A DNA stretch of 64,000 nt from Myxococcus hansupus (GTDB lineage: Bacteria; Myxococcota; Myxococcia; Myxococcales; Myxococcaceae), in contig NZ_CP012109.1 of the NCBI RefSeq assembly GCF_000280925.3, forward strand, positions 9,274,001 through 9,338,000. Direction: 5' to 3'. A program made the position numbers and the translations under genes. The notes under the pieces were generated by a model that worked only from the letters and a program-made list of their open reading frames with translations, did not search any database and was not told the DNA's origin. This document shows positions 1 through 64,000 of this stretch, piece by piece (the first letter of the stretch is position 1; every line of letters begins with the position of its first letter).

Positions 1-1260
1 ATGGGCGTGAGGCTGTCGTCGCGAGGGGACTCCACATCGGAGCGGAGGGTGCAGGTGGGACGCCCCGTGGCGTGCCTTCGATTCGAGCTGCTGCGGAGCG
101 CCTCGGGTGAGCTGCTCGACCTGCGGTGGTTGGCCGCCGACGCGTCTGTCGGCGAAGAGGCGGGGGCGGCCACGCGACTGCCCGCCCGCCTGTCGCAATG
201 GGAGGACGAAGGCGTACGGGGCTTGCATGTGGAGGACTGCGCGCGCGTGCTGGCCACGGGCGAGCCGCTGTCCAGGGTGCTGTGCGTTCCCCTGGGCGAC
301 ACGGAGGCGCGTTTCCGGGTGGTGGGCATGATGGCGGAGGACACCTTCGTGTTGTGGCTGCGGCCGGAGCCGGAGGAGGACGACGCCCAGGTGCTGCGCG
401 AGGCGCTGAGGGATGAGCGCGAGGCGCGGAGGCGGGTGGAGGGCGCGCTGGAGCACGTGACGGCCCGGCTGGCCCGTGAGGCGCAGGACGGCACCGAGCG
501 GCACCTGGCCATGGCGCGGCTGTCCGAAGAGGCGGAGTTCCGTGAGCGCTTCATCGGCATGCTCGGGCATGACCTGCGCAATCCCCTGAATGCCATCACC
601 CTGTCCGCGCGCGCCCTGTCCCAGCGCTCGCTGCCCGTGGCGCAGCAGCAGCAGTGCGCCCTGCGAATCGAGTCGAGCGCCGCGCGGATGGGGACCATGA
701 TTTCCGACATCCTCGACCTCACGCGCGCGCGGCTCGCGGGCGGCATCCCCCTGCACCTGGCGAGCGTCAATCTGGCGACGGTGTGCCGCCTGGTGGTGGA
801 GGAGCTGGCCACCGCGCACCCGGACCGGCGCATCGACTTCGACGTGGTGGGCCGCTCCGAGGGCTTCTGGGACGCGGACCGGCTGGCGCAGGTGCTCAGC
901 AACCTGGTGGGCAACGCGCTGGAGCACGGGGCACCCGCGGCGCCCGTCACACTCCGTTGCAGGGATGTCGACAGTTATCAGGTCCTGGAGGTCCACAATC
1001 CTGGCGAGCCCATCGCGTCTCAACACCTGGAAACATTGTTCGACCCCTTTCGACGGGTGGGCTCCGAGCGAGACAAGGGCCACCGTCGCGGCGGCCTCGG
1101 ACTGGGACTCTTCATCGTGAAGCAAATCGTCCAGGCCCATGGAGGAGCTGTGTGTGTGTGCTCCTCGGAGGCAGAGGGGACGACCTTTACGGTGAAGCTG
1201 CCGCGAGACGCGCGTGAGTCGCAGGTGTCATCACCTCCGGGCTCGCGTCGTTTCGTATGA
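1..1260 (+). CDS. Soluble sensor histidine kinase
   Basis: A 419-residue kinase with no membrane segment. Residues 20-125 form a PAS-like sensory region, residues 128-180 a Glu/Arg-rich coiled-coil linker, then the HisKA domain with the H-box GHDLRNPL (phospho-acceptor His190), the N-box NLVGNALEHG (Asn305) and a glycine-rich GGLGLGL box (364-370). The G1 box reads HNPGEP instead of the usual D-x-G-x-G, a variant shared with the kinase at 50366-51871. No receiver is adjacent, so it is an orphan kinase. The ATG is the first base of the window, so the true start may lie upstream. The signal and the partner regulator cannot be read from the sequence. Confidence 0.85.
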   Translation: MGVRLSSRGDSTSERRVQVGRPVACLRFELLRSASGELLDLRWLAADASVGEEAGAATRLPARLSQWEDEGVRGLHVEDCARVLATGEPLSRVLCVPLGDTEARFRVVGMMAEDTFVLWLRPEPEEDDAQVLREALRDEREARRRVEGALEHVTARLAREAQDGTERHLAMARLSEEAEFRERFIGMLGHDLRNPLNAITLSARALSQRSLPVAQQQQCALRIESSAARMGTMISDILDLTRARLAGGIPLHLASVNLATVCRLVVEELATAHPDRRIDFDVVGRSEGFWDADRLAQVLSNLVGNALEHGAPAAPVTLRCRDVDSYQVLEVHNPGEPIASQHLETLFDPFRRVGSERDKGHRRGGLGLGLFIVKQIVQAHGGAVCVCSSEAEGTTFTVKLPRDARESQVSSPPGSRRFV

Positions 1261-1441
1261 GCGGAATGTTGGTGGGTGGGCGGAACGACCGCTGAGCGTC
1301 AGCCGGCGCACGAACTACGTGTTTGCCGCATGACCGACGTGCGCCTCCTGCCCGGGAGGGCACCTGTCACCCGAGCGGAGAAGGACTACCGGTTGTCTTG
1401 GCCGCGAGAAACGCGGCTACCCGAAAAAACCGGAGGTCGTC

Positions 1442-2452
1442 ATGTATCGCCACTCCACCCAGCAGAACCGTCCCAGCTCCACCCTGACCCACACCGCCCG
1501 CCGTTTCACGCGTCAGTGGGAGCTGTTGCCGGCGTTGCTCCTCGCCGCCGCGGTGGGATGCGGCCCCGCAGGGCAGGTGGACGATGTGGGCGAGCCGCTG
1601 AGCGCCCAGTCCTCCGGTCTGGTGTCATCGAACGGCCTGTCCACGAACGGCCTGTCCACGAATGGCCTGTCCACGAATGGCCTGTCCACGAACGGCTTGT
1701 CGACAAACGGCTTGTCGACGAATGGCTTGTCGACAAACGGCCTGTCCACGAATGGTTTCAATACGTGGTTCAGCCAGGACCCCGTCAAGTCGGAGGAGGT
1801 GATGCGGTACATCGTCCGCTGCGCGCTCCCCGCGGGGCAGACGCTGTCGTACACGTACGCGGGGACCACGCACACGTGGACGGGCTCGTTGGGGCTGGCC
1901 ACGACGTGGGCGCATCCTCAGCAGGGGCTCAGTGGGCCGACGTTGCTCGAGCAGCAGTTGGTGTCGAGCTGCCTGGCGGCGCACGTGAACAAGTTCGGCG
2001 TGCACCTGAACATCTCCGTGCTGGGCAAGGACTCGCTGGGCACGGCCATCCCGACGACGCCCGAGGAAGTGCAGACCTATTCGCAGCCGGAGGCGGTCTT
2101 CTTCGGCAACCTCTTCAATGGCGAGGGGCTCTTCGCGGCCAATGACGCGCCTTATCTGACCTACGACCAGAGCACCGTGCGTGCGTGCGGCCTGTCGTCC
2201 TGGTCGGGCGACCCGGACTGCGCGACGGTCATCACCCACGTGGGCTCCGCGCGGACCTACTGCCTGCCGGACACCTCGCGGGCGGATTTCTACTCGCGCT
2301 GCACCTACAACGGGGTGAACTACAAGCCGCTCACCACCCGCATCCGCGCGGAGGACATCTACCGGTGCGGTGACGGGACGTGCCAGCTCTCCGAGCGCTG
2401 CGGCACGGGCAACACGGCGGATAGCTGCGCGGCGGACTGTGGCGCCTGCTAG
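1442..2452 (+). CDS. Lipoprotein with NGLST pentapeptide repeats and Cys-rich C-terminus
   Basis: 336 residues, function unknown. An N-terminal hydrophobic stretch ends in a lipobox-like AAAVGCG, suggesting an exported lipoprotein. It is followed by eight perfect NGLST units and a diverged NGFNT, a likely flexible stalk. The globular part (from about residue 110) carries several Cys residues, and the C-terminus CGDGTCQLSERCG...CAADCG resembles the short cysteine-rich repeats common on myxobacterial surface proteins. A strong GGAGG lies just upstream of the ATG, which follows a 180-bp gap after the kinase. No catalytic motif is recognised. A secreted or surface-anchored protein is inferred. 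Confidence 0.75.
   Translation: MYRHSTQQNRPSSTLTHTARRFTRQWELLPALLLAAAVGCGPAGQVDDVGEPLSAQSSGLVSSNGLSTNGLSTNGLSTNGLSTNGLSTNGLSTNGLSTNGLSTNGFNTWFSQDPVKSEEVMRYIVRCALPAGQTLSYTYAGTTHTWTGSLGLATTWAHPQQGLSGPTLLEQQLVSSCLAAHVNKFGVHLNISVLGKDSLGTAIPTTPEEVQTYSQPEAVFFGNLFNGEGLFAANDAPYLTYDQSTVRACGLSSWSGDPDCATVITHVGSARTYCLPDTSRADFYSRCTYNGVNYKPLTTRIRAEDIYRCGDGTCQLSERCGTGNTADSCAADCGAC
1631..1750 (+). repeat. 15-bp coding minisatellite, 8 units
   Basis: Eight in-frame 15-bp units encode N-G-L-S-T. The protein repeat is perfect while the DNA varies at synonymous sites (AAC/AAT/AAA-type and CTG/TTG, TCC/TCG changes). A ninth diverged unit (NGFNT) follows to 1765. Copy number could change by slippage without breaking the frame. 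Confidence 0.9.
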
Positions 2453-2462
2453 GGCGTGACAG

Positions 2463-2490
2463 TCCTCGCGGCACCCCCGTGCCGCGCGTA
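2463..2490 (+). terminator. Hairpin after the NGLST lipoprotein
   Basis: GCGGCAC (2468-2474) pairs perfectly with GTGCCGC (2479-2485) around a CCCC loop, 16 bases after the stop codon, with further partial outer pairing (TCCT with AGGA). A pyrimidine-rich stretch follows near 2500. It probably ends transcription of the upstream lipoprotein gene. There is no long T run, so this is a moderate call. Confidence 0.45.
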
Positions 2491-2610
2491 GGACGCGGTC
2501 TTCCTCCTTCCCCTCGGAGGACTCCGTGAGTGACAGCCTGTTCGAGCGCGGCAAGGGCCGCATCCAGGCTGGAAGCGCCGTCCCCGGACGTTGATGGCGT
2601 GGGTGGTGTG

Positions 2611-3327
2611 TCAGCGGACGGCCACCTGGCGGAAGACGACGCCGTCGAAGTCCAGCCGCTGGACCGTGTCGACGAAGCGCTGGGTCGCGAAGATGAGCGT
2701 GGGCCAGTCCGCGAGGCGGAAGAGGTCCACGGTGGTGGGGAGTGATTGCGCGTCGAGGATGTAGGGGTCGGGGAGCTCGTAGCTCTCCAGGCCGCAGCGC
2801 GGGCACGGTGGTTTCCGGTCGGCGGGAAGGCAGTCTGGGTGGAAGTGCCCGTGGTGTTCGAGTTGCAGCTCGAAAAGTTCGGGCGCCTGGTCGTCCCGAT
2901 GCCGCACGTTGATGCGGCAGCCTTGGAGCCCGCGGACTCCTTCTGCTTGAAGCCTCTCCAGGACCTCCCGGTACATGCAGAGCGTCCAGGGCATCGGGAG
3001 ATGGAGCTCGCCAAAGAGCCCCCGTGCGGTGCCGGTCATCGGTCCAAAGCGTGCCCCGGGCTCCAGGAGGGTCCCTTGTGGCAGCCAGGAACGGAGCTGC
3101 TCCGTCATCCGCGTCAGCACGTGCTCTGGCTCAGCGCGGGGCTTTCGGTACTGCGCCTGGTGGGGGAAGTCCGTCAGGTCGATGCAGGGATACTCAAGAC
3201 CGGTGGCGGCCCAGGTATGGCCACAGCCCGAGCAGTTCTCGAGCCCTGGCAGGAGCCATGGGTGAGTGGCTCGCAGCTCTCCCGTGAAGCCCGCTGCCAC
3301 ATCGGATTCCAGCTTGTAGACGTTCAT
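2611..3327 (-). CDS. sitI: SitI6-family double-CXXCG immunity protein
   Basis: 238 residues from the ATG at 3327 (MNVYKLESD). A longer frame starting at 3375 would overlap the upstream gene and add an unlikely N-terminus. Two zinc-ribbon-like motifs, CSGCG (about residue 32) and CPRCG (about residue 175), define the Myxococcus paralogous double-CXXCG family. In that family, SitI proteins neutralise the cognate SitA toxin in the cytoplasm of kin cells. The gene begins 19 bases after the sitA-like gene on the same strand, the expected toxin-immunity order. Specificity for the neighbouring toxin is inferred from position only. Confidence 0.85.
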   Translation of the reverse strand: MNVYKLESDVAAGFTGELRATHPWLLPGLENCSGCGHTWAATGLEYPCIDLTDFPHQAQYRKPRAEPEHVLTRMTEQLRSWLPQGTLLEPGARFGPMTGTARGLFGELHLPMPWTLCMYREVLERLQAEGVRGLQGCRINVRHRDDQAPELFELQLEHHGHFHPDCLPADRKPPCPRCGLESYELPDPYILDAQSLPTTVDLFRLADWPTLIFATQRFVDTVQRLDFDGVVFRQVAVR

Positions 3328-3346
3328 GGGGTCGCGGCGCCGCGGG

Positions 3347-4036
3347 TCATGGGCTTCGCCGATAGTAAGGGCCAACGGGTCCGGTCAACTCGAAGCGATA
3401 GATGAGTGCACCCGCATGGCGGAAGATCTCCTCGCGAGACGCTCTTCGCCCTGGCCCGAGGATGAACTGCCGCCATGCTTCGTTCCAGAGTCCTCCCGAC
3501 GGGCCACCTCCGTGAATGCGTCGGTGAAGGTGTGTCGGGATGAGCATCGTGTAGTCATGGATGTTGATGTTGCGCACCTTGAACCAGCTCGACAGGTCTT
3601 GCGCCTGAGGGAACAGGTGGTGCTTCTGCAGTTGCGGCGCTGGCAGCGCGAGCGGAGGCCGTAGCGGCGGACGTTCCGGGTACCAGCGGAACGTCATCAC
3701 CGGCTCGGCGCCTGGGCGCAGCCAGGAACTCCTGCGCCACCACCGCCCCGGCCGAGCGGGTCCCATGGGGAATCCTGGCCGCATGGCGAGGGTCGCTCCC
3801 GGCGCCGGTGCTTCCACGGAAGGGACCGGAGCATCGTCCGCGCTCACGTCCTCGCAGGGGAAGAGGCCGCACAGGCCCTCTTCGCAGCCGAGCACCACAC
3901 AGTGGTCCTCGCTGGGCGCCTCGCAGTGAGACGCCTCCGCGGATTCCCATGCCTGCATCACGGGTTGCTGCGAGGCGCAGGCCGCTCCCAGCCACGCCAT
4001 GAGCAGCACACGCCACCGTGGGGCGAACTTCAGCAT
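3347..4036 (-). CDS. sitA: SitA6-family polymorphic toxin lipoprotein
   Basis: 229 residues. The N-terminus has a signal peptide ending LGAAC (Cys20), a probable lipobox. A Cys-rich segment (HCEAP...CVVLGCEEGLCGLFPC, residues 38-61) and a Pro-rich linker lead to a C-terminal module with KHHLFPQ (His139-140), HDYT (His160) and HRRIHGG (His171, His175), an arrangement like HNH-type nucleases. This matches the Myxococcus SitA lipoprotein toxins, which are handed between cells by TraA/TraB outer-membrane exchange and kill recipients lacking the matching SitI. The immunity gene is immediately downstream. The usual sitB accessory gene is not seen upstream. Nuclease activity is inferred from the histidine pattern. 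Confidence 0.82.
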   Translation of the reverse strand: MLKFAPRWRVLLMAWLGAACASQQPVMQAWESAEASHCEAPSEDHCVVLGCEEGLCGLFPCEDVSADDAPVPSVEAPAPGATLAMRPGFPMGPARPGRWWRRSSWLRPGAEPVMTFRWYPERPPLRPPLALPAPQLQKHHLFPQAQDLSSWFKVRNINIHDYTMLIPTHLHRRIHGGGPSGGLWNEAWRQFILGPGRRASREEIFRHAGALIYRFELTGPVGPYYRRSP

Positions 4037-4075
4037 GAAGCCTCCGGGCAGATGCTGCGACGAGGCGCAGCCGCC

Positions 4076-4118
4076 AAAAAGAGAGGCCCACCCTGCGCCT
4101 GACTGCGCGGGGTGGGCC
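4076..4118 (-). terminator. Rho-independent terminator of the small Cys-rich gene
   Basis: A 14-bp stem (4085-4098 with 4105-4118, one mismatch; GGCCCACCC with GGGTGGGCC at its base) is followed, read on the minus strand, by a run of five T (AAAAA at 4076-4080). It lies about 20 bases after the stop of the 4138-4464 gene, so that gene and the sit pair are probably separate transcripts. Confidence 0.8.
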
Positions 4119-4137
4119 GGGCTTCAACGGCGGTGCG

Positions 4138-4464
4138 TCAGCGCAGGCTCGCCGTCACGGACTGCGCCGCGCACGCCGACGCCATGCCGGGCATGACGCT
4201 CTGGCGGGGCTCGACCGATGAGAGCTCGTCCTCGTCCTCGGACGGGTCCTGGGCGTCAGGCGAGCACGTGCCGCCCACTTCGTAGTCGTTGAACCACTTC
4301 TCACAGGTGATGACTCGGAATCCCCACGGGATGGCACAGACGAGTGAGCAGGACGGCGTGTCGACACATTGCACGTCGCAGTCCGGGGGAAGGGCCATCG
4401 CGGACAGCGGGGCGAGGATGAGCGCGGCGGCACTGGCTGCGAGGGTTCTCGAAAGCAGGTTCAT
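4138..4464 (-). CDS. Small secreted Cys-rich protein
   Basis: 108 residues. A clean signal peptide (positively charged start, hydrophobic core, LSAMA cleavage region) precedes PDCDVQC, PSCSLVC, VITCEKW and GGTC, about six closely spaced cysteines likely to form disulfides outside the cytoplasm. Myxobacteria encode many small exported proteins with a similar PDCDV...C...TC pattern, none with a function I know. The C-terminal third is acidic, then Ser/Ala-rich. It sits upstream of the sit pair but is separated from it by a terminator, so a role in toxin delivery is only a positional possibility. Confidence 0.65.
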   Translation of the reverse strand: MNLLSRTLAASAAALILAPLSAMALPPDCDVQCVDTPSCSLVCAIPWGFRVITCEKWFNDYEVGGTCSPDAQDPSEDEDELSSVEPRQSVMPGMASACAAQSVTASLR

Positions 4465-4523
4465 GAAGCCTCCACGACGACAGGGGCCGGACCCCAGGTC
4501 GGGCCCGGTCGGACCATTATCGA

Positions 4524-4535
4524 GTCAGGCCTGAC
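4524..4535. promoter_or_regulatory. Perfect 12-bp palindrome, possible operator
   Basis: GTCAGGCCTGAC is a perfect palindrome in the divergent region between the small Cys-rich gene (start 4464) and the beta-oxidation operon (start 4709). Its symmetry suits a dimeric repressor such as the TetR-family protein of the operon, but it lies nearer the leftward gene. Function is inferred from symmetry and position only. Confidence 0.3.
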
Positions 4536-4649
4536 AAACGGCAAAAGCAGCCGTGGCGGCTTTTTCCAAGGCGCCAAGGAGAAAGCGCAGCCCCGACCAG
4601 ATGACGCAAAGGGTCGAGAGGGATTGTGAATCCCTGCCATCGCCCACTA

Positions 4650-4678
4650 TTGACACTCTGCCAATAGGCACCCATCAT
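4650..4678 (+). promoter_or_regulatory. Candidate sigma70-type promoter of the beta-oxidation operon
   Basis: TTGACA (4650-4655), a 17-base spacer and CATCAT (4673-4678, four of six consensus matches) lie 30 bases upstream of the first ATG at 4709. The spacer holds TGCC-AATA-GGCA (4659-4670), a short inverted repeat that could be an operator for the TetR regulator encoded second in the operon. Confidence 0.5.
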
Positions 4679-4708
4679 CACCCGCATCGAAGCAATGGGG
4701 CACCCGCC

Positions 4709-5551
4709 ATGAGCTATCAACACATCCGGTCCTCGGTGGCGGACCGGGTCGCCACCGTCGAGCTTCACCGCCCTGAAGCGCGCAATGGATTCACGGTGAC
4801 CATGGCGGACGAGCTCGACGCCGCGCTCGCCGTGGCCGACGCCGACGAGGAGGTGCGTGCGGTCATCCTCACGGGGGCGGGCAAGGACTTCTGTGTGGGG
4901 GCGGACCTGAGCGGCAGCTCGCTGGAGGTGACGAATACGGAGCCTCCCGAGGGCGCGTGGGTGGAGCCCGCCACCCGGGTGACGCGGCGCATGTTCGCCA
5001 TGCAGAAGCCCGTCATCGCGGCCGTGCGGGGCGCGGCGGTGGGCGTGGGCTCGACGATGCTGCTGCCCGCGGACTTCCGCCTCGCGGCGAAGGACAGCCG
5101 CTTCGGCTTCGTCTTCAGCAAGCGAGGCATCTATCCGGAGGCGGGCTCGACGTGGTTTTTGCCGCGCATCGTCGGCCTGGGCCGCGCGCTCGACTGGATG
5201 GTGAGCGGCCGGCTGATTCCCGCCGAGGAGGCGCTGGGCGCGGGGCTGGTCCGCTCCCTTCACGACGCCGACGTCGTGCTCGACGCGGCGCGCGCGCTCG
5301 CCCGTGAACTCGTGGAGACGACCGCGCCGGTGTCCGTGGCCGTCATCCGTCAGGCGCTCTATCAGATGAGCGCGTTGCCTTCGCCGGAGCCCGCCTTCCT
5401 GCTCGACAGCCAGCTCATCGCGAGCCTGAGCCTGAGCGCGGATGCGCTAGAAGGCGTCATGGCATTCCTGCAGAAGAGGCCTCCTCGTTTCACCCGGACG
5501 TTGGCGCACGACCTGCCCGCATTCCTGCCGTGGCGGGAGGTGACGCGATGA
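4709..5551 (+). CDS. Enoyl-CoA hydratase/isomerase family protein
   Basis: 280 residues of the crotonase superfamily, starting at the ATG after the candidate promoter (MSYQHIRS). The oxyanion-hole segment GKDFCVGADLSG and the helix segment AAVRGAAVGVGSTMLLPADFR are typical. YPEAGST supplies the usual second-position acidic residue. The family hydrates 2-enoyl-CoA or shifts double bases in unsaturated acyl-CoA during beta-oxidation. It is the first gene of a compact operon with acyl-CoA ligase, dehydrogenases, thiolase and a FadJ-like enzyme, and overlaps the tetR gene by the four-base ATGA. Because FadJ carries its own hydratase, this copy may serve unusual or unsaturated chains (inference). 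Confidence 0.85.
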   Translation: MSYQHIRSSVADRVATVELHRPEARNGFTVTMADELDAALAVADADEEVRAVILTGAGKDFCVGADLSGSSLEVTNTEPPEGAWVEPATRVTRRMFAMQKPVIAAVRGAAVGVGSTMLLPADFRLAAKDSRFGFVFSKRGIYPEAGSTWFLPRIVGLGRALDWMVSGRLIPAEEALGAGLVRSLHDADVVLDAARALARELVETTAPVSVAVIRQALYQMSALPSPEPAFLLDSQLIASLSLSADALEGVMAFLQKRPPRFTRTLAHDLPAFLPWREVTR

Positions 5552-6222
5552 GCTCGGCGGATGCACCGCGCTGGACGCGGCTGGAGCCCGACGCGCGCCG
5601 GGAGCAGATTCTGGCGTGTGCGACGCGGCTGTTCGGTGAGCGGCCCTACGCGGACGTCTCCACCACGGACATCGCCCGCGAAGCCGGTGTCGCCCGAGGG
5701 CTGCTCAACCACTACTTCGGCCAGAAGCGCGACCTCTACCTGAAGGTCGTGAAGAGGATGCTGCTCATGCCCGGACTGGAAGAGAAGGTGAGTGCGACCG
5801 GAACCCTGCGGCAGCGGGTGGAGCGCAGCGTCGAGTGGTACCTCGACACGGTGGCCGCCCACGGCAAGACGTACGTGGCCGTCACGGGGGCGGGCAGCAT
5901 CGCGGACCCGGAGGTGGAGCGCATCATCGCGGAGGCGGACGACGTGGCCGCCGCGAAGACGCTCCAGTTCCTGGGCCTGAAGGTCGAGGTCGGCAGTGAC
6001 GCGCGTCACCGGGCGATGATGCGCTCCTACGCGGGCCTGGTGAAGTCCACCATCCGTGAATGGATTCGCGGCGGCACGCTCTCTCGCGAGGACGCGCACC
6101 TGCTGCTGAGCGAGTCGCTCATCACCATCGTCCGTGATGTCTTCCCCCACCTGCATCAGCAGCCCGGTCCGGAGCGCCCCGCGCCGAAGGCCGCATCCAA
6201 GCGGGGCAAGGACGCGAAATGA
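5548..6222 (+). CDS. TetR-family transcriptional regulator
   Basis: 224 residues. The ATG at 5548 is chosen because GGGAGG (5535-5540) is well spaced before it and the ATGA overlap with the previous gene implies translational coupling. The N-terminal HTH spans about residues 15-65 (REQILACATRLFGERPYADVSTTDIAREAGVARGLLNHYFGQKRDLY), the classical TetR helix-turn-helix ending in the YF...K..L motif. The all-helical C-terminal domain would bind the ligand. Its place inside the beta-oxidation operon suggests it represses the operon and is relieved by an acyl-CoA or fatty acid, as for FadR-type TetR proteins. It also overlaps the SDR gene by ATGA. Confidence 0.88.
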   Translation: MSSADAPRWTRLEPDARREQILACATRLFGERPYADVSTTDIAREAGVARGLLNHYFGQKRDLYLKVVKRMLLMPGLEEKVSATGTLRQRVERSVEWYLDTVAAHGKTYVAVTGAGSIADPEVERIIAEADDVAAAKTLQFLGLKVEVGSDARHRAMMRSYAGLVKSTIREWIRGGTLSREDAHLLLSESLITIVRDVFPHLHQQPGPERPAPKAASKRGKDAK

Positions 6223-7049
6223 CGACCTCCGGGCCCCTGGCGGGACGCACGCTGCTGATGTCGGGAGGCAGCCGCGGCATCGGGTTGGCGATTGGCATTG
6301 CCGCGGGGCGGCTGGGCGGCAACGTCGTGCTGCTGGCGAAGACAGACACGCCGGACCCCCGGCTCCCCGGGACGGTGCACACGGCGGCGCAGGCCATCCA
6401 GGACGCGGGAGGCCAGGCGCTCGCGGTGGTGGGCGACGTGAGGGAGGAGGCGGACGTGCAACGTGCCGTGGATGGCGCGGTGGCGCGGTTTGGCGGCATC
6501 GACTTCTGCGTGAACAACGCGAGCGCGCTGGCTCCGCTGAAGACCGAGGAGCTGCCGCTCAAGCGCTTCGAGCTGATGCAACAGATTCAGCTCCGGGGGA
6601 CGTTCCTGCTGACCCGCGCGGCGCTTCCCCACCTGCGCCGCTCGCCGCACGCGCACATCCTGTCGCTGTCCCCGCCTGTGAACCTGGCGCCGCATTGGCT
6701 CGGCCAGCATCCCGCGTACACGATGGCGAAGTATGGGATGACGCTGCTCACGCTCGGCTGGGCCGCGGAGTTCGCGGAGGCGGGCATCGCGGCGAACGCG
6801 CTCTGGCCCCGGACGCTCATCGCCACGGCGGCGGTGAAGAACCTGCTGGGTGGCGATGCGTCCATGCAGCGGGCCCGCGCGCCGGAAATCATGGCGGACG
6901 CCGCGGTGGCCATCCTCCAGCGCCCGCCGCGCGACTGCACCGGCCAGACATTCATCGACGAAGACGTCCTGCGCGACGAAGGCATCACCGACTTCAGTGG
7001 ATACGGAGGCGGGCCGGACGTGCTGCTCGACCTCTACGTCGACCCCTGA
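6219..7049 (+). CDS. SDR-family oxidoreductase, HSDL2-like
   Basis: 276 residues. The Rossmann nucleotide motif is SGGSRGIG (about residues 16-23), followed by NNAS, a weakly conserved SLSPP where the catalytic Ser is expected, and YTMAK with catalytic Tyr and Lys. The overall pattern (LMSGGSRGIGLAI...LRGTFLLTRAALPHL...AEAGIAANALWPRT) is that of hydroxysteroid-dehydrogenase-like 2 proteins, here without their C-terminal SCP2 lipid-carrier domain. Its role in this operon is probably reduction or oxidation of a hydroxy- or oxo-acyl lipid. The substrate cannot be read from the sequence. It overlaps tetR by ATGA and is followed by a 68-bp gap before the ligase gene. Confidence 0.83.
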   Translation: MTTSGPLAGRTLLMSGGSRGIGLAIGIAAGRLGGNVVLLAKTDTPDPRLPGTVHTAAQAIQDAGGQALAVVGDVREEADVQRAVDGAVARFGGIDFCVNNASALAPLKTEELPLKRFELMQQIQLRGTFLLTRAALPHLRRSPHAHILSLSPPVNLAPHWLGQHPAYTMAKYGMTLLTLGWAAEFAEAGIAANALWPRTLIATAAVKNLLGGDASMQRARAPEIMADAAVAILQRPPRDCTGQTFIDEDVLRDEGITDFSGYGGGPDVLLDLYVDP

Positions 7050-7117
7050 GTCGTCGGGCGCTCTCCGCGCCGTTTGACATTGCAGTCCAGCGCAACAGTG
7101 AACCGGAGGGGACGCCC

Positions 7118-8956
7118 ATGCACCCGTCGTTCGCAGACCTGGAAGCGCAGTGCCAATCCCTGGCGAATCAGCTCACGCTGCCGCTCTTGCTGGAGCGCAA
7201 TGCCAGGGAATACACGGATGCCCCCGCGCTGACCGCGGGCGAGACGACGCTCACGTGGACCCAGCTCCGCGAGCGGACGGCCGCGCTCTCACGCGGGCTG
7301 GGCGCGCTCGGGCTGAAGCGCGGCGAGCGGATGATGATCATGATGTCCAGCCGTCCGGAGCACTGGCTCATCGACTATGCGGCCGTGCACCTGGGAGCCA
7401 TCTCCTGTACCGCCTACCAGACGCTGAGCATCGAGCAGATTGGCTATGTCGCGAAGCAGAGCCAGGCGCGCATCGTCGTGCTGGAGGGCGCCGTCGAGGT
7501 CGGCCGCTGGCAGCCAGTGCTCGAGTCCCTGAACGCGCTCACGCACATCATCGTCGTGGATGCGGCGGCCATTCCCGCGGGTGATGCGCGCTTCGTGTCC
7601 TTCGCGGAGGTGGAGGCGAAGGGCCGTGCGCTGCACCAGGCCGACCCGTCTGTCTTCGAGTCGGGCTGGAAGCACATCCGGCCCGAGGACCCCATCGCGA
7701 TGATGTACACCTCCGGGACGACCGGAGACCCGAAGGGCGTGGTGCTGAGCCACCGCAACGCCTTCTACGAGGCCATCGCGGTGGACGCGGTGGTGCCCGT
7801 GCCGATGCGGACCACCTCCATCGCCTACCTGCCGCTGGCCCACATCGCGGAGCGAGAGCTGGGGCTCTACCGGTTCCTCTACAAGGCCCTGCACGTCTAC
7901 ATCTGTTCGGACCCCGCGGGGGTGATTCCGTTGATGGCGAAGGCGCGTCCACCGGCCTTCTTCGGTGTCCCCCGTGTCTGGGAGAAGCTGGCCGCGGGGT
8001 TGAAGGCGAAGCTGGACGCGATGCCGTCCGCCCAGCGCGAGCCCTTGCTCACCGCGCACGCGACGCTGGTGGAGGTCTTCCGGATGGAGGGCTCGGGGCG
8101 GGAGGTGCCGTCCCAGCTCGCGCTGAAGGCGGCCGAGGCGGAGGAGAAGGTCCTCAAGCCCTTGCGCGCCGCCATGGGCATGGACGCGCTCAAGTGGGCG
8201 AGCAGCGGCTCCGCGCCCATTCCCGTGGAGGTGCTGGAGTTCCTCGGCGGCTTCGGGCTCAAGGTGCTGGAGGTCTGGGGCATGAGCGAGACCACCGGCT
8301 GCGCCACCATCAACACGCCCTCGGACTTCCGCGTGGGCTCCGTGGGGCGGCCCCTTCCCGGGTTGCAGTTGCGGCTGGCGCCCGATGACGAGATTTTCGT
8401 TCGGGGCCCCATTCTGTTCATGGGCTACCTGGCGGCGGATGGGCAGATTGTCAGCGCGGTGGATGGGGATGGCTGGCTGGCGACCGGCGACATCGGCTCG
8501 GTGGACGCGGAGGGATACCTCACCATCACCGACCGCAAGAAAGAGCTGCTCATCACCTCCAGCGGGAAGAACATCGCGCCGTCGAAAATCGAGGGCATGT
8601 TGCGCGCGCATCCGCTCGTCGGGCAGGCGATTGCGATTGGCGACAACCGCCCCTACGTGACGGCGCTCATCAGCCTGGACCCGGACGCCGCGCCGGTCTG
8701 GGCCAAGGCCCGCGGACTGGAGGCCCGGACGCTGGAGGCGCTCTCGCGGGACGCCTCGGTTCGCGCCGAGCTGGAGGCATTGATGACCACCGTCAATGTC
8801 CGGCTGTCGCGCGCGGAGCAGGTGAAACACTTTCACGTGGTGGCCGAGAACTGGACCCCCGTGACAGGCGAGCTGACGCCCAGCCTGAAGCTCAAGCGCC
8901 GCGTGATTCTGGCGCAGTACGCCGAGCGCATCGCCGCGTTCTACGAGAACGCCTGA
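7118..8956 (+). CDS. Long-chain fatty acid-CoA ligase (AMP-binding)
   Basis: 612 residues from the ATG at 7118, preceded by GGAGGG at 7105-7110. An open frame runs much further upstream, but that part only shadows the SDR gene. The AMP-binding signature YTSGTTGDPKG is near residue 196, and GWLATGDIG and the hinge/catalytic TDRKKELLITSSGKNIAPSKIE begin near residue 450. This is the large long-chain ligase group (about 600 residues, bubblegum/FadD15-like) rather than the shorter acetyl-CoA synthetases. It activates free fatty acids to acyl-CoA with ATP, feeding the dehydrogenases encoded next. No membrane segment is obvious, so it probably acts at the inner face of the cytoplasmic membrane. Confidence 0.9.
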   Translation: MHPSFADLEAQCQSLANQLTLPLLLERNAREYTDAPALTAGETTLTWTQLRERTAALSRGLGALGLKRGERMMIMMSSRPEHWLIDYAAVHLGAISCTAYQTLSIEQIGYVAKQSQARIVVLEGAVEVGRWQPVLESLNALTHIIVVDAAAIPAGDARFVSFAEVEAKGRALHQADPSVFESGWKHIRPEDPIAMMYTSGTTGDPKGVVLSHRNAFYEAIAVDAVVPVPMRTTSIAYLPLAHIAERELGLYRFLYKALHVYICSDPAGVIPLMAKARPPAFFGVPRVWEKLAAGLKAKLDAMPSAQREPLLTAHATLVEVFRMEGSGREVPSQLALKAAEAEEKVLKPLRAAMGMDALKWASSGSAPIPVEVLEFLGGFGLKVLEVWGMSETTGCATINTPSDFRVGSVGRPLPGLQLRLAPDDEIFVRGPILFMGYLAADGQIVSAVDGDGWLATGDIGSVDAEGYLTITDRKKELLITSSGKNIAPSKIEGMLRAHPLVGQAIAIGDNRPYVTALISLDPDAAPVWAKARGLEARTLEALSRDASVRAELEALMTTVNVRLSRAEQVKHFHVVAENWTPVTGELTPSLKLKRRVILAQYAERIAAFYENA

Positions 8957-8991
8957 CGTCTCACCCGCTGCAACGCCTCCCCAGAGCCCCC

Positions 8992-10128
8992 ATGCATGTG
9001 AGAACTCCGGAGCAAGCGTCGTTCGCCGGCGCCATCGATGACTTCTGCCGTGCGCAGACCGGGACACGCGCGCAGCGTGACGCCCTGACCCAGCACGGCG
9101 CTGAATTCCACAACCGCGTGCTCTACGGCCAGATGGCGGAGCTGGGCTGGCTCGGCGTGGGCATCTCCCCGGAGCAGGGCGGCTCCGGAGGCGGCTTGTC
9201 GGAGGTCTGTCTCTTCACGGAGCGGACGAACTACGGCCTGGCGCCCGTGGGGGGCTATGTCACCACCGCGGTGGCCGCCGGGCCCTACGCGAAGTTCGGC
9301 ACCCCCGCGCAGCGCGAGAAGGTGCTGGGCGGCATCGTCCGGGGACGGGTGGAGGCCATCGCCATCTCGGAGCCCGGCGCGGGCTCGGACGTCGCGGCCA
9401 TCTCCTGCCGCGCCCGGAGAATCTCGGACGGGTTCATCATCAATGGTCAGAAGACGTGGTGCTCCAACGCGCACCTGGCGGACCACCTGCTGCTGATTGC
9501 CCGCACGCAGACGGGCACTCGTCACGAGGGGCTCACCATGTTCTGCGTCCCCACGAACACGCCGGGCGTGGAGATACGCGGCATCCCCACGCTCAACGGC
9601 AAGGACGTCAACGACGTCTACTTCACTGACTGCTTCCTTCCAGAGAGCGCGGTGGTGGGGAAGGTGGACCAGGCGTGGCCGCAGGTCATGGCCGGGCTCA
9701 ACAGCGAGCGGCTCATCCTGGCGGCGGCGATGCTCGGCCGGGGGCGGCGCGCCTTCGACGACGCCTTGGCCTACGTGAAGGAGCGCAAGCAGTTCGGGAA
9801 GTCCGTGGGCTCCTTCCAGGCGCTCAAGCACCGCATCGCGGACCTCGCGACGGAGCTGGACTGCTGCGAGCTGCTCCTCTACCGCGTGGCGGCGATGGCG
9901 GACGAGGCACCCGAGCGGATGCTGCCCCGCGAGGCGTCGATGGCGAAGCTGAAGGCGACGGAGACGGCCAAGCGCGTGGCGCTCGAAGGCGTGCAGATGA
10001 TGGGCGGCTACGGCTACGCCACCGAATACGACATGGAGTCGCACCTGCGCGCCACGGTGATCTCCACCGTCTACGGCGGCACCAGCGAAATCCAGCGCGA
10101 CATCATCGGCAAGACGTTCGGACTCTAG
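8992..10128 (+). CDS. Acyl-CoA dehydrogenase (first of two)
   Basis: 378 residues with the standard fold: N-terminal helical domain, the FAD/substrate signature AISEPGAGSDVAAISCRA, the flavin segment INGQKTWCSNA, and the C-terminal ERKQFGK and GGYGYATEYDMES...STVYGGTSEIQRDIIGK. The usual YEGT motif that holds the catalytic Glu in medium-chain enzymes reads YGGT, so the base must come from another position, as in isovaleryl- and long-chain-type enzymes. It oxidises acyl-CoA to 2-enoyl-CoA, passing electrons to electron-transfer flavoprotein. It lies between the ligase and a second dehydrogenase, with only 9 bases before the latter. Confidence 0.9.
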   Translation: MHVRTPEQASFAGAIDDFCRAQTGTRAQRDALTQHGAEFHNRVLYGQMAELGWLGVGISPEQGGSGGGLSEVCLFTERTNYGLAPVGGYVTTAVAAGPYAKFGTPAQREKVLGGIVRGRVEAIAISEPGAGSDVAAISCRARRISDGFIINGQKTWCSNAHLADHLLLIARTQTGTRHEGLTMFCVPTNTPGVEIRGIPTLNGKDVNDVYFTDCFLPESAVVGKVDQAWPQVMAGLNSERLILAAAMLGRGRRAFDDALAYVKERKQFGKSVGSFQALKHRIADLATELDCCELLLYRVAAMADEAPERMLPREASMAKLKATETAKRVALEGVQMMGGYGYATEYDMESHLRATVISTVYGGTSEIQRDIIGKTFGL

Positions 10129-10137
10129 GAGACAACC

Positions 10138-11286
10138 ATGAAGGCGGCTTCTCGATGGGGCTCGGAAGAGCTCGAGCAGGTGCGCGCGCTCGCGGCCAGC
10201 TACTTCACCAAGGAGGTCCTCCCCAACGTGCCCAAGCACGTGGCCCAGGGGTATCCGGACAAGGCGCTGTACCGGCGGGCCGGAGAGCTGGGGCTGCTCT
10301 GCATGTCCATCCCCGAGGCCTACGGCGGCGGTGGCGGCACCTTCGCGCACGAGGCGGTGCTCATCGAGGAGCAGATTCGCGCGGGTGACCCGTCCATGGG
10401 CTTCGCCGTGCACTGCACCATCGTCGCGCACTACCTGCTGGCCTACGCGTCGGAGGCCCAGAAGGAGAAGTGGCTGCCCCGGCTCGCGAGCGGTGAGTGG
10501 GTGGGCGCCATCGCGATGACGGAGCCGGGGACGGGCTCCGACCTCCAGGCCATCTCCACCCGCGCGGTGCGTGATGGGGACTTCTACCGGGTGAGCGGCT
10601 CGAAGACGTTCATCTCCAACGGCCACGTGTGTGACTTCATCATCATCGCCGCGCGCACCAGCGATGCGAAGGGCCACGCGGGCATCTCGCTGCTGTGTGC
10701 CGAGGTCTCCGACACGACGCCCGGCTTCGAGCGGGGACGCATCCTGGAGAAGCTCGGTGGCAAGGGCCAGGACACGACGGAGCTCTTCTTCGACGACTTG
10801 AAGGTCCCCGCCAGCAACGTCCTGGGCGGGGAAGAGGGCCGGGGCTTCGTGCAGTTGATGCAGCAGCTCCCCCAGGAGCGGCTGAGCACGGCGCTCATCG
10901 CGATGGCCAGCCTGGAGCGGGCCATGGACGTGACGGTTGAGTACACGAAGCAGCGCCAGGTGTTCGGAAAGCCTCTCTTCGCGCTCCAGAACACGCGCTT
11001 CGAACTGGCGGAGGTGGCCACGCTGCGCCGGGTCTGCCGCACCTTCATCGACGACTGCATCGTGTCGCACCTGGAAGGTGGGTTGGATGTGACAACGGCG
11101 GCCATGGCCAAGTACTGGGTGACGGACCAGGCGTGCATTGTCGCGGACCGTTGCTTGCAGTTGTTCGGAGGGTACGGCTACATGAAGGAGTACCCCATCG
11201 CCCACCTGTTCGCGGACACTCGCGTGCTGCGAATCCTTGCCGGTGCGAACGAGGTCATGAAAGAGCTCGTCGCCCGTTCCCTGTAG
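10138..11286 (+). CDS. Acyl-CoA dehydrogenase (second of two)
   Basis: 382 residues, co-oriented and 9 bases downstream of the first dehydrogenase but only moderately similar to it, so not a recent tandem duplicate. Visible signatures are [36 protein letters not shown] and [13 protein letters not shown], and the C-terminus has [11 protein letters not shown]. Ala replaces the Glu of the YEGT/GGTNE region, so the catalytic base is expected elsewhere. Two different dehydrogenases in one operon usually means different chain lengths or branched and straight substrates. The individual specificity cannot be assigned from sequence alone. Confidence 0.9.
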
Positions 11287-11317
11287 ACCCACATCCCCGT
11301 TCTCAAGGAGGCTCCAC

Positions 11318-12529
11318 GTGAGCCAGGAAGCATTCATCTTCGACGCCGTTCGGACCCCTCGCGGCAAGGGCCGGAAGGGCTCGTTGCATGGCATCAAGCC
11401 CATCTCCCTGCTGGTGGGGCTGGTGGACGCGCTCAAGAAGCGCCACCCGAACCTGGACCCGAAGCGCATCGACGACATCGTGCTCGGCGTCGTCTCGCCC
11501 GTGGGCGACCAGGGCGCGGACATCGCGCGCACGCTGGTGCTGGCGGCGGGGCTGCCGGAGACGGTGGGCGGCGTGCAGCTCAACCGCTTCTGCGCCTCCG
11601 GCCTGACGGCGGTGAACATGGCCGCGCAGCAGGTGCGCTCGGGCTGGGAGCACCTTGTCATCGCGGGCGGCGTGGAGAGCATGTCGCGCGTGCCCATGGG
11701 CTCGGACGGTGGCGCGTGGGCCATGGACCCCGTCACCAACTTCGACACGTACTTCGTGCCGCAGGGCATCTCCGCGGACCTCATCGCCACCATCGAGGGC
11801 TTCACCCGCGAGGACGTGGACCGCTACGCGGAGCGCTCGCAGGTGCTCGCGGGCAAGGCGTGGGCGGGCGGGTACTTCAAGAACTCCATCGTCCCCGTGG
11901 TGGACCAGAACGGGCTCACCGTGCTGGAGCATGACGAGCTGATGCGCCCGGACTCCACCGTGGCGTCGCTGGGCAAGCTCAACCCGGCCTTCGCCGTGAT
12001 GGGTGAGGCGGGCGGCTTCGACGCGGTGGCGCTGCAGAAGTATCACCACGTGGAGCGCATCGAGCACGTGCACACGCCGGGCAACTCGTCGGGCATCGTG
12101 GACGGCGCGGCGCTGGTGCTCATCGGTTCGGAGCAGGTGGGTAAGTCGCTGGGCCTCACGCCGCGCGCGCGCATCGCCGCGGTGGCCACGTCCGGCGCGG
12201 ACCCGACCATCATGCTCACCGGTCCGACGCCGGCCACGCAGAAGCTGCTTCAAATCGCGGGCCTGTCGGTGAAGGACATCGACCTGTTCGAGCTGAACGA
12301 GGCCTTCGCCTCGGTGGTGCTCAAGTACCAGAAGGACCTCGGCATTCCGGACGAGAAGCTCAATGTGAACGGCGGCGCCATCGCCATGGGGCACCCGCTG
12401 GGCGCCACGGGCGCGATGATTCTGGGGACCATGGTGGACGAGCTGGAGCGCCGCAAGGCGCGCCGCGCGGTCATCACCCTGTGCGTGGGCGGTGGCATGG
12501 GCGTGGCCACCCTCATCGAGCGCGTCTGA
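11318..12529 (+). CDS. fadI: Acetyl-CoA C-acyltransferase (3-ketoacyl-CoA thiolase, FadI-like)
   Basis: 403 residues, starting at GTG 11318 behind AAGGAG (11305-11310). The nucleophile Cys lies in [15 protein letters not shown] (about residue 92), the catalytic His in [16 protein letters not shown] and the second Cys in CVGGGMG near the C-terminus: the complete thiolase triad. It cleaves 3-ketoacyl-CoA to acetyl-CoA and a shortened acyl-CoA, the last step of each beta-oxidation cycle. It is followed after 40 bases by the FadJ-like multifunctional gene, the partner with which FadI-type thiolases form a complex. M. xanthus has a described fadIJ operon, and this looks like the same pair. Confidence 0.92.
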
Positions 12530-12569
12530 GCTTCCTTCCCAAAACTTCGACAGGATTCGAGCGAACCCC

Positions 12570-14747
12570 ATGAGTGAGCAGAGCACCATCCGCTGGGAAC
12601 AAGACGCAGACGGCATCGTGGTCTTGACGTTGGATGACCCGAACCAGTCCGCGAACACCATGAACGCCGCGTACCTGAAGTCCATGCGCGCGACGGTGGA
12701 CCGGCTGGTCAAGGAGAAGGACAGCCTCTCCGGCGTCGTCATCACCTCCGCGAAGAAGACGTTCTTCGCCGGTGGCGACCTGAAGGACTTGCTGAAGGTG
12801 AAGAAGGAGGACGCCAAGCAGTCCTTCGAGCTGGGCCAGGAAATCAAGGCGCAGCTCCGCGCCCTGGAGACGCTGGGCAAGCCGGTGGTCGCGGCCATCA
12901 ACGGCGCGGCGCTGGGCGGTGGTCTGGAGATTGCCCTCGCGTGCCACCGCCGCATCGTGGCGGACGTGAAGGGCGTCCAGGTGGGCCTGCCCGAGGTGAC
13001 GCTGGGCCTGCTGCCCGGCGGCGGCGGCGTGGTGCGCACCGTGCGCATGCTGGGCATCGTGGATGCGCTGATGAAGGTGCTGCTCCAGGGCCAGCGCTAC
13101 CGCCCGCAGGAGGCGAAGGACGTCGGGCTGGTCCACGAGGTGGTGGACTCCGTGGAGGCGCTGCTGCCCGCCGCCAAGGCGTGGGTGAAGGCCAATCCCA
13201 GCGCGCAGCAGCCGTGGGATGTGAAGGGCTACAAGATTCCGGGCGGCACGCCGTCGCACCCCGGGCTCGCGGCCAACCTGCCCGCCTTCCCGGCCAACCT
13301 GCGCAAGCAGATCAAGGGCGCGAACATGCCCGCCCCCCGCGCCATCATGGCGGTGGCGGTGGAGGGCACGCAGGTGGACGTGGACACCGCGTTCACCATC
13401 GAGTCGCGCTACTTCACCGAGCTCGTCACCGGGCAGGTCGCGAAGAACATGATTCAGGCGTTCTTCTTCGACATGCAGCACATCAACTCTGGCGGTGGCC
13501 GGCCCAAGGGCTTCCCGCAGTACGCGGCGAAGAAGGTGGGCGTGCTGGGCGCCGGCATGATGGGCGCGGGCATCGCCTACGTCTGCGCCAAGGCCGGCAT
13601 CGACGTGGTGCTCAAGGACGTGAGCCTCGCCTCGGCGGAGAAGGGCAAGCAGTACTCCGTCAAGCTGGTGGAGAAGGCCATTCAGCGGGGCAAGTCCACG
13701 AAGGAGAAGGGTGACGCGCTGCTGGCGCGAATCACCCCGGCCGCGGACCCCGCCGCGCTGAAGGGGTGCGACGTCGTCATCGAGGCCGTCTTCGAGGACG
13801 TGAAGCTCAAGCACCAGGTGTTCCAGGAGGTGCAGGACGTGGTGGCGCCGGACGCGCTGCTCGCGTCCAACACGTCCACGCTGCCCATCTCCCTGCTGGC
13901 CGAGGGCGTGAAGCGCACCGACGACTTCGTGGGCATGCACTTCTTCTCCCCCGTGGACAAGATGCCGTTGCTGGAGCTCATCGCTGGGAAGAAGACGAGC
14001 GACGCGGCGCTGGCGAAGGCCATCGATATCGCGGTGCAGATTGGGAAGACGCCCATCGTCGTCAACGACAGCCGGGGCTTCTTCACCAGCCGCGTCATCG
14101 GCACCTTCCTCAACGAGGCCATCGCCATGGTGGGCGAGGGCATCGCGCCGGCCTCCATCGAGCAGGCGGGCCTCCAGGCGGGCTACCCCGCCGCCCCGCT
14201 CAGCTTGATGGACGAACTCACGCTGACGCTGCCGCGCAAGATTCGTCAGGAGACGAAGGCGGCCGCCGTGGCGGAGGGCAAGCCCTGGGCGGAGCACGGC
14301 AGCTACGCCGTGGTGGACGCGCTCATCGACCAGCACCAGCGCAAGGGCCGCTCCACGGGTGGCGGCTTCTACGACTACGAGGACGGCAAGCGCGCGGGCC
14401 TGTGGAAGGGCCTGGCGCAGCACTTCACCAAGCCCGGCCACACCATCCCCTTCGAGGACATGAAGGACCGGATGCTGTTCGCCGAGGCCGTGGACACGGT
14501 GCGCTGCTTCGACGAGGGCGTGCTGCGCTCGGCCGCAGACGCGAACATCGGCTCCATCCTGGGCATTGGCTTCCCCGCCTGGACGGGCGGCGTGGCGCAG
14601 TTCATCAACGGCTACGAGGGCCCGACGGGCACGGGCCTGCGCGGCTTCATCGCCCGCGCGCGGGAGCTGGCGGCGAAGTACGGGCCGCACTTCGAGCCGC
14701 CCGCGTCGCTGGTGGAGAAGGCGGAGAAGGGCGAGCTGCTGAAGTAG
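12570..14747 (+). CDS. fadJ: 3-hydroxyacyl-CoA dehydrogenase/enoyl-CoA hydratase (FadJ-like)
   Basis: 725 residues from the ATG at 12570. The N-terminal crotonase domain (about 1-200) contains KKTFFAGGDL and AAINGAALGGGLEIALACH with GLPEVTLGLLPGGGG. The central NAD-binding domain starts GVLGAGMMGAGIA (about residue 325), continues with ASNTSTLPIS and the signature MHFFSPVDKMPLLELI. The C-terminal dehydrogenase domains end near 700. It performs hydration of enoyl-CoA and NAD-dependent oxidation of the 3-hydroxyacyl-CoA. Domain order and length are those of the FadB/FadJ alpha subunit. It is the last gene of the operon and is followed by a strong terminator. Confidence 0.93.
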   Translation: MSEQSTIRWEQDADGIVVLTLDDPNQSANTMNAAYLKSMRATVDRLVKEKDSLSGVVITSAKKTFFAGGDLKDLLKVKKEDAKQSFELGQEIKAQLRALETLGKPVVAAINGAALGGGLEIALACHRRIVADVKGVQVGLPEVTLGLLPGGGGVVRTVRMLGIVDALMKVLLQGQRYRPQEAKDVGLVHEVVDSVEALLPAAKAWVKANPSAQQPWDVKGYKIPGGTPSHPGLAANLPAFPANLRKQIKGANMPAPRAIMAVAVEGTQVDVDTAFTIESRYFTELVTGQVAKNMIQAFFFDMQHINSGGGRPKGFPQYAAKKVGVLGAGMMGAGIAYVCAKAGIDVVLKDVSLASAEKGKQYSVKLVEKAIQRGKSTKEKGDALLARITPAADPAALKGCDVVIEAVFEDVKLKHQVFQEVQDVVAPDALLASNTSTLPISLLAEGVKRTDDFVGMHFFSPVDKMPLLELIAGKKTSDAALAKAIDIAVQIGKTPIVVNDSRGFFTSRVIGTFLNEAIAMVGEGIAPASIEQAGLQAGYPAAPLSLMDELTLTLPRKIRQETKAAAVAEGKPWAEHGSYAVVDALIDQHQRKGRSTGGGFYDYEDGKRAGLWKGLAQHFTKPGHTIPFEDMKDRMLFAEAVDTVRCFDEGVLRSAADANIGSILGIGFPAWTGGVAQFINGYEGPTGTGLRGFIARARELAAKYGPHFEPPASLVEKAEKGELLK

Positions 14748-14773
14748 CCGCTGCCCCTGGCCGGAAATGAAAG

Positions 14774-14807
14774 CGGCCTCCTGGCGTGGGTGCCAGGAGG
14801 CCGTTTT
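14774..14807. terminator. Bidirectional intrinsic terminator
   Basis: A perfect 12-bp stem, CGGCCTCCTGGC (14774-14785) with GCCAGGAGGCCG (14792-14803), a 6-base loop, then TTTT (14804-14807). It lies between the convergent fadJ-like gene (ends 14747) and the diheme cytochrome gene (ends 14820). On the minus strand the hairpin is followed by CTTT, so it can serve both. Confidence 0.92.
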
Positions 14808-14819
14808 CACGTCCAGACC

Positions 14820-16835
14820 TCAGAGCGTCTTGATGTACTCGATGATGGCCCAGCGCTCATCGTCGGTGAGCGACTGGTTGAAGTCGTGGCCCTCGTTGCC
14901 CAGGCCGTAGAGGTGCGAGTTGAAAATCATGCGGGAGCGAATCTGCTTCTGGGTGATGGGCGGCGGCGACTGGTAGGCCAGTGAGTTGTGGTTGGCCACC
15001 AGGTTGGCGATGTTGGCGAAGGCGATGTCGATGGTCGCCATGTGCTGGCTGCAGGGGATGAAGGGGTCCCTGCTGGGCACGTCGCCGCAGGCCAGCCGCG
15101 TCACCTTCCAGCCGAGCTTGTCGAAGTCGTACGCGTCGAAGCTCATGTCATAGCCGGCGTTGGTGCCAATGTTGTTGGGCTCCGTCTGCCGCCGCTGCCA
15201 CACCTTGGGGCGGTCCGACGGCTTCAGCACGTCCCACAGGGTAGGGACGCTGCTGTTGTGGAAGTAGGGCGCGGAGGCCCACGCGCCGTAGAGCGGCGGC
15301 GCGATGTAGCCGAACGGCTCGATCCAGATGTTCGGGCCTTCGGGCGAGTAGATGGGGCCCATGCCCCGGTCATACGCGGCGCGCGGCACGCGGCGCAGGG
15401 CGCTCGTGATGGGGTCGTCGAAGAAGCCGTGGTGGTCCGGGTGCATGTCATTGTAGGCCAGGAAGGACGTGTTCCAGGCCCGGCGCTTGCGTTCGTCCTC
15501 CATCAGGCCCTTGCGGGCGGGGTCCGTCCGGATGGTCTCGATGGGCGTGATGACGCCGGAGACGCCCTTGAGGCGCGGGTCGGGCAGGAAGGCCGGGTTG
15601 GCCGCGTGGCGCGGGGAGTAGACGCCGTGGCAGCTCGCGCAGGAGCCGTTGCCGGGCGTCTTGGGGATGTTGGGGTTGGCGCCGTTTGCCCAGAGGTCGC
15701 GCTCGTGGAAGAGGATGGCGCCCCGCTCCGCCAGCGCGGTGTTGATGGGCTTGGGATAGGTGGGGGGCGAGAGCGAGAGGAAGAAGTTGTCGTTGTCCTC
15801 GAACTCGATGGTGAGCGCGCGGCGCTCCTGGGCGGAGCGCCCGAGGTGCGCCATGCCGAACGCCATCTCCGAGCGGACGTTGTCCGACGTGAGCGCGCCG
15901 TCCCAGAACTGACGCGTCTTGAAGGCGCGGTGGAACCAGTTGGGGGCGCGCGACATGCCGCCGGCGTGCGTCGGGAAGTACTCGAGCAGGCTGGGCACCA
16001 TCGCCATGGAGTCCATGTCGAAGAGGGCGGGCAACAGGTCGACGATGCCGATGGCATCACTCATGCCGCGGCCCACGCTCCAGGGGACGGGCACGAGCTG
16101 GAACACGTTGCCCACGACGGTGGAGCGGAAGAAGTCGGACTGGATGAGGCCCGGGTCGCTGGCGTCCGTGGACCGGCCCCAGACGAAGTTCGACTCCTGG
16201 TCGGTGCCCAGCTGCGAGTCGTGACAGCCCGAACAGCTGGAGGCGATCAACCCCGTGTAGCGGCCGTTCGTGTCGCGCTCCTGCACGAGGCCCAGCGGGA
16301 GCTGGCCGCTGCCGCCGTTGGTGAAGTTGGGGTTCTCCCACGGCAGCGGATAGGGATTGCGGAAAGGCGCCTTCGTGAGGCCATAGCGCTTGATGACCTG
16401 CTCGTCGAAGTCCGCGGGCCGGAAGAGGTAACCCCATTGCAGATGGAGGTTGTGGTAGGCCGTTGCGGTGGTGAAGGGCTGGAAGTAGGCCCGTGTCTCG
16501 ATGTTCTTCTTTCCGCGGCTCACGCTCGCCCGGAACTCTCCGCACGTCGTGGGATTGGGCGGCAGGTTGGAGATGAACGGCGGCGGCGGTGAATGCAGAT
16601 CCACCCAGTAGGCGTTGAACTGCACCGCCGCTCCGGGCTTGTTGACGCCCGGCACCACCAGCGTGCGTGGGTCTACCGGCAGCGGGGTGGAGTCTGGCTT
16701 TCCCGCACAGGCCGCCGCGAAGGGCGCTCTCAGGGGTGTCATGTCCAGGAGCGGCGGCGCTGCTGCCTGCGCCACGCTCATACTCAGAAGCAGGGGACTC
16801 GAAAACGCCAACGAACGACGCCAGTGCAGGCGCAT
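14820..16835 (-). CDS. Diheme c-type cytochrome, RoxA-like rubber oxygenase candidate
   Basis: 671 residues from the ATG at 16835 behind a well-spaced GGAGGG. The in-frame TTG six bases further up overlaps the spacer. A Sec signal peptide (ends near AQAA) indicates export, and two heme c motifs, CSGCH (201-205) and CASCH (399-403), are about 200 residues apart. RoxA, the extracellular diheme dioxygenase of Xanthomonas that cleaves poly(cis-1,4-isoprene), has nearly the same length, heme motifs and spacing, and an FW...F pattern near the active heme. Here QFWDG and, 15 residues later, AFGMAH sit at the corresponding place. RoxA homologues are known in myxobacteria. It is alone between a terminator and a divergent acetyltransferase gene. 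Substrate is inferred. Confidence 0.8.
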   Translation of the reverse strand: MRLHWRRSLAFSSPLLLSMSVAQAAAPPLLDMTPLRAPFAAACAGKPDSTPLPVDPRTLVVPGVNKPGAAVQFNAYWVDLHSPPPPFISNLPPNPTTCGEFRASVSRGKKNIETRAYFQPFTTATAYHNLHLQWGYLFRPADFDEQVIKRYGLTKAPFRNPYPLPWENPNFTNGGSGQLPLGLVQERDTNGRYTGLIASSCSGCHDSQLGTDQESNFVWGRSTDASDPGLIQSDFFRSTVVGNVFQLVPVPWSVGRGMSDAIGIVDLLPALFDMDSMAMVPSLLEYFPTHAGGMSRAPNWFHRAFKTRQFWDGALTSDNVRSEMAFGMAHLGRSAQERRALTIEFEDNDNFFLSLSPPTYPKPINTALAERGAILFHERDLWANGANPNIPKTPGNGSCASCHGVYSPRHAANPAFLPDPRLKGVSGVITPIETIRTDPARKGLMEDERKRRAWNTSFLAYNDMHPDHHGFFDDPITSALRRVPRAAYDRGMGPIYSPEGPNIWIEPFGYIAPPLYGAWASAPYFHNSSVPTLWDVLKPSDRPKVWQRRQTEPNNIGTNAGYDMSFDAYDFDKLGWKVTRLACGDVPSRDPFIPCSQHMATIDIAFANIANLVANHNSLAYQSPPPITQKQIRSRMIFNSHLYGLGNEGHDFNQSLTDDERWAIIEYIKTL

Positions 16836-16984
16836 GCGCAACCCTCCAGTTGCTTATTGGCACGGTGACAACAAGAGGTTAAGTAGGCTTCCAGGTGAAG
16901 TCCCACAATACGCATCGCGTCAGTGTCCCCCTCGGGGAGACACACGGCCGTGGTGTGTCCGTGGAAACCCCCTACAGTGGCGGG

Positions 16985-17854
16985 ATGGGGATTCAACCGC
17001 GTGTCACGGAGGCCGGGCCGCGCGACGTGGCGCTGCATGCTTCGTTCTGCGACTACGTGTCACACGTCTTCACGCGCGCCGACTTCCGCCGGTGGACGGC
17101 GTGGGGTGAGTGGGATGACGGCTACCGCGCGTTCATGGTGGTGGAGGGCGGCCGCGTGGTGGCGAACGCGTCCGTGACGCGGATGCGGCTGCTGCTGGAT
17201 GGGCGCGAGGTCTCCGGGTTCCAGTTGGGCGCCGTGGGGTGTCTGCCCTCTGGGCGAGGGCGTGGGCTGGCACGGACGGTCATGGACGCGGCCCTGGCGT
17301 ACTGCGGGGAGGCGCCGGTGTTGCTGTTCGCCAATCCGAGCGTGCGGGCGTTCTACCCGCGCTTCGGCTTTCAGGCCCGGGGGCAGACGCTCTTCGCGGC
17401 TTCGCATGTGGCCAAGCCCGCGGGGCCGGCCGCGCCGCTCCTCGACGTGTCGCTGGCGGAGGTGCGGGCGGGGCTTGCCCGGCTGGCGGATGCGGGTGTT
17501 CCGGTGACGGAGCGCTTCGGCGCGCGGGGGCATTCGCGCATCGCGAGCTGGTACGCGGCGAATGGGTTCGCGCGGCCGCTGCGCCAGTTGCGCGACGATG
17601 CGTGGGTGTTCGCGGAGGTGGAGGGCGAGACGCTGTATGTCGATGACATCTTCGCGCGTGAGCCCTTCGACTTGAGCGCGGAGCTGCCGCGTCTTATCGA
17701 CCGGCCCATCACCTCCATCCAGTTCGGCTTCACGCCGGAGCGTTGGTGGCCCGGCGCGGAGCCCGTGGGGGAGGAGGCGGATGCCGACCTGTTCGTGCGT
17801 GGTGGAGGGTGGCCCGAGGGGTTTGAACGGTTCCCGGTGATGGCTCGGACCTGA
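16985..17854 (+). CDS. GNAT-family N-acetyltransferase
   Basis: 289 residues from the ATG at 16985. Upstream in-frame starts would add a non-conserved extension into the divergent promoter region. The acetyl-CoA binding motif A appears as LGAVGCLPSGRGRGLARTVM (the Q/R-x-x-G-x-G/A class), followed by NPSVRAFYPRFGF, typical of GNAT enzymes. The C-terminal half (about residue 160 on) looks like a second, degenerate GNAT lobe (ARGHSRIASWYAANGF...DDAWVF). Substrate unknown. The gene is divergent from the RoxA-like gene across about 150 bases and ends 14 bases before the truncated acyltransferase fragment. Confidence 0.8.
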   Translation: MGIQPRVTEAGPRDVALHASFCDYVSHVFTRADFRRWTAWGEWDDGYRAFMVVEGGRVVANASVTRMRLLLDGREVSGFQLGAVGCLPSGRGRGLARTVMDAALAYCGEAPVLLFANPSVRAFYPRFGFQARGQTLFAASHVAKPAGPAAPLLDVSLAEVRAGLARLADAGVPVTERFGARGHSRIASWYAANGFARPLRQLRDDAWVFAEVEGETLYVDDIFAREPFDLSAELPRLIDRPITSIQFGFTPERWWPGAEPVGEEADADLFVRGGGWPEGFERFPVMART

Positions 17855-17868
17855 GCAGTCAGCGGGCG

Positions 17869-18223
17869 TTAGCGGTAACTTATCCACGCGCTGGCGGAGC
17901 GCGCCTTCACGACGGCGAAGGCGCGGCAGGCGAACCACATGGGCACCGTGACCAGGAGCGCCAGCGTCCACACCGCGCCGACGCCGAGCAGGCAGAATAG
18001 CGTGTCCTGGTTCTGTCCGAAGGTGAACAGCGCAAGCCTGTTCAGTGCGTGCAGTAGGTGCAGGTGGACGACGTAGATGGACAGCGGCGCGGCGCCGAAC
18101 ACCGCCAGGGTGCGCGTCAGGGCCTTGGGGGCGTCGTCCACAGCAGGGCAAACAGCGCGGCGCCCACGCTGAGCATCGGCAGCAGGAAGTCGAGCGATGG
18201 CGGGTACTTCGTCGGGTTGGCGA
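17869..18223 (-). pseudogene. Truncated DUF1624/acyltransferase-like membrane protein remnant
   Basis: The region is about 88% identical by eye to the 3' end of the intact gene at 20848-22050, in the same orientation, and retains only about the last 115-120 codons. The last 90 codons are open (RTLAVFGAAPLSIYVVHLHLLHALNRL to the stop at 17869). Around 18135-18150 a two-base length difference shifts the frame, and the similarity stops near 18223, just before the promoter of the low-GC Z1 gene. It lacks a start and most membrane helices, so it is not functional. It marks the left edge of the foreign insertion. Confidence 0.8.
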
Positions 18224-18241
18224 CCAATCTCGTTAATGGAA

Positions 18242-18270
18242 TTGACGGAACGTGTTCATGGCGTTAACGT
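18242..18270 (+). promoter_or_regulatory. Candidate promoter of the Z1 gene with internal inverted repeat
   Basis: TTGACG (18242-18247), 17-base spacer, TAACGT (18265-18270), in a stretch far more AT-rich than the flanks. The spacer contains GAAC-GT-GTTC (18248-18257), a perfect inverted repeat that could be an operator, possibly for the HTH domain of the gene product itself. CGTTAACG (18262-18269) is also palindromic. The transcript would start about 20 bases before the ATG. Confidence 0.45.
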
Positions 18271-18294
18271 GTCCTTGTGAATGGAGGTCACAAC

Positions 18295-20634
18295 ATGGAC
18301 TCTGACTTGATTGGGCTGCATGAGATCGCGATGGCTGCCGGAGTTACACCTTCGGCCGTGGTGAATTGGCGAAAGCGGTTCGTCGACTTCCCTTCGCCTG
18401 TTGTCGAATTGAAATCAGGGCCTGTTTTTCGGGCAGTGCAGATCTACGCTTGGCTTGAAAAGCGTCAGCGGAAGGAACTCGGGTCCGCGACTCGATTGTA
18501 TGACCAGTTGGCCGCCAAGCGTAACGATGATGCCAGTCTGATCTCGAAGATTGAAGAAGCCGCGCACAAGCTGGCTGATGAGAACACCTCCGTCCGGAGC
18601 CCTGGTATGTTGCTTGGAAAAATCCAGAGCGGAAAGACAAGGGCATTTCTTGGAATTATAGCCAGGTGTTTTGATCTTGGTTACGAGCTTGCCGTCGTGC
18701 TTACGAAGGGCACCACGTCACTTGCACGCCAGACCTTGATGCGAATTAAAAAGGACTTTGCTGACTTCATTCAGACGGACGAGGTGCAGGTTTATGATGT
18801 GATGTCCCTTCCGAATTTGACGCCGTACGAGCTGAATCAGAAGCTGATTTTGGTTGTAAAAAAAGAAGACGACAATATGTCGCGCCTGATTGAGTCGGTT
18901 GAAGTGAAGTATCCAGTCTTGAAAAACAAGCGACTGCTGATTGTGGACGACGAGGCGGATTTTACGTCTGTTAGTTACAAGAAGAAGGATGGCGTTGTAG
19001 GGGTGGGGAAAATTTATGGTCAGATTGACTACCTCCGGAACCTTGTCGAGAAGTCCGATTTCTTGCAAGTGACGGCAACGCCATATGCGCTCTATCTTCA
19101 GCCGGAGGAAGGCATTGTCGAGGCCGGTGTTCAGTTGTTTAAGCCACTGAGGCCCAAGTTTACAGTCGTTCTGCCTGTGCATGACAGCTATGTCGGGGGA
19201 GATTATTATTTCGAAAAAAGTACGGAGCCGGACTCGCCCGCCTATTATTTTTATCGTGAGGTCCCTCTCGAAGAGCGAGAGGCATTGAAGAAGGAAGACC
19301 GACGAAGGATTAAGATTGAAAATGTATTGACGGAAAAGCGCGTGGCTGTGCTGCGCGATGCTGTTTTGACATTTATGGTGGGGGGGACCGTTAGGCGTCT
19401 GCAGTCAATGTCGAATAAGGAGCGTCCGCAAAAATATAGCTTCTTGTTTCATACCGAACAGGCCAGGAGTTCTCATGACTGGCAAGAGGAGATTGCTACT
19501 GCGATTCGTGATGGATTGGTGTCCGAAGCAGCGGAAGACAGTCCTTTGTTTAATGAGATCATGCTCCGGGCATTTTCGGACCTGAAGCGGTCTATTCAAC
19601 TTGCGGACTCCTTGACTCCCAGTTTTGAGGATGTGAAAGGGGAAGTGGTCAGGGCCCTTGTTGAAGGGCAGATGATGATTACTAAAGTTAACTCAGATAA
19701 GGATGTGGAAGAACTCCTGGATGAGGATGGGCAGCTCAAGCTCCGAACGCCATTTAATATCTTTATCGGAGGGCAGATTCTGGATCGTGGAATTACAATT
19801 AGGAACTTGATTGTGTTTTACTATGGGCGTAGTCCCAAGCGCTTTCAGCAGGATACGGTGCTGCAGCATTCGCGCATGTATGGTGCGCGTTCGATGGCGG
19901 ATTTGGCGGTGACGCGTTTTTATGCGCCCCAACATGTGTATCAGGTGATGCGAAAGATACATGCTTTTGATGTTGCCTTGCGAGAGGCGTTTGAGTCGGG
20001 GGCTCACGACCGTGGGGTTTATTTTATTCAAAAGGATGCGAGAGGAGTTGTTGTTCCTTGTTCGCCGAATAAGCTTATGTTTTCGGAGGTTACTAGTGTC
20101 CGGCCCGGGCGACGCATGCTGCCGGTTGGGTTTCAGACGGTCTCGAAGACGGCCGGTGCTAAGCGCCTCGCTAGTCTCGATGCTCGTGTTCGAGAGCTTG
20201 TTGGGGATGGAAATATAGGGCCGGTTTTGGTTGGGGTTCAGGATGCAGCTGAGTTGCTAGGGCTTGCGTATGAGAACCTTGAATTTGAAAGGGCTGAGGA
20301 GGATCCTCGAAAGGCACATGCTGCGGCCCTCGAGCACTTGTCTCGGACCTGCAAGGACTCTGAAATGGTAGGGAAGGTGTGGCTGCTTGTTTCTCGGGAC
20401 CGTGATGTCGCCCGGTACCGAGAAGAGGGGCGGTTCTCTAATGCGCCAGATACAAAACAACAGACAGAGTTGGCGCTTGCTAAGGCCGAACATGTCCCGG
20501 TGCTGATGCTGTTGCGGCAGAATGGTGATGAGAAGAGAGGGTGGCGCAATCTTCCATTCTGGTGGCCGGTAATTGTGCCGCCCAAGACAGCTGTGACATC
20601 TATCTTTGCATCTGATGTCCCGTCGCGTTCGTAG
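18295..20634 (+). CDS. HTH-SF2 helicase-Z1 domain protein, candidate defence gene
   Basis: 779 residues from the ATG at 18295, preceded by GGAGG (18283-18287). An in-frame GTG at 18277 overlaps that Shine-Dalgarno sequence. An N-terminal AlpA/MerR-like HTH (about 8-50, LHEIAMAAGVTPSAVVNWRKRF) is followed by a P-loop GKIQSGKT (108-115), a Walker B DDEAD (218-222), motif III-like TATPY (259-263), and the Z1 signature GGQILDRGIT (491-500) with QDTVLQHSRMYG (518-529). Z1-helicases are known from restriction-like and phage-defence modules with MutL-type ATPases, nucleases and methylases. None of these is adjacent. GC is near 50% and codon use unlike the roughly 70% GC neighbours, so the gene was acquired. 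Antiphage function is inferred from the family and context. Confidence 0.85.
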   Translation: MDSDLIGLHEIAMAAGVTPSAVVNWRKRFVDFPSPVVELKSGPVFRAVQIYAWLEKRQRKELGSATRLYDQLAAKRNDDASLISKIEEAAHKLADENTSVRSPGMLLGKIQSGKTRAFLGIIARCFDLGYELAVVLTKGTTSLARQTLMRIKKDFADFIQTDEVQVYDVMSLPNLTPYELNQKLILVVKKEDDNMSRLIESVEVKYPVLKNKRLLIVDDEADFTSVSYKKKDGVVGVGKIYGQIDYLRNLVEKSDFLQVTATPYALYLQPEEGIVEAGVQLFKPLRPKFTVVLPVHDSYVGGDYYFEKSTEPDSPAYYFYREVPLEEREALKKEDRRRIKIENVLTEKRVAVLRDAVLTFMVGGTVRRLQSMSNKERPQKYSFLFHTEQARSSHDWQEEIATAIRDGLVSEAAEDSPLFNEIMLRAFSDLKRSIQLADSLTPSFEDVKGEVVRALVEGQMMITKVNSDKDVEELLDEDGQLKLRTPFNIFIGGQILDRGITIRNLIVFYYGRSPKRFQQDTVLQHSRMYGARSMADLAVTRFYAPQHVYQVMRKIHAFDVALREAFESGAHDRGVYFIQKDARGVVVPCSPNKLMFSEVTSVRPGRRMLPVGFQTVSKTAGAKRLASLDARVRELVGDGNIGPVLVGVQDAAELLGLAYENLEFERAEEDPRKAHAAALEHLSRTCKDSEMVGKVWLLVSRDRDVARYREEGRFSNAPDTKQQTELALAKAEHVPVLMLLRQNGDEKRGWRNLPFWWPVIVPPKTAVTSIFASDVPSRS

Positions 20635-20704
20635 GGTGTCTGCTCTGTGCTGAGGGCGTATCCCTTCAAGCAAAACATTCCGTAGGGCGATGTCGAACCC
20701 TGAC

Positions 20705-20730
20705 CGTGCTCGGAGATGTGCACGAGCACG
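20705..20730 (+). terminator. Hairpin downstream of the Z1 gene
   Basis: CGTGCTC (20705-20711) pairs with GAGCACG (20724-20730), about 70 bases after the Z1 stop. No T run follows (a G run does), so it may be a weak or Rho-assisted terminator or simply a structural remnant. The rest of the 213-base gap to 20847 shows no gene. Confidence 0.3.
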
Positions 20731-20847
20731 GGGGGAAGTGTGCTCGTAAGGCGGATATGTGACGTACCTGAATGACCTGGGGCGTGTGTCGCGGCAAAAC
20801 TGTTGCCATGTGTCTGTAATGCGGTCGCCGATGAGTATCAAAAACAG

Positions 20848-22050
20848 TCAGAGGTAGCTCATCCAGGGGCTGGCGGAGCGCGCCTTCAAGCTGGCGAAGG
20901 CGCGGCAGGCGAACCACATGGGCACCGTGGCCAGGAGCGCCAGTGTCCACACCGCGCCGACGCCGGGCAGGCTGAACAGCGCGCCCTGGTTGGGCCCGAA
21001 GGCCGCCAGCGCGAGCTTGTTCAGCGCGTGCAGCAGGTACAGGTGGACGACGTAGAAGAACAGCGGCGCGGCGCCGAACACCACCAGGGTGCGCGTCACG
21101 GAGTCGGGCGCGTCGTTCAATAGCGCCAGCAGCGCCGCACCCGCGCCGAGCGTCAGCAGCAGGAAGTCGAGCGACGGCGGGTACTTCGTCAGATTGACGA
21201 AGGACATGGCCGTCTCCAGGGCCGTCGTGCCGGGTGTCCATGGGAGCGGCTCGCCGTAGATATTGATGAGCCGCAGCAGCACGAAGAGGCCCACCGAACT
21301 GGCCGCGGACAGCCACAGGCGTTTCCGCCGGACCTCGGGCGCGACCTGGGAGGAGAACCACGGCCCCACCGCGAAGCCCAGGGCGATGACGCCCAGCCAC
21401 GGCAGCACCGGATAGGAGGTCTTGAGCTGCGCGCCCCAGGGGAGGGCGATGAAGCCGCGGTCATGCAGCAGGGCCCAGAGCGCGTGCCCGGGCTCACCGG
21501 CCTCGAAGTGGATGGGGCCCAGCAGGTTGTGGCCGAAAATCACCACCAGCGCGAAGGTGAGCAGGGTCGGGCGCGGCAGGTGGAGCAGGGCCGCCAGCAC
21601 CATCATGGACACCCCAATCGCGCCGATGACCTGGAAGTAATACGTCGGGGGGACGAGCGTGAAGGTCCAGGCGAAGTTGATGACCGTCAGTTCGAGCACC
21701 AGCAGGAAGAGCCCGCGCTTGAACAGGAAGCTGGAGGCCGCGCGGCGTCCACCGTGCCGCTGACCGTAAAGCCACGCGGCCACACCGGTGAGGATGACGA
21801 ACACCGGCGCGCACAGGTGCGCGGCCATTCGCGTGAAGAAGAGGCTCGGGGGCGTCGTGGCGACGTCCACCGGGTCGCTGACCTGGGCGTGCAGGTAGAA
21901 GAACTCCCGCACGTGGTCGACGATCATCAGCGCCATGACAAACCCTCGCAGCGCGTCGATGCTGACGACGCGGCGACCCTTGGCGCGCGCCGTTTCGGGC
22001 GAGGTGGCGGTGGTATCCGCGGAGGGATGAAGCTGAAGGGAGTGGGGCAT
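20848..22050 (-). CDS. Multi-pass membrane protein, DUF1624/heparan N-acetyltransferase-like
   Basis: About 400 residues from ATG 22050. A GTG at 22095 is an alternative start, and neither has a clear ribosome binding site. After a cytoplasmic N-terminus comes the family signature VSIDALRGFVMALMIVDHVREFF, with the conserved Asp-Ala-x-Arg-Gly and Asp-His. About ten hydrophobic helices follow, with the loop LFLLVLELTVINFAW and the C-terminal YVVHLYLLHALNKL. Relatives are integral-membrane acyltransferases that acetylate extracytoplasmic glycans. Substrate unknown here. A shortened, frameshifted copy of its 3' end lies at 17869-18223, beyond the Z1 gene. This copy appears intact. Confidence 0.8.
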   Translation of the reverse strand: MPHSLQLHPSADTTATSPETARAKGRRVVSIDALRGFVMALMIVDHVREFFYLHAQVSDPVDVATTPPSLFFTRMAAHLCAPVFVILTGVAAWLYGQRHGGRRAASSFLFKRGLFLLVLELTVINFAWTFTLVPPTYYFQVIGAIGVSMMVLAALLHLPRPTLLTFALVVIFGHNLLGPIHFEAGEPGHALWALLHDRGFIALPWGAQLKTSYPVLPWLGVIALGFAVGPWFSSQVAPEVRRKRLWLSAASSVGLFVLLRLINIYGEPLPWTPGTTALETAMSFVNLTKYPPSLDFLLLTLGAGAALLALLNDAPDSVTRTLVVFGAAPLFFYVVHLYLLHALNKLALAAFGPNQGALFSLPGVGAVWTLALLATVPMWFACRAFASLKARSASPWMSYL

Positions 22051-22302
22051 CGGCGATCGTGGGCCACGCCATCCGCGCGGCGGTGGGGAGAACACGCGCG
22101 CCAGGTTCTGGCTTTCAGTCCGCTGGGGCGCCTGCTGGGACGCACGTCGGATAGCAGCGTGTCGTCACGCGCGCAGGCGGAAACCGGCGGGGAGAATCCT
22201 TGTTCCTCGCCGTGGGCACGAAGTACATGGATTGAAGTGGCACTTGCATCATGATGGCGATGAGTCGCCCTTGTCCGGACGGCCTTGGGGGCGCTCAGGT
22301 CG

Positions 22303-22335
22303 CCCCCAGGCCCATGTCACGCGACATGCCGGGGG
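22303..22335 (-). terminator. GC-rich hairpin after the LURP-one-like gene
   Basis: CCCCC (22303-22307) pairs with GGGGG (22331-22335), GG with CC, and CATGTC (22313-22318) with GACATG (22323-22328) around a 4-base loop with a small bulge. It begins 12 bases beyond the minus-strand stop at 22347. No T run is present. Confidence 0.45.
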
Positions 22336-22346
22336 ACCGGCCGCCG

Positions 22347-22964
22347 CTATTGCTGCCGGCCCTCGATGGCGCACATGAGCACCGCCGAGGCGACGCCGAG
22401 CCGCCGGTCCAACTGGTGGTCGAGGTCCATGGAGAAGTCCAAATCAATCTTCTGGATGAAGGGGTTGAAGCGCTGGTGGAAGGCGAGCACCTGGTTGAGC
22501 CCCATCGTCCCGGTGAAGGACTGGGGAATCAGGTTGGAGAGGAAGCGGCGCACCAGCGCCATCATCATGCTGTCCTCTTCAATCTTCCCCACCTCCTGGT
22601 CATTCGCATCCAGCACCAGCCACTGGTCGCGGAGGAGGGAGCGCAGGCCCTTGCGGCGCAGGGCGCCCAGGCGCTCGCCCGTGACGGCGTCCGTCACGTC
22701 GTACGTCATGCCGAAGTCGAGGATGCCGCGCGCCTTGATGGTGATGAGCTCCTCGCGCATCTCCTCGTCGGTGTAGATGCGGATGTCCTCCTTCAGCTTG
22801 AAGGCCTTCATCTTCGAATAGAACGCGAGGTTGCCCGCCTCGTCGTAGATGTGGAACGCGTCGCCGAACAGCTTGAAGAACTTGCGGCGAATCATGTAGC
22901 GCGTCTGGCCGAAGCGGCCGGGGGCCAGGTGGCTGGGAGCACGGGTCTGGAGTGCGGTCGACAT
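22347..22964 (-). CDS. LURP-one-related/scramblase-like family protein
   Basis: 205 residues from the ATG at 22964 behind a GGGGGTGG. Residues 20-190 show the tubby-like beta-barrel pattern of the LURP-one/phospholipid-scramblase clan: RYMIRRKFFKLFGDAFHIYDEAGNLAFYS, then FKLKEDIRIYTDEE, and later GALRRKGLRSLLRDQWLVLDANDQEVGKIEED. Each is a lipid- or membrane-associated beta-strand repeat. No catalytic site is expected. Bacterial members are uncharacterised. It is 86 bases downstream of regA on the same strand and may be the last gene of that operon, hence a possible output of RegA, but its own promoter cannot be excluded. Confidence 0.8.
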   Translation of the reverse strand: MSTALQTRAPSHLAPGRFGQTRYMIRRKFFKLFGDAFHIYDEAGNLAFYSKMKAFKLKEDIRIYTDEEMREELITIKARGILDFGMTYDVTDAVTGERLGALRRKGLRSLLRDQWLVLDANDQEVGKIEEDSMMMALVRRFLSNLIPQSFTGTMGLNQVLAFHQRFNPFIQKIDLDFSMDLDHQLDRRLGVASAVLMCAIEGRQQ

Positions 22965-23050
22965 GCCACCCCCATAGCAAAGGTGGCGAGTGACTCGCAC
23001 CTGGGCCTCCTTCGTGGAGCGCCCGGCAATTCCCGCGAGCTGAGAGTCGC

Positions 23051-23614
23051 TCAGCGAGAAGGTGGGTACTTCTGGAGTTTGCGCTGGAGCGAGCGCCGGT
23101 GGATGCCCAGCTTGCGCGCGGCCTCGGAGATGTTGCCGGCGCAGTCCGCGAGCACGCGGTTGATGTGCTCCCACTCCGCGCGCGCCAGGGACGGCGCCTC
23201 GAAGCTCTCCGGCGTCGCCACGGAGGGCTCGCCGGACGCACGCGCGAACGCCGCCAGCACGTCATCCACGTCCGCGGGCTTCGGCAGGTAGTTCACCGCG
23301 CCCAGCCGGATGGCATCCACCGTGGTGGCGATGCTCCCGTACCCCGTGAGGACGATGACGCGCGTGGAGGCATCCACCGTCAGCAGGTCCCTCACCACCT
23401 CCAGGCCGTTGCGGCCCGGCATGCGCAGGTCCACGACGGCGTACTCGGGCGAGTCGCGGCGCGCGGCGGCGAGCGCCTCGTCGTAGTCCCCGGCGGTGGT
23501 GACGTCCCAGCCACGCTCCCGGAAGGCGCGCGCCAGCCGCTCGCGCAAGGTGGCGTCGTCGTCCACCAGCAGCAGACTGGGGCGGTGCTCGGTGCCCGCG
23601 CTCGTGATGCTCAT
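23051..23614 (-). CDS. regA: RegA/PrrA-type response regulator
   Basis: 187 residues. The receiver domain (about 12-125) has the acidic pocket VDDD (18-20), phospho-acceptor Asp62 in AVVDLRMPGRNG, Thr in VLTGYGS and Lys in YLPKPAD. The short Pro/Ser linker leads to a Fis-type HTH ending HINRVLADCAGNISEAARKLGIHRRSLQRKLQK, the RegA/ActR/PrrA C-terminus. Proteobacterial RegA orthologues control respiration, carbon and nitrogen genes in response to redox. Length and the lack of a sigma54 AAA+ domain fit. The ATG overlaps the stop of the sensor gene (ATGA), so the pair is translationally coupled. Confidence 0.92.
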   Translation of the reverse strand: MSITSAGTEHRPSLLLVDDDATLRERLARAFRERGWDVTTAGDYDEALAAARRDSPEYAVVDLRMPGRNGLEVVRDLLTVDASTRVIVLTGYGSIATTVDAIRLGAVNYLPKPADVDDVLAAFARASGEPSVATPESFEAPSLARAEWEHINRVLADCAGNISEAARKLGIHRRSLQRKLQKYPPSR

Positions 23615-24939
23615 GACGCCAGCTCCGGCGCGGCGTGGGGCTCCGTCACCGGCAGCGCGAGGCTCGCCGTGGTGCCCTGTCCCGGTGTCGAGCGCAGCTC
23701 CAGCGAGCCGCCCAGTTGTTCCACCAGCGTGCGCGCCAGGAAGAGCCCCAGGCCCATGCCTTCTCCCGGCGGCTTGGTGGTGAAGAACGGCTCCCCGGCG
23801 CGAGACAACACCTCCGCCGCCATCCCCGTGCCCGCGTCCTGGACCTCGAGCAGCGCGCCCGCTCCGCGCGCCTGCACACGCAGCTCCACGGTGCGCGGCG
23901 TCTGCGATGCCTGGAGCGCGTTCTTCACCAACCCGCGCAGCACCCGGGCCAGGGCGCGCGGTGGGCCGTGGACACGCCACTCCCGGGCCTCGGTGGGCAA
24001 TTGGACGCGCACGCGCTCCGCGCCGTGGAGCTCCGCGAGCATGTCCTCCACCAGCCGGCCCAGGGGCACGGGGTGGAAGGGTTCGCCCGTCGTCTGCCCC
24101 GCGTCGGCGGACATCTGCACCAGCACGTCGCGGCAGCGGTCCACCTGCTGGCGGATGAGGCGCAGGTCCTCGCGCACGGATTCGGAGGTGCCCGCCGTGG
24201 CCAGCGCGCGCTCCACTTCCTTGGCCACCACGGCGATGGTGGACAGCGGCGTGGACAGCTCGTGCGCGGCGCCCGCGGCCAGCGTCGCCAGCGAGGCCAC
24301 CTTCTCCCTCCGTGCATGCAGCGCGCGCGCCTGGGCCAGCTCCTGCTCTCGCGCGCCGAGCGCCCGCGTGACGCGCTGGATGAAGTAGACGATGAAGCCC
24401 GCGGCCACGGCGAAGGCCACCCACATGCCGTTGATGTGCAGCCGCATCAGCTCCGCGTGGTCCGGCCGCGACAACCCCGCCGGCAGCTCCACATCCTGAA
24501 GCACGAAGAGCGAGCCGAAGGCCATCAGCGTGAAGCCGAACAGCCCCCACATCCACCGCGCGGGGAGCAGCACCGTGGCCAGCGCCACGTTCACCAGGTA
24601 GAGCGTGGTGAAGGGATTGTGGGTGCCGCCGCTCAGGGCCAGCAGGCCCGTGAGCACCAGCGTGTCCCACAGCATCAGCTTGCCGAGGGTGCCCTCCGTC
24701 ACTGGCAAATCCCGCGACAGCCAGGCGCGCACCGCCAGGTTGGTCAGGCCCTCCAGGCCCAGCAACGCGCCCAGCACCGGCAAGGGCAGTCCGAGCTCCA
24801 GCCCGTAGGCCGCCGCGCCAATGACGAGCGTCTGGCCCAGCAGCAAGCCCCAGCGCAGGCGCAGCAGCCACTCCAGGTTGAGGCGGGCCCGGGAGTCAGG
24901 CTCGAGGAGGGGTGTGGCGGCGGGGGGCGAAGGCGTCAT
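23611..24939 (-). CDS. regB: RegB/PrrB-type redox sensor histidine kinase
   Basis: 442 residues. Six hydrophobic helices (about 25-190) contain GGTHNPF (104-110), matching the GGxxNPF quinone-binding heptapeptide of RegB. The H-box AHELSTPLSTI has His226, and the dimerisation region keeps the Cys of QVDRCRDVL (Cys269), which in Rhodobacter RegB is the redox-active cysteine. The N-box is LVKNALQAS (Asn340), and the glycine boxes are DAGTGM and GEGMGLGLFLAR. The kinase should sense membrane quinone redox state and phosphorylate the RegA encoded next. It overlaps by ATGA with both the lipoprotein gene before it and regA after it, so four genes form one operon. Confidence 0.92.
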   Translation of the reverse strand: MTPSPPAATPLLEPDSRARLNLEWLLRLRWGLLLGQTLVIGAAAYGLELGLPLPVLGALLGLEGLTNLAVRAWLSRDLPVTEGTLGKLMLWDTLVLTGLLALSGGTHNPFTTLYLVNVALATVLLPARWMWGLFGFTLMAFGSLFVLQDVELPAGLSRPDHAELMRLHINGMWVAFAVAAGFIVYFIQRVTRALGAREQELAQARALHARREKVASLATLAAGAAHELSTPLSTIAVVAKEVERALATAGTSESVREDLRLIRQQVDRCRDVLVQMSADAGQTTGEPFHPVPLGRLVEDMLAELHGAERVRVQLPTEAREWRVHGPPRALARVLRGLVKNALQASQTPRTVELRVQARGAGALLEVQDAGTGMAAEVLSRAGEPFFTTKPPGEGMGLGLFLARTLVEQLGGSLELRSTPGQGTTASLALPVTEPHAAPELAS

Positions 24940-25703
24940 GGTTCTTCGACGGAGGGGGGCACCACCGAGCGGGCGACGTTGGCCACCAGGTCCACGCTGG
25001 TGGGCGCCTGGCCGGCGGCGACGCCATCCAGCCATGTGTCCCACGTGAGCGCAAACCGGACCTCGGCGTGGGGCTGGGCTTCGGACAGCGTCACCCACTC
25101 CAGTAGCACGTCGACGGCGGCGCGCGTCTGGAGGTTCGCCTCGAAGGGCTGGGGCTCGCCGTCCCGGCCGTCCGCCAGGGTGCCGCGCAGGTGCAGGCTG
25201 TGGCCCACCATGTTCACGGGCGGCTGCGCCTGGGCGGCGGCGGAGAGGCCCTCCGCGTCGTCGTCCGCCGGCTCGAAGACGAGGCGCGCGTGGCAATAGC
25301 GCCCCGGCGGGGGCCGCACCGCGCCCAGCCTGATGACCGTGCCGTCGGCGTTGCCCAGGTTCACCACGTGCGGCGTTCCCAGCCGCGTGGGGTTGCTCAC
25401 GGTGTGGGCCCAGGCGGTACCCACCGGGGAGAGCTGGTTCAAGAATCGCTTCCAGCCCACCTGTGCGCACGGGAGCAGCTCCACGCTGCTCAGCGTGACG
25501 AAGCCGCCCGTGAGGATGGCGCGGGCGCCCCGGTCGTTCACGAGCTCACGCGGGCCGGCGTCACCGGAGATGGGGCGGGCCCGGGAGGTGACGAGCGACA
25601 GGTCGAGCGTCATGCCAGGGTCGACGTTGCCGCCACCACATCCCGCCAGGGACAGGAGGGCCACGGGCCCCGCCAACACGGAAGGCTTCGGGAAGAGGCG
25701 CAT
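24936..25703 (-). CDS. Lipoprotein upstream of regB
   Basis: 255 residues, function not recognised. A signal peptide ends in the lipobox LAGC (Cys22) followed by GGGN, so it is probably a periplasmic or outer-membrane lipoprotein. The body has beta-rich segments (LDLSLVTSRARPI, ARAILTGGFVTLSSVELLPC, GRYCHARLVFEPADDD) with two Cys and several His residues, faintly like metal-binding MbnP-type proteins, though I would not assign it there. It starts 3 bases after the barrel-protein gene and overlaps regB by ATGA, so it could be a signal input or target of the redox pair (inference from coupling only). Confidence 0.65.
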   Translation of the reverse strand: MRLFPKPSVLAGPVALLSLAGCGGGNVDPGMTLDLSLVTSRARPISGDAGPRELVNDRGARAILTGGFVTLSSVELLPCAQVGWKRFLNQLSPVGTAWAHTVSNPTRLGTPHVVNLGNADGTVIRLGAVRPPPGRYCHARLVFEPADDDAEGLSAAAQAQPPVNMVGHSLHLRGTLADGRDGEPQPFEANLQTRAAVDVLLEWVTLSEAQPHAEVRFALTWDTWLDGVAAGQAPTSVDLVANVARSVVPPSVEEP

Positions 25704-25706
25704 GAT

Positions 25707-26606
25707 TCAGAGGTCGTAGGCGACGGACAGCATCGCGATGGGCGTGGAGGAGACGCGGCCACGGAGTTGGTTGATGAAGGGGACCCGCACACCCGCCGCG
25801 ACGACGACGTCCATGCCCGGGCTGAAGAGGACGTCCGGCGATGCATAGCCGATGAAGCCGCCGCCGTTCTCCTCTCGCTCGCCGTTGATGTCGGCCGGTG
25901 CTTCCAGGCGGCTGTCGAACGCCATGCGCAGGGCCCACCGCGTGGCGGGCTGGAACTGCGCGGCCAGCGTGGTGCGGATGGAGGCGCCCGCGCGGAAGCC
26001 CATGATGCCGCGGGTGGGCAGGAAACCCGTGGTGCTGACCAGGAAGGACCAGTCGCCGCGGAAGTGCTGGTAGGCCACGCCGGCCAGCGGGTCCACGGAG
26101 CCGCTGCCAATCTGCGCGTCCAGGTTCAGCATCTCGCCGTCGGCGCCGCGCAGGACGGGCGCGGTGGGCAGCTTCACGCCGCCCAGCACGCTGAACAGGT
26201 GCTTCGCGGAGAAGGCCCGGTCGCGGAAGAGGAAGGCCTTGGCGGTGAGCTCCAGCTCGCCCACGCCCCAGCCGCGCTCCCGCGAGAGGCTGACGTCGCG
26301 GATTTCGCGGGCCTGGAGCGGCAGGGTGGCGGAGAGGAAGAGCCAGGGCAGGGGCGCGTAGGCGGCGGCCACGTCCATGCGCGCCTCGCGCAGGCGCATG
26401 GCGTTCACTCCGTCCTGGCCCACCGTGTGTCCCCAGCCCCGCAGGGTGGAGGACAGGCGCAGGCGGCCCTCGAAGGGCTGCTCGGTGCCCATGGACATCA
26501 GGGTGGGGTCGCCGCAGGCGCAGGTGGCGCACGCCCAGGCGCTCGAAAAGGGGGCGAGCAGCAGGGCGGCGGACAGCAGGAGGGAGGCGGTCAGTGTGTT
26601 CTTCAC
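25707..26606 (-). CDS. Outer-membrane beta-barrel-like protein with N-terminal Cys cluster
   Basis: About 299 residues from a GTG at 26606. The start is uncertain, but this one places a good signal peptide (LTASLLLSAALLLAPFSSAWA) at the N-terminus. The mature protein begins CATCACGDPTL, three cysteines within six residues. It continues as alternating beta strands (LRLSSTLRGW, ARMDVAAAYAPLPWLFLSATLPLQ, FSVLGGVKLPTAP, AGVAYQHFRGDWSFLVSTTGFLPTRG) ending in an aromatic-containing SVAYDL, typical of an outer-membrane barrel of the phenol/MetA transporter-like type. The N-terminal CxxCxC could bind metal or form disulfides. It is the first gene of the operon that encodes RegBA. Confidence 0.7.
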   Translation of the reverse strand: MKNTLTASLLLSAALLLAPFSSAWACATCACGDPTLMSMGTEQPFEGRLRLSSTLRGWGHTVGQDGVNAMRLREARMDVAAAYAPLPWLFLSATLPLQAREIRDVSLSRERGWGVGELELTAKAFLFRDRAFSAKHLFSVLGGVKLPTAPVLRGADGEMLNLDAQIGSGSVDPLAGVAYQHFRGDWSFLVSTTGFLPTRGIMGFRAGASIRTTLAAQFQPATRWALRMAFDSRLEAPADINGEREENGGGFIGYASPDVLFSPGMDVVVAAGVRVPFINQLRGRVSSTPIAMLSVAYDL

Positions 26607-26785
26607 GGCCCGGGCACCATACGTGCGGACCTTCCGCCCGGCGTGTGGCGTGTTGTCGCAGCGGGCGGGCGAGGGGCGGGCGGGCAGGCGAGCGGTCGCT
26701 GTCGCTCGGGAATCCATGCCCACGTTGAGAATGACTTCATCCTGCCAGCGTTGTGCGTCTGGGAGGAGGCACACAGGGAGGATTC

Positions 26786-27226
26786 ATGGGCGTGCTCGCG
26801 CCGATTGGCCGGCTACTTTTCTCGGCCATCTTCATCACCAGCGGCCTGAACCACTTCTTCCAGTTGGAGGCGCTGACGGCCGTGGCCCAGGCGTCCGGCG
26901 TGCCCGAGCCGCACCTGGCGGTGCTGGCGTCGGGCGTGGCGCTGGTGGTGGGCGGCCTGTGTGTGCTGCTGGGCGTCTTCGCTCGCCTGGGCGCGGCGGC
27001 CATCGCCATCTTCCTGCTGTGCGCCGCCTTCATGGTCCACCGGTTCTGGCTCGTGCCAGACCCGGTGCAGGCGCAGGATCAGCTCATCCACTTCATGAAG
27101 AACCTCTCCATGGCGGGCGGCGCGCTGTTCATCGTGTACTGCGGACCCGGACCCTTCAGCCTCCGGGGGCGCAAGAAGTCAGAGGGGCTGGGCAGCGGCC
27201 GGTTGGGCATGCCGCTGCGGCCTTGA
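26786..27226 (+). CDS. DoxX-family membrane protein
   Basis: 146 residues from the ATG at 26786, with AGGGAG at 26775-26780. Four hydrophobic helices are visible, beginning LAPIGRLLFSAIFITSGLNHFF, the DoxX/DoxD signature with the conserved R...F..SG.NH. It continues ASGVALVVGGLCVLLGV, AIAIFLLCAAFMVHRFW and LSMAGGALFIVYC. DoxX-type proteins sit in the cytoplasmic membrane and are linked to thiol or quinone redox homeostasis in some bacteria, but their precise role is unsettled. It is divergent from the RegBA operon (about 180 bases between starts) and convergent with a small lipoprotein gene 6 bases away. Confidence 0.82.
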   Translation: MGVLAPIGRLLFSAIFITSGLNHFFQLEALTAVAQASGVPEPHLAVLASGVALVVGGLCVLLGVFARLGAAAIAIFLLCAAFMVHRFWLVPDPVQAQDQLIHFMKNLSMAGGALFIVYCGPGPFSLRGRKKSEGLGSGRLGMPLRP

Positions 27227-27232
27227 GGTGCT

Positions 27233-27541
27233 TCAGGGCGTGGGCGCGCTGACGGTGGGCGCTGCTTCACCGCTGGGGGCCCAGGTGATGAAGGTGGCGG
27301 CCTCCGGCACGTTGCGTTTCAGCTTTTCGCACGGGACGTGGACGGTGGAGTGGTTGCCTCCGCCCGCCGTCATCAGGAAGCAGCTCTCCGTGCGCGGATC
27401 GATGAGATAGGCGTTCCTGCCGTCGATGTTGATGACGGCGAACTTCTCCGTGCTCGACATCTTGACGACGTCGAAGTGCGAGGAGACGCAGCCCATCAGC
27501 GACAGGGCGAGCACGGCATACGGGAGCAAGGGTTCGCGCAT
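27233..27541 (-). CDS. Small lipoprotein
   Basis: About 102 residues from the ATG at 27541; ATGs at 27550 and upstream are alternatives. The hydrophobic N-terminus LLPYAVLALSLMGC ends in a lipobox (Cys near residue 18). The mature part is small: HFDVVKMSSTEKFAVINIDGRNAYLIDPRTESCF, a possible beta-sandwich, with two further cysteines and a Pro/Ala tail. No family recognised. It lies 38 bases downstream of the metallophosphoesterase gene on the same strand and may be co-transcribed. Confidence 0.6.
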   Translation of the reverse strand: MREPLLPYAVLALSLMGCVSSHFDVVKMSSTEKFAVINIDGRNAYLIDPRTESCFLMTAGGGNHSTVHVPCEKLKRNVPEAATFITWAPSGEAAPTVSAPTP

Positions 27542-27579
27542 GCCGCGCATTGTAGCCAAGCGCACACCGAGCGTGAGGA

Positions 27580-28482
27580 CTACCCCGCGCTGACAGCCGC
27601 CTGGCGCAGCGTGAAGAAGGCCACCTCCGGCTCGCTGCCCCGGCGCAGATACGGCCCGCCGAAGCCGAAGCCCAGGCCCCGGTTCACGTACAACTGGTTG
27701 CCATTCACGTGGTAGTGGCCGCGGATGTACGGCTGGCCCGCGCGGCGGAAGATGGCCTCCGTCAGGCCGCGCACCACGAACTGGCCGCCGTGCGTGTGAC
27801 CGGAGAACTGCACCAACCCCGCGTGCGCCGGGAGCTTGTCCGCCGTGGGCGGCGTGTGCGCCAGCACCAACCGCGTGCCCGACACCGGCGCCCCGCGGAA
27901 GGTGGCCTCCACGTCGTCACGGCCCGTGAGCCCGTCGTCGATGCCCAGCACCGTCACCGGCGCGCCCTTCACGTGCACCTGCCGGTGCTCGTTCTGGAGG
28001 ACCGTGTAGCCCAGCCGCTCGAAGGACTCGCGCAGGTAGGGCGCGTTCACCCAGTGGTCATGGTTGCCCATCACGACGAAGACGGGCCCTTCGATGCCGG
28101 CCAGCAGCTCGCGCACGCGCGGCAGCGGCTTGGGGCTGTGCGTGACGTAGTCGCCGGTGAGGAACACCAGGTCCGGCTTCTCCGCGTTGACCGCCTCCAC
28201 CGCGCGGCGGATGCGCACCGCGGACGTCGCCTGGCCCACGTGCACGTCCGACAGTTGCGCGACGCGCAAACCGTCATGCGCCCCGTGCATGTGCTGGAGC
28301 ATCAGCACGTTCTCCGTGAGGGAGAAATGGTCCCGCCAGCGCAGGCGCCGCTCGGTGCGGAAGGGGTCGGCGCCGCTGCGAGCCACCAGCGCGTTGCGCC
28401 CGTCTTCCTGCGCGTCCCGCCGGACGGCGTTGGCCGGTGAGGCCAGGGGGGAGTCACGGCGGGCGAGGCGTCTCAGGCGCAT
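27580..28482 (-). CDS. Calcineurin-like metallophosphoesterase
   Basis: About 300 residues from the ATG at 28482 with a purine-rich AAAGGA ahead. Longer frames to 28575 are possible. All metal-site motifs are present: LSDVHVG (D-x-H), LTGDYV (GD), MGNHDHW (GNHD), LAHTPP and SGHTHGG (GHTH). This is the two-metal phosphoesterase fold of the YkuE/LpxG-like class, which hydrolyses phosphate esters or lipid-linked pyrophosphates, often at the membrane. There is no clear signal peptide, only a basic N-terminus. Substrate cannot be assigned. Confidence 0.87.
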   Translation of the reverse strand: MRLRRLARRDSPLASPANAVRRDAQEDGRNALVARSGADPFRTERRLRWRDHFSLTENVLMLQHMHGAHDGLRVAQLSDVHVGQATSAVRIRRAVEAVNAEKPDLVFLTGDYVTHSPKPLPRVRELLAGIEGPVFVVMGNHDHWVNAPYLRESFERLGYTVLQNEHRQVHVKGAPVTVLGIDDGLTGRDDVEATFRGAPVSGTRLVLAHTPPTADKLPAHAGLVQFSGHTHGGQFVVRGLTEAIFRRAGQPYIRGHYHVNGNQLYVNRGLGFGFGGPYLRRGSEPEVAFFTLRQAAVSAG

Positions 28483-28693
28483 GCGGGTCGGTTCCTTTCC
28501 GTGGCGTGGACGGCGTGAGGCTCGATTCATTCTAGAGAGCCAGGCCGGGTGGGTAGAAGCAGGTGTCCCACGCACGCCTGCCCGGACAGAGGCCTACGCG
28601 CGGGGTGCAGGAGGAACCCCCGCGATTTCGGGAAGATTCCGGTGCCAACTCAGGCATGCTTCCACCAGTGAACTCACGTCCGGGGGGCGTGCC

Positions 28694-29995
28694 GTGACGG
28701 CTTTCGTTGGGATTGCTACACCGAAGGGGACGATGACCCCCAGGCTCGGATCCGCCCAGGACACGGGGCCGGACGTCACAACGCCAGACGGTGGAGGCAG
28801 CGCGGCGCCAGGCCCTCGCGAGTCCGCGCGGCCCGTGGAGCTGTCGGAGCTCATGGCCACCGTGCCGCTGGGCATGGCCGTCATCGACCCCGAGCTGCGC
28901 TTCGTCGAGGTCAGCGAGGCCATGGCCGCCATGCACGGCGCGTCACGCGAGGCCCACCTGGGCCAGCTCATGACGGACGTGCTGCGCGCCGAGCCCTCCG
29001 CCGCCGACGTGGTGCGCCGCGTCCGCCGCGTCCTGGAGACGGGCGTGGCGCTGGAGGGCGTGGAGATCATCCACCGCGAATCCGGCACCCACGGCGAGCG
29101 CACCCGTGTCTACCGGGCGAGCTACCATCCGGTCCGCCGCGACGGCGCCGTGGTCGCCGCGTGCATCTACGTGGAGGACATGACGGAGCGCCGCCGCGTG
29201 GAGGCCCAACGCGACGCGGGAGCCGCCCGGGAGCGCACGGTGCGCGAGCAGGCCCTGCGCGAGACGCAGGAGGCGGTGCGCGCCCGCGACGAGTTCCTCA
29301 GCGTGGCGGCCCATGAGCTGCGCACCCCGCTCACCAGCCTGCGCCTGCACCTCCAGTTGCTGCTGCGCCAGGTGGCGGGCACGTCCGCGGAGCCGCCCGC
29401 GGAGCTGGCCCCCCGGGCCCGCGTGCTGGACCGTCAGCTGTCCCGGCTGGCGGGGCTGGTGAACACGCTGCTGGACGTGTCGCGGCTGGCCGCGGGGCGC
29501 CTGTCGCTGGAGCCTCGGGAGCTGGACCTGGCGCAGGTGGTGCGGCAGATGGCGGAGGCCTTCTCCGAGGAGTTCAGCCGCTCCGGCAGCACCCTGTCGC
29601 TGCACGTGGACGGACCGCTGCTCGGGGAGTGGGACTCCCTGCGCCTGGAGCAGGTGCTGGTGAACCTGCTGTCCAACGCCGTGAAGTACGGCGAGGGCCG
29701 GCCGGTGGAGGTGTCGCTGGTGGGCGAGGGCCCCACGGCGGTGCTCGCCGTGAAGGACCAGGGCATCGGCATCTCCGAGGACGGCATGGCGCGGCTGTTC
29801 GGCAAGTTCGAGCGCGCGGTGTCGGAGCGGCACTACGGCGGCCTGGGCCTGGGGCTCTACATCACCCGGCAAATCGTGGAGGCCATGGGCGGCAGCATCA
29901 CCGTGCGCTCCGCGCAGGGAAAGGGCTCCACGTTCATCCTCCGGCTGCCCACCCGGCCCCCCGCGCCCAAGAAGGCCGCCGCGGGCGCGCGGTAG
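28694..29995 (+). CDS. PAS sensor histidine kinase
   Basis: About 433 residues from a GTG at 28694 behind GGGGGG; an ATG at 28733 is the alternative. An N-terminal PAS domain (PVELSELMATVPLGMAVIDPELRFVEVSEAMAAMHG...YVEDMTERRRVE) is followed by a coiled linker and HisKA with AAHELRTPLTSL (His about 206). Then come LLSNAVKYG (N-box), DQGIGI (G1) and YGGLGLGLYI (G2). It has no membrane helices. The linker and H-box DNA (29258-29331) is almost identical to that of the hybrid kinase at 34093-36054, so the two are paralogues. It is convergent with a lipoprotein gene across a strong hairpin. No cognate receiver is adjacent. Confidence 0.85.
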   Translation: MTAFVGIATPKGTMTPRLGSAQDTGPDVTTPDGGGSAAPGPRESARPVELSELMATVPLGMAVIDPELRFVEVSEAMAAMHGASREAHLGQLMTDVLRAEPSAADVVRRVRRVLETGVALEGVEIIHRESGTHGERTRVYRASYHPVRRDGAVVAACIYVEDMTERRRVEAQRDAGAARERTVREQALRETQEAVRARDEFLSVAAHELRTPLTSLRLHLQLLLRQVAGTSAEPPAELAPRARVLDRQLSRLAGLVNTLLDVSRLAAGRLSLEPRELDLAQVVRQMAEAFSEEFSRSGSTLSLHVDGPLLGEWDSLRLEQVLVNLLSNAVKYGEGRPVEVSLVGEGPTAVLAVKDQGIGISEDGMARLFGKFERAVSERHYGGLGLGLYITRQIVEAMGGSITVRSAQGKGSTFILRLPTRPPAPKKAAAGAR

Positions 29996-30011
29996 CTCCA
30001 GACAAGACGAA

Positions 30012-30048
30012 GGCCCCGAGGCGCCATGCACCATGGCACCCCGGGGCC
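30012..30048. terminator. Bidirectional terminator hairpin
   Basis: GGCCCCG (30012-30018) pairs with CGGGGCC (30042-30048), and inside it GCCATG (30023-30028) pairs with CATGGC (30032-30037) around a 3-base loop. It lies between the convergent kinase (ends 29995) and lipoprotein (ends 30069). The T run is short, but the long stem and position support termination. Confidence 0.75.
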
Positions 30049-30068
30049 CGGGTTCCTTCAGGGACGGC

Positions 30069-31658
30069 TCAGTTGCCGCGCAGCACCGTCAAGCCGCGGT
30101 CGGTGAGCACGTACAGCGCCGCCGGCGTCGGGCGCGGGTCGTAGAGGAGCTGACGCACGCGCGAGCCGTTGACGCTCTCCACCTTCTCCAGCGTCTTCAT
30201 GGGCGTGAGGCGCCACAGGCCCGCGCGGTCCGTGCCGATGTAGAGCGAGCCATCGCCCGTGGCCGCCAGCGCGTTGATGTTCTGGAGCGCCGCGTTCTGC
30301 TCGGCGTTCGCGCCGGCGATGCGCTCACCCGTCTGCGCCTGATTGGCGGCCCAGGTGATGGTCATCTGCCAGAGGCCGTGGTCCCGGCTGCCCAGGTAGT
30401 AGCGGCCATCCGTGGTCTGCTGGAAGCCGCGCCAGTTGTCGAACTCGCTGATGCTGTTGAGCTGGGGCAGGTACGAGGACTCCACCTTCATCAGGTTGAC
30501 GCTCTTGTTCATGTCGTCCCAGTCGCCGTGGCGGGGCGTGGGCGTGACGATGCCGAACATCCAATCGTTGGCCATGAGCACGTCACCGTCCTGGGCGATG
30601 CCGAGCCCGTAGGTGTAGCCCGCCATCTGGCTGCCCCGCTCGTTGAGCCACACCGGGTGCCGGTGGGAGCTGTACTCCAGGCCGCGGATGCGGGTGACGC
30701 CGTGGTTGGAGCCCACGTAGACGTCGCCCTTGTCGCGGCCGTGCATCACCGTCACGCAGCTCAGGATGCTGCGGTCCTCGTCGAAGTGGTGGTCGTTGCT
30801 GTTGCGGATGCCGAGGTTGTGCACGTCCGCCAGCACGCGGGGCCCCGTCTGCACGCTGCCGTCAGCCCGGTTGCGCACGGACTGGTGCAGGTGCTCCTCG
30901 AGGACGACCTCGCCGCTCGCGTTCAGGCGCACCACGTCCACGTCGCCCTGCTTGTAGTACTGGAGCCGGCGGTGGCTGTACGGGATGCACGGCTTGGACG
31001 GGTCCGGCTGATAGCACTCGCCGGGGCCGACGAGGTAGTTGGGCTGGAGGTCCGGGAACTCCGGGTCCGGGCGCAAGTCATCCGTCGCGTAGCCCACGTA
31101 GGCGCGGCCCGCGTTGCCACCGCAGATGACGGTGGAGCCGGTGGCCGCCCGGTCCACGCCGAAGCCGCCCTGGGCCTGGCCAATGGGCGAGCGCGTCCAG
31201 ACGACCTGCTGCGTGTCCGCGCGCAGCACGCCAATCCGGTCACCGTCCAGCAGCCAGATGTTGTGCGCGGCATCCACGCCCATCGCCTGGACGCGGGACA
31301 GGCCGTAGCGGGCGGTGAAGTCCGTCACCGCGTCCGTGGGCCAGGGGCTCTCCGCGGAGCCGCTGCCGCCATCCGGCTCGCCGCTGCCACCGTCGGGCTC
31401 GCCGCTGCCGCCGTCAGGCTCGCTGCTGCCGCCGTCGGGTTCGCCGCCGCCGCCGTCAGGCTCGCCGCTACCGCCGTCGTCCGGCGCCGTGCCCCCGTCC
31501 GGTCCGCTGCCCCCGTCCGGGTCCGGCCGGGACACCGGTGGATTGTTGTCGATGTTGCCGTCCGTCGCCGGGGGCGGGTTGGGCTCGCTGGAGCCTCCGC
31601 ATGCCCACGCTGTCACCACCACCACCCCAAGACACCCGCCCAACAGTCGTCGAATCAC
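30069..31658 (-). CDS. Lipoprotein with EPDGG repeats and beta-propeller-like body
   Basis: 529 residues from a GTG at 31658 behind an excellent GGAGGAGG. The signal peptide ends TAWAC (lipobox Cys) and is followed by a low-complexity stalk of repeated G-S-G/S-E-P-D-G-G units (about residues 45-103). The remaining 420 residues have propeller-like strands (YGLSRVQAMGVDAAHNIWLLDGDRIGVL, GDVYVGSNHGVTRI, GLGIAQDGDVLMAND, GDGSLYIGTDRAGLWRL), a pattern seen in surface two-component-propeller or streptogramin-lyase-like sensors. No catalytic residues identified. It is probably displayed on the outer membrane through the flexible stalk (inference). Confidence 0.75.
   Translation of the reverse strand: MIRRLLGGCLGVVVVTAWACGGSSEPNPPPATDGNIDNNPPVSRPDPDGGSGPDGGTAPDDGGSGEPDGGGGEPDGGSSEPDGGSGEPDGGSGEPDGGSGSAESPWPTDAVTDFTARYGLSRVQAMGVDAAHNIWLLDGDRIGVLRADTQQVVWTRSPIGQAQGGFGVDRAATGSTVICGGNAGRAYVGYATDDLRPDPEFPDLQPNYLVGPGECYQPDPSKPCIPYSHRRLQYYKQGDVDVVRLNASGEVVLEEHLHQSVRNRADGSVQTGPRVLADVHNLGIRNSNDHHFDEDRSILSCVTVMHGRDKGDVYVGSNHGVTRIRGLEYSSHRHPVWLNERGSQMAGYTYGLGIAQDGDVLMANDWMFGIVTPTPRHGDWDDMNKSVNLMKVESSYLPQLNSISEFDNWRGFQQTTDGRYYLGSRDHGLWQMTITWAANQAQTGERIAGANAEQNAALQNINALAATGDGSLYIGTDRAGLWRLTPMKTLEKVESVNGSRVRQLLYDPRPTPAALYVLTDRGLTVLRGN
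31348..31525 (-). repeat. EPDGG-coding low-complexity repeat
   Basis: A tandem series of roughly 24-base units encodes (G-S-x-E-P-D-G-G)n and related P-D-G-G blocks within the lipoprotein stalk. On the plus strand it reads as repeated CCGTC-GGCTCGCCGCTGCC-like motifs. Unit sequences vary slightly. Confidence 0.8.
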
Positions 31659-31787
31659 CGATTCCTCCTCCCCCAGGCCGACAGCAAATCGCGTACCGGG
31701 CCTGAAACCCCGTGCCACCGGGGGAGCGAGGGGCACCGTGAGAAAAGTTCTTCCTCCCGCGTGGAAGCGGCGTGCACCGCGATGCGG

Positions 31788-31827
31788 AAAACAGACGAGC
31801 CCGCCTCCTGGAGGAAGCGGGCTCGTC
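31788..31827 (-). terminator. Rho-independent terminator
   Basis: GACGAGCCCGC (31794-31804) pairs perfectly with GCGGGCTCGTC (31817-31827), an 11-bp stem. Read on the minus strand, TTTT follows (AAAA at 31788-31791). It lies 29 bases past the stop of the 31856-32377 gene, and separates it from the lipoprotein gene downstream. Confidence 0.88.
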
Positions 31828-31855
31828 TTGAACCGCGGTGTGTGCGGGAAGGCGG

Positions 31856-32377
31856 CTACCGGGTGGGCGTGCCGTCCATCTCCTTGTCGACGGAGTCATG
31901 CGTGCCCGCGCCGCCAGTGCCCGGCTGCTTCTGGGTGCCCTTGGGGCTGGTGGCGCGCAGCTCCACGGCGACGACTTCCTGGCCCTCGAGCTGGAAGCGC
32001 GCGCGGACCGCGGAGCCTTCCGGAATCTGGTCCGTCTTCGCGACCTTCTTGCCATCCAGCATCAGCACCGTCTTGTCGCGCACGTCGAGGTCCGCGTCGG
32101 GGAGCCCCGGACGGGAGATGCTGACGCCGTCGGCGGTCCGGTCCTTCAAGGTGCCTTGCAGGCTCATGGCCTTGTCGCGCTTGAAGGTGCCCTCGTCCTC
32201 CGTCTGGATGCCGGTGACGTCCTTGGCGGCCTTGCCGATGGCGGGCCCCACCTCGGTGGCGTCAACGCCGGTGCTCTTCTCGGTGCCCGGGCGTGGCACC
32301 TGCTTCTCGGACGGCGGCTGCTGCGCGAACGCGACGCTTCCCACGCACAAGGCCAGTGTGGTGATGAGCTTCTTCAT
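31856..32377 (-). CDS. Small exported protein of unknown function
   Basis: 173 residues from the ATG at 32377, after GGGGAGAGGG. A short signal peptide (MKKLITTLALCVGSVAFAQ) points to the periplasm. The mature part is hydrophilic. A central segment, SLQGTLKDRTADGVSISRPGLPDADLDVRDKTVLMLDGKKV, followed by IPEGSAVRARFQLEGQEVVAVELRA, looks like a small beta-barrel (OB-like) fold. The C-terminal tail is Gly/Thr-rich. No family is named with confidence. The gene is monocistronic, bounded by a clear terminator. Confidence 0.7.
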   Translation of the reverse strand: MKKLITTLALCVGSVAFAQQPPSEKQVPRPGTEKSTGVDATEVGPAIGKAAKDVTGIQTEDEGTFKRDKAMSLQGTLKDRTADGVSISRPGLPDADLDVRDKTVLMLDGKKVAKTDQIPEGSAVRARFQLEGQEVVAVELRATSPKGTQKQPGTGGAGTHDSVDKEMDGTPTR

Positions 32378-32506
32378 GGTCCCTCTCCCCCAGGTCAGGT
32401 GACTGACTGCTGGGAGCAAGGGTGGGGCCGCTCCCCGCCTCCGCCAATCCGCGCGGCATTTTCACGCGCTGTCCTGGCTGGGGGGCAGGCGGGCGGCCGC
32501 CCGCGC

Positions 32507-32887
32507 TCAGTTGGGAAGGTGGCTGAGCTTCTTCACGGCGTTGAGCAGCTCGCGCAGGTCCAGGGGCTTGCGCAGCCAGCCGGCGACGCCCAGGCCCTCC
32601 GCCGCGCCCTTCACGTCCAGGTCCGCGCTGGCGACCAGGACGGGGATGCGGTTGAAGCTCGTGTTTTGACGCAGCGCCTCCCGGAAGGCGAAGCCGTCCA
32701 TGCGCGGCATCATCAGGTCCAACAGGATGAGGTCCGGCATGGACTCCACCTGACGGAGCTGCGCGAGGGCCTCCAGCCCGTCCGCGGCGAGGAGGACGGC
32801 GTAGCCTTCCAGCTCGAACACGTCTTGAAGCGCGTCTCGGATGTCCAGGTCGTCGTCGACGACCAGCAGTGTTTGAAGCGGTTGCAC
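32507..32887 (-). CDS. Single-domain response regulator
   Basis: 126 residues from a GTG at 32887, chosen because GGAGG lies 5 bases ahead. The receiver domain is complete, with VVDDD (acidic pocket 11-13), Asp57 in LILLDLMMPRMDG, the Ser/Ala of VLVASAD and Lys in WLRKPLD. No output domain, so it acts as a CheY-like or Spo0F-like relay whose partners are not adjacent. It is flanked by a small exported protein gene and a Fur-family regulator gene on the same strand. Confidence 0.87.
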   Translation of the reverse strand: MQPLQTLLVVDDDLDIRDALQDVFELEGYAVLLAADGLEALAQLRQVESMPDLILLDLMMPRMDGFAFREALRQNTSFNRIPVLVASADLDVKGAAEGLGVAGWLRKPLDLRELLNAVKKLSHLPN

Positions 32888-33093
32888 CGAAGCCTCCGCG
32901 TCCCTGGGGCATGTTCCCTCGCGACGCCGACCCCACGATGTGTCCGCCCCCACGAAGGGGGAAGCGCGGGGCGGGCCTGGGGGCGGGGAAATGCTCACCC
33001 CCCGACGCATGCCAGGCCGCCCTCCAACCGCCGATCAGCTTGGGGCGCCTCGGGGCCCCAGCACGCCTGTCCGGGCCGGCGTGGGCCCTCCGC

Positions 33094-33543
33094 TCAGTTG
33101 CAGCCGTCGCACAGGCCGCGCAACTGCACTTCCACCGCGCGCTGTGACACGGCGCGGGGCACGCCCTTCGACGACGCGATGCGAACCGACTCCTCCGGCA
33201 GGCAGGCCACCGTGCCGCAGTCGGTGCAGGTGAAGTGCGGGTGGTTGCCGCCGTGCTCCTCGCCCGCGCGCTTCAGCTCGAAGCGCCAGACGTGGTCGCC
33301 CAGGTCCGCGCGCACCACGAGCCCCGCTTCGGTGAGGTCCGTGAGGTTGCGGTAGATGGTCACCCGGTCGTAGCCCTCATCGCCCAGGGCGTCCACCAGG
33401 TCCGCATGGCTCATTGGCGACGTGGCGTCCTCCAGCTCCCTCAGCACGGCCACGCGCGGCGCGGTGCTGCGCAGGCCGGCGGAACGAATCCGGTCCTGGA
33501 ACTCGGCGAGCTTCGGCTGCACGGCGCTTCTCTTTGCTCCCAT
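33094..33543 (-). CDS. Fur-family metalloregulator
   Basis: 149 residues from the ATG at 33543, preceded by AAAGGG. The winged-helix N-terminus (FQDRIRSAGLRSTAPRVAVLRELEDATSPMSHADLVDALGDEGYDRVTIYRNLTDLTEAGLV) is typical. The dimerisation half has HPHFTCTDCG and the C-terminal LCDGC, giving the structural CxxC...CxxC zinc site. His residues in GEEHGGNHPHF could form the regulatory site. Whether it is Fur, Zur or PerR cannot be decided by eye. The GTVACLPE and short C-terminus without an extra His tail lean towards Zur or a PerR-like protein. A short inverted repeat just upstream may be its own operator. Confidence 0.87.
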   Translation of the reverse strand: MGAKRSAVQPKLAEFQDRIRSAGLRSTAPRVAVLRELEDATSPMSHADLVDALGDEGYDRVTIYRNLTDLTEAGLVVRADLGDHVWRFELKRAGEEHGGNHPHFTCTDCGTVACLPEESVRIASSKGVPRAVSQRAVEVQLRGLCDGCN

Positions 33544-34092
33544 GGTGCCCTTTCGAATAACCGATCTGTCGGTCACTTTCACCCTGCTGAGACGTGGAGC
33601 GTTGGGTCCCTTTGCTCCGCGTTGTTCGCCCCAACGGGGTCTCCCTCGACTCCCCGCGCATGCCCCGGTAGCAGCTTGTATCTGCCATCAATGCAATCCT
33701 GATGCAGAAGAATCGCCGTTGCCGTCGTGGGCGTGTGGACCCGTCACCCGGTGCTCGATGGCTTGCTCGTCCCAAGAGCTGCAATTCCGGAGGCCGCGCG
33801 GCATGTCGCTGGAATGACCTCGTGGGGGGCGGGCTGGCCACACGGGGCCCGCTCGCGGGACAGGATGCGACTGTTGACGGGGATACCACTGCCTCCGCGG
33901 ATGCATCCGTCACGCGGATGCGTTCCGAGGGAGGGGACCCGGAGGCCGCCGACCGGCGGTCATTTGCACCGGAGAACACTTGCTCCCGGACTGCTTGACT
34001 CGCCGCGTCCCGTGCCCAGACTGCGACTCTTTCCTTCCTCCACCCAGGACGACCGGACGTCCTGGCAGCCCGCCCGCCTTCGACTCGTCGTG
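33544..34092. other. 549-base non-coding region
   Basis: Divergent spacer between the Fur-family gene and the hybrid kinase gene. Frames that run through it have no protein-like composition. It holds a 14-base inverted repeat (33560-33573) near the Fur start and somewhat lower-GC DNA around 33680-33720, where the kinase promoter may lie. No RNA gene was recognised. Confidence 0.5.
33560..33573 (-). promoter_or_regulatory. Inverted repeat upstream of the Fur-family gene
   Basis: ACCGA-TCTG-TCGGT, a 5-bp perfect inverted repeat with a 4-base centre, ends 17 bases before the ATG. It could be an autoregulatory operator or part of the promoter. The call rests on symmetry and position alone. Confidence 0.3.
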
Positions 34093-36054
34093 ATGACGCC
34101 CTCCCTCCTGCTCATTGAAGACCCCGGCACCACGCGGGAGCTCCAGGTGCTCGCCCTGGAGAGTCAGGGTTGGAAGGTGAGGGTGGCGCCAGACGTGCCG
34201 GGAGCGCTGACCTGGCTCCAGGTGGAGCCGGTGCGGCTGGTGGTGGTGTCCGCAAGCCTGCTGGTGGCGCATGGGACGCACCTGGACACGCTGCGTCGCG
34301 TCCTGAAGGAGGCGGGGGCCTTGCTCCAGGTCAGTGCCTTCCCCGCTGAGCGGGAAGCGCTGGCCTCGCTTGGCCTCCCGGTGGAGCGCTACCTGGGCCG
34401 GCCCTTGACGCTGGGGGCGCTGGTGGAGGGCTCTCGGCACGCCTTTCCCAAGGACGAGGCCCACGAGCGTGCGCGGCCCCGGGTGCTGGTGGCGGACGAC
34501 GACCCCGTCTCGCGCAAGCTGGCGCAGTTGTACCTGTCACCGTTCCGCTTCGAGCTGGCGATGGCGGCGGATGGCGCCATGGCGCTGGACCTGGCGCGGC
34601 GCCGCCCCCCGGACGTGGTGCTGGCGGACGCGCTCATGCCGGGCATGGACGGCTTCAAGCTGTGCCTGGAGCTGCGGCAGGACCCGCGGCTGGCGCGGGT
34701 CCCCGTCATCCTCACGCACGCGGTGGCCCCCGACGAGCTGGACCTGCGGCTGGCCCACAACGTGGGCGCCAACGGCTTCGTGCGCAGGACGCAGGACGGG
34801 GACGAGCTGGTGGGGGCCTTGTTGCGCGAGCTGCGCGCCGGTGGCCCCGCGTACACCGCGCCCCCCGTGGACCTGAGCACCGAGGACCACCTGTACCGGA
34901 TGGTGCGGCAGCTCGAGCGGCGGGTGGGACTGCTGGAGCAGGCCGAGCGCACCACGCGTGAGAGCGAAGCGCGCTACCGCCTGGTGGTGAGTGGCTCCTA
35001 CGACGGCATCTGGGACTGGGACTTGCGCGGGCAGGCCTTCTACTGGAGCCCGCCGCTGCTGGAGATGCTGGGCCTGGGGCCCGAGGAGTTCGGTGGCACC
35101 TTCGCCTCGTTCCTGGAGCTGATTCACCCGGAGGACCGGTCCGACGTCCTGTCCGCGCTGTCCTCGCACCTGGAGCGGGGCGAGCCCTATGACGTGTCCA
35201 TGCGGCTGCGGCACGCCTCGGGCACCTGGCGCTCGTGTGTGAGCCGGGGCAAGGCGCTGCGGGACGCGCAGGGCCGGCCGGTGCGGATGGCCGGCATCAT
35301 CGGGGACGTGACGGAGCAGTTGCGCATGTACCGCGAGACGCAGGAGGCGGTGCGCGCCCGCGACGAATTCCTCAGCGTGGCGGCCCACGAGCTGCGCACT
35401 CCGCTGGCGGCGCTGCGACTGCGCGTGCAAGGCGCCCAGGGCGCGCTGCGCGCGGGGCTGAAGATGGGCCCGGAGCGGCTGGAGCGCGCGCTGGAGGCCG
35501 CGGACCGGCAGGTGCAGCGATTGTCGGACCTGGTGGAGTCGTTGCTGGACGTGTCGCAGCTCCAGGGGGGCGCGCCGCGCCTGGACCTGGAAGAGGTGGA
35601 CCTGGCGTCGGTGGTGCGGGACGCGGTGTCGCGCTCGGAAGAGGCGGCGGCGCGCGTGGGCTGTCGGCTCGTCCTCAGTCCGCTGGCGCCCACGCCGGGC
35701 CTGTGGGACGCGGCCCGGCTGTCGCAGGTGATGACGCACCTGTTGTCCAACGCGTTGAAGTTCGGGCCCGGCAAGCCGGTGGAAGTGGCGCTGGAGTCCG
35801 AGCGGGACGTGGCGACGCTGATGGTGAAGGACCATGGCATCGGCATCGCGCCTGGGCGGCTGGAGACGCTTTTCCGCCGCTTCGAGCGCGCCGTGCCGGT
35901 GCGGCACTACGGCGGGCTGGGCCTGGGGCTGTACCGGCTGCGCCGCATCGTGGAGGCCCACGGTGGCGGCGTGTCGGTGGACAGCGCCCCGGGCGAGGGC
36001 GCCACGTTCCGCGTGCGCCTGCCGCGTGAGGGGCCGCCCGCCGCGCGGGACTGA
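34093..36054 (+). CDS. Hybrid sensor kinase: degenerate REC, REC, PAS, HisKA, HATPase
   Basis: 653 residues from the ATG at 34093. No strong ribosome binding site is visible, and upstream frame is unlikely to be coding. Residues 1-125 look like a receiver that has lost its phospho-acceptor (LLLIEDPGTT...RLVVVSASLL in place of VLxD). Residues 130-255 are a canonical receiver (VLVADDDPVSRK, Asp about 179 in VLADALMPGMDG), although its late Lys region reads FVRRTQ. A PAS domain (YRLVVSGSYDGIWDWDLRG) follows, then HisKA with AAHELRTPLAAL (His about 432), LLSNALKFG, DHGIGI and YGGLGLGLY. It is soluble. Input receivers ahead of a kinase suggest it integrates another phosphorelay. Confidence 0.87.
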   Translation: MTPSLLLIEDPGTTRELQVLALESQGWKVRVAPDVPGALTWLQVEPVRLVVVSASLLVAHGTHLDTLRRVLKEAGALLQVSAFPAEREALASLGLPVERYLGRPLTLGALVEGSRHAFPKDEAHERARPRVLVADDDPVSRKLAQLYLSPFRFELAMAADGAMALDLARRRPPDVVLADALMPGMDGFKLCLELRQDPRLARVPVILTHAVAPDELDLRLAHNVGANGFVRRTQDGDELVGALLRELRAGGPAYTAPPVDLSTEDHLYRMVRQLERRVGLLEQAERTTRESEARYRLVVSGSYDGIWDWDLRGQAFYWSPPLLEMLGLGPEEFGGTFASFLELIHPEDRSDVLSALSSHLERGEPYDVSMRLRHASGTWRSCVSRGKALRDAQGRPVRMAGIIGDVTEQLRMYRETQEAVRARDEFLSVAAHELRTPLAALRLRVQGAQGALRAGLKMGPERLERALEAADRQVQRLSDLVESLLDVSQLQGGAPRLDLEEVDLASVVRDAVSRSEEAAARVGCRLVLSPLAPTPGLWDAARLSQVMTHLLSNALKFGPGKPVEVALESERDVATLMVKDHGIGIAPGRLETLFRRFERAVPVRHYGGLGLGLYRLRRIVEAHGGGVSVDSAPGEGATFRVRLPREGPPAARD

Positions 36055-36078
36055 GCCCGCCGCGCGGCCCGGCTTCCG

Positions 36079-37542
36079 TTACAGCGAGTCCAGGAAGGCG
36101 ATGAGCGCGTCCCGCTCCGCCGCGGACAGTCGGCGCACCGCCTCGCGCGCGGACGCCGCCTCGCCGCCGTGCCAGAGGATGGCCTCCATGGGAGAGCGGG
36201 CCCGTCCATCATGGAGCAGGCGCGTGTGGCCCCCTGCTTCCCGCGTGCGTCCCAGGCCCCACAGCGGCGGGGTCCGCCACTCGCGGCCCGTGGCGAGGAA
36301 GTCCTCGCGCCCGTCCGCCAGCGCCTCGCCCATGTCGTGCAGCAGGCCGTCCGTGTACGGCCAGATGCGCTGGGACGACAGCTCCGGGTAGCCCTCCAAC
36401 GTGCCGGTGACGAGCGATGGCCGGTGGCAACGCGCGCAGCCCGCGCGGTGGAACAGCGACTTGCCGCGCAGGACGTCCGGCGCGTCCACGCGCTCGCGCA
36501 CGGGCACGGCCAGGGTGTGCGTGTAGAAGTCCATCGCTTGCCGCTGGCGCTCGCTCACCTCGGGGCGTCCACCCGTGGGGGCCGCGAGGCACGCCGTCTG
36601 GGCGGCGCCGCAGTTCTCCTGGGGAAACAGCGACGTCGTCAGTCCCAGGTCGCCCAGGAAGGCGGCCGCGTTCTGGTGCTCCAAATCCGGTTGGTTGGCC
36701 TTCCAGCCGAAGCGGCCCAGCACCGCGCGGCCTTCGCGCGCGCTCCACACGCGGTTGGGCCGGCCCGAGATGCCGTCCCCATTCGCGTCCTCCGGGTCCG
36801 CCCACTCCAGCCAGGTGTCCTCGGAGACGGCGGCGAGGAGGCCCAGGCCCATCATCGGCTGCGCCACGCGCGCCGACGTGCGGGTGTCTGGTGCCAGCGG
36901 GCCATGGGCCAGGTCCACCAGCAGCAGCTCGGGTTGGAGCAGGGTGTAGGGCGCGCCGTCCTCGAAGGTGCCCGGCACCTCCGTCCAGCGCATGCGCGCG
37001 CGTCCCTCGGCGGGCACGCCGGGGATGCCGCGGGGCTGGAGCTGGTCGCCGTAGGTAGGCTCGGGCAGGGGGCCGCCGTGGGTGTCCACGCCAGGAATGG
37101 ACAGGCGCACCAGGAGCGTGTCCGCGACTTCGCCTTCCTCGGGGGGACGGCCCCGGCCATTGCCCAGGTGACAGGCGAGACAGGAGACGGAGTGGAACAG
37201 CGGGCCCAGTCCGTCGCGCTCCGCTTGCGCGTGGGGCGCGGGGAACCAGTCCGCCTGGAAGACGGCTTCGCCCACGAAGAACTCCGCGCGCCGCGCGAGC
37301 GTGAGGTTGGCGGCGGGCCGCGTGAAGGACAGGGTTCCCGACGTCGCCAGGCTGGTGTCGCCGCCGGGTCGGTCCTCGCCCTCCTCCACCCCTTCATACG
37401 GAGGAGGCGGTGGTGGCGGTGGGGGTGGCGGCTCCTCGGTCGGTGGTGGACGTGGTGGCGGGGTGTCGGTGGCGCCGCCGCCACACGCGCCCAGGCCGAA
37501 CGCGCACAGCAGGAGTCCCCATGGCAGATGGCGGCCCCTCAC
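36079..37542 (-). CDS. Diheme DHOR-family (DUF1111) cytochrome, lipoprotein
   Basis: 487 residues from a GTG at 37542, the start that puts a lipobox (FGLGAC, Cys20) in place. ATG 37638 is an alternative without a sensible signal peptide. A poly-Pro stretch near residues 29-49 forms a stalk. Two heme c sites, CLACH (122-126) and CARCH (370-374), with GNGRGRPP, DGISGRPNRVW and HDMGEALADGR match the di-heme oxidoreductase family related to MauG and cytochrome c peroxidases. It is exported and probably outer-membrane attached. Physiological substrate unknown. It is convergent with the hybrid kinase (24 bases) and divergent from the Che7-type operon. Confidence 0.85.
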   Translation of the reverse strand: MRGRHLPWGLLLCAFGLGACGGGATDTPPPRPPPTEEPPPPPPPPPPPYEGVEEGEDRPGGDTSLATSGTLSFTRPAANLTLARRAEFFVGEAVFQADWFPAPHAQAERDGLGPLFHSVSCLACHLGNGRGRPPEEGEVADTLLVRLSIPGVDTHGGPLPEPTYGDQLQPRGIPGVPAEGRARMRWTEVPGTFEDGAPYTLLQPELLLVDLAHGPLAPDTRTSARVAQPMMGLGLLAAVSEDTWLEWADPEDANGDGISGRPNRVWSAREGRAVLGRFGWKANQPDLEHQNAAAFLGDLGLTTSLFPQENCGAAQTACLAAPTGGRPEVSERQRQAMDFYTHTLAVPVRERVDAPDVLRGKSLFHRAGCARCHRPSLVTGTLEGYPELSSQRIWPYTDGLLHDMGEALADGREDFLATGREWRTPPLWGLGRTREAGGHTRLLHDGRARSPMEAILWHGGEAASAREAVRRLSAAERDALIAFLDSL

Positions 37543-37921
37543 GGCGAGGGCACCCGCGTGGGGCGGGTGTCGCTCCGGTGGAGGAGGGGCGCCTCGGGGC
37601 TGAGCGAGCCGTCGAGGTGGCGGTGGGTCGCCCCCCATGAGGCCTTGAGGTCGGTATTGAAATTGTGTGTCAAAATCAACTTGGCGGACTGATAGCCCCT
37701 GGTGGGGCCCGCGCGCAAGGGGACGCACGCAGGCGTCGCGGAAGCGTGGGGTGCGATGGGCCGTACCGCAGGCGCGTCCCCCCTGACACCTGCCGTTCCA
37801 GCAGCGAGGCCTCACCGAGGTGGACTGTCAGCCAGTATGCGCTGTAACTGCCGCATGTACGGCCATGTCTTTCCACTTCGTGGAATCGCTCTAGGTTCGG
37901 TGGCCGTTTCCAGGGGACGCC
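37543..37921. other. 379-base divergent intergenic region
   Basis: Spacer between the DHOR cytochrome gene and the cheY-like gene. It contains an AT-rich patch (about 37650-37690) that probably holds the leftward promoter, and a 6-bp-stem hairpin at 37871-37885 near the rightward gene. No protein-coding composition. Confidence 0.5.
37871..37885 (+). promoter_or_regulatory. Short inverted repeat ahead of the Che7-type operon
   Basis: TTCCAC-TTC-GTGGAA, a perfect 6-bp inverted repeat 37 bases before the first ATG of the operon. It is either an operator or a 5'-UTR hairpin. No supporting promoter boxes could be assigned with confidence. Confidence 0.3.
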
Positions 37922-38437
37922 ATGGCTGAGGTGCTCGTCGTCGATGACAGCAAGGTGATGCGCGACATGGTGGTCGCGTGCCTGCGGCCCTATCCCGGGC
38001 TCACCTTCACGCATGCCTCCAGCGGGTTGGAGGCCATCGAGCGGCTGTCGTTGCAGCCCTACGACTTGCTGGTGCTCGACTTGAACATGCCGGACATCGG
38101 GGGCATCGAGGTGGTGGAGTTCGTGCGGGGGCAGGACCGGCTGCGCGAGCTGCCCATCATCATCGTCACCACGCGAGGCGACGAGGCGTCGCGGGCCCGG
38201 GCCCTGGCGGCGGGTGCCAGCCGCTTCATGACGAAGCCCTTCACGCCGGACGCCATCCTCGCGGAGGCTCGCGGGCTGCTGGAGGGGGGCGCGCTTGAGC
38301 GCGTCCGTGGACCTCGCGGATTTCCTGCCCGCCTATCTCGCGGAAGCCGAGGAGTTGCTGGGCACCGGGCACCGTCAGTTGTTGGCGATGGAGGTCAGCA
38401 TCCGGCGGGGCGTGGCGCACCCGCGGGCCGTGCGTGA
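37922..38437 (+). CDS. cheY7: CheY-like response regulator with C-terminal extension
   Basis: 171 residues. Residues 1-122 form a complete receiver: VVDDSKV (acidic pocket), Asp in LLVLDLNMPDIGG (about 55), Thr in IVTTRGD and Lys in FMTKPFT. It is preceded by AGGGGA. The last roughly 46 residues are Arg/Gly-rich and coincide with the start of cheA in another frame, a 143-base overlap, so the tail may be a by-product of frame rather than a functional domain. It is the first gene of an operon with cheA, cheW, mcp, a HEAT-repeat gene, cheR, cheB and a desaturase gene, the content of the M. xanthus Che7 system. Confidence 0.82.
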   Translation: MAEVLVVDDSKVMRDMVVACLRPYPGLTFTHASSGLEAIERLSLQPYDLLVLDLNMPDIGGIEVVEFVRGQDRLRELPIIIVTTRGDEASRARALAAGASRFMTKPFTPDAILAEARGLLEGGALERVRGPRGFPARLSRGSRGVAGHRAPSVVGDGGQHPAGRGAPAGRA

Positions 38438-40367
38438 GCTCTTCCGCGCGGTGCACACCCTCAAGGGCCTGTCCGCCATGGTGGACGTGGAGCCCATCGT
38501 CGACATCGCCCATTGGATGGAGACGTGTCTGCGCAACGCGGACCGCGCCGGGGGCCGGCTGCCCGAGTCCAGCGTGGAGCCGCTCATGGAGGGCCTGCGC
38601 GAAATCGAGCAGCGCGTCCGGCAGCTCGCCGCGGGCAAGCAGGCGTCACCGGTGCCGGCGGGGTTGCTCGCGCGGCTGGAGGCGCTGGAGGTCGCGGGCG
38701 CGGTGGGCACGGGGGGCGGCGCGAAGGGTGGCGTGGCCACCCTGGCGCTGGAGGAAACGCTGGCCTCCCGGCTCAGCCCGGCCGAGCGGGAGCAGCTCAC
38801 CCAGGGCGTCACCGGGGCTCGCCGGGCGGTGCGGCTGGACTTCATCCCCGGCGCGGACCGGGCCGCCAGCGGCGTCACCATCAACACCGTGCGCGAGCGC
38901 GTGGCGGTGCTGGGGGAGACGGTGAAGGTGCTGCCCCTGTCGGGGCCCGCGGCGGGAGGTGGGTCGCTGACCTTCGTGTTGCTGCTGCTGACGGAGGCCT
39001 CGGACGCGGCCCTGCTGGACGCGGCGGGAGGCCCTCCCGCGTCGGTGCGTTCGCTGCGGGTCCCCGCGGCCTCCGCCGAAGTTCCGGTCCCGGTAGCGAC
39101 GCTGGATGCGCCGGTGGTCGAAGAGGAGGAGCCCGAGGAGTCCCGGCGCAGCGGCGGCCTGCTGCGCGTGGAGGTGACCCGGCTGGACGAGGCGCTGGAG
39201 CGGCTGGCGGCGCTCGTCGTCAACCGCTCCCGGTTGTCCCGCGCGGTGGCGGCGCTGACGGCGGCGGGCGCGCCCACGCGCGAGCTCAACGCCATCCTCC
39301 AGGAGAACGCGCGCCAGCTCCGCGACATGCGCACCGCCATCCTGCGCCTGCGCATGGTGCGCGTGAGTGAGGTGCTGGAGCGACTGCCGTTGCTGGTGCG
39401 GGGCCTGCGCCGCAGCACGGGCAAGTCGGTGCGGCTGGCGCTGGAGGTGGGCGACGCCGAGCTGGACAAGGCCGTGGCGGACCGGTTGTTGCCCGCGCTG
39501 GTGCACCTGGTGCGCAACGCGGTGGACCACGCGCTGGAGCTTCCGGAGGCACGCCGCTCCGTGGGAAAGCCCGACGAGGGCGTGGTGCGGGTCGCCACCC
39601 ACGGCCGCGCGGGCGGGCTGCTGGACCTCACCGTGTCGGACGACGGCCGCGGCGTGGATGCCCAGGCGGTGGCCGCGCGGGCCGGAGTGCCCGTGCCCGC
39701 GACGCCCGACGCCTTGTTGGAGCTGCTCTGCCGTCCGGGCTTCTCCACCCGGGACGCCGCCACCGCGACGAGCGGCCGGGGCATGGGCATGGACATCGTC
39801 CGGCGCATCATCGTGGAGCAGTTGGGCGGCGAGCTGGCCCTGGAGACGCGCCCCGGCGCGGGCACCACCTTCCGGCTCCGCGTGCCGCTCACGATTACGC
39901 TGCTGGACGCGCTCGTCTTCGAATGTGCTGGATTGCGCTACGCCGTGGCGGTGGGCTCCGTGGAGGAGCTCATCGAGGTGGACGCCGCGCGGATGTCGCG
40001 GCCCGCGGGGGCCGGCGGCCTGTGTCTGCTGGAGCGGCGCGGCAGCGCGGTGCCCCTGGTGTCGCTGGCGCGGCTGCTCGGCCAGGCCTCGGCCGCGGAG
40101 TCCGACGCCATGGGGGCCAAGGCGCTCCTGGTGCGGCAGCGTGGCGAACTCGTGGCCTTTGGGGTCGACCGGTTGGTGGGCCAGCAGGAAGTCGTCCTGC
40201 GCCCTTTGGAGGACCCGTTGGTGCGGGTGCCGGGCGTGGTGGGCGCCACGGACCTGGGAGATGGCCAGCCCACGCTGGTGTTGGACCTGGCCGCGCTGGG
40301 CCTCGCACGGGGAGGCAAGCCCGCGCGGCGTGAGGCCTCCGCCAAGGCGGAGAGGTACCTGTCATGA
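38295..40367 (+). CDS. cheA7: CheA-type histidine kinase
   Basis: 690 residues from a TTG at 38295 behind GGAGGGGGG; GTG 38307 is the alternative. The Hpt domain has HTLKG (phospho-acceptor His54). A variable region (about 115-285) without an obvious P2 domain follows, then the dimerisation domain (288-370, LDEALERLAALVVNRSRL), the catalytic domain with LVRNAVDHALE (Asn408), DDGRG (449-453) and GRGMGMD (494-500), and a C-terminal CheW-like domain (about 535-680). It phosphorylates CheY and CheB in response to the cognate MCP. It is cytoplasmic, coupled to cheW by ATGA overlap, and overlaps the end of cheY by 143 bases. Confidence 0.92.
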   Translation: MSASVDLADFLPAYLAEAEELLGTGHRQLLAMEVSIRRGVAHPRAVRELFRAVHTLKGLSAMVDVEPIVDIAHWMETCLRNADRAGGRLPESSVEPLMEGLREIEQRVRQLAAGKQASPVPAGLLARLEALEVAGAVGTGGGAKGGVATLALEETLASRLSPAEREQLTQGVTGARRAVRLDFIPGADRAASGVTINTVRERVAVLGETVKVLPLSGPAAGGGSLTFVLLLLTEASDAALLDAAGGPPASVRSLRVPAASAEVPVPVATLDAPVVEEEEPEESRRSGGLLRVEVTRLDEALERLAALVVNRSRLSRAVAALTAAGAPTRELNAILQENARQLRDMRTAILRLRMVRVSEVLERLPLLVRGLRRSTGKSVRLALEVGDAELDKAVADRLLPALVHLVRNAVDHALELPEARRSVGKPDEGVVRVATHGRAGGLLDLTVSDDGRGVDAQAVAARAGVPVPATPDALLELLCRPGFSTRDAATATSGRGMGMDIVRRIIVEQLGGELALETRPGAGTTFRLRVPLTITLLDALVFECAGLRYAVAVGSVEELIEVDAARMSRPAGAGGLCLLERRGSAVPLVSLARLLGQASAAESDAMGAKALLVRQRGELVAFGVDRLVGQQEVVLRPLEDPLVRVPGVVGATDLGDGQPTLVLDLAALGLARGGKPARREASAKAERYLS

Positions 40368-40810
40368 CGGTGCTTCACGTGGTGTTCAAGGTCGCGGGGG
40401 CCGAGTACGTGCTGCCCGCGGCGGACGTGTTGCAGATGGAGTCCTTCACGGGGGCCACGCCCGTGCCCGGTGCCGCGTCGCACGTGGCCGGGCTGGTGCA
40501 GGTGCGCGGGCGCGTCATCCCGGTGGTGGATGCCCGCGCGCGTTTCGGGCTGCCCCCGGTGGAGCGCTCGCTCGACTCGCGCGTCGTGGTGGCGCAGTTG
40601 GGCCCGCGCGTCGTGGGGCTCCTGGTGGACAGCGCCCGCGAGGTGCTGAAGCTGGACCCCCAGCAGTTGAAACCGCCCCCTTCGCTGGTCGTGGAGGGAG
40701 CGCGCGGCTTCGTGAAGGCCGTGGCCCAGGTGGGGCCGCGGCTGGTGATGCTCATCGATTTTCCTCGAGTCATCGGGGAGGAGACGTTGGATGGCGACGG
40801 ACAGCGGTAA
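40364..40810 (+). CDS. cheW7: CheW adaptor protein
   Basis: 148 residues, one CheW domain: [21 protein letters not shown], then [24 protein letters not shown] and [17 protein letters not shown]. It bridges the chemoreceptor and CheA. The ATG overlaps the cheA stop (ATGA), and its last 20 bases overlap the start of the MCP gene, so the three are translationally linked. Confidence 0.92.
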
Positions 40811-43346
40811 CGCAGGGGTGGCGCTGGAGGAGGCGCGGACGCTGGCCGGGGACGTGGTGCGAAGCGTCCAGGAGAGCGTGGGCGAGGTGCAGGCGGTCGA
40901 AGGGCTCGCGGCGCGGCTCGCGGGCGGGGCCAACGAGCAGGCCGCCGCGTCCGAACAGGTGCGCGCCGCCATCGAGTCGGTGGCCGTGCACCTGGAGCAG
41001 ACGGGCCAGTCGGTCCACGAGTTGGTGCGTTCGCAGCGCACGGTGAGCGAATCCGCGAAGGCCCAGACGCAGGAGGCCGAGGCCACCGCGGGCACCTTGC
41101 AGGAAGTGACTGCTTCCGTGGCGGGCGTGCGCAAGGACGCCGCGCATCTGGCCGCCTCGTCCGACGCCACGGCGGGGACGCTGGAGGAAGTGACGCGCTC
41201 GGTGAAGGGGGTGAGCACCTCCGCCGAGGAGCTGGCCGCGTCCAGCGAAGAGCTGCTGGCCTCGATGACGGAGATGAACGCCACCGTGGCGGACCTGGTC
41301 GCGCGCAACCAGTCCAGCGCCGCCGCCACCGAGCAGGTGGCCGCCACCTCCGAGCAGATGGCCAAGGGCATCGTCCGGCTGGCCTCCGACTCGCAAGGCG
41401 TGGGTGAGCGGGTGGGGCAGGTGTCGCAGGCGGTGACGGGCCTGGTCCGCGCCCTGGGCGAGGTGACGCGGGACGCGACGTCCATGGCCGCCAGCGTGGA
41501 GGAGACGGCCTCCACGGTGGAGGAGCTGGCGCGCAGCGTGCGCGGCGTGGCGGAGAGTGCCCGGACGCTGGAGGCCCACGCGGCTTCCACCGCGTCCACC
41601 GTGGAGGAGGTGGCCGCCAGCGTGGAGGAGGTCGCCGCGACGGCGGAGAAGAACGCGGCGACGGTGGAGGCCAACGCGGCCACCATCGAGCAGCTCGCCC
41701 GCTCCGCGCAGTCCGTGGCGCGGTCCGCCGAGCAAATCAACACGTTGGCCGCGGGTAGCGCCACCGCTTCGTCGCAGATGGAGTCGTCCACCCGGCGGGT
41801 GGCGCAGATGATGGAAGAGGCGCGCACCACCGCCGAGCGCGTGGGCAACTCCGCGCGCGAGGGTGGCGCGACGGTGGCGCGCTCCATCGCGGGCTTCGGC
41901 CGCATCCGCACGTCCATTGTCGAGTCGTCCGGGGTGATGAAGGAGATGGGCCGGCGCGCCGAGGAGATTGGCGACATCGTGCAGACCATCAACCTCATCG
42001 CGGACCGCACCAACCTGCTGTCCCTCAATGCCAGCATCGAGGCGGCGCGCGCGGGTGAGCACGGCCGGGGCTTCGCGGTGGTGGCGGAGGAGATTCGGGC
42101 GCTGGCGGACCGCGCGGCGGCGGCCAGCTCGGACGTGGCGAAAATCGTCCGGGGGCTGCAGACCACCGCGCGCGAGGCGGCCGCCGCCACGGGCGAGGGC
42201 GCGCGTGCGGCGGATGAAGGCGCGGCGCTGGCCGCGGACGCGGAGCGCGCCCTGTCCACCATCCTCAAGGGGGTGGAGGACCTGGGGCACAACGTGCGCG
42301 AGGTGTCGCGCGCCTCGGGCGAACAGGTGCAGTCCACGCAGGCGCTCGTCCAGGGCACCGCGAAGGTGAGCGAGCAGAGCCGGTCCATCGCCGCGTCCGC
42401 CGCGGAGCAGGCGCAGGCGGCCCAGTCCCTGGCCCAGGGTGGCACGGAGATGCGGCGCATGGCGCGGCAGACGACCCAGGCCACGTCGGACCAGGCCCGC
42501 GCGCTGCGCGACGCGGTGCGCTCCAACGGTCAGCTCGCGGAGGTGGCGCAGAAGGTCGCGCGGGCCGTGCAGGAGCAGGCGATGGCCGCGGCGGACCTGG
42601 CCAAGGGCTCCGCGCAGATGCGCCAGCTCGTCCAGGGCGTGAGCGCGGCGGTGGTGGCGCAGGGCCAGGGCGTGGCGGGCGTGGGGACGCTGGCGCAGGA
42701 GGCCTCGGCTTCCACGCAGCGCATCCTGGTGGGGCTGGCTGAACAGGCCACCGCCGCCCAGGAGGTGACGCGGGCCATGGAGGAGACGCGCAAGCAGGTG
42801 GCCCAGTCCTCGCGCGGGATGACGGAGCAGGCCCGGGCCCTGAAGCAGAGTGAAACGGCCAGCCGCCAGGTGGCGAAGTTGGCCGCGTCGGTGACCCGTG
42901 CGACGGATGAGCAGGTGAAGGCGCTCAGCGGGCTGGTGCGGGGCGCGGACGAGGTGCGGCGCGTGGCGAAGCAGACGTCGCGTGCGCTGGATGAACAGAC
43001 GGAGGCCCTGAGCTCCCTCGCGGGCTCGGCGGCCCGTCAGGCCACGGGCGTGGGCGTGGTGGCCCGGGCCAGCGCGGAGGCCACGTCGGTGACGGAGGGG
43101 CTGGCCAAGGGGCTGGAGGAGATTCGCGTCAAAACCCGCGACATCACCACCGCCACCGCGCAGCAGGCGCGGGGGGCGACCGCCACCGCCGCCGAGGTCC
43201 AGGAGGTGGCGGTGCGGCTGGCTCAGCTCACGCGCCTGCAAGGGCTCCAGGCGGAGAGTCTGGCCCGGTTGAATGGCGCGTTGGGTGGAACGAAGGACCT
43301 CTCCGAGGCGGGCGCCGCCCAGGGCGCGAAGGAGCAGCGGGCATGA
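40791..43346 (+). CDS. mcp7: Soluble, very long methyl-accepting chemotaxis protein
   Basis: 851 residues with no transmembrane segment, HAMP or recognisable sensor domain. Almost the whole protein is an Ala/Val/Glu heptad coiled coil built of repeated V-x-x-S-A-E-E-x-A-A-like blocks. The signalling hairpin tip lies around residues 400-440 ([42 protein letters not shown]), nearly central, so the two arms are about 400 residues each, longer than in ordinary receptors. Such cytoplasmic receptors form soluble arrays. The signal is unknown. It overlaps cheW (20 bases) and the HEAT-repeat gene (ATGA). M. xanthus Mcp7 is likewise in the Che7 operon. Confidence 0.88.
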
Positions 43347-45709
43347 CAGCGGCGACTTCGACGGGAGGGCATCCGCTGACGCTGTCGGCGGAGGACCGCT
43401 CGCGGGTGGAAGAGGTGGAGCAGCTCGCCCGCAGGGGCACCAGCAGCCTGGCGCTGCTGGTGGGCGCCCTGGACGCGCAGAGCTGGGCGGTGCGGCGCGC
43501 CGTGGTGGGCGCCCTGGCGAAGATGGGGACGCCCGCGGTGGCGCCGCTGCGCGACATCCTGGTGCATCGCCGCGACAGCGAGGCCCGGTTGGCCGCCGCC
43601 GTGGAAGCGCTGGTGGCCTCCACGGGGGACGTGGAGGGCGCCCTGGAGCCGCTGGGAGACGACGTGAACGCCGCCATCGTCTGTGATGCCGCCCAGGTGC
43701 TGGGCCGGCGCCGCAGCCGGCGCTCCGTGCCGCTGCTGGCGCGGCTCACGTTGCACCCGGACGACAACGTCGCGGTGGCGGCCATCGAGGCCCTGGGCCG
43801 CGTGGGCGGCGGGGCCGCGGTGGACGCGCTGCTGGCGGCGCTGGGCAGCGGCAACTTCTTCCGCATCTTCCCCGCCATCGACGTGCTGGGCCGGTGCGGG
43901 GACCCGGTGGTGGTGCCCGCGCTGCTGGGCCTGCTGTCGGACCCCTTCTACACCTTGGAGGTGGCGCGCGCGCTGGGCCGCACGGGTCAGGAGGCCGCGG
44001 TGCCCGCGCTGGTGGGGCTGCTGCGCAAGGGCAATGACGCGCTGGTGCGCGCGGCGGCGGTGGCGCTGGTGGACATCCACGAGGCGCAGGTGCAGCGCTT
44101 TGGCGGCTCTCGCACCGTGCAGTCCGCGGTGCGGGGCCCCGAGTCGGCCGTGCTGGGGCGGCGCTTGTCCCAGGGCGTGCCGGGCGCGGACACGGCGGAG
44201 AAGACGGCCCTCTCGCGCCTGCTCGGGTGGGCGGGCGGACAGGACGCCGCGTCCGGGCTGTTGAAGCTGCTGGACGGGCCGGACCCGTCGGTGGCGCGCG
44301 CCGCGGCGGGCGCGCTGGCGGAGCTGGGCGCGGACGCGGACGCGCAGATTCTCCAGGCGCTGCGCGAGGGTGACAGCGCCCGGCGCCGCGTGCTGCTGCC
44401 CTTGGTGGGGCGCCGGGCGGCGGCGGTGCCGGATGTCATGTCGTGCCTGGAGGACCGGGACGCGTCGGTGCGCGCGCTGGCGGCGGACACGCTGTCCCGC
44501 ATTGGCAGTCCGGCCGCGGTGCCGGCCCTCTTCGAGAGGCTGGTGGACGAGGACCTGCGCGTGGTGCAGGCCGCGGTGGGCGCCATCCAGTCCCTGGGCA
44601 GCGACACCACGGAGAAGCTGGCGTTGCAGGCGGCCCGTTCGCCGGACGCGCGCCTGCGCCGCGCGGCGCTGCGCATCATCTCCTACTTCGGTTACGCCAA
44701 GGGGCTGGACGTGTTGCTCCAGGCGATGAGGGACCCGGACGAGCGCCTGCGCGACGCGGCCATCTACGGCCTGCCTTTCATCGAGGACCCGCGCGCGGTG
44801 GACGCGCTGCTGTCGGCGGCTGCCCACGAGTCCGAGCGCACGCGCGCGGCGGCCATGCGCGCCCTGGGACAGACGGAGAAGGAGGCGCGCATCACCTCCA
44901 CGCTGCTGCGGGGCCTCAACGACCGCGACCCCTGGGTGCGCTACTACGCGTGCCAGGCGCTGGGGAAGCTGAACGAGGAGGCCGCCGCGGACGCCATCGT
45001 CGCGCTGGCGGACGACGCCGCGGGCCAGGTGCGCGTGGCGGTGGTGGACGCGCTGGCGCACATGCACACGGAGAGCGCGATGTCGGCGCTCCAGCGCGCG
45101 GCCTCCAGCGCGGACGCCGACGTGCGGCGCGCCGCCCTGTTGGGCCTGGGCGTGGGCCGGCGTCCGGACGCGCTGCCGGTGCTGCTGTCGGCGGCGAAGT
45201 CGGAGGACGCGGCCACCCGGCTCGTCGCGCTGTCGGCGGTGGCGGAGTACGACGCGCCAGAGACGCTGCCCGCGTTGTTGCACGCCGCGGGGGACGGGGA
45301 TGACAGCGTGCGCAGCGCCGCGGTGGGCTTCCTCGCCACGCGCCCTGGCGTGCCGGCCACGCAGGCGCTGGTGTCGCTGCTGGGCGACATGACGCTGCGA
45401 GAGCGGGTGGTGAGCGCGCTGGCCCTGCCGCTGGAAGGCCGGCTGCCGGGGCTGCTCGCCGCGCTGGAGGCGGCGGATGAAGTCACCGCGCCGTTGCTGG
45501 TGGCGGCGCTGGCCCGAATGCGCCGGGCGGACGCGCGCGCCGCGCTGCTGCAGTTGCTGGCATCGGCCAGCCCCGCGGGGCGCCGCGCCGCCGTGCCCGC
45601 GGTGGCCGCGTTGGGGACGGTGGAGGCCCGGGAAGCGTTGGAGCGTGCCTCGGCTCAGGACGAGGACCCCGAGGTCCGGCGGGCTTGCCGGCTGGTGCTG
45701 AGCCGCTGA
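43343..45709 (+). CDS. cpc7: HEAT-repeat protein (Cpc7-like)
   Basis: 788 residues, almost entirely tandem helical HEAT/PBS-lyase repeats of about 31 residues (units such as [74 protein letters not shown]). About twenty-odd units can be traced. No catalytic domain is seen, so it is a protein-binding scaffold. In M. xanthus a HEAT-repeat protein encoded in the Che7 operon (Cpc7) is controlled by the chemosensory proteins and couples aggregation to sporulation. Position and architecture match. It overlaps the MCP gene by ATGA and is 9 bases ahead of cheR. Confidence 0.88.
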
Positions 45710-45718
45710 CACCTCGTC

Positions 45719-46543
45719 ATGTTCTCACTGCCCATGTCTCCCCAGGTGTTCGCCATCCTGGCCGCGCTCATCGAGCAGCGCTCGGGATTGCATTACGCCC
45801 CCGAGGACCGGGAGTTGCTCGCCGACAGAGTCGTTCCCCGAGCGTTGGACGCGGGCTTCGACTCGCTGCTCGACTACTACTACTTCCTCCGTTACGACCC
45901 GGCGGGGCTGGAGGCCCTCGACGCGCTGGTGGATTCGCTGCTGGTGCACGAGACGTACTTCTTCCGGGAGTCGCAGCCCCTGCGGGTCCTGGCCGAGGAC
46001 GTGCTGGCCCCCGCCGTCCGCGCGGGCCTCAGGCCCCGGGTGTGGTGCGCGGCCTGCTCCACCGGCGAGGAGCCGCTCACGCTGGCGATGATGCTCGCGG
46101 AGCTGGGCGTGCTGGACGGGGTCACGCTGGTGGCCAGCGACTTGAGCGCCCGCGCGTTGGAGCGGGCCCGGGCCGGTGAGCACAACCTGCGCTCCCTGCG
46201 CGCGTTGCCCGCGGGTGTGGAGGGCCGGTGGTTGGAGCTGCGCGGTGATGGGCGCCCCCACGTGCGCCCGGAGCTGGTGGACGCGGTGGACTGGCGCCGC
46301 GTGAACCTGGTGGACGAGGCGGCGGTGGCCCAACTGGGCGTCTTCGACGCCATCCTCTGCCGCAACGTCCTCATCTACTTCCAGGATGCCACCGCGCTGC
46401 GGGTGGTGGAGTCCCTCGCGCGCGCGCTCGTTCCAGGGGGCAGCCTGTTGGTGGGCACCTCCGAGTCGCTGATGCGCTTCGGCACCGCGCTCTCCTGCGA
46501 GGAGCGGCGCGGCACCTTCTTCTACACCAAGGCTGATTCATGA
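45719..46543 (+). CDS. cheR7: CheR chemoreceptor methyltransferase
   Basis: 274 residues. The N-terminal helical domain (FAILAALIEQRSGLHYAPEDRELLADRVVPRALDAGF) and SAM-binding domain (RPRVWCAACSTGEEPLTLAMML, FDAILCRNVLIYFQ, LLVGTSESL) are standard CheR. DALVDSLLVHETYFFRE is the conserved NET-type motif. It methylates Glu side chains of the MCP. ATG 45719 has a weak ribosome site, and ATG 45734 is possible. It overlaps cheB by ATGA. Confidence 0.92.
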   Translation: MFSLPMSPQVFAILAALIEQRSGLHYAPEDRELLADRVVPRALDAGFDSLLDYYYFLRYDPAGLEALDALVDSLLVHETYFFRESQPLRVLAEDVLAPAVRAGLRPRVWCAACSTGEEPLTLAMMLAELGVLDGVTLVASDLSARALERARAGEHNLRSLRALPAGVEGRWLELRGDGRPHVRPELVDAVDWRRVNLVDEAAVAQLGVFDAILCRNVLIYFQDATALRVVESLARALVPGGSLLVGTSESLMRFGTALSCEERRGTFFYTKADS

Positions 46544-47586
46544 CTGCGGAGTCTCCCATTCGCGTGCTGGTGGTGGATGACTCCGCCTTCGCCCGCAAGG
46601 TGCTGCGTCAGGTGCTCTCCAACGCGGAGGGCGTGGAGGTGGTGGGCGTCGCGCGCGACGGCCTGGACGCGCTGGAGAAGGTGGCCGAGCTGTCGCCGGA
46701 CGTCCTCACGCTGGACCTGGTGATGCCGGGCCTGGACGGGCTGGGCGTGCTGCGCGCGCTCACGCCCGGCGCGTCCTCGCCCCGCGTGGTGGTGGTGAGC
46801 AGCGCGGGGGAGGAGAGTGAGCTGGCGGTGGCCGCGCTCCAGGCGGGGGCTGTCGAACTGGTGCACAAGCCCACGGCGCTGGCCACGGAGCGGCTCTACG
46901 AACTGGGAAGCGAGCTGGTGGCGAAGGTCCGCACGGCCGCGCGCGCCGTGGCCCGCGCGGCGCCGGAGCCGCTCCCTGCCGCCTCCTCGCCGGCGTCTCC
47001 CGTGGCGCGTCCGGCGGCGAAGCGGCTGGTGGTGGTGGGCACGTCCACCGGAGGGCCGCAGGCACTCACGCGGCTGTTGTCGGAGCTGCCCGTGGATTTC
47101 CCCTCACCCATGGCGCTCGCGCTGCACATCCCCACGGGCTACACGGAGGCGGTGGCGAAGCGCCTGGACGCGCACTGCGCGCTGGAGGTGCTGGAGGCGG
47201 TGGATGGGCTGGAGCTGCGGCCCGGCCGCGTGGTGCTGGCGCGCTCCGGGCAGCACCTCAAGCTGGAACGTCACGGGACGTTGACGCTCGCGCGCTTGGA
47301 CCGGCAGCCCCTGCGCACGGCGCACCACCCCAGCGTGGACGTCCTCTTCGAGAGCGCCGCGCAGAGTTGGGGCGCGGACGTCGTGGGCCTGGTGCTCACC
47401 GGTATGGGAGATGACGGCGTCGTGGGCGCGCGGGCCATCCGGGACGCAGGAGGCACCGTGCTCACGGAGAGCGAAGCCTCCTGCGTGGTGTACGGCATGC
47501 CTCGCGCCGTGAATGAGGCGGGGCTCGCCACCGCCAGCGCGCCGCTGGAGGGCATGCTGGCGCTGATGCAAAAGCATGTCCGCTGA
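46540..47586 (+). CDS. cheB7: CheB protein-glutamate methylesterase
   Basis: 348 residues. Receiver domain (1-125) with VVDDSAF and Asp59 in LTLDLVMPGLDG, an Ala/Pro linker, then the esterase domain with catalytic Ser169 in VGTSTGGP, His196 in LHIPTGYT and Asp292 in LTGMGDDG. It removes methyl groups from the MCP when activated by CheA. It is the last chemotaxis gene. The desaturase gene follows after 118 bases, so that gene may be in the same transcript or have its own promoter. Confidence 0.93.
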   Translation: MTAESPIRVLVVDDSAFARKVLRQVLSNAEGVEVVGVARDGLDALEKVAELSPDVLTLDLVMPGLDGLGVLRALTPGASSPRVVVVSSAGEESELAVAALQAGAVELVHKPTALATERLYELGSELVAKVRTAARAVARAAPEPLPAASSPASPVARPAAKRLVVVGTSTGGPQALTRLLSELPVDFPSPMALALHIPTGYTEAVAKRLDAHCALEVLEAVDGLELRPGRVVLARSGQHLKLERHGTLTLARLDRQPLRTAHHPSVDVLFESAAQSWGADVVGLVLTGMGDDGVVGARAIRDAGGTVLTESEASCVVYGMPRAVNEAGLATASAPLEGMLALMQKHVR

Positions 47587-47704
47587 ATTCGCGTCCCATG
47601 TGCAGTGTGTGCGTCCGGACGCCCGGCGTGTTGGCTGGCGGCCCACCGGCCTCGCCCCCGGTATCAGAGGGGATGGATGGTGGTGGGGAGCTGAGTAGGT
47701 CAGG

Positions 47705-48679
47705 ATGACCGCCATGCTCCGATACGCCGCTGACCGCCGGACGATGGTGTGGTGTCTGGCCATGCCCGTGGTGGCCTTGTCGATGTACGTGGTCCCCGCG
47801 TGGATTCCCGTCCTCTGTCCCGTGGCGTGCTACCTGGCGCTGTCGGCGGGCGTCATCGCGCACAACCACAACCACTGCCCCACCTTTCGGAGTCGGAAGC
47901 TGAACGAGGCGATGGGCATGTGGCTGTCGCTCTTCTACGGATACCCGACCTTCGTCTGGATTCCGACGCACAACCTCAACCATCACAAGTTCGTGAACAA
48001 GGCGGGCGACGCCACCATCACCTGGCGCTACTCGAGGAAGCACAACTTCCTGGTGGCCTTCCTCTTCCCCTTCGTCTCCACGTACTGGCAGCAGGAGCCG
48101 ACGAAGGCGTTCATCGACAAGGCGCGTGAGCGCAACCGCGCGCTGTACCGCCAGATTCTCACCCAGTACGCCGTCTGGGGCGGCACGCACGCGGCGCTGC
48201 TGGGCCTGGCCATGGTGCTGCACGGCGTGGGCGGCGGCGCGCGCATCTGGGCGTTCGCCTTCCTGGTCCCCGCGCTCTTCTCGCTGTGGACCATCATGTT
48301 CTTCAACTACATCCAGCACGTCCACACGGACCCCTGGAGCGAGCACGACCACAGCCGCAGCTTCACCGGGCGCCTCATCAACTTCTTCCTCTTCAACAAT
48401 GGCCTCCACGCCGTGCACCACGAGACGCCCGGCCTGCACTGGAGCCTGCTGCCCGCCGCCCACGCCAAAATCGAGGCCACCATCGACCCGGCCCTCAAGC
48501 CGGTGAGCTTCTTCGGCTGGTGCTTCCGCTCGTACGTGGTGGCGCCCTTCCTGCCCCGCTTCGGCACGGCGCAGGTGGGCCGCGCGCCCTACGAGCCGCC
48601 CGCGGGCGTGGAGCTGGACGTGCGCTTCGGGGACGACCTGCAAGCCGTTGACTCGGGCGTCAACGTCGCCCGCGTCTGA
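47705..48679 (+). CDS. des7: Membrane fatty-acid desaturase (Des7-like)
   Basis: 324 residues from the ATG at 47705; ATG 47714 is an alternative. The three His clusters of membrane di-iron desaturases are present: HNHNH (53-57), HNLNHH (89-94) and HAVHH (235-239), with QHVHTD in between. Hydrophobic segments flank them, consistent with a four-helix integral protein of the cytoplasmic membrane. The enzyme introduces a double bond into acyl chains using O2. A fatty-acid desaturase lies with the Che7 genes in M. xanthus, supporting the locus identity and suggesting that chemosensory output affects membrane lipids. Confidence 0.87.
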   Translation: MTAMLRYAADRRTMVWCLAMPVVALSMYVVPAWIPVLCPVACYLALSAGVIAHNHNHCPTFRSRKLNEAMGMWLSLFYGYPTFVWIPTHNLNHHKFVNKAGDATITWRYSRKHNFLVAFLFPFVSTYWQQEPTKAFIDKARERNRALYRQILTQYAVWGGTHAALLGLAMVLHGVGGGARIWAFAFLVPALFSLWTIMFFNYIQHVHTDPWSEHDHSRSFTGRLINFFLFNNGLHAVHHETPGLHWSLLPAAHAKIEATIDPALKPVSFFGWCFRSYVVAPFLPRFGTAQVGRAPYEPPAGVELDVRFGDDLQAVDSGVNVARV

Positions 48680-48870
48680 CGGCGCTCCGTGGGGCCGAGG
48701 ACACCTGGCTGCGGCTCCAGTCGGTGCCGTGTGTCCTTTATTTCCCATCTGTCCGCTGAATCTGGCTCGGGGTGATTTCCGACCAGTGGCCGTTTCTCAT
48801 ACTTCGAAGTCCCGGGAAGAAGCGGGACGGGCGTGCCGGGGGGGATGAAGGGCCATCAGGGAGGCATCAC

Positions 48871-49986
48871 ATGATGAGCGCTCCACGACACGTGCGTCCG
48901 TCGCCAGCTCCCGCGGAGTCCCTGCCTCGCGTGCTGTGCGTGGGCGCCACGCGTGAGTCCTGGCTGGCGCTGTCCCGGGCGTTGCGGCCCCTGCGCTGCG
49001 AGGCCTCGCAGGTGCCCTCCCTGGAAGCCGCGTTCCTGGAGGTGCGGCACGCGCGGCCATCCCTGGTGCTGGTGCACTGGCGCGAGCTGGTGGCGGGCGC
49101 GGGGCTGGGCCTGCGCGCGCTGAAGCCGCGGCTGGGCGTGGATGGGCCGCCCGTGTTGCTGGTGGCGGAGCCGGAGACGCCGGCGGACGCGCTCGAGGCG
49201 GGGGACGCAGAGGGCGTCGAGGACTGTCTCCAGATGCCGCTGCGCACCCACGAGCTGCGCGCGCGGCTGGCGGCGCTGGAGGGCCCGCCACCGTGGGCGC
49301 GGACCGGCCGCGACGCGCCACGGCTGTTGTTGCTGGCGGGCGCGTGCGGGCCGCTGGCCTGGGGCGGCCTGGGCGCGCTGCTGGAGGCCTGCGGCCACCG
49401 CATCCTCTATGGCACCACCGTGGGCGGCGGCGCGGCGCGGGTGGTGGAGCAGGGCGAGCGGCCCGACCTGGTGCTGCTGTCGCGCGAGCAGTCCCTGGGC
49501 ACGCTGCGGGGCCTGTCCTTCCTGCGCGCGCAGCCGCTGCTGGATGGCGTGCCGTCGCTCACGGTGGACCTGGAGGCGCCGGTGCGTCCCGCGACGCTGC
49601 TGCCCCGCATCCACGCGATGCTGGGACGGGAGGCGGCGTCCCTGCGCGTGGAGGAGCGGGTGCGCTTCTGCTGCCCGGTGGCCTTCGCGGAGGTGGGGCC
49701 GCGGGGCACGGAGTGGCGCTCCGGCATGTCCAGCGCCTTGAGTCCCGGGGGGCTCTTCATCCGCACGCTGGTGCCCGTGAAGGCGGGGACGGCGGTGGGG
49801 CTGCACATCCTGCTGCCCACGCTGGGCGAGCGACTGGAGACGCACGGCGTGGTGGCCTGGGCCCACCCGTTCGCGCCGCGTCAGGGCGTGTCCCATCCCT
49901 ACGGCATGGGCGTGCGCTTCCTGGGCATGGGCCCGCCCAGGCTCATGCGGTTGCGTCAGCTCTGTCAGGCGGAGGCGCGGCCATGA
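48871..49986 (+). CDS. Tandem degenerate receiver plus PilZ-type protein
   Basis: 371 residues from the ATG at 48871 behind AGGGAGG. Residues 15-125 and 148-255 each resemble a receiver fold (RVLCVGATRESW...PSLVLVHWRELV; PRLLLLAGACGPLAW...PDLVLLSREQSLG) but neither has the acidic pocket nor a phospho-acceptor Asp. The C-terminal about 105 residues (RVRFCCPVAFAEVG...SGMSSALSPGGLFIRTLVPVKAGTAVGLHILLP...VVAWAH...GMGVRFLGM) look like the Myxococcus variant of the PilZ domain. It may bind a nucleotide second messenger or act as a scaffold. It overlaps the next receiver gene by ATGA, implying functional coupling. Confidence 0.75.
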   Translation: MMSAPRHVRPSPAPAESLPRVLCVGATRESWLALSRALRPLRCEASQVPSLEAAFLEVRHARPSLVLVHWRELVAGAGLGLRALKPRLGVDGPPVLLVAEPETPADALEAGDAEGVEDCLQMPLRTHELRARLAALEGPPPWARTGRDAPRLLLLAGACGPLAWGGLGALLEACGHRILYGTTVGGGAARVVEQGERPDLVLLSREQSLGTLRGLSFLRAQPLLDGVPSLTVDLEAPVRPATLLPRIHAMLGREAASLRVEERVRFCCPVAFAEVGPRGTEWRSGMSSALSPGGLFIRTLVPVKAGTAVGLHILLPTLGERLETHGVVAWAHPFAPRQGVSHPYGMGVRFLGMGPPRLMRLRQLCQAEARP

Positions 49987-50369
49987 GCATGCGAGCGCCC
50001 TCGCGGCGCAAGAAGGTCCTGCTGGTGGACGACTCGGACACCGTGCTGCTGTTGCAGCGGATGTTGCTGGCGGAGCTGGGTTACGACGCCGTCATCGCGC
50101 ATGACGGCCTGGAGGCGCTGGTGCGCGCGGAGCAGGAGCGGCCGGACCTGGTGTTCCTGGACGTGTTGATGCCGCACATGGACGGACTGGAGACGTGCCG
50201 GAGGCTGCGCGGACGCGAGCCGACGCGGCGCACGCCCATCATCCTGTGCAGCGCCCGCACCGAGGCGCGCAGCGTGCGCGCGTGCTTCAACAGCGGCTGC
50301 ACCGACTTCGTGGCCAAGCCCTTCGACGGCGCCGCGCTGGTGGCGCTGCTGCGGCGCTACCTGGATTAG
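49983..50369 (+). CDS. Single-domain response regulator
   Basis: 128 residues, receiver only: VLLVDDSDTV, Asp in LVFLDVLMPHMDGLE, Ser in LCSARTE and Lys in FVAKPFD. It is coupled by ATGA overlap to the degenerate-receiver/PilZ gene, so it may supply the phosphorylatable receiver that its neighbour lacks. It ends overlapping by 4 bases the 3' end of a convergent kinase gene. Confidence 0.9.
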   Translation: MSMRAPSRRKKVLLVDDSDTVLLLQRMLLAELGYDAVIAHDGLEALVRAEQERPDLVFLDVLMPHMDGLETCRRLRGREPTRRTPIILCSARTEARSVRACFNSGCTDFVAKPFDGAALVALLRRYLD

Positions 50370-51871
50370 GCGCTCGGGCTGCCCGGGGGCGGCACGGGCG
50401 GCTTGGCGGGCATGGAGCGGCGGGGCAGCGTCACGGTGAAGGTGGTGCCTTCCGTTTCGTCCGAGCGGACCTCGATGGTGCCGCCGTGCGCCTGGACGAT
50501 TTCCCGGACGATGAAGAGCCCCAGGCCGTAGCTCATCTTCAGCGTGCGGGAGCTCTGGGGGCCGCTGCGGAAGGGCTCGAAGAGGTGGGGCAGCAGGTGG
50601 TCCGGGATGGGGCGGCCGGCGTTGTGGACCTCCAGCACCACCCGCGTGCGATGCCCGCGCGCCGTGAGCTTCACCGGCGTCTCCGGCGGGCTGTACTTGA
50701 GCGCGTTCTCCACCAGGTTGGACGTCACCTGGGCCAGCCGGTCCGGGTCCCAGACGCCCTGGGTGTTGCCCTTGTGGTCCACCTCGACGGTGCGCTGGGG
50801 GAAGGCCACGCCGAACTCGTGGGCCACCTTGCACGCCAGGTCCTTCAGGTCCACGGGCCGGGGCTCAATCGCCACGCCGCCCATCAGCCGCGTGCGGGTG
50901 AAGTCCAGCAGCAGGCGGGTGAGCCGCTCGATGCGGACCGCCGCGGTGGCGATGCGCTGGCTGGTGCGCTGGGCGTCTTCTTCCGAGCCGCCCGCGGCCA
51001 GCACGCGCGACCAGTTCATGATGGCGCCCAGCGGGCTGCGGATGTCATGGGTGATGATGCCCATGAGTTGCTCCTGGAACTCGGAGTGGCGGCGGGCCTC
51101 CTCCTCCGCCCACTTGCGCTGGGTGATGTCGCGGCTGATGCCGAACAGGCCAAACACCTTGCCCTCGACGTCGCGCAGCACGCCCTTGGTGGACAGCCAC
51201 ACGCGCGGGCCCTCCACGGCCGGCTGCGAGTCCTCGTAGGTGACGGTGCGGCCGAAGGCGAACACCTCGCGGTCGTTCGCGGCGTTGGTTCGGGCGACCG
51301 CCGGGTCGAACAGCTCGTGGTCCGTGTGCCCCACCACGTCCTCGGCGCGGTAGCCCAGCGCCTTCGCGCCCGCCGGGTTCATCATGGTGAAGCGGCCGTC
51401 CAGGTCCTTCGTGTAGACGGCGTCCGTCGTCCCGTCGAGGATGGCGCGGAACACCTCGCCGTTGCGCCGCAGGGACTCGCGGGCCTTGCGCTCCTCGGTG
51501 ATGTCCCGGCAGTGCACCAGCAGCCCGCCCTCCACCGGGCGCACGCGCACGTCGAAGCACGTCTCCTGTTCCGGCCAGACGTGCTCGTAGTGGACCGACG
51601 GCTGCTCGGAGATGGGTCGGTCGAACTTCAGGTAGCGCCCCAGCTCCAGCAGCTCCGGGCACACGCGGCGCACGTCGTCCTGGCGCCGCGCGGTGTCGCC
51701 CAGCAGCCGGGCCATGTGCGGATTCACGTAGGCCAGGCACCACCGCGCGTCGAGGAGGCAGAAGGCATCCGGTAGCCCCTCCAGCAACGTCTGGAGCAGC
51801 TCGGGGGAGAGTGTCTCGGCGGCAGGCTCTGCCAGAGGACGCTGACGCTTCTTGGCGGGGGTGGGGGGCAT
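50366..51871 (-). CDS. Two-PAS soluble sensor histidine kinase
   Basis: 501 residues. PAS 1 is about 22-125 (LLEGLPDAFCLLDARWCLAYVN...VHCRDITEERKA), PAS 2 about 138-255 (FRAILDGTTDAVYTKDLDGRFTMMN...GLFGISRDITQRK). HisKA has GIITHDIRSPLGAI (His275), the N-box NLVENALKYS, and a G2 box SYGLGLFIV. The G1 box reads VHNAGRPI, lacking the usual Asp, as in the kinase at 1-1260. No membrane helix. It is convergent with the receiver gene at 49983-50369 (4-base overlap of ends). That receiver is a plausible but unproven partner. Confidence 0.87.
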   Translation of the reverse strand: MPPTPAKKRQRPLAEPAAETLSPELLQTLLEGLPDAFCLLDARWCLAYVNPHMARLLGDTARRQDDVRRVCPELLELGRYLKFDRPISEQPSVHYEHVWPEQETCFDVRVRPVEGGLLVHCRDITEERKARESLRRNGEVFRAILDGTTDAVYTKDLDGRFTMMNPAGAKALGYRAEDVVGHTDHELFDPAVARTNAANDREVFAFGRTVTYEDSQPAVEGPRVWLSTKGVLRDVEGKVFGLFGISRDITQRKWAEEEARRHSEFQEQLMGIITHDIRSPLGAIMNWSRVLAAGGSEEDAQRTSQRIATAAVRIERLTRLLLDFTRTRLMGGVAIEPRPVDLKDLACKVAHEFGVAFPQRTVEVDHKGNTQGVWDPDRLAQVTSNLVENALKYSPPETPVKLTARGHRTRVVLEVHNAGRPIPDHLLPHLFEPFRSGPQSSRTLKMSYGLGLFIVREIVQAHGGTIEVRSDETEGTTFTVTLPRRSMPAKPPVPPPGSPSA

Positions 51872-52096
51872 GCCTCTTCGATTTCAGCGGTGGGGATGGA
51901 ACCATACCCCGCTCTCCGCCTCATGCGATGCCAGGCAGGCGTCGGCGCACTGTGTGTCGCACCCACCGCCACCAGGGGAGGCGGCCTCCTGCCCCACGGA
52001 TGCACCTTGGACAGATGAATGTGACCCGGGTGAATGCAACCCTGGGTGAAACAAGGATTTCGGGAGGGAGCCTGGGGCGTGCGGGGGCGGCGGGCG

Positions 52097-53884
52097 TCAC
52101 GAGGCGCCGTCGGACTGCTCGGCCTCGTCCTTCTCGAAGAGGCTCTCCAGCTCCTTGCGGGCTTTGTCGGCCATCTCCACCAGCTTCTTTTCGTCTCGGT
52201 GGAACCGGGCCGTTTCACGCAGCAGGCGCTCGTCGTGCTCGCGCAGGCGCTCGTGGGCGCGGCGGCTCTCCGAATACGTGAGGCCCAGCTCCTGGAGCAC
52301 CTCGGTGCCCATCTCCAGGCTGTCGAGGAACGTCTCGCGCATCACCCGGTCGATGCCCATGTCCAGGAGTTGGTAGGCGTGCACGCGGTTGCGCGCGCGG
52401 GCGAAGAGGATGAGGTGCGGGAAGTGCTCCTTCACGGCGCGGGCGGTGCGCAGCGACGCCTCGATGTCGTCGATGGCGAGCACGAAGACGCGGGCCTTCT
52501 CCGCGCGCGCGGCGCGCAGCAGGTCCAGGCGCGAGGCGTCGCCATAGAAGACCTGGCTGCCAAAGCGCTTCATGAAGTCAATCTGCTCCGGGCTCGCGTC
52601 AATGGCGGTGAAGCCGATGCGCTTGGCGCGCAGCAGGCGGCCGACAATCTGACCCACGCGGCCGAAGCCGGCGATGATGACGGGGTTGTCCTCGGTGGGG
52701 GCCACGTCGTACGCGCGCTTCGCGGACGCGGGCTGCAGGCGCGGGCGCACCCAGCGCTCGTGCAGGGCATACAGCAGCGGCGTGGTGGCCATGGACAGTC
52801 CCACCACCACCACGAGCAGCTCCGACAGCGAGCGCTCCATGACGTGCTGGCCGGCGGCGAGCGAGAAGAGGACGAAGGCGAACTCTCCGCCCTGGGAGAT
52901 GACGACGGCCAGATCCAACGCGGGCTGGCGCTGCTTCAGCACCACGCGGCCCAGGCCGTAGAGCACCGCGCCCTTGAGCGCCACCAGCCCCAGCACCAGG
53001 GCCAGCACCCGCAGCGGCTCCTGGAGGATGAGGCTCAGGTTCACCGACATGCCCACGGTGACGAAGAACAGGCCCATGAGCAGGCCCTTGAAGGGCTCCA
53101 GGTCGGCCTCCAGCTCGTGGCGGTATTCGGAGTCCGCCAGCAGCACGCCAGCGAGGAAGGCGCCCAGCGCCATGGACAGGCCCACGGCGTTGACGAGCGA
53201 CGCGGTGCCCACCACCAGCAGCAGCGCGGTGGCGGTGAACAGCTCCTGGCTGTGGGTGGCGGCCACGGCGCGGAACACCGGGCGCACCAGGTAGCGGCCC
53301 GCCAGCACCACCGCCGCCAGCACGCCCACGTCCTTGAGCAGCAGCCACCACACCGGCTCGGCCGAGGGCGTGGCGCCGTCGCCCAGCAGCGGCATCAGCG
53401 CGAGCAGCGGCACCACCGCCAGGTCCTGGAAGAGGAGGATGCCGAAGGCCACCTGGCCATACGCGGTGGTGAGCTGGTTGCGCTCGGCCAGGAGCTGGAG
53501 CGCGAAGGCGGTGGAGGACAGGGACAGGCCGAAGCCGGTGACGAGGGCCGCGCCGCGCGGAAGCCCGAGGAGCAGGCCCACGCCCGCGAGCAGCAGTCCG
53601 GTGAGCAACACCTGCGCGCCGCCCAGGCCGAAGACGGAGCGGCGCAGCGCCCACAGCCGGCGGGGCTCCAGCTCCAGTCCAATGACGAACAGCAGCAGCA
53701 CCACGCCCAGCTCGGCCACGTGGAAGATGTGCTCCACGTCACCAATGAGCCTCAGCCCCCAGGGGCCAATGGCCGCGCCCGCCGCGAGGTAGCCCAGCAC
53801 GGAGCCCAGGCCGAGCTTCCTCGAGAGAGGGACCGCCACCACCGCCGCCGCGAGGAAGACGAGCGCCTGCTGCAGGAAGGACAT
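52097..53884 (-). CDS. Kef-type monovalent cation/proton antiporter with TrkA-N domain
   Basis: 595 residues from the ATG at 53884 behind GAGGAAG. About twelve hydrophobic helices (1-380), starting LVFLAAAVVAVPLSRKLGLGSVLGYLAAG and including the CPA2 signature GFGLSLSSTAFALQLL and GEFAFVLFSLAAG, are followed by a cytosolic TrkA-N Rossmann domain with VIIAGFGRVGQIVGRLL and FYGDASRLDLLRAA. The C-terminus is an acidic/basic coiled coil. It is like KefB/KefC, K+/H+ exchangers protecting against electrophiles or pH stress. The usual KefF/KefG ancillary protein is not adjacent. It lies 46 bases downstream of a sensor kinase gene on the same strand. Confidence 0.9.
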   Translation of the reverse strand: MSFLQQALVFLAAAVVAVPLSRKLGLGSVLGYLAAGAAIGPWGLRLIGDVEHIFHVAELGVVLLLFVIGLELEPRRLWALRRSVFGLGGAQVLLTGLLLAGVGLLLGLPRGAALVTGFGLSLSSTAFALQLLAERNQLTTAYGQVAFGILLFQDLAVVPLLALMPLLGDGATPSAEPVWWLLLKDVGVLAAVVLAGRYLVRPVFRAVAATHSQELFTATALLLVVGTASLVNAVGLSMALGAFLAGVLLADSEYRHELEADLEPFKGLLMGLFFVTVGMSVNLSLILQEPLRVLALVLGLVALKGAVLYGLGRVVLKQRQPALDLAVVISQGGEFAFVLFSLAAGQHVMERSLSELLVVVVGLSMATTPLLYALHERWVRPRLQPASAKRAYDVAPTEDNPVIIAGFGRVGQIVGRLLRAKRIGFTAIDASPEQIDFMKRFGSQVFYGDASRLDLLRAARAEKARVFVLAIDDIEASLRTARAVKEHFPHLILFARARNRVHAYQLLDMGIDRVMRETFLDSLEMGTEVLQELGLTYSESRRAHERLREHDERLLRETARFHRDEKKLVEMADKARKELESLFEKDEAEQSDGAS

Positions 53885-53930
53885 GCGGCTTCCTCGCACG
53901 GCCCTTCGCGTGGCGGCAATGCGGCGGGAG

Positions 53931-55634
53931 TCAGGCGTCCGTGGCGCCGCGCGCGAGCGGCGGGTGGGCCAGCGGCGTCACGGAGGCGGAGGGCAGGGTG
54001 AAGGTGAAGATGCTGCCGACACCCAACGTGCTCTCCGCCCGGATGCCGCCGCCGTGGGCTTCCACCAGGCCCTTGGCGATGGCCAACCCCAGGCCGGTGC
54101 CCCGGCTGGCCGCGTCCCGGGCCTGCCAGTAGCGGTCGAAGATGTGGGGCAGCGCGTCCGGGGCGATGCCGGAGCCGGTGTCCCGCACGTGGATGGACAC
54201 CTCGCCGCCGCGGGCCCGCGCGCTCAGGGCCAGGTGGCCCCCCACGGCGGTGAACTTCACCGCGTTGCCCAGCAGGTTGCCCAGCACCTGGAGCACCCGC
54301 ACCCGGTCACAGCGCACGCGCACGTCGACGGAGGGCAGGTCCACGGACAGGTGCAGGCCCTTGGCCTCCGCCAGCGGACGGATGGCGTCCAGGGCCTCGG
54401 TGAGGAGCGCCATCAGGCTGTGCTCGCCCCACTCCAGCGGCAGTCCGCCCGCCTCCAGGCGCCCCCAGTCGAGCAGGTCGGAGATGAGCCGCGACATGCG
54501 CTCGGTGGCGTCCTGGATGCGGGTGGCCTGCTTGGCCACGCTCTCACCGCCGGGCTTCGCGCCCGCGCCGCGCAGCAGCAGCGCCGCGCCGAGCTGCACC
54601 ACGCCCAGCGGGTTCTTCAAGTCGTGCGACACCACCGCCAGCAGGTCCTCGCGGGCCCGCGCCGCGCGGCGGGATTCGCCCACCAGCCGCGCGTTGTCGA
54701 TGGCGAGGCTGGCCCGCAGGCACAGGTCCTCGGCCAGGGCCAGGTCATCCGGGCCGTAGCGCCGGCCCGAGCCGGACGACACGAAGGTGACGGCGCCCAG
54801 CGTGTGTCCGCGCGCGCGCAGCGGGACAATCATGTACGAGCGCGCCTGGAGCAGCCGCAGCAGCGCGGGGTGCGCCGGTTCGGCGGCGGCGGCGCGCAAG
54901 AGCGAGTCCGTCACCGCGGGCACCAGCTCCGGCTCGCCGGTGCGCAGCACGCGCAAGAGGCCCACGGGAGCGTCCTCACGCAGCTCGATGCGCGTGGGCA
55001 GGGCGCCCGCGCGCTCCTGCTGCGTCGGGTCCAGGCAGGCCGCCGCCACCCGCGTCACCCAGGGACCCTGCTCCAGCGCGTCCACCAGGCACCAGTCCGC
55101 CAGGTCCGGCACCGCCAGGTGCGCCAGCAGCGTGTACATGCCCTGCGGGTCCGGCGGGTGGGTGAACAGCGTCGTCATCGCCTGGTAGAGGAAGGAGCGG
55201 CGGCGCTCGGCCTGCTCCACCTCCGCCCTCGCGGCGAGCTCCAGCTCCATGGCGCGGGAGAACACCGCCTCCGCGTCGGTGAGCGGCCGCGCCGTCACCA
55301 GCACGCACCCGGGACCGTCGTCCTCGGCGGGCAGCGACTGGAGCACCAGCGCGTGGCGCCGAGGGCCCGTCTCCGTGTCCCAGGGGGCCTCCAGGTCACA
55401 AGCATGGCCCGTGGCCATCACCCGGGCGCGGGCCGTCTCCAAGCGGGCCAGCTCTTCCGGCGCGAAGCCGAGCTCGCCCCAGTGTCTGCCCACGAGCGCT
55501 TCGACGGACCGTCCTGCGGCCCGTGCGCCCGCCTGGCTGCATGCGAGGACACGACCACTTCCATCCAGGACGTAGGACGGGTCGGGAAGGACGGCGAAGG
55601 CTGCGGCGAAGGACGTGGAGAGTCGAGCTGCCAT
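53931..55634 (-). CDS. PAS-GAF sensor histidine kinase
   Basis: 567 residues from the ATG at 55634; a TTG at 55730 could extend it, and no strong ribosome site is seen. A PAS-like domain (about 10-120, FAVLPDPSYVLDGSGRVLACS) leads into a coiled linker, then a GAF domain (about 150-320, DLADWCLVDALEQGPWVTRVA...SYMIVPLRARGHTLGAVTFVSSGSGRRYGPDDLALAEDL). HisKA has VVSHDLKNPLGVV (His about 337), then NLLGNAVKFT, DTGSGI and GTGLGLAIAKGL. It is soluble. It is 114 bases downstream of cheB of the second chemosensory operon in the same orientation, so it may be an accessory output kinase. Confidence 0.87.
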   Translation of the reverse strand: MAARLSTSFAAAFAVLPDPSYVLDGSGRVLACSQAGARAAGRSVEALVGRHWGELGFAPEELARLETARARVMATGHACDLEAPWDTETGPRRHALVLQSLPAEDDGPGCVLVTARPLTDAEAVFSRAMELELAARAEVEQAERRRSFLYQAMTTLFTHPPDPQGMYTLLAHLAVPDLADWCLVDALEQGPWVTRVAAACLDPTQQERAGALPTRIELREDAPVGLLRVLRTGEPELVPAVTDSLLRAAAAEPAHPALLRLLQARSYMIVPLRARGHTLGAVTFVSSGSGRRYGPDDLALAEDLCLRASLAIDNARLVGESRRAARAREDLLAVVSHDLKNPLGVVQLGAALLLRGAGAKPGGESVAKQATRIQDATERMSRLISDLLDWGRLEAGGLPLEWGEHSLMALLTEALDAIRPLAEAKGLHLSVDLPSVDVRVRCDRVRVLQVLGNLLGNAVKFTAVGGHLALSARARGGEVSIHVRDTGSGIAPDALPHIFDRYWQARDAASRGTGLGLAIAKGLVEAHGGGIRAESTLGVGSIFTFTLPSASVTPLAHPPLARGATDA

Positions 55635-55748
55635 GGGGGGACTGGCTGAAGAGAGGACCCCATCATGACACCGCCCGGCCGCTGGACCATCCCAGCGGCG
55701 CTCGATTCCGGCGGATGTTTTAAAATCCAATATTCTGGAGGGTGTAAC

Positions 55749-56810
55749 TCAGACTCCTCCGTTTCCCCGGAACGCCGCGGAGAGCCGGGCGGCCAGGTCC
55801 GGGAGGGCGACGACCTCGTGCGCCAGGTTGGCGCCCACCACCACGCCGGGCATGCCGTAGACGACGGAGGACTGCTCGTCCTGGGCCAGGATGCGGCCTC
55901 CCGCGCCGTGCAGCTCGCGCACGCCTTCGAGTCCATCCTGGCCCATGCCGGTGAGGATGACGGCCAGGGAGGCGGGGCCGTAGGCGCGCGCGACCGAGCG
56001 GAACATCCACGTCGCGGACGGCCGGAAGCCATTCACCGGCGCGGCGCGGGACACCTCGGCCCGGCCCTCGCCCCGCACGCCGAGGTGGCGATCATCCGGG
56101 GCCAGGTACACGTGCCCAGGGAGCAGGGGCTCTCCATCCTCCGCGACCTTCACTCGCAGCGGACCGGCGGTTTGCAGCCAGTGGGCCAGGCCCTGGCTGA
56201 AGCCAATGGCGATGTGCTGCACCACCAGCAGGGGCACGGGGATGCTGGCGGGCAGCTCGGACAGCAGTCGGAAGAGGGCGGCCGGGCCCCCCGTGGAGGC
56301 GGCCAGCGCCACCACCCCGGGGGCGGTGGGTGTCACGGGCGGCCTGGCGCTGGCGGGGATGGGCACGGGCATGGCGGAGCGGTCCGGCCAGCGGCGCACC
56401 ACCTTCACCTCGGCCATGGCCTTGAGGGTGTCGCGCAGGCGGCGGCTGTCCGCGTCGAAGTCCGGCGACTCCGGGCCCAGCGGCTTCTGGAGCACGGCGA
56501 GCGCGCCGGCGCGGAGCGCGGCCATGGACGTCTGGATGTCACGCTCCACCAGGGTGGACACCACCACCACCGGCGTGGGCACCTCCGTCATGATGCGACG
56601 GGTGGCCTCCAGGCCGTCCATGCGCGGCATCTGGATGTCCATGGTCACCAGGCTGGGCCGCAGGCGCTGGGCCATCTCCACGGCTTCCACGCCGTCCTTG
56701 GCCTCGCCCACCACCGTCAAGGCGGGGTCGGCGCGGAGGATTTCCACCAGCAGGCGTCGGGCGGTGGGCGAGTCCTCGGCCACCAGGATGCGCAACGGGT
56801 CGTTCTTCAT
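55749..56810 (-). CDS. cheB: CheB methylesterase (second chemosensory system)
   Basis: 353 residues. Receiver with LVAEDSPTARR and Asp58 in VTMDIQMPRMDG, then an esterase domain with ALAASTGGP (catalytic Ser), VQHIAIGFSQGLAHWL (His) and LTGMGQDG (Asp). The acidic pocket is Glu-Asp rather than Asp-Asp, common in WspF-like proteins. It adapts the CHASE3-type receptor of the same operon. The ATG overlaps the stop of cheA (ATGA). It is the last clearly chemosensory gene of the cluster. Confidence 0.92.
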   Translation of the reverse strand: MKNDPLRILVAEDSPTARRLLVEILRADPALTVVGEAKDGVEAVEMAQRLRPSLVTMDIQMPRMDGLEATRRIMTEVPTPVVVVSTLVERDIQTSMAALRAGALAVLQKPLGPESPDFDADSRRLRDTLKAMAEVKVVRRWPDRSAMPVPIPASARPPVTPTAPGVVALAASTGGPAALFRLLSELPASIPVPLLVVQHIAIGFSQGLAHWLQTAGPLRVKVAEDGEPLLPGHVYLAPDDRHLGVRGEGRAEVSRAAPVNGFRPSATWMFRSVARAYGPASLAVILTGMGQDGLEGVRELHGAGGRILAQDEQSSVVYGMPGVVVGANLAHEVVALPDLAARLSAAFRGNGGV

Positions 56811-59023
56811 AGCAGTCGTCTCAGCGTCTCCAGCAGGCTCGTCGGGTCGAACGCGCTCTTCACCAGATAGGCACTGGCACCGGCCTGGAGCCCGCGCGCC
56901 TTGTCCTCCGCCTTGCCTCGGGCGGTGACGAGTACCACCGGCAGCCGGGAGAAGCGCGGCGAGGCGCGCACGGCCTCGGTGAGCGCGAAACCATCCATGC
57001 GCGGCATCTCCACGTCCAGCACGAGCGCGTCCGCGCCGCCCGCCTGGAGCCGCTCCCAGGCGTCCGCGCCGTCCACGCAGGTCACCACCTCGTAGCCCGC
57101 GCTCTCCAGGATGCTCTGCTCCAGCGCGCGCGTGGTGGGCGAGTCATCCGCCAGCACCACCCGCCGCCGCGTCCGCTGCGCCGCGGGCGCGGGGAACAGC
57201 GACGTGGCCGGGCGGCCTCCCGCCGCGCGCACCAGGGACACGGGGTTGAGCAGCAGCGACAGCCGCCCGTCCGGAAGCACCGCCGCCGCCGACACGTGCC
57301 GCGCGCGGCGCACGCGGTGGCCCAGCGAGCGCACCAATGCCTCCTGCTCGGCCAGCACCTCGTCCACCACCACCACGGCGCGCGCCGTGCCCGAGGCCAG
57401 CACCACCGCGCCACGCCGCGTGCGCGGCGGACCCGGCGGCAGGCCCAGCACCTCCGCCAGCGAGGCCAGCGGCACCAGCGCGTCACCAGAGGCCCACGCC
57501 GGGCGGCCCTCCACGTCCCGCACCTCGCCGGGGGACAGGCGCACCAGCCGCGCCACGCTCTCGCTGGCCAGCGCCAGAATCTGCCCGCCCGCGGACACCA
57601 GCAGCACCCGCAGCGTGCTCAGCGTCAGGGGCACGTCCAGGACGAAGCAGGTGCCTCGGCCGGGCAGCGTCGTCACCTCCACACTGCCTCGCAGTCCCTC
57701 CACGTGCATGCGCACCACGTCCAGGCCCACGCCCCGGCCCGCCACCTGGGTGACCGTCACGGCGGTGGACAGCCCGGGCAGGAACACCAGCCGCGCGGCC
57801 TCCTCGTCGTCCTCGGGCACCTTCAGGCCCCGGGCGCGCGCCCGCTCTCGCAGTGCGGCGAGGTCCAGGCCGCGCCCGTCGTCGTCCACCGTCACCTCCA
57901 CGCGGCTGCCCTTGAGCCGCGCGGACAGGGTGAGGCGGCCCTCGGGCGGCTTGCCCTGGCGCTCGCGCTCCTCGGGGGATTCCAGGCCGTGCGCCACCGC
58001 GTTGCGCACCAGGTGCAACAGCGGCTCGCGCAGGCCCTGGAGCAGGGAGCGGTCCAGCTCCAGCGCGCCGCCGTGAATCTCCAGCCGCACCTGCCGGTCC
58101 AGGCTGCGCGCCACGTCGCGCGCGGCGCGCTCCAGGCCCTCGCAGCCCTCCTCGAAGGACAGGGTGCGCGCGCGGCGGACCTCGTCATCCAGGCCCGTGG
58201 CCACGCCGCCCAGCGTGCGGCGGTCCGCGGCCAGGTCCAGCGTCACCCGCGCCAGCTCCGTCTCCGCGCGCAGCAGCGCCTGTTCACCGGGCGTGCCGAG
58301 CACCGCCTCTCGCGCCTGCGCCAGCGCCTCGCGCACCGAGTCCAGCGCCTCGGCGCGGCCGTCCAATCGCAGCGTGGCCACGCGCAGCTCGCCGCTGCGC
58401 GCCAGCAGGGCGTCCAGCTTCTGCGCGGAGACGCGGACGGGCAGGGCCTCCGCGCCGGTGGGCGCGGCGGGTTGTGACTCCTGGAGCGCGGCGGAGGCCG
58501 GAGGCGCGGCGGGCCACGCGCCGGTGGGCTCGGTGGCCGGCAGCGCGTCGAAGGTCGGCGCGGAAGGGGGCGGCGTGGCGGACTCCACCTCGGGCGGTGG
58601 GGGCCGGGGATGTGCGACCGCCGGGCGAGCGGCGGCGCGCTCCAACTGGGGCAGCAGGGCCTCCAGGGGCGAGCCCGCCAGGTCCTGGCGCGCGGCCAGG
58701 CGGCGGCCCGCGTCGTCCAACGCGTCCACGGTGGTGAAGCACAGCTCGAAGACCTCGGCGGTGCCCGCGCCCGCGTCGCGCACGAGCTCCAGCACCTCTT
58801 CCATGCGGTGGCAGGCCGTCTCCACCAGGGTGGCGCTGGCCGCGCGCGCCGCGCCCTTCACGCTGTGCAGCGTGCGCAGCAGGGACGCCACCAGCTCCGC
58901 CATGCGCGCGGGGGCGGTTTCACGCTCCAGGGCCAGCAGCTCGCGGTTGAGCGAGACGATGTGCCCCTCGAGCTCCTCGAGGAACGTGGCGAGCAGCGCT
59001 TGGGCCAACCGGTCGCGGTCCAT
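56807..59023 (-). CDS. cheA: Hybrid CheA kinase with C-terminal receiver (WspE-like)
   Basis: 738 residues. Hpt domain with RTLHSVKGAARA (His53), a long Pro/Ala-rich linker (about 130-185) with no P2 domain, dimerisation (190-320), catalytic domain with LVRNAVAHGLE, DDGRGLDL and GRGVGLDVV, a CheW-like domain (about 470-610) and a terminal receiver (about 612-738) with VVLADDSPTTRAL, Asp in ALVLDVEMPRMDG and Lys in YLVKSAF. A CheA-REC fusion is the WspE/FrzE pattern; the attached receiver can act as phosphate sink or output. No separate CheY gene is in the operon, which makes the built-in receiver the likely direct target. Confidence 0.92.
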   Translation of the reverse strand: MDRDRLAQALLATFLEELEGHIVSLNRELLALERETAPARMAELVASLLRTLHSVKGAARAASATLVETACHRMEEVLELVRDAGAGTAEVFELCFTTVDALDDAGRRLAARQDLAGSPLEALLPQLERAAARPAVAHPRPPPPEVESATPPPSAPTFDALPATEPTGAWPAAPPASAALQESQPAAPTGAEALPVRVSAQKLDALLARSGELRVATLRLDGRAEALDSVREALAQAREAVLGTPGEQALLRAETELARVTLDLAADRRTLGGVATGLDDEVRRARTLSFEEGCEGLERAARDVARSLDRQVRLEIHGGALELDRSLLQGLREPLLHLVRNAVAHGLESPEERERQGKPPEGRLTLSARLKGSRVEVTVDDDGRGLDLAALRERARARGLKVPEDDEEAARLVFLPGLSTAVTVTQVAGRGVGLDVVRMHVEGLRGSVEVTTLPGRGTCFVLDVPLTLSTLRVLLVSAGGQILALASESVARLVRLSPGEVRDVEGRPAWASGDALVPLASLAEVLGLPPGPPRTRRGAVVLASGTARAVVVVDEVLAEQEALVRSLGHRVRRARHVSAAAVLPDGRLSLLLNPVSLVRAAGGRPATSLFPAPAAQRTRRRVVLADDSPTTRALEQSILESAGYEVVTCVDGADAWERLQAGGADALVLDVEMPRMDGFALTEAVRASPRFSRLPVVLVTARGKAEDKARGLQAGASAYLVKSAFDPTSLLETLRRLL

Positions 59024-60666
59024 CAGCGTCCGTACTCTCCGAGCAACCCCTTGAGCTTCTGGCCCATGCCGTTGAGGTCCTGCATGGCGCGCTCGGTCTG
59101 CCGCGACGAGATGAGGGCCTGCTGCGTGGCCTGGTTCACGTCATGCATCGCCTGGCGAATCTGGCCAATGCCGGTGGCCTGCTGATTCGCGGAGGCGGCG
59201 ATCTGCGCCGCCGTCAGCGAGGCCTGGGCCAGCAGGTCCGACAGCGTCTGGATGTTGGAGCCCGCCTCGGACACCACGCGGGTGGCGGCGGCCACGCTCT
59301 TGGTGCCTTCCTCGGTGGTCATCACCGCGCCGTGAGTGGCCTTCTGAATCTGTCCCAGAATCTGCCGCACCTGGCCGGTGGCCTTCTTGGACTGGTCGGC
59401 CAGCGCCTTCACCTCGGAGGCCACCACCGCGAAGCCCCGGCCGTGCTCACCGGCGCGGCTCGCCTCGATGGAGGCATTGAGGGCCAGCATGTGCGTCTGC
59501 TCGGAGATGTCGTTGACGGTGGTGATGATGTCGCCAATGGCCTGGGCCTGCTCGGCCAGGGCGAGGATGCGCGAGGCGATGGACTCCACCTGCTCGCGCA
59601 CCGAGCCCATGGCGCCCACGGCCTCTTCCACGGCGCGGCGGCCGCTGCGGCCCACCTCCTCGGCGTGGCGCGCGGAGTCGCTCACGGCGCGGGCGCGGCC
59701 GGCGGCCTCCTCGGACGTCTTGGTGATTTCCTCGATGGTGCTCACCGTCTCCGTCACCGCGCTGCCCTGCTCCTGGGCGCCGGCGACCTGCTCGGTGGTG
59801 CTGGAGAGGATTTCCGAGCTGGCGCCAGCGAGCTGGTTGACGAACTCGGCCACGGTGCGGAGCGTGTGCTCGCGCTGCTCGGATTCCTTCTCGAGCTGGT
59901 CCTCGTTCTGCTGGCGCTTCTCCGCCATGTCGTTGAAGGCGCGCGCCAGCTCCGTCGTCTCGTCGCTGCCCTTCACGGGGATGCGGTGCTCCAGCTTGCC
60001 GCGGCCGAGCTGCTGTGCCCCCTCCATGAGCGCGCGCAGCGGCTCGGTGATGCCGCGGGTGATGATGTAGCTGCCCGCGCCGACGATGAGCAGTCCCAGC
60101 GCGGTGCCGATGCCCAGCACCCAGAGGATGCGCTGGGCCATCTCCCGGGCGGCGGTCGCGTGTTCGTCCCAGCGCTCCTGCTCCGCCACCAGCATCTCGT
60201 CGATGACCTGCCGGAGCTGGAGCATGACCTCCCGGCCCTGGCCGGTCTGGATGAACTTCGCGCCGGCCTCCAGGCCCTGGTCGCGGCGCAGGCGGATGCC
60301 TTCGTCCAGCCGGTTCAGCCGCTGGGTGACGATGGGCTCCAGCCGGTTCAGGCGCGAGCGCTGGTTGGGGTGGTCCGCCATGGCGTCGCGCAGCCGCTGC
60401 ATGTCGCTCTGGAGCGCCGCCACGGCTTCGCGGTAGGGCACCAGGTAGGACTCGTCCCCGGTGAGGATGAAGCCGCGCTGGCCGGACTCGGCGTCCATCA
60501 GCAGCGCGCGCACCTCGCGGATGATGCGGAAGTTCTCGTGGGCCTTCAGCAGGCCGGACGTGCTCGTGGTGAGCTGGTTGGCGCCCTGGAAGGACACGCC
60601 CGCCACGAGCAGCAACATCAACAACGACAGTCCGAATCCGAATGCGATGCGGTTCCCGATGCTCAT
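59023..60666 (-). CDS. CHASE3-type methyl-accepting chemotaxis protein
   Basis: 547 residues. TM1 about 8-30 and TM2 about 183-203 bracket a helical periplasmic domain with [24 protein letters not shown], the CHASE3 signature. HAMP follows (about 203-255, [20 protein letters not shown]), then the cytoplasmic hairpin with tip [40 protein letters not shown]. It is a membrane receptor of the ordinary type, unlike the soluble receptor in the other cluster. The ligand is unknown; related four-helix-type periplasmic modules sense envelope or surface conditions. The start overlaps the stop of the preceding cheW by ATGA. Confidence 0.92.
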
Positions 60667-61274
60667 ACTGCTCCTTCGTCGGACAAATCGAACATGAGGC
60701 GACTGTCACTCAGCAGCGCGTCGCCTTCCAAGACCAGCGTGCCGTCCCTGTCGGCCGCGGACACGAGGCTCCCGGCCACGTCGTCCAGGGTGCTGGGCGG
60801 CTCCAGCAGTGTATTGCCCGCGAGCACGGTGACCTCCTCCACTTCCTCGGTGCGCAGGCCCAGCTCGGCGCGGTGCGTCCCCACGACGAGCAGGGGCCCC
60901 GGGGTGTCGGAGGGCGCGCGCCCGAAGAGCGGCGCCAGCTCCACCACCGGCAGCACCTCGCCGTGCATCAGCGTGAGACCGCGCAGCGCGGGCGGGGCGC
61001 CGGGCAGGGTCACCAGCTCCGGGGCGCGCACCACCTCGAGCACGAAGCGGGACTCCAGGGCGTAGCGCTGGCCCGCGGCCTTGAAGCGGACCACCTCGCG
61101 CAGGGTGCCGGGGTCGACCTCGGGCTTGGGCTCGCGGGCGAGCGCACGGGCGCGGGCATCCAGCAGCGCCGAGGCCTCCTCGGGCGTCAGGGTGCCTTGC
61201 TCTTTCTCCAGCTCGGCCAGCTTCGCCAGCCGCGCGCGGGTCGTCGCCCAGTCGATTTCGCCGGAACCCGGCAT
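60663..61274 (-). CDS. cheW: CheW adaptor with N-terminal extension
   Basis: 203 residues. The first about 55 ([42 protein letters not shown]) are a helical extension as in WspD/WspB-type adaptors, and the CheW domain follows ([58 protein letters not shown]). It links the receptor to the CheA hybrid. It overlaps cheR by one base (TGATG) and the receptor gene by ATGA. One of two CheW proteins in the operon, again the Wsp pattern. Confidence 0.9.
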
Positions 61275-63154
61275 CAGCTCAGCTCCTCACCGGCAGCCAG
61301 GGCTGCCTCCATGCGTGACCGCTCACCGCGCGCCACTTCCGCCAGCCTGCTCGCGCTTTCTCCGTCCGCGTGAGGCACGGGCGCGTCCGAGGGCAGCGCG
61401 TTGCAGAGTTGCTCCGCCTCGCGCCACGCCTTCACGGCGCCGGCCGTGTCGCCATGCCTGCGTAGCACGCGCCCGAGGATGAGCCACGCAACGATGAGTG
61501 TGGGCTCCAGGTACAGGGCCTGCCGGACGGCGCGTTCGGCGTCCGCGAGGCGGCCTTGGCCGAGGAGCAGCAGGGACTCCAGGTAGCGCAGGCCCGCGAC
61601 CAGCGGGTGGCGGGCGGCCGCCTCGGTGCTGGCGTAGATGGCCGCCGAGGCGTCCAGGTTCGCCAGGGCGCGGACCGCCAGGGCGGCGGTGTCCGCGTCC
61701 GCGTCCAGGGCGCCCAGGTGCTGGGCCGCTTCGCGCCAGTTGCCTCGGGCCAGGGCCTGCCGCGCGGCCTGCACCGCCGTGGCGCTGGGGGCTCGGGGTT
61801 GTTTGTCGGAGGGGAGCGGGCCTGTCCCCGGCGTGGAGCGGGGGCTGCCTGGAGGGAGGGCGCCGTGCCCCGGCGCGGGCGAGGCGCCGACGAGGTTCGA
61901 GGCGCTCAGGCCCGTCGCGAAGCCGGGGCCTCCCGGGTGCGAGGCGCGTTGCCCCGGAGTGGGCGAGGAGCCAATGCCACCGATGTTCGAAGCGCTTGGG
62001 CCCGCCGCGGAGCCGAAGCCGCCCGAGGTCGGGGCACCGTGGCTCGCGCCTGTCGCGGAGCCGAAGCCGCCCGAGGGATTCACGCCCGGACCCGTTGCCG
62101 GACCGCGCCCGAACCCAGGGCTTGGGGCTGAGGCACCCGGTGCGTACCGGGCGGTGGGCTGTGCCGCATCCGCGCGACCGCCGGCCCCCCAGGAGGGCGC
62201 GGTCGTGGCAGCGGTCTCGTGTGGGCCGGGCAGTCCCGTGGAGGACGGGCTCCAGGGCGTGGCGGCTCCCGTCGGCTCGGCCCACGCGGAGGGGACGGCG
62301 GAGGGGAAGGGCACGGACAGCGAGACGCCGTGCAGCGGCCGGCGGTACAGCACGCCCCACTCGGTGAGGACGCTCTCCAGCGGCGCGAGCCCGCCGAGCG
62401 GCGGATCCGACGGACCGGTGAAGAGATAGCCCCCTTCGTCCAGCGCGTCGTGGAGGCGGCGGGCGACGGCCTCGATGGTGGGGCGGTTGAAGTAGATGAG
62501 GACGTTGCGGCAGAAGATGACGTCCAGCTTCCAGATGCCGCTCTCCGGCGAGGGCCACGTGTCGAGCGCCAGGTTCAGGTAGCTGAAGCGCACCTGCTTC
62601 TGCACCTCGGGCGACAGCAGGTAGCGGCGGCCCTCGGCGCGCAGGTGGATGCGCATGCGGTCCGCCCAGCCGCCGCGCAGGGACCAGTCGCCGTACTGGG
62701 CCTTCCGGGCCCGGGCGAGCGCCCCACGAGACACGTCGGTGGCGTACACCGCCATGTGCTGTTCCCAGCCCTCGGTCATGAGCAGCGCGGCGATGGAGTA
62801 GGGCTCCTCGCCCGACGAGCACGCGGCGCTCCAGAGGCGCGCGGTGTGGCCTGGCCCGTGGCGCTCGCGCAGGTCGGGCAGCACGACGCCGCGCAGGTGC
62901 TCGAAGTGCTCGGGCGTGCGGAAGAAGTATGTCTCGCCGACGGTGAGCTCGATGAGCAGGTCATCCAGCGCGGCGGGGTCGTCCACCAGCCGAAGGCGGT
63001 AGGCATCGAAATCCTTCACGCCCGCGCGCGACATGGCGCGGGCGATGCCTTCCTCGGCGGAGGCCGGGCAGCTCGGTGGGACGAGCCCGGCTCGTTCCTC
63101 CACCAACGCGAGCACCTCTGCATATCCCGGGTGGCTCCAGGGGCCCCAGTTCAC
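61274..63154 (-). CDS. cheR: CheR methyltransferase with linker and TPR domain (WspC-like)
   Basis: 626 residues from a GTG at 63154. CheR domain (about 1-275): LALVEERAGLVPPSC, LLIELTVGETYFFRTPEHF, RLWSAACSSGEEPYSIAALLM, LDVIFCRNVLIYFNR, LFTGPSDP. Residues about 290-450 are a Gly/Pro/Ser/Ala low-complexity linker with repeated G-F-G-S-A-T/A-G blocks, and about 470-610 are TPR-like helices (ARQALARGNWREAAQHLGALD...YLESLLLLGQGRLADAERAVRQALYLEPTLIVAWLILGRVLRRHGDTAGAVKAWREAEQL). A CheR-TPR fusion is typical of Wsp/ACF systems. The linker is unusually long. Confidence 0.9.
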   Translation of the reverse strand: MNWGPWSHPGYAEVLALVEERAGLVPPSCPASAEEGIARAMSRAGVKDFDAYRLRLVDDPAALDDLLIELTVGETYFFRTPEHFEHLRGVVLPDLRERHGPGHTARLWSAACSSGEEPYSIAALLMTEGWEQHMAVYATDVSRGALARARKAQYGDWSLRGGWADRMRIHLRAEGRRYLLSPEVQKQVRFSYLNLALDTWPSPESGIWKLDVIFCRNVLIYFNRPTIEAVARRLHDALDEGGYLFTGPSDPPLGGLAPLESVLTEWGVLYRRPLHGVSLSVPFPSAVPSAWAEPTGAATPWSPSSTGLPGPHETAATTAPSWGAGGRADAAQPTARYAPGASAPSPGFGRGPATGPGVNPSGGFGSATGASHGAPTSGGFGSAAGPSASNIGGIGSSPTPGQRASHPGGPGFATGLSASNLVGASPAPGHGALPPGSPRSTPGTGPLPSDKQPRAPSATAVQAARQALARGNWREAAQHLGALDADADTAALAVRALANLDASAAIYASTEAAARHPLVAGLRYLESLLLLGQGRLADAERAVRQALYLEPTLIVAWLILGRVLRRHGDTAGAVKAWREAEQLCNALPSDAPVPHADGESASRLAEVARGERSRMEAALAAGEELS

Positions 63155-63642
63155 GCGGTCTCCGGCTCCATCGGCGCGGTCATCGCCGCGTCCAGCGCCA
63201 GGGACTCGGCCTCGGACAGGAAGGTGCGCAGGTCATGGACCAGGACGAGCCCGTCCTTCAGTTTCACGGCGCCCGCCACGTAGCCCACGCCGGGCAGCTC
63301 GCGAGGGGTGGGGTCCCATTCATCCGGGGTGAGGACGCGCAGTCCCTCGGCCCGGTCCACGCGCAGCACGACGTTCCGGTTCCCCGCGGAGGCCACGATG
63401 AAGTGGTCCATGGGGGACAGCGACCGGGGGGGATGGCGGAAGCGCAGGCGCAGGTCGAGCACCGGCAGCAGCTCGCCCCGCAGGTCCAGCAGGCCCTCCA
63501 CCACGGCGGGCGCACGAGGCAGGGGCGTCAGGCGCGCGGCGCGCACCAGTTCGCGCACGTCCGGTGCGGGCAGTCCGTAGCGCTGGCCGTTCAAGGTGAA
63601 CAGCAGCACCTCCGTGGGCGCGGGGCTCATATCCTGGGACAT
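63151..63642 (-). CDS. cheW: CheW adaptor (first gene of second chemosensory operon)
   Basis: About 163 residues from ATG 63642; ATG 63630 is equally plausible, and ribosome sites are weak for both. CheW domain: VLLFTLNGQRYGLPAPDVRELVRAARLTPLPRAPAVVEGLLDLRGELLPVLDLRLRF, then VGYVAGAVKLKDGLVLVHDL. It is the first gene of the tight minus-strand operon and overlaps cheR (stop 63151, GTG 63154). With the other adaptor it would couple the CHASE3 receptor to CheA. Confidence 0.88.
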   Translation of the reverse strand: MSQDMSPAPTEVLLFTLNGQRYGLPAPDVRELVRAARLTPLPRAPAVVEGLLDLRGELLPVLDLRLRFRHPPRSLSPMDHFIVASAGNRNVVLRVDRAEGLRVLTPDEWDPTPRELPGVGYVAGAVKLKDGLVLVHDLRTFLSEAESLALDAAMTAPMEPETA

Positions 63643-64000
63643 AGACGTGGACGTGGCCACTGTCGAACACTGATGTCGGCCGACGGTCCGGGTGTCCACC
63701 AGTCTTCACAGGGGACAGGCGGGCAAGCAGATGCTCCGGGTGAAACATGACAGGTCGCACCACGTGCCCCGGGGCGACGCGTGCGGGATGAACGGTCGTT
63801 CACCGTCATTCCGGGGCGCCGGTTGCCCCGCCCGTCCCCGAGTTCGAGGCCCAAGTGTCGCGGGCCTGGGAGTCGCGCCGTGCCTCCTTGCTGGCTGGGC
63901 GTGCTGGCATCCTTGAACAACGGCCGTCGCTGCACCCAGCGCCTTCACTTGTGCGCGCGGACGCGCACGGTCGAGCACTGCAGGAACCCCGAATTCAGGT
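63643..64000. other. 358-base region without a recognised gene
   Basis: Sequence upstream of the second chemosensory operon, running to the window edge. It should hold the operon promoter, but no convincing -35/-10 pair or sigma54 element could be placed. Open frames here have no protein-like composition. A gene may begin just beyond the edge. Confidence 0.5.

What the first reader, a model, noticed from the sequence alone, without database searches (positions are those of the whole stretch)
17869..22050. Foreign single-gene island carrying a Z1 helicase between a truncated and an intact copy of the same gene
The 18295-20634 gene is far lower in GC than everything around it. To its left is a frameshifted, 5'-truncated fragment of a membrane-acyltransferase-like gene, and to its right is the full gene in the same orientation, about 88% identical over roughly 350 bases. 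No transposase, integrase or inverted repeat is visible. The arrangement suggests capture by homologous recombination inside a host gene family, giving an excisable cargo: recombination between the direct copies would delete the Z1 gene and leave one intact acyltransferase gene. A cargo exchanged this way would be easy to miss.
Basis: partly seen in the sequence, partly recalled or inferred. Interest (0 to 1): 0.82.

Follow-up and report, generated by a model that had tools for sequence, protein, structure and literature searches.

The report
Self-regulated lone restriction-type ATPase gene
A soil predator bacterium carries one foreign gene, wedged into the end of a host gene, for a DNA-motor protein of the kind found beside restriction enzymes; the protein has a built-in DNA-binding head and its gene has matching control sites, so it probably switches itself on and off wherever it lands.

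Summary
In a 9,490,432-bp Myxococcus genome (the size of M. hansupus CP012109) a low-GC gene (18295-20634) lies between a dead copy of the last ~118 codons of an acyltransferase gene (17868-18223) and the intact gene (20848-22095); identity is 85%, not 88%. Three relatives have one acyltransferase there and no cargo. None shows other cargo, and the closest relative has lost the acyltransferase, so an exchange site is not supported.

The gene encodes an SF2/Z1 ATPase of the restriction-modification type with a MerR-like winged-helix head on its N-terminus. The new result is its control region: 17-bp palindromes (TGTG-N9-CACA, 7 of 8 bases or better) lie upstream of 16 of 17 homologues with the head, against 1 of 69 without it, and of 10 of 11 ParA proteins with the same head. 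A matrix trained without the window ranks the window's site first in 64 kb. The 2.6-kb island begins 7 bp before the first predicted operator. I read it as a single-gene cargo that represses itself, with methylase M.SsoII as nearest precedent. Binding, repression, ATPase activity and phage defence are inferred. How it inserted is unresolved.

The parts
17868..18223 (-). Dead copy of the last ~118 codons of the acyltransferase gene, frame-shifted by a 2-bp indel; keeps the native spacing to GNAT (14 bp between stops; 15 in G077)
18224..20846 (+). The foreign island: control region, one gene, 3' non-coding stretch with a hairpin; GC about 0.51-0.56 in its long parts
   Evidence: no match to the relatives' neighbourhoods compared
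18231..18247 (+). Predicted operator 1 (CGTTAATGGAATTGACG), weakest; contains the -35-like TTGACG at 18242-18247
   Evidence: rank 6 of the 64 kb by a matrix trained without the window
18253..18269 (+). Predicted operator 2 (TGTTCATGGCGTTAACG)
   Evidence: rank 5 of the 64 kb by the same matrix
18276..18292 (+). Predicted operator 3 (TGTGAATGGAGGTCACA), covers the ribosome-binding GGAGG at 18283-18287
   Evidence: rank 1 of the 64 kb (17.9, next 13.1); the pattern TGTGAANNNNNNTCACA occurs once in the genome
18295..20634 (+). Gene for the head-SF2-Z1 ATPase (779 aa from ATG 18295)
18295..18474 (+). N-terminal MerR-like winged-helix head (residues 1-60)
19351..19998 (+). Z1 domain (Pfam stretch 359-574 of the 785-aa reading)
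20704..20731 (+). Hairpin with 9-bp arms after the gene; no T run, so a terminator is only a guess
   Evidence: not listed by the terminator scan
20847..21200 (-). 3' end of the intact gene that matches the dead copy; homology ends one base past the stop codon
20848..22095 (-). Intact acyltransferase-like gene (415 aa)
16895..17854 (+). GNAT acetyltransferase gene, left anchor of the site in relatives
22347..22964 (-). Conserved gene of unknown family, right anchor of the site; matched in 27 of 27 genus genomes

Best explanation
The island is a horizontally acquired single gene with its own control region. It encodes an ATPase of the restriction-modification type (SF2 motor plus Z1 domain) with a MerR-like winged-helix head. 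The head most likely binds tandem 17-bp palindromes between the -35 box and the start codon and represses its own gene, so the unit brings its own regulator into any host. Shown by computation: the architecture; intact motor motifs; the association of head and palindromes; empty sites in relatives. Inferred: DNA binding, repression, and a role in restriction-type defence as a DNA-dependent motor, alone or with a partner encoded elsewhere. It probably entered by homology-assisted recombination that left a second copy of the last 354 bp of the acyltransferase gene, so the host gene stayed whole; this last step is the least certain.
For: A palindrome TGTG-N9-CACA (7 of 8 bases or better) lies within 90 bp upstream of 13 of 14 head-bearing Z1 genes (8 of 14 perfect), against 1 of 69 headless ones (0 perfect) and 0 of 113 other genes in the same loci. 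Three head-bearing genes fetched afterwards all have perfect sites. Together 16 of 17 (11 perfect), while 300 dinucleotide-shuffled sets never held more than 2 perfect; Fisher p about 3e-15 against the headless set, ignoring relatedness. The same head on ParA: 10 of 11 (5 perfect). Matrix without the window ranks the window's site first in 64 kb. The head folds like MerR/BldC/RacA DNA-binding domains. Walker A (QSGKT), DDEAD, TATP, LDRG and QHSRM stretches are invariant in 14 of 14. SF2 fold, best PDB match HsdR. Empty sites. Lone relatives at unrelated sites: beside guaA in Methylovirgula (L086) and between a transporter and a flavoprotein gene in Roseiarcus (L150).
Against: No experiment. 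The homologues are related, so the counts are not independent. A 7/8 site arises in about 10% of dinucleotide shuffles. In the window only one of the three sites is strong, and ranks 2 and 4 of the matrix scan lie inside the low-GC gene itself, so AT-richness helps the scores of the weaker sites. One head-bearing gene (L153) reaches only 6/8. The head's PDB matches are weak by E-value (best 0.018, none at 0.001) and it matches no Pfam family by itself. A defence role rests on neighbours of relatives; here no R-M gene was found beside the gene. The promoter scan found no sigma-70 match upstream.
Confidence: 0.6

Rival explanations
1. Relic of a larger, recombinase-borne restriction island that entered the acyltransferase gene by site-specific recombination, supplying a new 3' end, and later lost its recombinase and R-M genes.
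For: Relatives sit by recombinases: tyrosine recombinases beside L163 and L154, a serine recombinase in L146; L163 also has a methylase. The anatomy (whole gene on one side, displaced 3' end on the other) is that of elements that integrate inside genes (recalled).
Against: One long ORF in 2.6 kb and no recombinase among the flanking genes scanned. The repeat is a 354-bp gene fragment at 85%, not a short exact core. The copies look like a lineage-internal duplication.
Confidence: 0.3
2. The acyltransferase 3' end was duplicated in tandem first, and the Z1 gene then landed between or in the older copy.
For: Left and right copies form a sister pair (0.957 FastTree; 93 IQ-TREE) with a long left branch (0.168-0.179 against 0.036-0.044).
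Against: Needs two events at one spot; the left copy ends where the island begins; no relative read has a tandem pair.
Confidence: 0.25
3. One reading: an excisable cargo exchanged by homologous recombination between copies of a host gene.
For: Direct copies, single-gene cargo, empty sites with one acyltransferase; 37-bp exact block.
Against: No other cargo in any relative read; the closest relative lost the acyltransferase as well; copies at 85% with short exact blocks.
Confidence: 0.15
4. The palindromes are sites of a host regulator (CRP-like), not of the fused head.
For: TGTGA...TCACA resembles the CRP consensus (recalled), and the -35-like boxes suggest an ordinary promoter.
Against: Spacing is 7, not the 6 of CRP (recalled). 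Sites follow the head (16 of 17 against 1 of 69) and occur with it on ParA too, in different bacterial classes and phyla. In this genome the strict pattern occurs once.
Confidence: 0.12

Closest known systems
N-proteins of the CglI and NgoAVII restriction systems (PMC4267653, passages read)
   Same: SF2 motor plus Z1 domain; restriction-type ATPase
   Different: Those stand with a C5 methylase and a nuclease they need for activity; their stated domains are helicase, Z1 and C-terminal, with no regulatory head mentioned; here the gene is alone
M.SsoII / M.Ecl18kI methylase with N-terminal regulatory region (PMC3978073, passages read)
   Same: An enzyme of a restriction system whose N-terminal domain binds a palindrome in its own promoter and represses its own gene
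   Different: There a methylase with a 15-bp site, shown by experiment; here a motor with tandem 17-bp sites, by comparison only
ParA/RepA partition ATPases that repress their own operons (PMC4492784, search listing only; P1 ParA recalled)
   Same: ATPase with its own repressor activity; the very same head occurs on ParA proteins here
   Different: Partition proteins, unrelated ATPase fold to SF2/Z1
RptR and C-proteins (PMC12255303, passages read)
   Same: Repression of defence genes through palindromes in the promoter, RptR with tandem sites
   Different: Separate small proteins, not fused to the effector
MzaC of the MZA system
   Same: Z1 domain; weak profile match
   Different: 54 bits against a cut-off of 1500; none of the other MZA components (recalled from the system's name) was sought

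Membership tests
Z1-domain SF2 ATPases | Z1 domain over the curated cut-off | tested here: met
   PF10593, 75.4 bits against 25
Z1-domain SF2 ATPases | SF2 motor motifs intact | tested here: met
   invariant in 14 of 14 aligned relatives; SF2 fold
CglI/NgoAVII-type restriction system | Methylase and nuclease genes beside the ATPase | tested here: not met
   flanking genes scanned are GNAT, acyltransferase, a cytochrome-like gene and one without a family; methylase genes found by two families lie elsewhere in the genome, nearest hit about 0.87 Mb away
CglI/NgoAVII-type restriction system | DNA-dependent ATPase that needs the nuclease | not testable with these tools
   biochemistry
MZA system | MzaC equivalog score | tested here: not met
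   54.1 bits against 1500
Self-repressing proteins with fused head | Winged-helix DNA-binding head | tested here: met
   model and weak PDB matches; conserved in 18 of 18 aligned
Self-repressing proteins with fused head | Palindromes in the own promoter that go with the head | tested here: met
   16 of 17 against 1 of 69
Self-repressing proteins with fused head | Binding and repression | not testable with these tools
   needs gel shift and reporter
Integrative mobile element | Recombinase gene inside or beside the element | tested here: not met
   one long ORF in the island; four flanking genes scanned
Integrative mobile element | Short exact attachment-site repeat | tested here: inconclusive
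   only the 354-bp repeat at 85% was found

The most novel reading that the evidence does not exclude
The MerR-like head together with its tandem operators is a portable self-repression cassette that has been attached to unrelated ATPases (a partition-type ParA and a restriction-type SF2/Z1 motor), making each a one-gene unit that regulates itself in any new host; for restriction systems it would be a fourth mode of transcriptional control, seated in the motor subunit.
Probability: 0.5. Interest if true: 0.7.

Novelty: new variant of a known kind. Interest (0 to 1): 0.55.

Why it matters
How defence genes avoid harming a new host bears on how they spread. PMC3978073 (passages read) lists three modes of transcriptional control in restriction systems: a C-protein, methylase activity, and methylase binding. 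A motor protein carrying its own repressor head would be a fourth, and would help to explain how a lone Z1 gene can travel as a single-gene cargo (here, beside guaA in Methylovirgula, and between a transporter and a flavoprotein gene in Roseiarcus). The predicted operators give direct, cheap tests. No paper in the library joins 'Z1 domain' and 'autoregulat' (0 papers), and I saw none on such a fusion in the listings; most subscription journals are not held.

Tried and rejected
Exchange-slot idea: looked for other cargo at the site in the neighbourhoods fetched (20 stretches); none found. Codon-position test for decay of the left copy: private changes 9/12/14 against 17/10/33 pooled for two functional branches; suggestive but not significant (chi-square p 0.13), so I do not lean on it. 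Dating: the left branch (0.17-0.18) is longer than the four-fold divergence to G066 would allow (0.10 for the pair), hinting that the event predates that split and G066 lost the locus; rates may differ, so only a hint. Repeats around relatives' islands: nothing convincing in five loci. Promoter scan: none of 3 sigma-70-like matches lies upstream of the gene. Sequence search of the PDB: 0 hits. Viral scan with the single protein: 0 relatives. The head by itself: 0 Pfam families. Tree support for the two copies as sisters falls from 93-96 to 76-81 without columns 236-280.

Rows left out: one search kept the best 80 of 310 relatives; head-bearing means those 13 whose match begins at query residue 1-7. 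Of 8 loci, 5 were examined (the matches of L164, L166, L168 begin beyond the head); L169 and L170 show no head, no site and an unclear start and were not counted. Of 17 loci, 3 are the contigs of L163, L165, L167 and were not counted again; L191-L193 are weak short matches, neither ParA nor Z1, without sites, and were not counted. L183-L185 are near-identical and were counted apart (10 distinct upstream regions of 11). In one search only ORFs of 150 aa or more with 90 bp upstream served as 'other genes'. Methylase neighbours were found with profiles built here, so 38 of 82 is a lower bound.

Full report
WHERE IT IS. The window lies at 9,274,001-9,338,000 of a single-contig genome of 9,490,432 bp. 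PMC4765838 (passages read) gives exactly that size for Myxococcus hansupus CP012109; I use the name on this basis only.

THE OBSERVATION. The gene at 18295-20634 has GC 0.51, where 1-kb stretches away from it run 0.64-0.77, and codon-position GC unlike its neighbour. It is flanked by two same-strand copies of the end of an acyltransferase-like gene: a fragment at 17868-18223 and the whole gene at 20848-22095, 84.8% identical over 356 columns with a 2-bp indel.

THE SITE IN RELATIVES. In the family, 35 of 96 genomes (this one included) have some match to the acyltransferase and 18 of 96 some match to the Z1 protein at E 0.001 or better. Most Z1 matches are distant; the best outside this genome is 45% identical (G031) and lies by transposase-like genes, not at this site. 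In G077, G065 and G075 a single acyltransferase gene stands right beside the same GNAT gene without cargo (the GNAT gene is internally deleted in G075). G078 keeps only the acyltransferase's 5' part. G076 has no match to it. G062 and G074 have neither GNAT nor acyltransferase in the stretch read. The closest relative, G066 (95% DNA identity over 12000-17856), goes from the GNAT stop to the next gene's stop in 17 bp. So the cargo is an insertion not seen in the relatives, and the locus is prone to loss, but nothing shows exchange of cargo.

THE TWO COPIES. On 11 sequences left and right copies are sisters (0.957 by FastTree; 93 by IQ-TREE) with a long left branch. Of 10 sites that favour this grouping in one quartet, 8 lie in columns 240-274; without that patch support is 76-81. 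The left copy keeps the native spacing to GNAT (14 bp between stops, 15 in G077), and the homology of the right copy ends one base past its stop codon. The simplest picture is that an incoming molecule, or a repair event, inserted the island and a second copy of the last 354 bp, leaving the gene whole. I could not separate homology-assisted recombination from a lost recombinase or a prior tandem duplication.

THE PROTEIN. Pfam finds Z1 and PADLOC finds Helicase_II at E 7.6e-59. Motor motifs are invariant in alignments of 3 and of 14 relatives. The AlphaFold2 model (pLDDT 83.8) matches SF2 motors, best the HsdR subunit of EcoR124I (E 9.7e-10, but global TM-scores are only about 0.3). Relatives at 61-68% identity occur in Massilia, an acidobacterial bin and two alphaproteobacteria, and one at 66% on an IMG/VR contig. 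Neighbours of relatives include a SmaI-type enzyme with its methylase (L082), a MvaI/BcnI-type enzyme (L089), a GIY-YIG nuclease, C5 methylase and Vsr (L145, L152, L153 in part), an Mrr-like nuclease (L084), an HsdM methylase (L165), and a methylase plus tyrosine recombinase (L163). By my own profiles a methylase lies within 5 kb in 38 of 82 loci; of the other 44, 31 have at least 5 kb on both sides, though these are not all lone genes (L084 has the Mrr-like gene). L086 stands between guaA and a murein transglycosylase gene, L150 between a tricarballylate-type transporter and a flavoprotein gene. Ten Halobacillus loci carry a headless Z1 gene, most with the same flanking genes and nine of them with no methylase in 5 kb on either side; median aa identity is 79% at 66% four-fold difference, so the gene is under constraint there.

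THE HEAD AND ITS OPERATORS. The window's protein and 13 of the 80 loci kept begin with a ~60-residue domain absent from the rest. Its model (pLDDT 79.9) is a helix-turn-helix with a two-strand wing; the best PDB matches are BldC-DNA, RacA-DNA and MerR proteins, weak by E-value (0.018 at best). Reading the upstream regions showed a TTGACA-like box followed by palindromes TGTG-N9-CACA. Within 90 bp of the start, 13 of 14 head-bearing genes have a site at 7/8 or better and 8 of 14 a perfect one, against 1 and 0 of 69 headless Z1 genes (2 of 69 at 7/8 when 90 bp into the gene are added) and 0 of 113 other genes in the same loci. Three head-bearing genes fetched afterwards all have perfect sites; one of them, L163, has four sites 22 bp apart, the last one base different from the window's. 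In all, 16 of 17 have 7/8 or better and 11 of 17 are perfect; in 300 dinucleotide-shuffled sets a perfect site arises in 0.75% of sequences, never in more than 2 of 17, and a 7/8 site in 10%. A matrix built without the window puts 18276-18292 first in 64 kb (17.9, next 13.1); ranks 5 and 6 (18253-18269, 18231-18247) lie in the same promoter at the same 22-23 bp spacing, but ranks 2 and 4 lie inside the low-GC gene, so composition helps the weaker scores. The island starts 7 bp before the first of these sites. Two sites 17-24 bp apart (6/8 or better) occur in 11 of the 16 other head-bearing Z1 genes.

THE SAME HEAD ON PARA. A scan with the head alone found it in further viral-collection contigs; 11 of these read as ParA fusions (Pfam and NCBIfam were run on L186 and on L038, which bears the same head-ParA sequence as L188; the rest were judged from their sequence). 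Of the 11, 10 have a site at 7/8 or better and 5 a perfect one; 9 have two sites 17-24 bp apart. The eleventh (L188, from another Myxococcus, G061) has the variant TGTTGACGAAGGTAACA. Head and palindrome thus go together on two unrelated ATPases, which argues that the head itself reads the palindrome. In 195 Myxococcota genomes the head was found only in this genome and in G061.

HOW IT MOST LIKELY WORKS. Shown by comparison: a self-contained gene with a head and matching tandem palindromes, intact motor motifs, and a foreign origin. Inferred: the head binds the array as dimers and limits transcription (and perhaps translation, since one site covers the ribosome-binding site), while the motor acts on DNA as in restriction systems. 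The N-proteins of CglI and NgoAVII need their nuclease partner for ATPase activity (PMC4267653, passages). The genome has methylases elsewhere (PMC4765838, passages), so an unlinked partner is possible but unproven.

KNOWN OR NEW. That Z1 helicases go with restriction systems is known (PMC4267653, PMC5379612, PMC7251935; passages read). PMC3978073 (passages) lists three ways in which restriction systems control transcription; the closest is M.SsoII, a methylase with an N-terminal regulatory region. A motor with its own repressor head is a variant of that. I did not see it in the listings. It is a new variant of a known kind, of moderate interest until binding is shown.

Noticed in passing
L180-L190, about 60 bp upstream of each head-ParA start: The same winged-helix head fused to ParA, with tandem palindromes, on contigs of a viral collection and in another Myxococcus (G061, L038/L188).
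   Followed up: partly
L106, L108, L110, L111, L113, L115, L117, L118, L122, L124: Ten Halobacillus loci keep a headless Z1 gene, most between the same flanking genes, nine without a methylase in 5 kb on either side, and under constraint: a Z1 protein may work without a linked R-M partner.
   Followed up: partly
L060 (G066), L065 (G078), L061 (G076), L066 (G074), L067 (G062): The GNAT-acyltransferase locus has been eroded in several different ways in close relatives of the window's genome.
   Followed up: partly
L033 738-3696: In G031 the 45%-identical headless Z1 gene stands 86 bp before a GGDEF-domain gene with a cysteine-rich tail, between transposase-like ORFs.
   Followed up: no
window 29258-29949 and 35332-36023; 41949-42111 and 59394-59557: Other repeats in the window: a ~700-bp direct repeat at 69% and a ~160-bp inverted repeat at 77%.
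   Followed up: no
window 14820-16841: A RoxA-like cytochrome gene (PF21419), the family of rubber oxygenases (recalled).
   Followed up: no
residues 9-87 of the window protein: PADLOC profiles MTase_I and PDC-M06B match only the head region, so the head may occur on further defence proteins.
   Followed up: no
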